From: Bryobacterales bacterium
GTDB lineage: Bacteria > Acidobacteriota > Terriglobia > Bryobacterales > Bryobacteraceae
Length of the DNA: 21,909 nucleotides
Direction: 5' to 3'
Assembly: GCA_003132905.1 (NCBI GenBank)
Contig: PKZC01000063.1
Span: forward strand, 48,369 to 70,277
Shown here: positions 1-21,909 of the stretch, piece by piece
Numbering within the stretch: the first letter of the stretch is position 1
How the letters are laid out: each line of letters starts with the position of its first letter
Notes under the pieces: model-generated
Told to the model about the DNA's origin: nothing
Seen by the model: only the letters and a program-made list of their open reading frames with translations
Database searches by the model: none
Made by a program: the position numbers and the translations under genes

Positions 1-1558
1 AGGCGTCGCTCATCTTGGCACCCAACGCCTTGGCGTCAGCTCCACCACCGGTCATGGTTTCGCAGCGCTCGGCGTTGTCAAAGACGAAGGGGAGCTCGGA
101 GCAATGAAACGCTCGTGGCCTGCCATCCAGAATCGGGGTTTGCCAGGTGAACCAATAAAGATATGCGGGCCCCGCGCCCTGCTTCGCTTTGCGTTCTGCC
201 TGCGTGATCGAACTGCCTCGGACGGAGGAAGCCGAAATCAGCGATAGCAGATCGAACGGTATAGCTTTGGGATGCGCGCGGCGATAGACATCGATCACTC
301 GATCCGCATGCTCCGGCTCAAACATGCCGGCCACGCGCGTTTTTAACTCGTCATTCGAAAGCGCGTTGCATTCCGGCTTGCCGATGCCATTCACGAACTC
401 GTTAAGGACGTTACCCACTAACAAAGGAATGTCGGCGGAAATCGCGGGGGCTACCGGATCGAAGGGTTGTGTAGGCAGCGCCTTGCCATCCACCACAGGC
501 GCCCAACCGATCTGGTTGCCAAGATTCCTGAAATCGGGCGGACGGCCAGTAGGCGTAATCACACGCCGCAACGCCGCCTCCGCCGCGCCCACTAGACGCT
601 CCACCGGTACATTTTCAAGGTCATCCACTTGCGATTTGCCGAGGTTCAATTCCGCCAGTACAGCGTGCGCCAGTTTCGCGGAACTGTCCATGGTGGAAAC
701 GCGCAACAGCGAGCCGCTCTGAACGCCGGCGCGATGAAACAGACCCTTGGCCGAAGGCATCGCCATCAGGGTGTTCACCTTACCTCCGCCGCCGGATTGG
801 CCGAAGATCATTACATTCCCCGGGTCGCCTCCGAAGTTGGCGATGTTATCCCGCACCCATTCGAGCGCAGCGACGAGATCCAGCATTCCGGCGTTCCCGG
901 AGCTTTGATATTTTTCGCCGAACTCGGCCAGATTCAGATGTCCGAACACGTTCAGCCGATGATTGATACTCACTACTACAACGTCGCCGCGCCGGCTCAG
1001 GTTTTCGCCGTCGTACGACTTTAGCTCCTGGCCCGATCCGGCCGAATAGCCGCCGCCGTGAATCCAAAACATCACCGGGCGCTTTCCATTACCGCCCGCC
1101 TGCGGCGTCCAAATATTGATGCGCAGGCAATCTTCGCCGGGCTGCCCGTCATCCCAGGCGAACATGAACGCATTCTCGTCGTCTTTCCAACCCGATCGCG
1201 CGCCCTGCGGACAAACTTGCCCGTAGTACAACGAGCTGCGCACCCCGGCCCATGACGCCGGTTTTTGGGGAGGCATAAAGCGCGCCTTCCCGCTTACGGG
1301 CGCGGCATAGGGGATACCTTTGAACGTCTGGATGCCGTTGCGCGTGTAACCGCGAACCTTCCCGGCGGTAGTTTCCACGACGTCTTTCGATCCGGACGCC
1401 ACAATCGTATCGGCGCTTCGGTTGGTTCCGCTGCTGCGTGTCGCGGCGGTTGCATTGCTTGTGAGCAGTCCCGCTCCGGCGCCGATTCCGACCACCGAAG
1501 TCTTGAGTGCGTTGCTCAACCAGGCCCGACGATCGGTTCCTGCGTTGGTCTTTTGCAT
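1..1558 (-). CDS. Secreted type B carboxylesterase (partial, C-terminus outside window)
   Basis: Serine hydrolase of the carboxylesterase type B / para-nitrobenzyl esterase family, expected to cleave carboxylic esters outside the cytoplasm. About 519 residues are visible; the reading frame leaves the window at base 1 with no stop. The N-terminus has a twin-arginine-like signal (DRRAWLSNALKTS, then a Gly/Ala/Leu-rich core), so Tat export is likely. The nucleophile motif FGQSGGG follows the family signature NFGGDPGNV and puts the catalytic Ser at about residue 255. Glu at about 387 (GNVLNEF) and His at about 485 (AFHCSELPFVF) complete the triad, so the enzyme looks active. The start ATG at 1558 is chosen because the signal peptide follows it directly; the Shine-Dalgarno is weak. 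It lies 34 bases downstream of a transglutaminase gene on the same strand and may be co-transcribed, but the substrate cannot be inferred. Confidence 0.92.
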   Translation of the reverse strand, partial: MQKTNAGTDRRAWLSNALKTSVVGIGAGAGLLTSNATAATRSSGTNRSADTIVASGSKDVVETTAGKVRGYTRNGIQTFKGIPYAAPVSGKARFMPPQKPASWAGVRSSLYYGQVCPQGARSGWKDDENAFMFAWDDGQPGEDCLRINIWTPQAGGNGKRPVMFWIHGGGYSAGSGQELKSYDGENLSRRGDVVVVSINHRLNVFGHLNLAEFGEKYQSSGNAGMLDLVAALEWVRDNIANFGGDPGNVMIFGQSGGGGKVNTLMAMPSAKGLFHRAGVQSGSLLRVSTMDSSAKLAHAVLAELNLGKSQVDDLENVPVERLVGAAEAALRRVITPTGRPPDFRNLGNQIGWAPVVDGKALPTQPFDPVAPAISADIPLLVGNVLNEFVNGIGKPECNALSNDELKTRVAGMFEPEHADRVIDVYRRAHPKAIPFDLLSLISASSVRGSSITQAERKAKQGAGPAYLYWFTWQTPILDGRPRAFHCSELPFVFDNAERCETMTGGGADAKALGAKMSDA

Positions 1559-1592
1559 GTTATTCCAGCCCCGGACATTGTACCGCGTGCAA

Positions 1593-2468
1593 TTATTCCA
1601 CTGGCGCCAGGTCAACCCCAACATGGACCGCATGATCGCGGCCCCCGAGAATAACGCCGCGAACCGGGCTGACGTCGCCATAATCGCGGCCCCACGCCAG
1701 CGTGACGTGGCTTTGGGACGGAACCACATTATTGGTTGGATCTACATCCAGCCAGCCCGCGCCCGGGCAAAAGACCGAAACCCAAGCGTGCGACGCGTCG
1801 GCCCCTACTAAACGCGGCTTGCCGGGAGGCGGATAGGTGCGCAAATAACCGCTGACGTATCGCGCCGGAAGCTGCAGCGACCGCAAGCACGCGATTTGTA
1901 GCTGCGCGAAATCCTGGCAGACTCCTCTGCGTTTGCGGAGCACTTCTTCCGGCGGCGTTCTTACGTTGGTGGCTTCGTGATCGAAGTGAAACTCGCGATG
2001 GATGCGCGCGGTGAGGTCCAAAACGGCTTCGGCAAGCGGCCGGCCGCTTGGAAAAGAAGGCGCGGCATAGATGGCGAACTCATGGCTTGGCCGGATCCGC
2101 GTTGATTCAAAAACGAACTGGTACGCTTCGATGGTGACAGGATCGTGTTCCTTACGGAGCACGGCTGCAACTTCCTCCCACGGCATGGAGCGGTCGGGCC
2201 AAGGGGCGGCTTCGCCGTCCAGCTCCAATACACTACTGGCGTTGATCTCGAGAATGTCATGCGGCTCTTCAATGGTGAACAGAGTAATTCGATTTCCAAA
2301 AAAATCGTCCCGCTCGCTTAGTGTGGCCGGCGCGGGTTGAATGCGTAAATCGTGTGAGAGGCAGCGATGATGTGGCCGCGATCGAGGCGTAAGATGCACG
2401 GCATGATTTCCGAAAGAAACCGGCTGTTTGTACTTATAAGTTGTGACGTGCTGCACGCGGTAGATCAT
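1593..2468 (-). CDS. Transglutaminase-like cysteine protease/amidase family protein
   Basis: A 291-residue protein with an N-terminal bacterial transglutaminase beta-sandwich domain (about residues 1-90, opening MIYRVQHVTTYKY) and a C-terminal transglutaminase-like papain-fold core. The catalytic triad is visible as Cys184 (RGVCQDFAQL), His227 (DASHAWVSV) and Asp243 (DVDPTN). No signal peptide or membrane segment is seen, so it is probably cytoplasmic. In bacteria this family more often acts as a peptidase or amidase than as a protein cross-linker. The start codon overlaps the stop of the upstream ATP-grasp/alpha-E gene by four bases (ATGA), which indicates translational coupling and a shared pathway. 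Family assignment is firm; the substrate is unknown. Confidence 0.93.
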   Translation of the reverse strand: MIYRVQHVTTYKYKQPVSFGNHAVHLTPRSRPHHRCLSHDLRIQPAPATLSERDDFFGNRITLFTIEEPHDILEINASSVLELDGEAAPWPDRSMPWEEVAAVLRKEHDPVTIEAYQFVFESTRIRPSHEFAIYAAPSFPSGRPLAEAVLDLTARIHREFHFDHEATNVRTPPEEVLRKRRGVCQDFAQLQIACLRSLQLPARYVSGYLRTYPPPGKPRLVGADASHAWVSVFCPGAGWLDVDPTNNVVPSQSHVTLAWGRDYGDVSPVRGVILGGRDHAVHVGVDLAPVE

Positions 2469-4966
2469 AGATCGATCTGTATCGGCAGCGTGCGGGCATG
2501 GCCGAAGTAAGTATTGGAAACATTGTCGGCCCAGGAGGGCAGCAATTCTTCAATGAAACCAAGGGCCTGATCCAGTTTCAACTGCGTTTTTGAGTCGCCC
2601 TGCGACTGATTCGATTGACTCGAGGCCTCCAGCGGGTAACTTACATTTCGAAGATCGAGACTGCGCAGTAGATCCAGGGAATGCCGGATGGCGCTCAGAT
2701 CCTCGGGAGCGTAGCGCGGCAGTTTCCCGTATAAATCCGCCAGATGGCTCAACTGAAATTCGAGCGACCGGGGATTGGTGCCGTCCGCCATCAACGTATC
2801 CAACACCGCTACGGGCTGCAGCGTGGTGTAGTAGCGCGAACGGTAAGTCATGGAGCTGTCGGCAACCTCGAGCAGATATTCCAATAGCGGCCAACTGTCG
2901 GTAGTGAACGGGGCAGTGATCATGCGAAGCTCAGCCACCGAATACATGGCGCGTTCAAGACGCCGCCCGATGCCTAGAAAGAGCCAGCCCGGTCCGCGCG
3001 TAATGTTTTCGCGCTCCATTCCCGAGATTGCCGAAAGCAACTCCAGACAGCCGCTCAACACGGCCGTATGCTCGGCAAACAACATATATTCTTCCGTTCG
3101 CGCAGATTCCGATGCCTGAGTAATCAGGCGCGAAAAGTCGGCAGAGAGCCGGTCACGAACATTTCCGCCGACACGCTGCAGTTCGGCCAGAGTGGACACC
3201 AGACTATCCGCGCGCTTTAGATCGGACATTACCGAGATCAGCTCGTCTTCCAGTTCGCGCGCCGTTGGCCTGCGATCCTCCGGCAGGATCGAAGCCTTGG
3301 AATGGAGACATTCGTGCAGCCGAAGCAGACAGGTAAGTTCCGGTCCGTTTGACCGGCGCACGCGGGACAGCATGCAGCGCAGCAGCCGGGCGATGCACTC
3401 GGCGCGCTCGGCATAGCGGCCCAGCCAGAATAAATTATCCGCCACCCGGCTTGGCAGATCGGTGGGCGTGCGATGTAATTCCACCGGCTGGCTGCGAGGG
3501 CGCAGCATGCTGTAGGTGTCTACCGGCTGATCCCATAAGATCCAGGCATCCTTGCTGTGGCCGCCGCGCTGCATGGAAACCACGGACCCTTCGGCGCCCG
3601 CCACGCGCACCAGACCGCCGGGCATGGCTATCCAACCCGACGCCGTGTTCAGCACATAGGTGCGCAATACAAGACTGCGCGAATAAAGCCGGCCGCGATC
3701 CCAAATCGGCGCGGTGGACAGCGCCACCTGCTCCTGCGCCACATACTCCCAGGGACGCGCGCGTACACGGTCGATAATTTTCTGCTTCTCCGCTTTTGCA
3801 AGCTCCGCGCCAAAGATGGGCTCCATCGCGCGGGCTGGAAACGCGGGCTTCACCACCACCTGGTTCAGATGCTCCAGCACCCATTTGAGCGCGGGTTCCT
3901 GGCCGCACCACCAAGTTGCAACGGAGGGTAATTTCAACGGCTCGCCCAGAAGCTTGATGGACAAGCCGGGCAGAAACGGCATGATGGCGGCGGTTTCAAT
4001 TACACCGCTTCCGAGTGAGTTTGCAATCGCGACGTTGCCGGCTACGATAGCATCCACCAGGCCGGCGACGCCCAAAAATGAATCGCCCCGCAGCTCCAAG
4101 GGATCGCAGAAGCCGCCATCCACGCGGCGCAAAATCACATCCACGCGCAGCAATCCTTCCACTGTTTTGAGAAAGACTTTGCGGTCTCGAACGGTCAGGT
4201 CCGCGCCTTCCACCAGCGGAAAACCCAGGTAGCGCGCCAAGTAGGAATGTTCGAAATACGTTTCGTTGTACGGTCCGGGCGTCAACAGTACGATATGTGG
4301 ATTATCCGAACGCGCCAGGTTCATCAGCGAATCGCGGCGCGCGCGGAAGAACGGCGCCAGGCGTCGAACGTTGGATTCCGCAAAGACGTCGGGCAGAACG
4401 TCTGAAACGATAGTGCGATTCTCGAGCGCGTAGCCGGTTCCGGACGGGGCCTGCGTTCTATCCGCCAACACCCACCATTGCCCATCCGGCGAGCGCGCCA
4501 GATCGACGGCGACCAATTGCAGCGTGGAACGCGGGTCAACGGGGATGCCCACCAGGGGCCTGAGAAACGAGGGGTTGGCAAACAGAAGAGCAGCGGGCAA
4601 ATCTCCGTTTGCGATCAGGCGTCGCGGGCCGTAGATATCTTCGAGCAGAGTTTTCAACAGCTGCGCGCGCTGTATGATGCCGGCCTCGATGTAACGCCAT
4701 TCGCTGGCTGGAATGAGAAACGGTACCGGATCGAGAGCCCAGGGACGATTGGCGCCCTGCGGATCGGTGTAGATGTTATAGGTGACGCCGTTTTCCCGAA
4801 TGCGCCGTTCGGCCCGCTGCCAGCGGCGCGCTAGTTCATCGGAATCGATGGCCTGCAGCGACTGAAGAAACGGAGCCCAGTGCGCCCGTGGCGTTACACC
4901 GTCGCTTGCCAGTTCGTTATACACCGACGAATCGGCTAAGGGGATTTGCAACAGGTCCACGATCAT
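2465..4966 (-). CDS. Circularly permuted ATP-grasp / alpha-E domain fusion protein
   Basis: An 833-residue fusion. Residues about 60-480 match the circularly permuted ATP-grasp family (COG2308-like), with hallmarks such as GVTYNIYTDPQG, RPWALDPVPF, EWRYIEAGIIQRAQ, LENRTI and LTPGPYNETYFEHSYLAR. Residues about 505-820 match the all-helical alpha-E domain (COG2307-like), opening SRVADNLFWLGRYAERAE. ATP-grasp enzymes form amide or peptide bonds through an acyl-phosphate; alpha-E has no established chemistry. In many genomes the two parts are separate adjacent genes, so the fusion supports a joint role. The gene lies 30 bases after the transglutaminase-DUF2126 gene and overlaps the next transglutaminase by four bases. 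It is expected to be the ligase of this operon; the product is unknown. Confidence 0.92.
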   Translation of the reverse strand: MIVDLLQIPLADSSVYNELASDGVTPRAHWAPFLQSLQAIDSDELARRWQRAERRIRENGVTYNIYTDPQGANRPWALDPVPFLIPASEWRYIEAGIIQRAQLLKTLLEDIYGPRRLIANGDLPAALLFANPSFLRPLVGIPVDPRSTLQLVAVDLARSPDGQWWVLADRTQAPSGTGYALENRTIVSDVLPDVFAESNVRRLAPFFRARRDSLMNLARSDNPHIVLLTPGPYNETYFEHSYLARYLGFPLVEGADLTVRDRKVFLKTVEGLLRVDVILRRVDGGFCDPLELRGDSFLGVAGLVDAIVAGNVAIANSLGSGVIETAAIMPFLPGLSIKLLGEPLKLPSVATWWCGQEPALKWVLEHLNQVVVKPAFPARAMEPIFGAELAKAEKQKIIDRVRARPWEYVAQEQVALSTAPIWDRGRLYSRSLVLRTYVLNTASGWIAMPGGLVRVAGAEGSVVSMQRGGHSKDAWILWDQPVDTYSMLRPRSQPVELHRTPTDLPSRVADNLFWLGRYAERAECIARLLRCMLSRVRRSNGPELTCLLRLHECLHSKASILPEDRRPTARELEDELISVMSDLKRADSLVSTLAELQRVGGNVRDRLSADFSRLITQASESARTEEYMLFAEHTAVLSGCLELLSAISGMERENITRGPGWLFLGIGRRLERAMYSVAELRMITAPFTTDSWPLLEYLLEVADSSMTYRSRYYTTLQPVAVLDTLMADGTNPRSLEFQLSHLADLYGKLPRYAPEDLSAIRHSLDLLRSLDLRNVSYPLEASSQSNQSQGDSKTQLKLDQALGFIEELLPSWADNVSNTYFGHARTLPIQIDL

Positions 4967-4996
4967 TGGTGGCCAAACCGAACGAGGATTCGTCCC

Positions 4997-7900
4997 CTAC
5001 GTTGGATTCCTCCAGCGTAGATCGAGCGTAAGCGGAAAGTCGGGATTGGTTTCCTGGGGCGGCAAACTCATTGGACCTGGTGTGTGACCCATGGCGCGGA
5101 ACCTGGACAGCCTGCGACTCTCGGCCTCATTGGCGTTGACGGGAAACTGCTCGTTGCTACGGCCGCCTGGATGAGCCACGTAATAAGTGCATCCGCCGAC
5201 TGCGCTCTCAGACCATGTATCCAAAATATCAAACACCAGCGGGGTGTGGACCGGGATGGTGGGGTGCAGGCAGGAGGGCGGCTGCCAGGCGCGATAGCGA
5301 ACGCCCGCTACAAATTCGCCGCGCGTGCCGGTGGGATGCAGCGGCACCTGGCGGCCATTGCACAGCACGGCGTATCGCGAGTCAATCAAGCCTGACACTT
5401 TCACCTGCATCCGTTCCACTGACGAATCGACGTTGCGCACCGTGGCGCTGCCGGAAGTCTCTTCGCCCAAAACGTTCCAGGGCTCGAGCGCATGGCGCAG
5501 TTCCAAATGAACGCCTCGGCTGGTGATGCTGCCAATGGTAGGAAAGCGGAATTCGAAGTGTGCCGCAAACCATTCCCGCTCAAATGGATAGCCCGCCGCG
5601 CGCAGATGGTCCAGCACGTCGTCGAAATCCAGCTCCACGAAATGCGGAAGCATGAAGCGATCGTGCAGACTGGTGCCCCACTTCATGAGTTTCTGCTTCC
5701 AGGGTTGCCGCCAGAATGTAGCGAGCAGAGCGCGAACCAGGAGTTGCTGTGTGAGGCTCATCCGGCTATGCGGAGGCATCTCGAATCCGCGCATCTCTAC
5801 GAGGCCAAGCCGCAACGACGACGTATCCGCTGGATAGAGTTTGTCGATACATAACTCGGTTCGATGGGTGTTACCAGTCATGTCCGCCAGCAAGTGGCGG
5901 AATATGCGATCCACCAGCCAGGGCGGAACGATCGGCCCGCCGGCCGGGGGAACCTGATCCAAGGCGATCTGCAGTTCGTATAGCGCGTCTGTGCGGGCTT
6001 CATCGATGCGCGGATGCTGGCTGGTGGGTCCGATGAACAATCCCGAGAATAGATACGAAAGAGAGGGGTGATTCTGCCAGTATCCGATCATGCTAGCGAG
6101 CATATCCGGACGGCGCAGGAACGGACTATCTTCGGGTGTGGGTCCGCCCACCACGATATGATTGCCGCCTCCGGTGCCCGCGTGCCGGCCATCCAACATG
6201 AATTTTTCGGTGCCCAGGCGGCTGAGGCGGGCGAGATCATAGAGGACCGTAGTGTTCGTAACCAGTTCATCCCAAGACCGCGCCGGTTGTACGTTGACTT
6301 CGATTACGCCTGGGTCGGGCGTAACCTTCAAAACTGAAAGCCGGGGGTCGAATGGGGGTGTGTAGCCCTCGATGGCCACGGGCATTTTCAGGTGTGCCGC
6401 TGTGTCCTCGATCGCCGCGACCAGAGCCAGGTAGTCTGACACGTACTCGACCGGCGGCATGAATACGAATAGCTTTCCCTCGCGAGCCTGAACGCAGAGC
6501 GCGGGACGCAACACTGGCTTGGCGGATTCCCCTTTTTCGGGCGGCTTCGCTTTATCGGCTTCCGGTACTGGTGCGTCCTCGGTTGGCGGCGTATCGAAAA
6601 GAAAACGCTTGCGTTCGGGCTTGGATGGAAGATCCTCGCGGACACCGAATGGATCGGGATCGAAGTCCCATAGCGCATCTTCGGGCTTCGTCCAGGGCAG
6701 TGAACTAAGCGGCAGACGATAGCCCATGGCGGAATCGCCAGGAACCAAAAACATTTGGGGGGTCGGCAAGAACCAAGGCTGGCTGGTCCAGCGGGGCATT
6801 CCCGCTCTGGTAGGTACCCGGCGCAGCGGCAAAACGAAGCCAATGATCTCTCCCAATCCCTGCTCAAACACGCGCGCGAGTTCGGCTCGCTCGATCGGTG
6901 ATGCAAGCTTGGAATCGAGCGGGTCGACGTTGACCGGTAGGCGCCCTTCCTTCCACAGATAGTAAAAGACGTCCTCGTACGCCGTCATAATAAACGACGA
7001 ACTTACCTGAAGCCGGTGAGTGAGGGTTTCCATGAAGCGGCGAGCATCGGCCGCCTGATAGCCGTAATTGGCCGTCTCATCGGCGATGAGCTTGGGATCT
7101 TCCCAAATGGGCACGCCGTCTTTGCGCCAATAACAACCGAGCGCCCAGCGCGGCAGCGGCTCACCGGGGTACCATTTTCCCTGCCCAAAATGCAGCAGAG
7201 CATTGCGGGCAAAGCGGTCGCGCAATTTCAAAAGCAGATCGACCGCAAGTTTTCGCTTCTCGGGGCCAAGCGCGCTGGAAGTCCATTCCGGACCGTCGGG
7301 ATCGTCGACCGACACAAAAGTTGGTTCGCCGCCCATGGTGAGCCGGACGTCTTGCACGACTAAATCCGACTCCACCTTTTGGCCCAGAGCCTGGATCTGA
7401 TCCCATCGATCCTCTGTATAGGGCTTGGTGACCCGCGGCGCTTCGAAAATACGCCGCAGCGTCATTTCGTGGCTGAATTCGGTATTACAGGAGTCGAGCA
7501 CGCCCGAAATAGGGGCGGCGCTGCTCGCATCCGGAGTGCAGGCGAGGGGAATATGTCCTTCACCGGCGAGAATGCCAGAGGTGGGATCGAGACCGATCCA
7601 CCCGGCGCCGGGAAGGTAAACCTCTGTCCAGGCGTGCAGATCCGTGAAATCGGCAGTCGGACCCGATGGTCCTTCGAGCGGCTTCACATCGGCGGTTAGC
7701 TGGATCAGGTATCCGGAGGCGAAGCGGGCCGCCAAGCCCAGGTGGCGCAGCACCTGAACCAATAGCCAAGCCGAATCACGGCACGATCCTGTGCGCGCGG
7801 TGAGCGTATATTCGCAGGACTGCACACCCGGATCCATCCGGATGACATAGCCAATCTCACGGCAGACCCGCTGATTGAGCCCCACCAGGAAATCGATGGT

Positions 7901-8320
7901 GCGGACGCTGGTCTTCGGAACCGTACGCAGAAACTCACTCAATTCCGGGCCGGGAGGCTCAGTTTCCAAGAAAGGCCGAAGCTCGCGCGCCGTGGCTTCG
8001 TCATAACAAAACGGGTAGTTCTCGGCCCAGGGCTCCAGGAAGAAATCGAAAGGATTGAAGACCGCGAGCGCGGCCACCAGATCCACTTCCACGGAAAATT
8101 CGGTGGTGGGCTCCGGGAAAATCAGGCGCGCCAGGTAATTGGCCTGTGGATCTTGCTGCCAATTCAGGAAGTGATTTGCGGGATGGACCTTGAGCGAATA
8201 AGAAAGAATGGGCGTGCGGCAGTGCGGCGCAGGTCGAAGCCGCAGGATTTGCGGCCCGAGATTGATCCTGCGGTCATATCGGTAACGTGTCTTGTGATTC
8301 AGTGCTACGTGAATGGCCAT
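4997..8320 (-). CDS. Large transglutaminase-DUF2126 fusion protein
   Basis: An 1107-residue two-part protein. The N-terminus (about 1-95) is a bacterial transglutaminase beta-sandwich domain. A transglutaminase core follows with Cys180 (RTGSCRDSAWL), His229 (TDLHAWTEVYLPGAG) and Asp245 (IGLDPTSG), so the triad is intact. From about residue 325 the rest is DUF2126 (COG4196-like), with strongly conserved patches LTMGGEPTFVSVDDPDG, FGQGKWYPGEPLPRW and GRHAGTGGGNHIVVGG. As I recall, DUF2126 has been proposed to be a glutamine-synthetase/GCS-fold amide ligase; the Gly-rich and acidic patches fit but do not prove it. A Pro/Lys/Glu-rich linker lies at about residues 575-605. Length and domain order are typical of the family. 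It is second in the operon. Start ATG 8320 precedes the first beta strand directly. Confidence 0.93.
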   Translation of the reverse strand: MAIHVALNHKTRYRYDRRINLGPQILRLRPAPHCRTPILSYSLKVHPANHFLNWQQDPQANYLARLIFPEPTTEFSVEVDLVAALAVFNPFDFFLEPWAENYPFCYDEATARELRPFLETEPPGPELSEFLRTVPKTSVRTIDFLVGLNQRVCREIGYVIRMDPGVQSCEYTLTARTGSCRDSAWLLVQVLRHLGLAARFASGYLIQLTADVKPLEGPSGPTADFTDLHAWTEVYLPGAGWIGLDPTSGILAGEGHIPLACTPDASSAAPISGVLDSCNTEFSHEMTLRRIFEAPRVTKPYTEDRWDQIQALGQKVESDLVVQDVRLTMGGEPTFVSVDDPDGPEWTSSALGPEKRKLAVDLLLKLRDRFARNALLHFGQGKWYPGEPLPRWALGCYWRKDGVPIWEDPKLIADETANYGYQAADARRFMETLTHRLQVSSSFIMTAYEDVFYYLWKEGRLPVNVDPLDSKLASPIERAELARVFEQGLGEIIGFVLPLRRVPTRAGMPRWTSQPWFLPTPQMFLVPGDSAMGYRLPLSSLPWTKPEDALWDFDPDPFGVREDLPSKPERKRFLFDTPPTEDAPVPEADKAKPPEKGESAKPVLRPALCVQAREGKLFVFMPPVEYVSDYLALVAAIEDTAAHLKMPVAIEGYTPPFDPRLSVLKVTPDPGVIEVNVQPARSWDELVTNTTVLYDLARLSRLGTEKFMLDGRHAGTGGGNHIVVGGPTPEDSPFLRRPDMLASMIGYWQNHPSLSYLFSGLFIGPTSQHPRIDEARTDALYELQIALDQVPPAGGPIVPPWLVDRIFRHLLADMTGNTHRTELCIDKLYPADTSSLRLGLVEMRGFEMPPHSRMSLTQQLLVRALLATFWRQPWKQKLMKWGTSLHDRFMLPHFVELDFDDVLDHLRAAGYPFEREWFAAHFEFRFPTIGSITSRGVHLELRHALEPWNVLGEETSGSATVRNVDSSVERMQVKVSGLIDSRYAVLCNGRQVPLHPTGTRGEFVAGVRYRAWQPPSCLHPTIPVHTPLVFDILDTWSESAVGGCTYYVAHPGGRSNEQFPVNANEAESRRLSRFRAMGHTPGPMSLPPQETNPDFPLTLDLRWRNPT

Positions 8321-8428
8321 CAGCGCTAAATTCGATCTGGCTCAGACGAGGAGGGGACAGATAGCGTAGTTTAGCATGCCCGCCCTACTCAGCGGCCTTT
8401 CAGCACGTCTTCTATTGGCCGTCCGCCA

Positions 8429-9304
8429 TCACGACGCTGATGCCGGCTGCGGATTTTTCATTAGCGGGCAATCGGCATTCTCTTGCACTTCGGCGTTCTC
8501 TTGCACCTCATCGGTGACCACGGTGAACTTCTTCAGCCACGAACTTCCGAACGAAGTGGTGATCGCAACGTCGGCGGCATCGCGGCCCGTCGCCATGAGT
8601 ACCCGGCCGATACGGGGATGATTGTGGCGCGCGTCGAAAGTCCACCATTTGCCACCCAGGTAAGCCTCAAACCAGGCGCTGAAGTCCATCGGAGAGGGCG
8701 ACACGGGGACACCGATATCGCCAAGATAACCGGTGGCATACCGAGCGGGGATGTGCATGGCGCGGCACAGCGTGATGGCCAGATGCTGGAAGTCGCGGCA
8801 GACGCCCTGCCGTTCCACGGAAACGTCCAGCGCCGTCTTCGTGGGCCGAGCGAACTGGTAGCCAAACGTCACGTTGCTATGCACCCACTCACAGATGGCC
8901 CGAACGGTTGGCCAGCCCGGCGCGGCGTTGCCGAACAATTGCCAAGCGAGATCGGACAAGCGATCTACTTCGCAGTATCTGCTGGCAAGCAAAAATTGCA
9001 TTGTGTCGGTAGGAAGGCGCTCCACGGGGATCTGCTCGGCGCTGAAATCCGTGGGATCGGGCTTACCGCTATCGCGAATGAGACATGAGTTCCAAAGTCG
9101 CAGCGTGCCCTGCGGCGCGCGGACCCGGGTGCAACGGTTGCCGAAGGTATCCATGTATTCGTCGCGCATGACGCCTTCGGAAAGCAAAAGCTCATCCGGT
9201 TCAATCAGATCAGACCAGCGCGACGGATGAACGTTGAGGACGGCCACCACAGTCATGGGGCGGGAAAGTTCGAGTTCGATATCGTAGCCAAGACGGATTA
9301 ACAT
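8429..9304 (-). CDS. Transglutaminase-like protein, catalytic His replaced by Ser
   Basis: A 291-residue transglutaminase-like protein and the first gene of the minus-strand operon. Its N-terminal beta domain differs from the other two (MLIRLGYDIELEL opening). The core shows Cys169 (RQGVCRDFQHLA) and Asp224 (WTFDARHN), but the position that is His in H-A-W of the two neighbours is Ser209 (MDFSAWFEAYL). Spacing Cys to Ser to Asp (40 and 15) matches the neighbours (43-49 and 16), so this is a true substitution and not a misalignment. Two histidines follow Asp224 (RHNH). I cannot tell from one sequence whether Ser is normal for this subfamily. A duplicated EVQENA peptide lies near the C-terminus. 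The gap to the next gene is 108 bases; no clear Shine-Dalgarno is seen. Confidence 0.9.
   Translation of the reverse strand: MLIRLGYDIELELSRPMTVVAVLNVHPSRWSDLIEPDELLLSEGVMRDEYMDTFGNRCTRVRAPQGTLRLWNSCLIRDSGKPDPTDFSAEQIPVERLPTDTMQFLLASRYCEVDRLSDLAWQLFGNAAPGWPTVRAICEWVHSNVTFGYQFARPTKTALDVSVERQGVCRDFQHLAITLCRAMHIPARYATGYLGDIGVPVSPSPMDFSAWFEAYLGGKWWTFDARHNHPRIGRVLMATGRDAADVAITTSFGSSWLKKFTVVTDEVQENAEVQENADCPLMKNPQPASAS
8473..8508 (-). repeat. Two tandem 18-bp units inside the transglutaminase 3' end
   Basis: Two adjacent 18-base units differ at two positions and encode EVQENA twice in the poorly conserved C-terminal tail. The length is a multiple of three, so the frame is kept. This looks like a slippage duplication. 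Confidence 0.85.
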
Positions 9305-9377
9305 AGGACGTTTAAGAAATCCCGTTTAGATAGATGCGCGACGGGGAGCGATGTAACGCCAGCGGACGTGGGAAGCG

Positions 9378-9403
9378 ATTACTCGCAGATTACCGCAAGT
9401 AAT
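9378..9403. promoter_or_regulatory. Dyad symmetric element upstream of the transglutaminase operon
   Basis: Arms ATTACTCGC and GCAAGTAAT are inverted repeats of nine bases with one mismatch, separated by eight bases. The centre lies about 85 bases upstream of the ATG at 9304. This is a plausible operator for the operon, but no matching regulator gene is in the window. Confidence 0.35.
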
Positions 9404-9445
9404 GGGCCACAGCCAAGATGAGTTCCGGAAGTTATGATGCGAGAC

Positions 9446-9489
9446 ATTTGGTCGGCGGGGAGATTCGAACTCCGGACGTCCTGGTCCAG
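9446..9489 (-). repeat. Degenerate 3' fragment of tRNA-Pro (left att-like repeat)
   Basis: These 44 bases match the 3' part of the intact tRNA-Pro gene (17094-17139) in the same orientation. Shared are the CCA end with three further flanking bases, the T-arm (AGATTCGAACTCCGGAC on the plus strand) and part of the anticodon arm (TCCTGGTCC). Two bases of the acceptor stem are missing, one variable-region base differs, and similarity stops after about 9489, so this cannot be a working tRNA. It sits where the left-over 3' end is expected after integration into the tRNA gene. Confidence 0.75.
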
Positions 9490-9517
9490 AATCGAGAACT
9501 TGCGGATAATCCACAGC

Positions 9518-9640
9518 TTAGCCGTAGTCAGACCACGCGCTTGCCTGAGTTGACGCATCACTAACGGTCCGCACAATTTCCACATTCGGTCCCGGCGCGA
9601 TCCCTGTCGGTATCTGAACGTTGATCTTCTGCAGGCCGAT
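9518..9640 (-). pseudogene. Fragment of a TIGR03437-like (Solibacter-type) C-terminal domain
   Basis: On the minus strand this stretch reads ETIGLQKINVQIPTG followed by IAPGPNVEIVRTV and ends at TAA (9520-9518). GLxxINVQIPxG with a following PG is the hallmark C-terminal pattern of the TIGR03437 domain found in secreted proteins of Solibacter-like bacteria. The frame continues upstream to about 9720 without looking like the rest of such a protein, and no start fits. It is probably the torn-off end of a secreted protein gene. Confidence 0.55.
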
Positions 9641-9744
9641 CGTTTCGCCCGGTCTCGTCGACATCTCTGGTGCAAGCTCAAGCCACCGATGAGATCGGTC
9701 GGCTCCGCGTCGTTGAGTGATTGCAAATGGAGTCAGGCTGCGAG

Positions 9745-11646
9745 TGCAGCGTTCCTAAGCTCGGCATCGTCGTTTTGCCCATCTCAGATGTCTTCCGCGC
9801 AGTTCGAGGCTAAGGCCTGGAGCAATCCGTAAGGCGTTCATACAATGGCTGCGAGGCGCCGAAACGGAACTGGACCGCACCATCATTGAGGCCATTAAAG
9901 ATCCGCTGGTCCACCTGGTTCGAAACTCCTGCGACCACGGCATCGAGGAGCCCGCGGCCCGCGCTCGCGCAGGCAAGCCTCCAGAGGGCCGGCTGACTCT
10001 TCGCGCCTATCACGAAGGCGGCCAGGTCAACATCGAAATCGGCGATGACGGCGGCGGGATCGACGTCGCGCGAGTTAAGCAAAAGGCGATCGAGAAAGGG
10101 CTCCTGCGTCCCGAACAAGTCGAAAAGCTGAGCGATCGCGAGGTGCTGCACCTGATTTTCAAACCGGGGCTCTCGACCGCCGAAACCGTGACCAACCTAT
10201 CGGGCCGCGGGGTGGGCATGGACGTCGTGAAATCCCACATTGAGAAGATCGGTGGTGTGGTCGACGTGTTCAGTCGGCCCGGCGAAGGCACCACCGTCAA
10301 GATCAAGATTCCGCTGACGCTCGCCATCATACCGGGCCTAGTAATCACGAGCGGCGGCGAACGGTTCGTGATTCCCCAGGTCGGCCTGCTCGAGCTCCTT
10401 CGCCTGGAAGGGGATTCGTCGGATAAACGCATCGAGTATGTGCAGGGTACGCCGGTATATCGCCGGCGCGGAAGCCTCTTACCCATTGCCTACCTCAATC
10501 AAGTGCTGGGGCTGAAACCGGCCGGCCAAGCCGAGGCGGTCAGCATCGTAGTCCTGCAAGCGGAAGACCGGCAATTCGGCCTGGTTGTCGACGGTATCAA
10601 CGACACTCAGGAAATTGTGGTCAAGCCTTTAGGCAAGCAGTTGAAGGGACTCTCCTTCTACGCCGGTGCGACGATCATGGGCGATGGCCGCGTGGCCCTG
10701 ATCCTCGATGTGCTCGGTATTGGCCAGCGCTCCGGGGTGTTGGGAGAAGGTCAGGAGCAGGCGCGGGCGGCGGGCGAACAGAAGACGCGATCGGAGACCG
10801 AGCTTCAAAGGCTGCTCCTTTTCCGGACCGGTTCCTTCGAGCGGCTGGCCGTTCCGTTATCTCTGGTGGCCAGGCTCGAGGAGTTCCCGCAATCGGCCAT
10901 CGAGCATGCGGGCGGGGGGCAGGTGGTCCAATACCGCAATCGGATCCTCCCGCTGGTCTCATTGCGGGCCGTTCTCGAACCGGGCGCGCCGGACCCGGAG
11001 CAGGCGCCCGATCCCGTGCAGGTGGTTGTTTTCAACGATGGCGACCACAAGTGTGGGTATTGTAGTCGACCAGATCCTGGATGTGGCCGAAGAGGCGGTG
11101 ACCGTGCGGAAGAAGTCCAACCGCAAAGGTCTCCTCGGCGAGGCCGTGGTGGGCAAGCGAGTCACGGATTTCATGGATCTCAACTATGTGATTCACTCGA
11201 CCACTGAGAATTGGTTTCAGGGAACGGGACGCGCGAACAACAAGAGCATTCTGGTCGCCGAAGCCTCGGCGTTTTCCCGCAGCCTGATCCGGAGCGGCCT
11301 GGACATGGCCGGTTACCACGTCTTTGAAGCTGCAAATTTGGGGGAAGCGGTTCGAGTCTTGGAGCAGAACCCAGTGGACGTGGTGGTTGCGGCGCTGGAT
11401 CTTCCGCCCGGAGGAACCTCCGCCCTGCTAGCGGCTATGCGCCGGCGGCCGGAGTGGGAGAAAATTCCGGTCCTGGCACTGGTCGATTCGGCCGAAGAAG
11501 TTCAGGCAACAGACTTTCCGAAACGCGGGCTCCAGGACTGCCAGGCGAAATTCGACGGAGCCGCCATGCTCGAATCCGTGGCCCGGCTGGCTTCCGCGCT
11601 GGCGTCCACGGAGGCTGAGCCGGTTTATGCGGGACCGGAGAAATAA
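9745..11646 (+). pseudogene. cheA: CheA-type hybrid histidine kinase, 5'-truncated and frameshifted
   Basis: Remnant of a chemotaxis histidine kinase that would phosphorylate the CheY and CheB encoded downstream. Recognisable parts in order are: a dimerisation-domain tail (LPISDVF at about 9775), the ATPase domain with N box (HLVRNSCDHGIE, about 9915-9950), G1 (IGDDGGGID) and G2 (SGRGVGMDVV, about 10200), a first CheW-like domain (about 10290-10710), a second (about 10800-11215), and a receiver domain (about 11245-11640). The Hpt domain with the phosphorylated His is missing. One frame change lies near 9810. A second lies near 11052, where one extra base (or two missing) separates VVFNDGDHK from VGIVVDQILDV. 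The receiver is degenerate: the acidic pair is AE and the phosphoacceptor Asp is Ala (VAALDLPPGG). The start coordinate is approximate. Confidence 0.85.
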
Positions 11647-11649
11647 CTT

Positions 11650-12125
11650 ATGACAACAGACATGCCGCTCAAATCCGAAATCGCGCGAACCAGCACGCAG
11701 TTCGCCACCTTCTTCGTCGCCGACCTGTTTTTTGGCGTGGACGTTCTACGCGTGCAGGAAGTGTTGAGCTTTCAGCAGATGACCGGCGTGCCCCGCGCCC
11801 CAGAGGTGGTGGAGGGCCTGATCAATTTGCGCGGCCAGATCGTGATCGCCATTGACATGCGGCGCAGGCTGGGGCTGCCGCCACGCGCAGGCGACGCGCC
11901 GCCGATGAATATGGTAGTCCGCACCGCGGACAGCGCGGTCAGCCTGCTGGTCGACGGGATTGGCGACGTACTCGACGTGGATCCGGGCACGTACGAACGG
12001 CCTCCGGAAACCTCGACGCGGCCGCGCGAGATCTGATTCGCGGCGTTTACAAGTTCGAAGACCGCTTGCTACTGGTTCTCGATGCGGAGCGCACCGTGGA
12101 TCTGGCGGGCGCAAAAGCGGCATAA
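11650..12125 (+). pseudogene. cheW: CheW-like coupling protein with a frameshift
   Basis: CheW would link receptor and kinase. The first 121 codons or so encode a normal CheW fold (FFGVDVLRVQEVL, then EVVEGLINLRGQIVIAIDMR). At about 12010-12014 one base appears to be missing: the original frame ends in PPETSTRPREI and a stop at 12036, while the frame one base back continues PPET-LDAAARDLIRGV, YKFEDRLLLVLD and stops at 12125, which is the expected CheW C-terminus. The restored protein would be about 158 residues, a normal CheW length. As it stands the product lacks the last beta strands and is unlikely to fold. The ATG at 11650 follows the cheA stop by three bases. Confidence 0.85.
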
Positions 12126-12234
12126 CTCAGGGCAGGCGTGTAAACGAACGTGCTGTTGCCGCAGCGAGAGGGTGAGGGAACCCCCAGCGCCGTACTCGGG
12201 TTGATCTTAATCGAAATTCAAAAGGAGAAAGAAA

Positions 12235-14223
12235 ATGGAAAAACGATCCAACACCGGCCAGCGAGTTCTGTCCGGCCGAAATCCGTCCAAAGGCGCCGCA
12301 GTCCTGGACCGTCCAATAGATGAGCGGACCAAGCAAGTGAACGATTTGCTTCAGGAGGAAATACTCCGGCTCGTGGACGCATCGCGCGAAGGCCGGCTGA
12401 GCGAGCGTGGAAGGGTGGAACGGTTCGAAGGGAGCGACCGCAAACTAATTGAGGGCGTCAACCAGATGCTCGATGCGATCCTGCTGCCGATCGGCGAAGG
12501 CAATCGTATCCTGGCGCAGATCAGCACGGGAAAGATCGACGAGCAGATCGTGCAAACCTACAAAGGCGACCACGAAAAGATGAAGCTGGCGGTTAACAAC
12601 GTCGCGGTGGTGCTGCAAGCGCTTCAGAAGGAATTGGGCCGGCTGACCGAGGCATCGCGCGAAGGCTTGCTGAACGAGCGCGGCAAAGCGGAGCAGTTTC
12701 AGGGCGCGTACGCGGGCATCGTAAAGGGCGTCAACGAAATGCTGGACGCCATCCTGCTACCGATTGGGGAAGGCAACCGCATTCTGGCCCAAATCTCCAA
12801 CGGCAAAATCGATGAGCAGATCGCGCAAACCTACAAAGGCGACCACGAAAAGATGAAGCTGGCGGTTAACAACGTCGCCATGGTGCTGCAAGCGCTTCAG
12901 AAAGAGTTAGGAAAGCTAACCGAGGCATCGCGCGAAGGCCTGCTGACCGAGCGCGGCAAACCGGAGCAATTTCAGGGCGTGTACGCGGGCATCGTAAAGG
13001 GCGTCAACGAAATGCTGGACGCCATCCTGCTGCCGATTGGGGAAGGCAACCGCATTCTGGCACTGGTCTGGGGAGGCAACCTTCGCGAGAAGGTGGAGAT
13101 CGCCTGCAAAGGCGACCACGAGAAGATGAAACTGGCCGTAAACGGCGTTCATGACTGGCTCAGCGATCTCATTGCCTACGTCACGAAGATCGCCAACGGC
13201 GATATGACAGCATCGGCCGCCAAAGCCTCCGATAAGGACCAGATTCACGAGTGGCTGGTGCTGTTGAAAAATAGCATTAACGCGCTCGTGGTCGACACCG
13301 GCCTGCTGGCCCAGGCGGCCGCGGATGGCCGGGTGGGCGTACGGGCCGACGGCGCGAAACACCAGGGTGCTTACCGTGCCATCGTCGAGGGCGTCAACTA
13401 GACACTCGAGGCGGTAGTCCAGCCATTGAAGGTCACGGCCCAAAACGCGACGGCGCTGGCCGCCGCCTCCGAAGAGCTAACCGCAGTTAGCCAGCAGATG
13501 GCGGGCAATGCCGAGGAGACCGCGACGCAGGCCAATGTTGTGTCGGCGGCAAGCGAAGAGGTCTCAAAGAACGTGGCCTCGGTCGCATCCGCCTCCGAGG
13601 AGATGCAGGCCTCGATCCGGGAGATCGCCAAGAACGTGAACGAGTCGGCCCGGGTAGCTAAGAATGCCGTCAGCGCGGCGCACTTGACCAATGAAACGGT
13701 GAAAAAGTTGGGCGAGTCCAGCCAGGAGATTGGCAATGTGGTCAAGGTGATTACTTCGATCGCGCAGCAGACCAACCTGCTGGCGCTGAACGCAACCATC
13801 GAGGCGGCCCGCGCGGGTGAAGCAGGCAAGGGCTTTGCGGTGGTGGCGAACGAGGTGAAGGAACTCGCCAAGCAGACTGCCAAGGCCACCGAGGAGATCG
13901 GCCAGAAGATCGAGGCCATTCAGGGAGACGCCAAAGGGGCCGTCAAGGCGATTGAAGAGATCGGCACCATCATCAACCAGATCAACGACATCTCCAACAG
14001 CATCGCCTCGGCGGTCGAGGAACAGACCGTCACTACCAACGAAATCGGCCGCAGCGTGACCGAAGCTTCGCAGGGGGTCAATGACATCGCTAAGAACATC
14101 GGCGGAGTGGCCGTCGCCGCGAAGAATACTACCCAAGGCGCCAACGATACGCAGAAGGCATCGCAGGAGTTGAGCCAGATGGCGGCCCGCCTCCAAGCAG
14201 TCGTTTCCAAGTTCACGTTCTGA
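12235..14223 (+). pseudogene. Soluble poly-HAMP methyl-accepting chemotaxis protein interrupted by in-frame TAG
   Basis: A cytoplasmic receptor with no signal peptide or transmembrane segment. Residues about 45-345 consist of tandem HAMP-like units (three of 91 residues plus a diverged further part), each with L-x-E-A-S-R-E-G-x-L and LDAILLPIGEGNRILA. The C-terminal signalling domain has the CheA/CheW-binding tip [19 protein letters not shown] (about 13767-13823) and a coiled coil on each side. A TAG at 13399-13401 splits it between VEGVN and [11 protein letters not shown] in the same frame on both sides, so a single base change such as CAG to TAG explains it. The upstream part alone would be 388 residues without a signalling domain. 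The start has a strong Shine-Dalgarno (AAAAGGAGAAAG). The downstream part could only be made by readthrough or internal initiation. Confidence 0.88.
12370..13188 (+). repeat. Three tandem 273-bp units encoding HAMP-like modules
   Basis: Units begin at 12370, 12643 and 12916 with exact 273-base (91-residue) spacing. Units 1 and 2 encode nearly the same protein through the whole period, and the start of unit 3 is also nearly identical. Unit 3 diverges after NRILAL but regains KGDHEKMKLAV. High similarity at the DNA level indicates recent duplication or gene conversion. Confidence 0.9.
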
Positions 14224-14238
14224 CCGGACCGACTGTTC

Positions 14239-14270
14239 GCCCGGCGGCAGCTGCCAACCATCCGCCGGGC
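14239..14270 (+). other. Perfect 9-bp stem-loop between receptor gene and cheY
   Basis: GCCCGGCGG and CCGCCGGGC form a perfect nine-pair GC stem with a 14-base loop, placed between the receptor stop (14223) and the cheY ribosome-binding site. No T-run follows, so it is not a canonical intrinsic terminator. It may instead be an mRNA-stabilising or processing hairpin that sets cheY expression. Confidence 0.5.
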
Positions 14271-14290
14271 CCCATGAAGGAGGAAAGCCG

Positions 14291-14674
14291 ATGAGCAAAG
14301 CATTAGTTGTGGACGATTCAAGAGCAGTTCGAATGATCCTCTCCAAGATCTTAAAGGAACTGGGCTATGAAGTCCGCGAGGCCGCGAATGGCAGGGAGGC
14401 ACTGGCCGTAATGGAAGTCGAGAAAACGGCGGTGACGCTGGTTCTGGCGGACTGGAACATGCCTGAGATCAACGGTCTGGATCTGCTGAAGCGGCTGCGC
14501 CAGAAACCCGAACTCGCCTCGTTGGTGGTGATTATGGTCACCACGGAAGCCGATCTGGATCAGATGGTGACAGCCCTCGAAGCGGGTGCCAACGAGTACG
14601 TGATGAAGCCCTTCACCAAAGACATCCTCGTCGAGAAACTCGAACTCGTGGGAATCCATCCTGAGTATCAGTAA
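14291..14674 (+). CDS. cheY: CheY-type single-domain response regulator
   Basis: A 127-residue stand-alone receiver. All active-site residues are present: Asp8/Asp9 (VVDDSRAVR), phosphoacceptor Asp54 (LADWNMPEINGLDLL), Thr84/Thr85 (MVTTEA) and Lys106 (VMKPFTK). There is no output domain, as in CheY. It would carry the signal from CheA to a motor or other target, with CheX as the likely phosphatase. It has a strong Shine-Dalgarno (AAGGAGGAAAG) six bases before ATG. The stop is followed directly by the cheB ATG. It is one of three undamaged genes in the block, though its kinase partner is broken. Confidence 0.93.
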   Translation: MSKALVVDDSRAVRMILSKILKELGYEVREAANGREALAVMEVEKTAVTLVLADWNMPEINGLDLLKRLRQKPELASLVVIMVTTEADLDQMVTALEAGANEYVMKPFTKDILVEKLELVGIHPEYQ

Positions 14675-15773
14675 ATGGCCGCGCTGAACAAGCGGTTGCT
14701 CCACCCAGGGGAACGGATACGCGTGCTCGTGGTGGACGATTCGGTGGTTATCCGCCGCCTGGTCACTCATGCCCTGGAGGAGGATCCTGAACTCGAGGTG
14801 GTGGGGGCGGCGGCAAACGGCTTAATCGCACTCCAACGGATCCCACAGTTGAGCCCTGAAGTCCTCACGCTGGACATCGAGATGCCGGAGATGGATGGTC
14901 TCGAGACGCTGCGTCGGGTTCGGCGCGAGTTTGCCCACTTGCGGGTCATCATGTTCAGTACTCTGACGGAGCGCGGCGCGGCGATTACTTTGGAGGCCTT
15001 GACGCTGGGGGCTGACGACTACGTAGCAAAAGCCTCGAACGCGGGTTCGCTCGATCGTTCGATGGCCCGCTTACGGGAAGATCTTATCCCGAAGATCAAA
15101 CAATTCTTCCACCAGCCGGGACAAACCCCCGTCGTGGCTCGGCTTGTACCGGCGTACGTCCCTACGCGCTTATCGAACCTAAAGGTGCGGGCCCCAAGTA
15201 GTTGTGATCGGCGTGTCCACGGGAGGGCCGAACGCACTGGGCGCGATTCTGCCGGCCCTGCCCGCCTGGTTCCCATTGCCAATCCTTCTGGTGCAGCACA
15301 TGCCACCTTTATTTACCCGTTTTCTTGCCGAGCGGCTCAACTCCACCTGCCGGCTGCCCGTCGCCGAGGCGGCCCAGGACGACGCCGTCGAGCCGGGCAA
15401 GATCCTGATTGCGCCCGGAGATTTCCATTTGAAGGTCGCCACGAGCGGCCATAAAGTGCGAGTGTGTCTCGATCAGGCGCCGCAGCAGAATTCCTGCCGT
15501 CCCGCCGTCGATGCGCTGTTCACTTCGATCGCTGAGGTGTATGGAGGCGCGGCAATCGCCATCATTCTGACCGGCATGGGGCAGGATGGCTTGCGGGGCG
15601 CGGAAATTCTAAAGGCGCGCGGGGCTAGCGTTATCGCGCAGGATGAGGCTTCGAGCGTCGTTTGGGGAATGCCCGGCGCCGTCGTGAAGGCAGGTGTCGC
15701 AGACCGCGTGCTGCCCCTCGACCAAGTGGTGCCGGAGGTTCTGCGCATTGCGGACGGTCCTAAGGAGCACTGA
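14675..15773 (+). pseudogene. cheB: CheB protein-glutamate methylesterase with a frameshift between domains
   Basis: CheB removes methyl groups from receptors and deamidates glutamines. The N-terminal receiver is complete: Asp21/Asp22, phosphoacceptor Asp67 (LTLDIEMPEMDG), Lys119 (YVAKA). The methylesterase domain is also complete but lies one frame further on: GVSTGGP carries the nucleophile Ser, VQHMPPLF the His and TGMGQDG the Asp. The frame changes at about 15190-15197 in a G/C run, between VRAP and QVVVIGVSTGG, by one extra or two missing bases. As read, the first part ends at 15454 in nonsense. An independent methylesterase fragment could start from an internal codon near 15204. The stop at 15773 abuts the cheR start. 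Confidence 0.87.
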
Positions 15774-16607
15774 ATGGCGATCGAAACCTCAATTGCGGAA
15801 ATCAAACCCGAGAACTACAAGTTCCTTCAGGAGCAGGTATATTCGCTAGCGGGCATCGTCCTCGAACAGGACAAGCACTACCTGTTCGAAAGCCGTCTCG
15901 CGCCCATCGTCAGCCAACTCGGCCTCGGCTCGATCAACGATTTGTGCGCGCTCATTCAGGCCACCAGTGAGACCGCGGTCAGCCGCCAGGTGGTCGAAGC
16001 GATGACCACCAACGAAACCTACTTTTTTCGCGATCCCGCCCATTATGACGCGATCCGGACCGTCTTATTGCCCGGGCTGAAAGAGGAACGCCGCAGTACA
16101 AAAAAGATGCGGTTCTGGTCGGCTGCTTCATCCACCGGGCAAGAAGCCTACAGCCTGGCCATGCTGCTGCTCGAGAACGGGTTGATTGACTGGAACATTC
16201 AAATCCTGGGCACCGACTTTTCCTCGCTGGTGCTTGAACGCGCCCGTTCCGGCAAGTACCAGCAAATTGAGGTCAACCGGGGGCTGCCGGCCACCCTGCT
16301 GGTGAAGTATTTCCGCCGTTCCGGCGTGGACTGGCAGGTGAGTGAAGCGGTACGGAAGATGGCTAATTTTGAAACTATTGACCTGCGCGAGAGCATGCGC
16401 GCGCTGGGGCCCTTCGACCTGGTTTTTTGCCGCAACGTCATGATCTATTTCGACGCCGAAACAAAAAGTAAGATCCTGAAAGAACTTCACAGCACTTTAT
16501 TTCGAGGCGGCTGGCTGCTGCTGGGCGGTGTCGAAACGGCGTTCGGCGTCGAGGAATGGTTTGAAAAAAAGATTGTAGGAACCGCAACCGTCTACGTCGC
16601 CCGCTAA
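15774..16607 (+). CDS. cheR: CheR chemotaxis protein methyltransferase
   Basis: A 277-residue S-adenosylmethionine-dependent methyltransferase that methylates receptor glutamates. The N-terminal helical domain (about 10-80) leads into TTNETYFFRD, a CheR hallmark. The SAM-binding motif is SAASSTGQEAYSLAM (about 116-130), and FCRNVMIYFD lies in the catalytic half. Length is normal. The ATG directly follows the TGA of cheB, indicating coupled translation. The gene is intact although the neighbouring receptor, kinase and methylesterase genes are broken, so its substrate may now be a receptor encoded elsewhere, or it may simply not have been hit yet. Confidence 0.94.
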   Translation: MAIETSIAEIKPENYKFLQEQVYSLAGIVLEQDKHYLFESRLAPIVSQLGLGSINDLCALIQATSETAVSRQVVEAMTTNETYFFRDPAHYDAIRTVLLPGLKEERRSTKKMRFWSAASSTGQEAYSLAMLLLENGLIDWNIQILGTDFSSLVLERARSGKYQQIEVNRGLPATLLVKYFRRSGVDWQVSEAVRKMANFETIDLRESMRALGPFDLVFCRNVMIYFDAETKSKILKELHSTLFRGGWLLLGGVETAFGVEEWFEKKIVGTATVYVAR

Positions 16608-16617
16608 AAGGACACCT

Positions 16618-17088
16618 ATGCCAATCGAAGCGACTATCAACATACGGCCCAGCGAACTGGCGCAGATCGTGCAGTCCGTGTTCGAGACCATGCTGAGCCT
16701 CGAGGTCGGGGAATGCGAGACACCCTGGTTTCCGGAGGACAACCGCTTGACATCCGCCGTTCACCTTGCGGGCGATTGGAGCGGAGCGCTGCTTCTCGAG
16801 TGCAACCACAGCCAGGCCTGCCACTTCGCCGGACGCTACCTCTCCATCGAGACGCCAGCCTCGGTCGATGACGTGGTGCGCGACGTTCTGGGCGAACTGG
16901 CCAACATGATCGGAGGGAACATGAAATGCGCGATGATTCCGGGGATACATCTTTCCATGCCCAGTGTGGTCGACGGCAGTGAGTACCACCTGCGCGTCCG
17001 CGGAACCGAGGTCCGGGACCGCCTTTCCTTCCATTGCTCGGAGGGCTACTTTTGGGTCACTGTACTGGCCACCAAACCGTCAACGTGA
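16618..17088 (+). CDS. cheX: CheX-like CheY-P phosphatase
   Basis: A 156-residue protein of the CheC/CheX/FliY phosphatase family. The catalytic motif E-x2-N is visible once, as Glu93 and Asn96 (VLGELANMIGGNMK), as expected for CheX; CheC usually has two. It would dephosphorylate CheY-P. It begins ten bases after the cheR stop with an AAGGA Shine-Dalgarno and is the last gene of the cluster. Its stop lies only eight bases before the 3' end of the tRNA-Pro gene on the other strand, so the cluster ends at the tRNA boundary. Other members of the CheX-like fold without phosphatase activity are the main alternative. Confidence 0.85.
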   Translation: MPIEATINIRPSELAQIVQSVFETMLSLEVGECETPWFPEDNRLTSAVHLAGDWSGALLLECNHSQACHFAGRYLSIETPASVDDVVRDVLGELANMIGGNMKCAMIPGIHLSMPSVVDGSEYHLRVRGTEVRDRLSFHCSEGYFWVTVLATKPST

Positions 17089-17093
17089 AACAG

Positions 17094-17139
17094 ATTTGGT
17101 CGGGGCGCGGAGATTCGAACTCCGGACCTCCTGGTCCCG
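17094..17139 (-). repeat. Right att-like repeat within tRNA-Pro 3' end
   Basis: This is the intact counterpart of the fragment at 9446-9489. It covers three flanking bases, the CCA end, acceptor 3' strand, T-arm and part of the anticodon arm of tRNA-Pro. The two copies are direct repeats about 7.65 kb apart and enclose the chemotaxis cluster. Confidence 0.7.
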
Positions 17140-17173
17140 AACCAGGCGCTCTACCAGGCTGAGCCACGCCCCG
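17097..17173 (-). tRNA. tRNA-Pro (anticodon CGG)
   Basis: A 77-base cloverleaf with encoded CCA. The acceptor stem CGGGGCG pairs with CGCCCCG with A73. The D-arm contains GGCTCAGCCTGGTAGAGC, the anticodon stem CCTGG/CCAGG encloses loop TTCGGGA (anticodon CGG), and the T-arm is CGGAG-TTCGAAT-CTCCG. The C1-G72 pair is typical of tRNA-Pro. It is complete and likely functional, with its own upstream extended -10 element. Confidence 0.96.
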
Positions 17174-17189
17174 CGGTGAATACGAGCTT

Positions 17190-17198
17190 AGTGTAACA
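17190..17198 (-). promoter_or_regulatory. Extended -10 promoter for tRNA-Pro
   Basis: TGTTACACT (TG-n-TACACT) ends 16 bases before tRNA position 1, giving a short leader. No clear -35 is seen, which suits an extended -10 promoter. Confidence 0.5.
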
Positions 17199-17199
17199 C

Positions 17200-17598
17200 T
17201 TACGGTTTGGCGGCCGCGAGTTGGAAGTTCACAATCACGTGCTTGCGAGTGTCGTAGATGCTGATCTTCTTAACAGATGTGGAGATCTCGTTATGTTTCG
17301 CGAGCAACTCGTAGTTGATATCCATGGGAAGATCGCGGAATACGAACTTGCCATCTTCTTTCGTGGCAAAGTTCACGATGTTGGACGTCTTGGTGTCCTT
17401 CAATTGCACAATGGCGTCGGCTAGTGGATTGTCGGACGCGTCTTTGACGGTACCGTCGATGGTGCGGGTGTTGGATTCCTTCTGGTTCTTGACTCGGTCG
17501 TTTTGCAAGAAAACGTTGGGCTTCTGATCGGGCCCGTCCTGCGCGGTGGCAATGAAGGCCAGGAGAAGAACAGCTGATAAAATCTTGAAAAGATTCAT
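17200..17598 (-). CDS. Small secreted carboxypeptidase-regulatory-like domain protein
   Basis: A 132-residue protein with a clear Sec signal peptide (MNLFKILSAVLLLAFIATA, then Gln-Asp). Residues about 45-128 form one carboxypeptidase-regulatory-like beta-sandwich: TRTIDGTVKDASDNPLADA, then GKFVFRDLPMDINYEL. Such domains usually mediate binding or stability and have no catalytic site. Proteins of this kind are numerous in Acidobacteriota. It is the last gene of the sigma operon, starting three bases after the previous stop. A cell-surface or periplasmic accessory role is inferred; the partner is unknown. Confidence 0.85.
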   Translation of the reverse strand: MNLFKILSAVLLLAFIATAQDGPDQKPNVFLQNDRVKNQKESNTRTIDGTVKDASDNPLADAIVQLKDTKTSNIVNFATKEDGKFVFRDLPMDINYELLAKHNEISTSVKKISIYDTRKHVIVNFQLAAAKP

Positions 17599-17601
17599 GG
17601 C

Positions 17602-18717
17602 TCAGAACTTATTCAGCTCAGCGATGAGCGCCTTCATACCTTTCTTGCGATAGATTTGCGCCAGGCGCTGCTCTTCGTCAGAAGGCGCGATAACGCGCTG
17701 CAATTGCGGAGCATCCAAATCGGCGCGAGTGGGAATCCATAGCGAGCCATCGGCAAATTCGACGCTGCTCACAAATCCCGTCATACCCTCGATGCCCAGC
17801 GGCTGACCGCCCAGGTGCGGAAACTTCAGTGTAGTTTCCCCTAGGATCTGGCTTTTCTGGCCGGGCGCAAGATTCAACTCAGCAGGAACGGAGCCGGCCA
17901 GAAACTCGCGGCCGGAGCGATCCTGTAGGATCCAGCCGACTTCGAGGTAGCGGATGGCGCGTTCCGAGCGGTTCTTTACTTCCAGGCGGGGAGCACGCGC
18001 TTCATTGCCCGAAATGCGCGCCATGCCACCCATGGGTTCGATGGGCGAATCCGGCAGGCTCAAGAAGGCGAACTGTACCTGCTTCTCAGGCTCAAAGTTG
18101 GTGGCGCGCGCGCCACGAACCACTTCCACGTCCAGGCTGGGCCGATCGGCTTGATGAGTCAAGCTCTCGAGCATTTCCTGCCGCAACTTCTCTTGGCCGC
18201 CCGAGGCCAAAACGGACTTAAAATAGCGCCGGTCGCGCCGCGCTTCCCATTCCGAGAGCGTCAAAGTGCGGCGGGAACTCAGCTTGTCGGGGCCGTAGAA
18301 GCTCAAATCGTCGAACAGCACACCGTCCAGGCCAATCTGGACCGGAACGCCGGACGAGGCTTGCAAGGGCCGCAGCAAGCGCAAATCGATTCGAACGGGA
18401 AATGTTTCTTGAGGCCCGACATCCAGGCTGGTGACGGTCACCGAACCTTTGCCTCCGGGCGTTACGTCTTGCGCTGTGACCAGCAGCGTGATGCCGCGGA
18501 TCTTACGCTGGCTGGAATTTCGCAATGACAGAGCAGCGTGGACATCCAGCAGCATGGCGCTGCCGCGCGGCATTTCATTGGACTCGCCATAGTCGGCCGA
18601 GAGCAGGACCACCGGCGAATCGGCAGGCAGATCGATTTTGGGAAGCGCGGCCGCGAACACGCCGTTGTAGGGAATGAGAAAAAGCGCGGACGCAATCAGC
18701 GCGCTACTGCTCCGCAT
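17602..18717 (-). CDS. Secreted protein of unknown function
   Basis: A 371-residue protein that I do not assign to a named family. Residues 1-23 are a Sec signal peptide (MRSSSALIASALFLIPYNGVFAA). Two stretches resemble beta-sandwich repeats describing bonded strands (SLRNSSQRKIRGITLLVTAQD at about 66-86, in part, and LEVKNRSERAIRYLEVGWIL in the second half), which suggests two related domains. The C-terminus is charged and helical (EEQRLAQIYRKKGMKALIAEL). The start overlaps the end of the anti-sigma gene by 14 bases, so it belongs to the sigma operon. It may be part of an envelope response controlled by the sigma factor; this is inferred from position only. Confidence 0.8.
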   Translation of the reverse strand: MRSSSALIASALFLIPYNGVFAAALPKIDLPADSPVVLLSADYGESNEMPRGSAMLLDVHAALSLRNSSQRKIRGITLLVTAQDVTPGGKGSVTVTSLDVGPQETFPVRIDLRLLRPLQASSGVPVQIGLDGVLFDDLSFYGPDKLSSRRTLTLSEWEARRDRRYFKSVLASGGQEKLRQEMLESLTHQADRPSLDVEVVRGARATNFEPEKQVQFAFLSLPDSPIEPMGGMARISGNEARAPRLEVKNRSERAIRYLEVGWILQDRSGREFLAGSVPAELNLAPGQKSQILGETTLKFPHLGGQPLGIEGMTGFVSSVEFADGSLWIPTRADLDAPQLQRVIAPSDEEQRLAQIYRKKGMKALIAELNKF

Positions 18718-19360
18718 AATACACCTTGTTGGTAGTCACTTGGCCCGTATCGGCATCTACGAAACGGACGCCCGCCGAGCCGTGCATACTCACCGAAACC
18801 GTGGCTCCATCCGAATGGGGAATCAGGGACATGGCGCGGCCGTTTTCGCGAACCTGGATGCTGGACGAAGACGCCTCTAAGATGACCTCTTCGGGGGAGC
18901 CGGCAGCGGCGGTAGCGGAATGCACCAAAGTTCCGAGGCGTTCGGTGCGAATGCGATTGAGGGACGTCAACAGATGCTCGGCTTGCTGCGGCGGAAGACT
19001 GGACCAAAATGCGATGGCGAAAATCACGGTGGCGCCAGCAATCACCATCCCGGCGTGCCAACCAAGGCGAGGCTTGGTGCGTAAGGGCTTGTCGAAGAGA
19101 GCGATGGCTTCACCGGCCGCCAGACCGACGCGGATGTTTCCGGTCATTTCGTCGGCGAGACGGTTCCAATTCAAAGCGTTGGGCAGTTCGGCCATCTCGC
19201 CAGCGAGTTCGCGAAGTTGGCCGGATGCGTCCCGCAGAGCTTGAACCTCTTGCCGGCATTGGGAGCAGTGCCGAACGTGCCGTGACACGCGCCAGCGTTC
19301 CCAGCGGCTGAGATCGCCGCCAGAAAACAGAGCGAGTTGTGCGGGGCCAGGGTGAATCAC
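18704..19360 (-). CDS. Zinc-finger anti-sigma factor, membrane anchored
   Basis: A 218-residue protein with an N-terminal putative zinc-binding anti-sigma domain: His28-x3-Cys32-x2-Cys35 (RHVRHCSQC). A single transmembrane helix follows at about 101-119 (HAGMVIAGATVIFAIAFW). Residues about 120-218 would lie outside the cytoplasm and probably sense the signal. It should bind and hold the ECF sigma factor encoded just upstream; the two genes overlap by four bases (ATGA), the classical arrangement. Release would require proteolysis or a conformational change, but no protease gene is adjacent. Family assignment is firm; the signal is unknown. Confidence 0.9.
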   Translation of the reverse strand: MIHPGPAQLALFSGGDLSRWERWRVSRHVRHCSQCRQEVQALRDASGQLRELAGEMAELPNALNWNRLADEMTGNIRVGLAAGEAIALFDKPLRTKPRLGWHAGMVIAGATVIFAIAFWSSLPPQQAEHLLTSLNRIRTERLGTLVHSATAAAGSPEEVILEASSSSIQVRENGRAMSLIPHSDGATVSVSMHGSAGVRFVDADTGQVTTNKVYYAEQ

Positions 19361-19932
19361 GACAGTTTCCTTGGATTGGACGCGCGACGGCTGCGCTGCA
19401 TGTAGCGCTTCATCTTAATGCGAGCATTGGCGATATGCGATCGCACCGTGGCCTTGGAACAGCCCATTTGCTCTGCCACCAGTTCGGCGGGCAAATCTTC
19501 GACATCGCGGAGCAGCAGAGCGGTTCGTTCCCGTTCGGTGAGCACTGCCAAGCCGTCTTCCAGATAGGCGCGATGCTCTGAGCGCAGGACAGCCTGTTCG
19601 GGGCTGGGCGAAGGCTCACTAAGGGGTTCCACTAAGCTATCGATTTCGCAGAAGTTGACCTTGCCGTTACGCCGCAGAAAATCGATGGCTGTGTTGCTGG
19701 CGATGCGGGAGAGCCAGTGCGCCGCCTTGTCCAACTCTTTGAGCTGATCCTGACGCTGCAGGGCCTTAATGAAGGCTTCCTGGGTGAGGTCCTGCGCATC
19801 GTCGACATTTCGGACAATCCGGTAAATGAGCAGGAACACTCGCCGTAAGTTGTCGGTAATAAAGCGATTTTGAAGTTCCTGGGCAGCGAGCTGGGATGCG
19901 TCGAGGGCGGCGGGCGGTACGCGGTCGCTCAT
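19357..19932 (-). CDS. ECF-type RNA polymerase sigma factor
   Basis: A 191-residue group 4 sigma-70 factor. Region 2 covers VFLLIYRIVRNVDDAQDLTQ-EAFIKAL and HWLSRIASNTAIDFLRR; region 4 covers LTERERTALLLRDVEDLPAE and the recognition helix CSKATVRSHIANARIKMKRY. Regions 1.1 and 3 are absent, as expected. The frame stays open to an ATG at 20028, but the start at 19932 (MSDRVPPAAL) is preferred. It has a GAGG five bases upstream, the extra residues have no family similarity, and a likely promoter at 20003-20011 would lie inside the longer version. It heads an operon with its anti-sigma factor and two secreted proteins and probably also controls itself, which the sequence does not prove. Confidence 0.9.
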   Translation of the reverse strand: MSDRVPPAALDASQLAAQELQNRFITDNLRRVFLLIYRIVRNVDDAQDLTQEAFIKALQRQDQLKELDKAAHWLSRIASNTAIDFLRRNGKVNFCEIDSLVEPLSEPSPSPEQAVLRSEHRAYLEDGLAVLTERERTALLLRDVEDLPAELVAEQMGCSKATVRSHIANARIKMKRYMQRSRRASNPRKLS

Positions 19933-19966
19933 GGATGCCTCATTCCCGATGAATGCCTCATCCCTG
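19931..19966 (-). repeat. Tandem 18-bp units containing the sigma gene ribosome-binding site
   Basis: Two adjacent 18-base units, plus a shorter third (to about 19978), carry ATGAGGCAT on the minus strand. The unit next to the start codon supplies the GAGG used for initiation at 19932, so the leader holds a duplicated Shine-Dalgarno/ATG module. Confidence 0.6.
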
Positions 19967-20002
19967 ATGAATCCCGCGATAGTGCCAAGTGCGGACGCCA
20001 TG

Positions 20003-20011
20003 CCTATAACA
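20003..20011 (-). promoter_or_regulatory. Extended -10 promoter for the sigma operon
   Basis: TGTTATAGG (TG-n-TATAGG) lies 70 bases upstream of the chosen sigma start and predicts a leader of about 64 bases that includes the 18-bp repeats. No good -35 is visible. Confidence 0.4.
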
Positions 20012-20114
20012 GGCTGACGTGAGAACAACCCAAACGTGCAAGGTTATTCGGGGCACTGGGAACTGATCGGCTCCTTCCTAATAATTGTATACGGGGAGGG
20101 GACGGGGAAGGATA

Positions 20115-20142
20115 CAGAATTCAGAAGTCAGAAGTCAGAATT
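20115..20142. repeat. Four tandem heptamers CAGAATT/CAGAAGT
   Basis: The order is CAGAATT, CAGAAGT, CAGAAGT, CAGAATT without gaps. The array overlaps the 3' end of the HAD gene and supplies its last codons and TGA stop. It lies upstream of the sigma promoter. It resembles short dispersed direct repeats seen in some environmental bacterial genomes; no function is evident. Confidence 0.75.
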
Positions 20143-20785
20143 CGCTTCCCACTAGCCTGGTGAAGGCATCGGGTGGGAGGTCGGTTAGGGAGGAAACGGC
20201 CAAGTTGGCCGCTAGAGGCGTTCCAGCGCGGCGGACTCCGATACTGGGCATTCCGGCGCGGCGGGCGGCCTCGATGCCGGCCGGGGCGTCTTCGACGACG
20301 ATGGACTGGGCGGGCGTGGAGCCCAAGCGCTCGGCGGCGGCGAGGAAGACCTGCGGATTGGGCTTGCCGAGAGTGACATCTTCGGCGGAGATGATGGCCT
20401 GGAAACAGGATGCTAGTCCGATGACCGCTAGAACGACATCGACATTCTCGCGAGGGGCCGAAGATGCGATGGCTTGCAGCCAGCCATCGAGGGCGAGGCG
20501 CTCGGTCCAATGACGCGCGCCGGGTAAGGGTTCGAGGCCGCCTTCGCGGACCAAGCGACGATAAAGCTGCTCCTTGGCGCGGGCGATTTTATCGATGCGT
20601 TCCGGCGTCGCGGCAGGAATCCACTGCGGAACAATCGAGTCGTTACGAAGCCCGAAGGTCTTCAGGAATTCGGGGTGGGTGAGCGTCACGCCTTCGGCGG
20701 CCATGGTGTCGCGCCAGGCGATCCAGTGATATTGCTCGGAATCGACCAGCGTGCCGTCCAGATCCCAGAGGACGGATTTAGGCAT
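20135..20785 (-). CDS. HAD-superfamily phosphatase/phosphoglucomutase-like hydrolase
   Basis: A 216-residue haloacid dehalogenase-family enzyme of the beta-phosphoglucomutase/phosphoglycolate phosphatase type. Motif I is DLDGTLVDSE with the nucleophile Asp and acid/base Asp. A helical cap follows (about 18-85), then motif II ASSAPRENVD, motif III Lys in LGKPNPQVF and motif IV VVEDAPAGIEAARRAGM. All catalytic residues are present. Start ATG 20785 (MPKSVLWDLDG) is chosen over the frame extension to 20863 because the extra residues have no similarity and a TATTCT -10-like hexamer (20818-20813) lies inside the extension. The C-terminal GSEF and stop come from the heptamer repeat. It is monocistronic, and the substrate cannot be told from sequence. 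Confidence 0.9.
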   Translation of the reverse strand: MPKSVLWDLDGTLVDSEQYHWIAWRDTMAAEGVTLTHPEFLKTFGLRNDSIVPQWIPAATPERIDKIARAKEQLYRRLVREGGLEPLPGARHWTERLALDGWLQAIASSAPRENVDVVLAVIGLASCFQAIISAEDVTLGKPNPQVFLAAAERLGSTPAQSIVVEDAPAGIEAARRAGMPSIGVRRAGTPLAANLAVSSLTDLPPDAFTRLVGSEF

Positions 20786-20901
20786 GCGGATGTTCAAGAA
20801 GCATTCAGGTTTAGAATACCCTGGCGCGAGCCGGGTGGACGCGTGGGGTAAGAACCTGGGCACTCCGGGTCAACAGGAAGGCCGGAACTTGGCATTCGAC
20901 T

Positions 20902-20910
20902 TGGTAGAAT
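20902..20910 (+). promoter_or_regulatory. Extended -10 promoter for the DUF4160-DUF2442 pair
   Basis: TGGTAGAAT (TG-n-TAGAAT) ends 11 bases before the DUF4160 ATG. The expected transcription start is about five bases upstream of the ATG, and no Shine-Dalgarno is present, so the first message would be nearly leaderless. Confidence 0.5.
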
Positions 20911-20921
20911 TAGCGTCTCGG

Positions 20922-21182
20922 ATGCCCACGATCAGCGCCTTCTATGGGATCTTGATCCGGATGTTTTTCAACGATCATGCCCCGCCGCATTTTCACGCGC
21001 GATATGGCGAGTTTGAAGCCACAGTCGACCTGGGAACCCTAGAGGTGATAGACGGCGAACTGCCTGGACGGGCTTTGAGCCTGGTCCAGGAATGGGGGAT
21101 GATACATAAAGAGGAGTTGCTGGAAGACTGGCGTCTCTGCCGCGAGAACTCTCAGCCGGCAAAGATTGACCCGTTGCCATAA
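20922..21182 (+). CDS. DUF4160 protein, putative toxin-like partner
   Basis: An 86-residue protein of the DUF4160 family: MPTISAFYGILIRMFFNDH, APPHFHARYGEFEATVDL, IDGELPGRAL, and a C-terminal EEWxxxH-like stretch (VQEWGMIHKEELLEDWRLC). HAPPHFHA is the family signature. The frame is open upstream to 20751, but those residues are not conserved and overlap the divergent HAD gene, so the start at 20922 is used. It is followed 17 bases later by a DUF2442 gene. DUF4160-DUF2442 pairs are widespread and have been suggested to be toxin-antitoxin-like; which is the toxin, and its activity, is not established to my knowledge. Confidence 0.85.
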   Translation: MPTISAFYGILIRMFFNDHAPPHFHARYGEFEATVDLGTLEVIDGELPGRALSLVQEWGMIHKEELLEDWRLCRENSQPAKIDPLP

Positions 21183-21199
21183 AGGAGGGCTTGTTTTTC

Positions 21200-21514
21200 A
21201 TGTATTGGGACGTAGTTGAAGTTAAGCCCGAACCCAACTACCGTCTCTTTGTTCGTTTCAAAGACGGTTTAGCGGGGCGTGTGCAGTTGCGTCGCGAGGA
21301 GCTGACGGGAGCGCTTGCTCCCCTCTTGGATGTGAACTTTTTTGAGCAAGTCTTTATCGATTGCGGGGCGGTCGCGTGGCCGGGCGATATCGATCTGGCA
21401 CCGGACGCAATGTATCGCCAGGTCGCAGGCCACGGTCGTATTCATATTAAGGTGCAGCAGCCTGCAGAGATGACGACAGATATCTATCCCGCAGGCAAAA
21501 GATCTACTAAGTGA
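21200..21514 (+). CDS. DUF2442 protein, putative antitoxin-like partner
   Basis: A 104-residue protein of the DUF2442 family: MYWDVVEVKPEPNYRLFVRF, KDGLAGRVQL and a C-terminal WPGDIDLAPDAMY, the family's most conserved patch. A GGAGGG ribosome-binding site (21184-21189), directly after the stop of DUF4160, gives normal spacing to ATG 21200. A TTG at 21191 is in frame but too close to it. Co-transcription with DUF4160 is clear from spacing. The C-terminal tail after the conserved domain is charged and probably flexible. Confidence 0.86.
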   Translation: MYWDVVEVKPEPNYRLFVRFKDGLAGRVQLRREELTGALAPLLDVNFFEQVFIDCGAVAWPGDIDLAPDAMYRQVAGHGRIHIKVQQPAEMTTDIYPAGKRSTK

Positions 21515-21620
21515 TCGTTTCCATCGGGAGCGTATTTTCGTGACTTTGAAGATCACTAGCAGGATCGAAATTTTGCCACTTATGTTTAGCGATCTTCGAC
21601 CTGTCGCCGGGACTCCGCAT

Positions 21621-21629
21621 TGATAGAAT
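21621..21629 (+). promoter_or_regulatory. Extended -10 promoter for the TIGR03437-like gene
   Basis: TGATAGAAT (TG-n-TAGAAT) lies 19 bases before the ATG at 21648 and predicts a leader of about 12 bases containing GAGGG. It is nearly identical to the element before DUF4160. Confidence 0.5.
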
Positions 21630-21647
21630 AAAAAGCTCCGAGGGCCG

Positions 21648-21909
21648 ATGGTTTCGCATCTGTGCGCGAGATTCGCCTTGCTTTGGTTGAGCCTTGGCGG
21701 CGTTCTGCTGCGGGCCGCTGACGTGCCGGCGTTATTGGAACACGACATCGTGAACGCGGCTGACCATGCTAGTGGCGCGGTGGCGCCGGGAGAAATCGTG
21801 GTGTTGTTTCCCTCCAACGCGGGGCCCGCAGTGATGGTGGGAGCTACCCCGGGGCCAGACGGGAAAGTGCCGACGCTGCTGGGCAAAACCCGGGTCCTAT
21901 TTGACGGCA
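21648..21909 (+). CDS. Secreted TIGR03437-like protein (partial, cut by window end)
   Basis: Only the first 87 codons are visible. Residues 1-24 form a signal peptide (MVSHLCARFALLWLSLGGVL, then LRAAD). The next part, HDIVNAADHASGAVAPGEIV and VLFPSNAGPAVM ending in TRVLFDG, matches the opening of the TIGR03437 domain (VNAAS-x-GPVAPGEIVxLFG ... LAGTRVLFDG) common in Solibacter-type genomes. In those proteins this domain is usually C-terminal; here it follows the signal peptide directly, so the gene may encode a short domain-only protein. ATG 21648 is preceded by GAGGG and an extended -10. The function of the domain is unknown. Confidence 0.75.
   Translation, partial: MVSHLCARFALLWLSLGGVLLRAADVPALLEHDIVNAADHASGAVAPGEIVVLFPSNAGPAVMVGATPGPDGKVPTLLGKTRVLFDG

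Follow-up and report, generated by a model that had tools for sequence, protein, structure and literature searches.

What does a row of genes do that brings two predicted amide-forming modules together with three transglutaminase folds? The question is raised by a stretch of Bryobacterales DNA of 21,909 nucleotides (the window), in which an initial annotation had placed, on one strand, an ATP-grasp/Alpha-E gene, a transglutaminase-DUF2126 gene and two further transglutaminase genes. The ORFs and Pfam matches confirmed this layout, with all four genes on the minus strand (Table 1). We propose, tentatively and with a confidence that falls somewhat short of probable, that the operon acts as a module for forming and cleaving amide bonds of a peptide-like kind, with the roles set out below.

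Organisation of the locus

Table 1 Features of the operon, in order of transcription, with associated sequence elements
Feature	Position	Strand	Order or location	Basis
TG3, stand-alone transglutaminase fold, 291 aa	8429..9304	-	first gene transcribed	PF01841
TG2-DUF2126 fusion, 1107 aa	4997..8320	-	second	Pfam, triad counts, AF2
CP-ATP-grasp fused to Alpha-E, 833 aa	2465..4966	-	third	Pfam, 3n6x, invariant residues
TG1, transglutaminase with N-terminal domain, 291 aa	1593..2468	-	fourth	PF08379 + PF01841, triad counts
ATGA start-stop overlap, ATP-grasp/Alpha-E stop with TG1 start	2465..2468	-		sequence
Weak sigma-54-like match, 9 of 12	9394..9409	-	about 105 nt before TG3 start	functional role unsupported

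The spacers measure 108 nt from TG3 to DUF2126 and 30 nt from DUF2126 to ATP-grasp, and ATP-grasp/Alpha-E is coupled to TG1 by the ATGA overlap that had already been read in the sequence. The profile search proposed with the initial annotation put every named domain above its cut-off: PF14403 spans residues 82-456 of the ATP-grasp part (E 9.3e-148, 492.6 bits vs a cut-off of 32), PF04168 spans residues 504-821 in the Alpha-E part (E 5.3e-55, 187.7 bits vs 20.8), PF09899 matches the DUF2126 part of the fusion (residues 276-1102) with 1311.5 bits, and PF01841 is matched three times in the row (E 3.2e-20, 3.7e-16 and 6.8e-19). PF08379 (Bact_transglu_N) was found on TG1 and TG2 only, TG3 being devoid of it. 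None of the four proteins had an NCBIfam match, and between 1400 and 10200 there was no excess of promoter-like patterns (3 vs 3.2 in shuffles) or terminator-like patterns (7 vs 9.0). A reading of the operon as a defence system was rejected, as the PADLOC models for anti-phage defence gave no match to the four proteins at E 0.01.

On the plus strand, a CheA-like gene (about 9800-11646) is without its N-terminal part and has its later part in another frame, which is attributable to decay, rearrangement or assembly error; the HAMP and signalling parts of a chemoreceptor (12235-14223) are two ORFs in one frame with a stop between them; and the receiver and methylesterase parts of CheB (14675-15773) lie in two frames. 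Between TG3 and the truncated cheA the minus strand carries a stretch resembling a tRNA 3'-end (about 9449-9486), with 19 bases common to the tRNA-Pro at 17097-17173; neither ARAGORN nor Rfam called it, and the boundary of an integration or rearrangement may lie here. Also on the minus strand are a 371-aa protein with no Pfam match (17602-18717), a protein whose zinc-finger match (PF13490) stays below threshold (18704-19360) and an ORF that resembles a sigma factor by eye (19357-20028).

Conservation of gene order in relatives

The core gene order recurs beyond chance expectation, because it is present in 74 of the 80 related DUF2126 loci that were used (the best 80 of at least 595), in which the fused ATP-grasp/Alpha-E and TG1 genes follow DUF2126 in the same orientation; in 69 of the 80 ATP-grasp is at most 250 nt from DUF2126. 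Among the six exceptions, the contig ends prematurely in three (L015, L036, L058), the ATP-grasp/Alpha-E and TG1 pair of L032 is on the opposite strand relative to DUF2126, and L003 and L047 have no such pair within the flanks examined. The nearest DUF2126 loci, from an Acidobacteriia MAG (L001) and a Bryobacterales MAG (L002), are both 74% identical, which suggests an Acidobacterial origin for the window. In some loci an unfused ATP-grasp stands before DUF2126, with an Alpha-E gene next in the three scanned (L002, L018, L080). The recurrence of the neighbourhood agrees with the initial annotation, which knew of no defined product; this analysis found none either.

The class to which L001 belongs was surveyed in 200 genomes: 37 have DUF2126, 80 have Alpha-E and 35 have a TG3 match at E 1e-20 or better, three of these genomes (G064, G076, G154) at just 39%, 39% and 32% identity, so that they may hold His-type relatives. 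Synechococcus elongatus, included as a control, has both DUF2126 and Alpha-E. Alpha-E is present in all 37 DUF2126 genomes (Fisher 3e-18) and in 34 of the 35 TG3 genomes (Fisher 4e-15), and DUF2126 in 20 of the 35 (Fisher 7e-9), values that overstate independence, as the genomes of the class are related and some are incomplete.

A DUF2126 subtype, with the family match interrupted at about profile positions 175-212, was seen in L152, L153, L155, G094, G118, G142, G190, G194 and G200. In L157 a protein kinase/AAA/TPR protein (13818-17000) lies immediately downstream of a row of proteasome-family, ATP-grasp, Alpha-E and TG genes.

Two transglutaminases with complete triads and one without the catalytic His

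TG1 and TG2 look catalytically complete, with predicted triads of Cys184-His227-Asp243 and, in the N-terminal transglutaminase of the fusion, Cys180-His229-Asp245. The relatives of TG1 have C in 208, H in 209 and D in 204 of 209 and those of TG2 in 206, 207 and 203 of 207, the two sets of relatives overlapping. TG3 has the fold and the nucleophilic Cys of a transglutaminase/papain-like enzyme but no catalytic His: Cys169 and Asp224 are retained, and Ser209 occupies the His position, within a DFSAW motif that reads DFHAY or DLHAW in relatives. In Pfam it matches PF01841, and PF04473 below the cut-off. The three papain-fold cores that had been annotated stand as PF01841 matches, but three active cores cannot be inferred, because the TG3 clade is nearly always without the catalytic His; in the same way, the idea that the transglutaminases cleave or transfer amides is supported by intact triads for TG1 and TG2 only.

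The 120 closest proteins to TG3 have S at residue 209 in 115 cases, N in 5 and H in none; lists of this kind hold closest matches and give no estimate of frequencies. A broader comparison comprised 331 rows, rows with an identical middle stretch having been merged, in which we delimited by eye a clade of 196 rows at least 44.5% identical to the TG3 of the window (the incomplete L140 is omitted from the count). In its 195 readable rows residue 209 is S (157), A (31), N (6) or H (1), and Cys169, His174, Asp224, Arg226 and Arg234 are each found in 195 of 195. The 135 relatives outside the clade have H (134) or Q (1) at this position, and Thr (128) and Tyr (120) where the clade has Arg226 and Arg234, respectively. 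A search from the His-bearing exception, L194, returned 120 rows with S in 113, H in 6 and one gap, Cys and Asp being present in 120 of 120, Arg226 in 119 and Arg234 in 120. That TG3 never has the His was consequently rejected, L194 and 6 of its 119 neighbours having it. In the trees, the His-poor rows including L194 form one group (99/97), and His-bearing members are placed at its base or scattered within it (three trees); the H/non-H state changes twice on two trees and three times on the L194-seeded tree, the trait column having been retained in these trees. The placement of L194 is weakly supported (90/59, in the tree with the 99/97 group, bootstrap unsettled), so that its His may have been either kept or regained. 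Judged from the alignments, TG3 is a member of a widespread branch, found in the searches of the Acidobacterial class, Pseudomonadota and Planctomycetota, from which the catalytic His is nearly always gone and in which the remainder of the site is kept.

In the TG3 model (pLDDT 92.7) Cys169 starts helix 169-182, residue 209 lies in strand 208-216 and Asp224 directly follows strand 219-223. A Cys at the start of a helix, with the His position and the Asp by strands, is the usual layout of the transglutaminase fold. The nearest solved structure, 3isr (a putative cysteine protease of Cytophaga hutchinsonii), has in the alignment a His where TG3 has Ser. Because Cys and Asp are strictly kept despite the lost base, the pattern suggests binding or covalent holding, not decay. 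Transglutaminase domains without activity have a precedent, according to the excerpts available of PMC3482391, and among the matches listed in the open-licence literature, as far as their excerpts go, we recognised no description of a His-less transglutaminase beside such an operon.

TG3 could still be an active enzyme in which another residue, e.g. His174, five positions after the Cys, replaces the lost His; we consider this rather unlikely. The full conservation of Cys169, His174 and Asp224 in the clade would fit, a strictly kept Cys speaks against simple decay, and migration of the His is documented in the superfamily for Phytophthora GP42 and Atg4b (PMC10318531, in excerpt). His174, however, is no clade-specific replacement, because the relatives that bear His209 also have it without exception (135 of 135), and the first candidate, His26, was dropped as a replacement base, since after 41 of 42 and 193 of 196 rows it was His in just 61 of the 120 rows of a further search. 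We retain the reading of TG3 as a probable binding or covalently holding protein.

Genomic partners of TG3

TG3 might also stand outside the system, its position 108 nt upstream in the window being a coincidence. In just 5 of the 20 class genomes that have both is it within 10 kb of DUF2126 (G001, G118, G185, G190, G194; contig breaks may conceal links), 15 of the 35 TG3 genomes are without DUF2126, PF08379 is absent from TG3, and the regions upstream of TG3 as a class are not enriched in sigma-54-like matches (6 of 74 vs 6.1%). We nevertheless find such a coincidence unlikely in view of the presence of Alpha-E in nearly all TG3 genomes, related as these are, and of the arrangements in three loci: in L002 the head-to-head neighbours of TG3 are ATP-grasp/Alpha-E/TG/DUF2126 genes, in L157 they encode a PF00227 protein (taken to be Anbu), ATP-grasp, Alpha-E and TG, and in L080 a His-bearing TG3 relative adjoins ATP-grasp and Alpha-E. 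Of 75 clade loci, 17 have a TG or TG-DUF2126 gene next to TG3 in the same orientation, vs 2 of 16 other relatives; the count, made mostly on flanks of about 1.5 kb, overlooks strongly overlapping frames, e.g. that of L001. In 19 loci chosen for having a partner TG, HAW was found in 19 of 19 partners and the strict Cys motif in 14.

Nitrogen control and putative sigma-54 elements in relatives

The sigma-54 -24/-12 consensus was used as the search pattern, with at least 9 of 12 positions matching and GG and GC required. Of the 67 Pseudomonadota loci in the set of 80 (the best of at least 595), 52 have such an element 35-75 nt upstream of TG-DUF2126, vs 107 of 6660 random stretches of equal size (1.6%); the range was picked after a first scan, in which a site occurred within 400 nt in 60 of the 80 loci (control 12.9%), so that choice and test of the range used one set of loci. 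The element is found in 39 of 39 Pseudomonas loci, 13 of 28 loci of other Pseudomonadota and 9 of 17 named genera. At this distance from DUF2126 none was found in Azospirillum (0 of 6), Niveispirillum (0 of 2), Achromobacter, Azoarcus, Burkholderia, Ideonella, Roseomonas or Sphaerotilus. Four loci with an unfused ATP-grasp ahead of DUF2126 (Burkholderia L079, Ideonella L028, Dechloromonas L035, Pedosphaera L009) have a site with 10 or 11 of 12 positions before the approximate start of that ATP-grasp, and L047 has a 12 of 12 site before an ATP-grasp gene that stands apart. No site was found upstream of the unfused ATP-grasp in L002, L018, L073, L080 and L157. For Acidobacteriota, a site was found before DUF2126 in 0 of 3 loci and in 0 of 28 further ones (from the class search and the L001 and L002 genomes, some being repeat extracts). 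Sigma-54 control of the operon of the window found no support, the 54 matches window-wide being no more than chance (mean 60), with the 9 of 12 match of Table 1 before TG3 and none before DUF2126.

When nitrogen is limiting, an ntrC mutant of Burkholderia cenocepacia has the genes I35_5080-5083, encoding DUF404/407, DUF403, a transglutaminase and a large transglutaminase protein, down by log2 8.2, 9.4, 9.4 and 6.0, respectively (PMC5491218, in excerpt). We infer that the large protein is TG-DUF2126, because the gene order is like that in L079. The portions available of PMC5666114 and PMC6376114 both cite induction of Anbu by nitrogen limitation or starvation, the former naming nitrogen limitation in P. 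putida and also reporting unchanged expression of the operon across various conditions; in marine metagenomes the domains of the operon are associated with urea-metabolism domains (PMC3597751, in excerpt). Nitrogen control is evidence on the system in relatives and not on the window, because the Acidobacteriota loci are without the site and the TG3 upstream regions without enrichment. The element in many Pseudomonadota loci and the published NtrC dependence suggest a growth condition for a product search, which makes the product of the operon searchable in ordinary laboratory bacteria.

Control by nitrogen shortage would also be compatible with the release of nitrogen, and relatives do combine these genes with the proteasome-like Anbu (L157; PMC5666114, in excerpt). 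The module could accordingly be degradative or regulatory, deamidating or removing tags near Anbu-like peptidases, with ligases that just recycle or cap the products. We judge this improbable: PF00227 has no match among the 16 window ORFs scanned, and two ATP-dependent ligase modules would be costly for pure degradation. A module that both makes and breaks amide bonds remains our preferred reading.

The two predicted ligase modules

The ATP-grasp part matches the solved structure 3n6x (E 7.1e-84; profile E 5.7e-183), deposited under the label putative glutathionylspermidine synthase, and its invariant residues across 43 sequences include Glu239, Arg280, Asp288 and Asn316. For DUF2126, the structure prediction against GCS folds proposed with the initial annotation was run (AF2 with structure comparison, 832 residues modelled) and returned a predicted GS/GCS-like fold with extra regions, so that the fold did not contradict the annotation. 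Foldseek gave no match to the model at E 0.001 or better, and VIA-align was a re-examination of Foldseek's own list. Attempts at proving the GS fold by sequence failed: a PDB search gave no credible match, at E up to 10 the region matches DUF2126 alone in Pfam, and hhalign found nothing against E. coli YbdK and GlnA with a shallow DUF2126 alignment (Neff 2.4), giving no residue-level alignment on which the ATP, metal and amine sites could be placed. In the 74 sequences of this alignment, too shallow for invariance to tell much, the invariant polar residues include Glu57, Glu376, Glu399, Asn401, His438, His446, Arg496, Glu567, Arg569 and Glu572, which could be read as GS-like ligands. That DUF2126 is an inactive scaffold with a GS fold would accord with the undetected similarity to GlnA and YbdK and is very unlikely given so many invariant polar residues, shallow as the alignment is. 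The earlier assignment of two ligase modules is supported by the 3n6x match, by the predicted DUF2126 fold and by the ATP-grasp protein of the Yersinia bercovieri Anbu operon, which frees phosphate from ATP (PMC6376114, in excerpt).

Proposed mechanism

The analysis assigned no product, substrate or activity to the four proteins, and our proposal starts from what was established computationally, i.e. the domains, the gene order, the predicted fold of DUF2126, the triads of TG1 and TG2 and the absence of the His from TG3. ATP-grasp and the GS-like DUF2126 would each activate a carboxylate by ATP and then join it to an amine, with Alpha-E, which is fused to ATP-grasp, possibly holding the substrate or serving as a scaffold. 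The amide bonds that the ligases make would be hydrolysed or transferred by TG2, which shares a polypeptide with one of the two, and by TG1, whose translation is coupled to that of the other. TG3 is most likely non-hydrolysing, because the nucleophile and Asp are kept and the general base is gone; it may bind the same substrate or hold it at Cys169, partnering an intact transglutaminase. Because the module is under nitrogen control in some relatives, a role in nitrogen storage, salvage or protein tagging in nitrogen limitation seems likely, for the lineage of the window by extension from relatives only. More specifically, Cys169 might take the acyl group from ATP-grasp or DUF2126 as a thioester and pass it to an amine or to the intact transglutaminase, a step we regard as quite unlikely; TG3, a member of an old branch marked by two specific Arg residues, would then be the carrier step of a nitrogen-controlled, non-ribosomal amide assembly line, to which we likewise assign little probability.

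Comparison with known systems

The operon of the window is a member of a known, unexplained system. An ATP-grasp/Alpha-E/transglutaminase/DUF2126 amidoligase neighbourhood was reportedly described by Iyer et al. 2009 (Mol Biosyst 5:1636), and Pfam labels DUF2126 'Putative amidoligase enzyme'. The domain families are the same, the CP-ATP-grasp, Alpha-E and Cys-His-Asp transglutaminase said to characterise that neighbourhood are all present here, and the core order is that of 74 of the 80 loci compared (the best of at least 595); the window differs in that a third transglutaminase, without the catalytic His, comes first. To glutamine synthetase and YbdK-type ligases the likeness of DUF2126 lies in the predicted fold, and the difference in its extra regions and in the lack of detectable sequence similarity. 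The Anbu operon shares the CP-ATP-grasp, Alpha-E and transglutaminase (PMC5666114 and PMC6376114, in excerpt), whereas the window has ATP-grasp fused to Alpha-E, DUF2126 and no Anbu in the ORFs scanned; in the excerpts of PMC6376114, Y. bercovieri Anbu showed no peptidase activity, and no complex or specific interaction with the operon proteins was detected.

What the window adds to the known system is predicted structural backing for a second ligase, a regulatory lead and a transglutaminase, the third of the row, that comes from a widespread His-less branch. The set of ATP-grasp, Alpha-E and DUF2126 recurs across bacteria, and we found no product assigned to it. In the rlo operon of Pseudomonas aeruginosa, RloC is an ATP-grasp protein and RloB an inactive transglutaminase with seven membrane helices (PMC12239564, in excerpt). 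RloB is a membrane protein, whereas TG3 matches PF01841 and keeps its Cys and Asp; the genetic link of an inactive transglutaminase to an ATP-grasp protein nevertheless provides a precedent for the logic proposed for TG3. The His-less branch parallels RloB, which acts genetically with an ATP-grasp protein, and it indicates that transglutaminases beside these ligases are not automatically peptidases.
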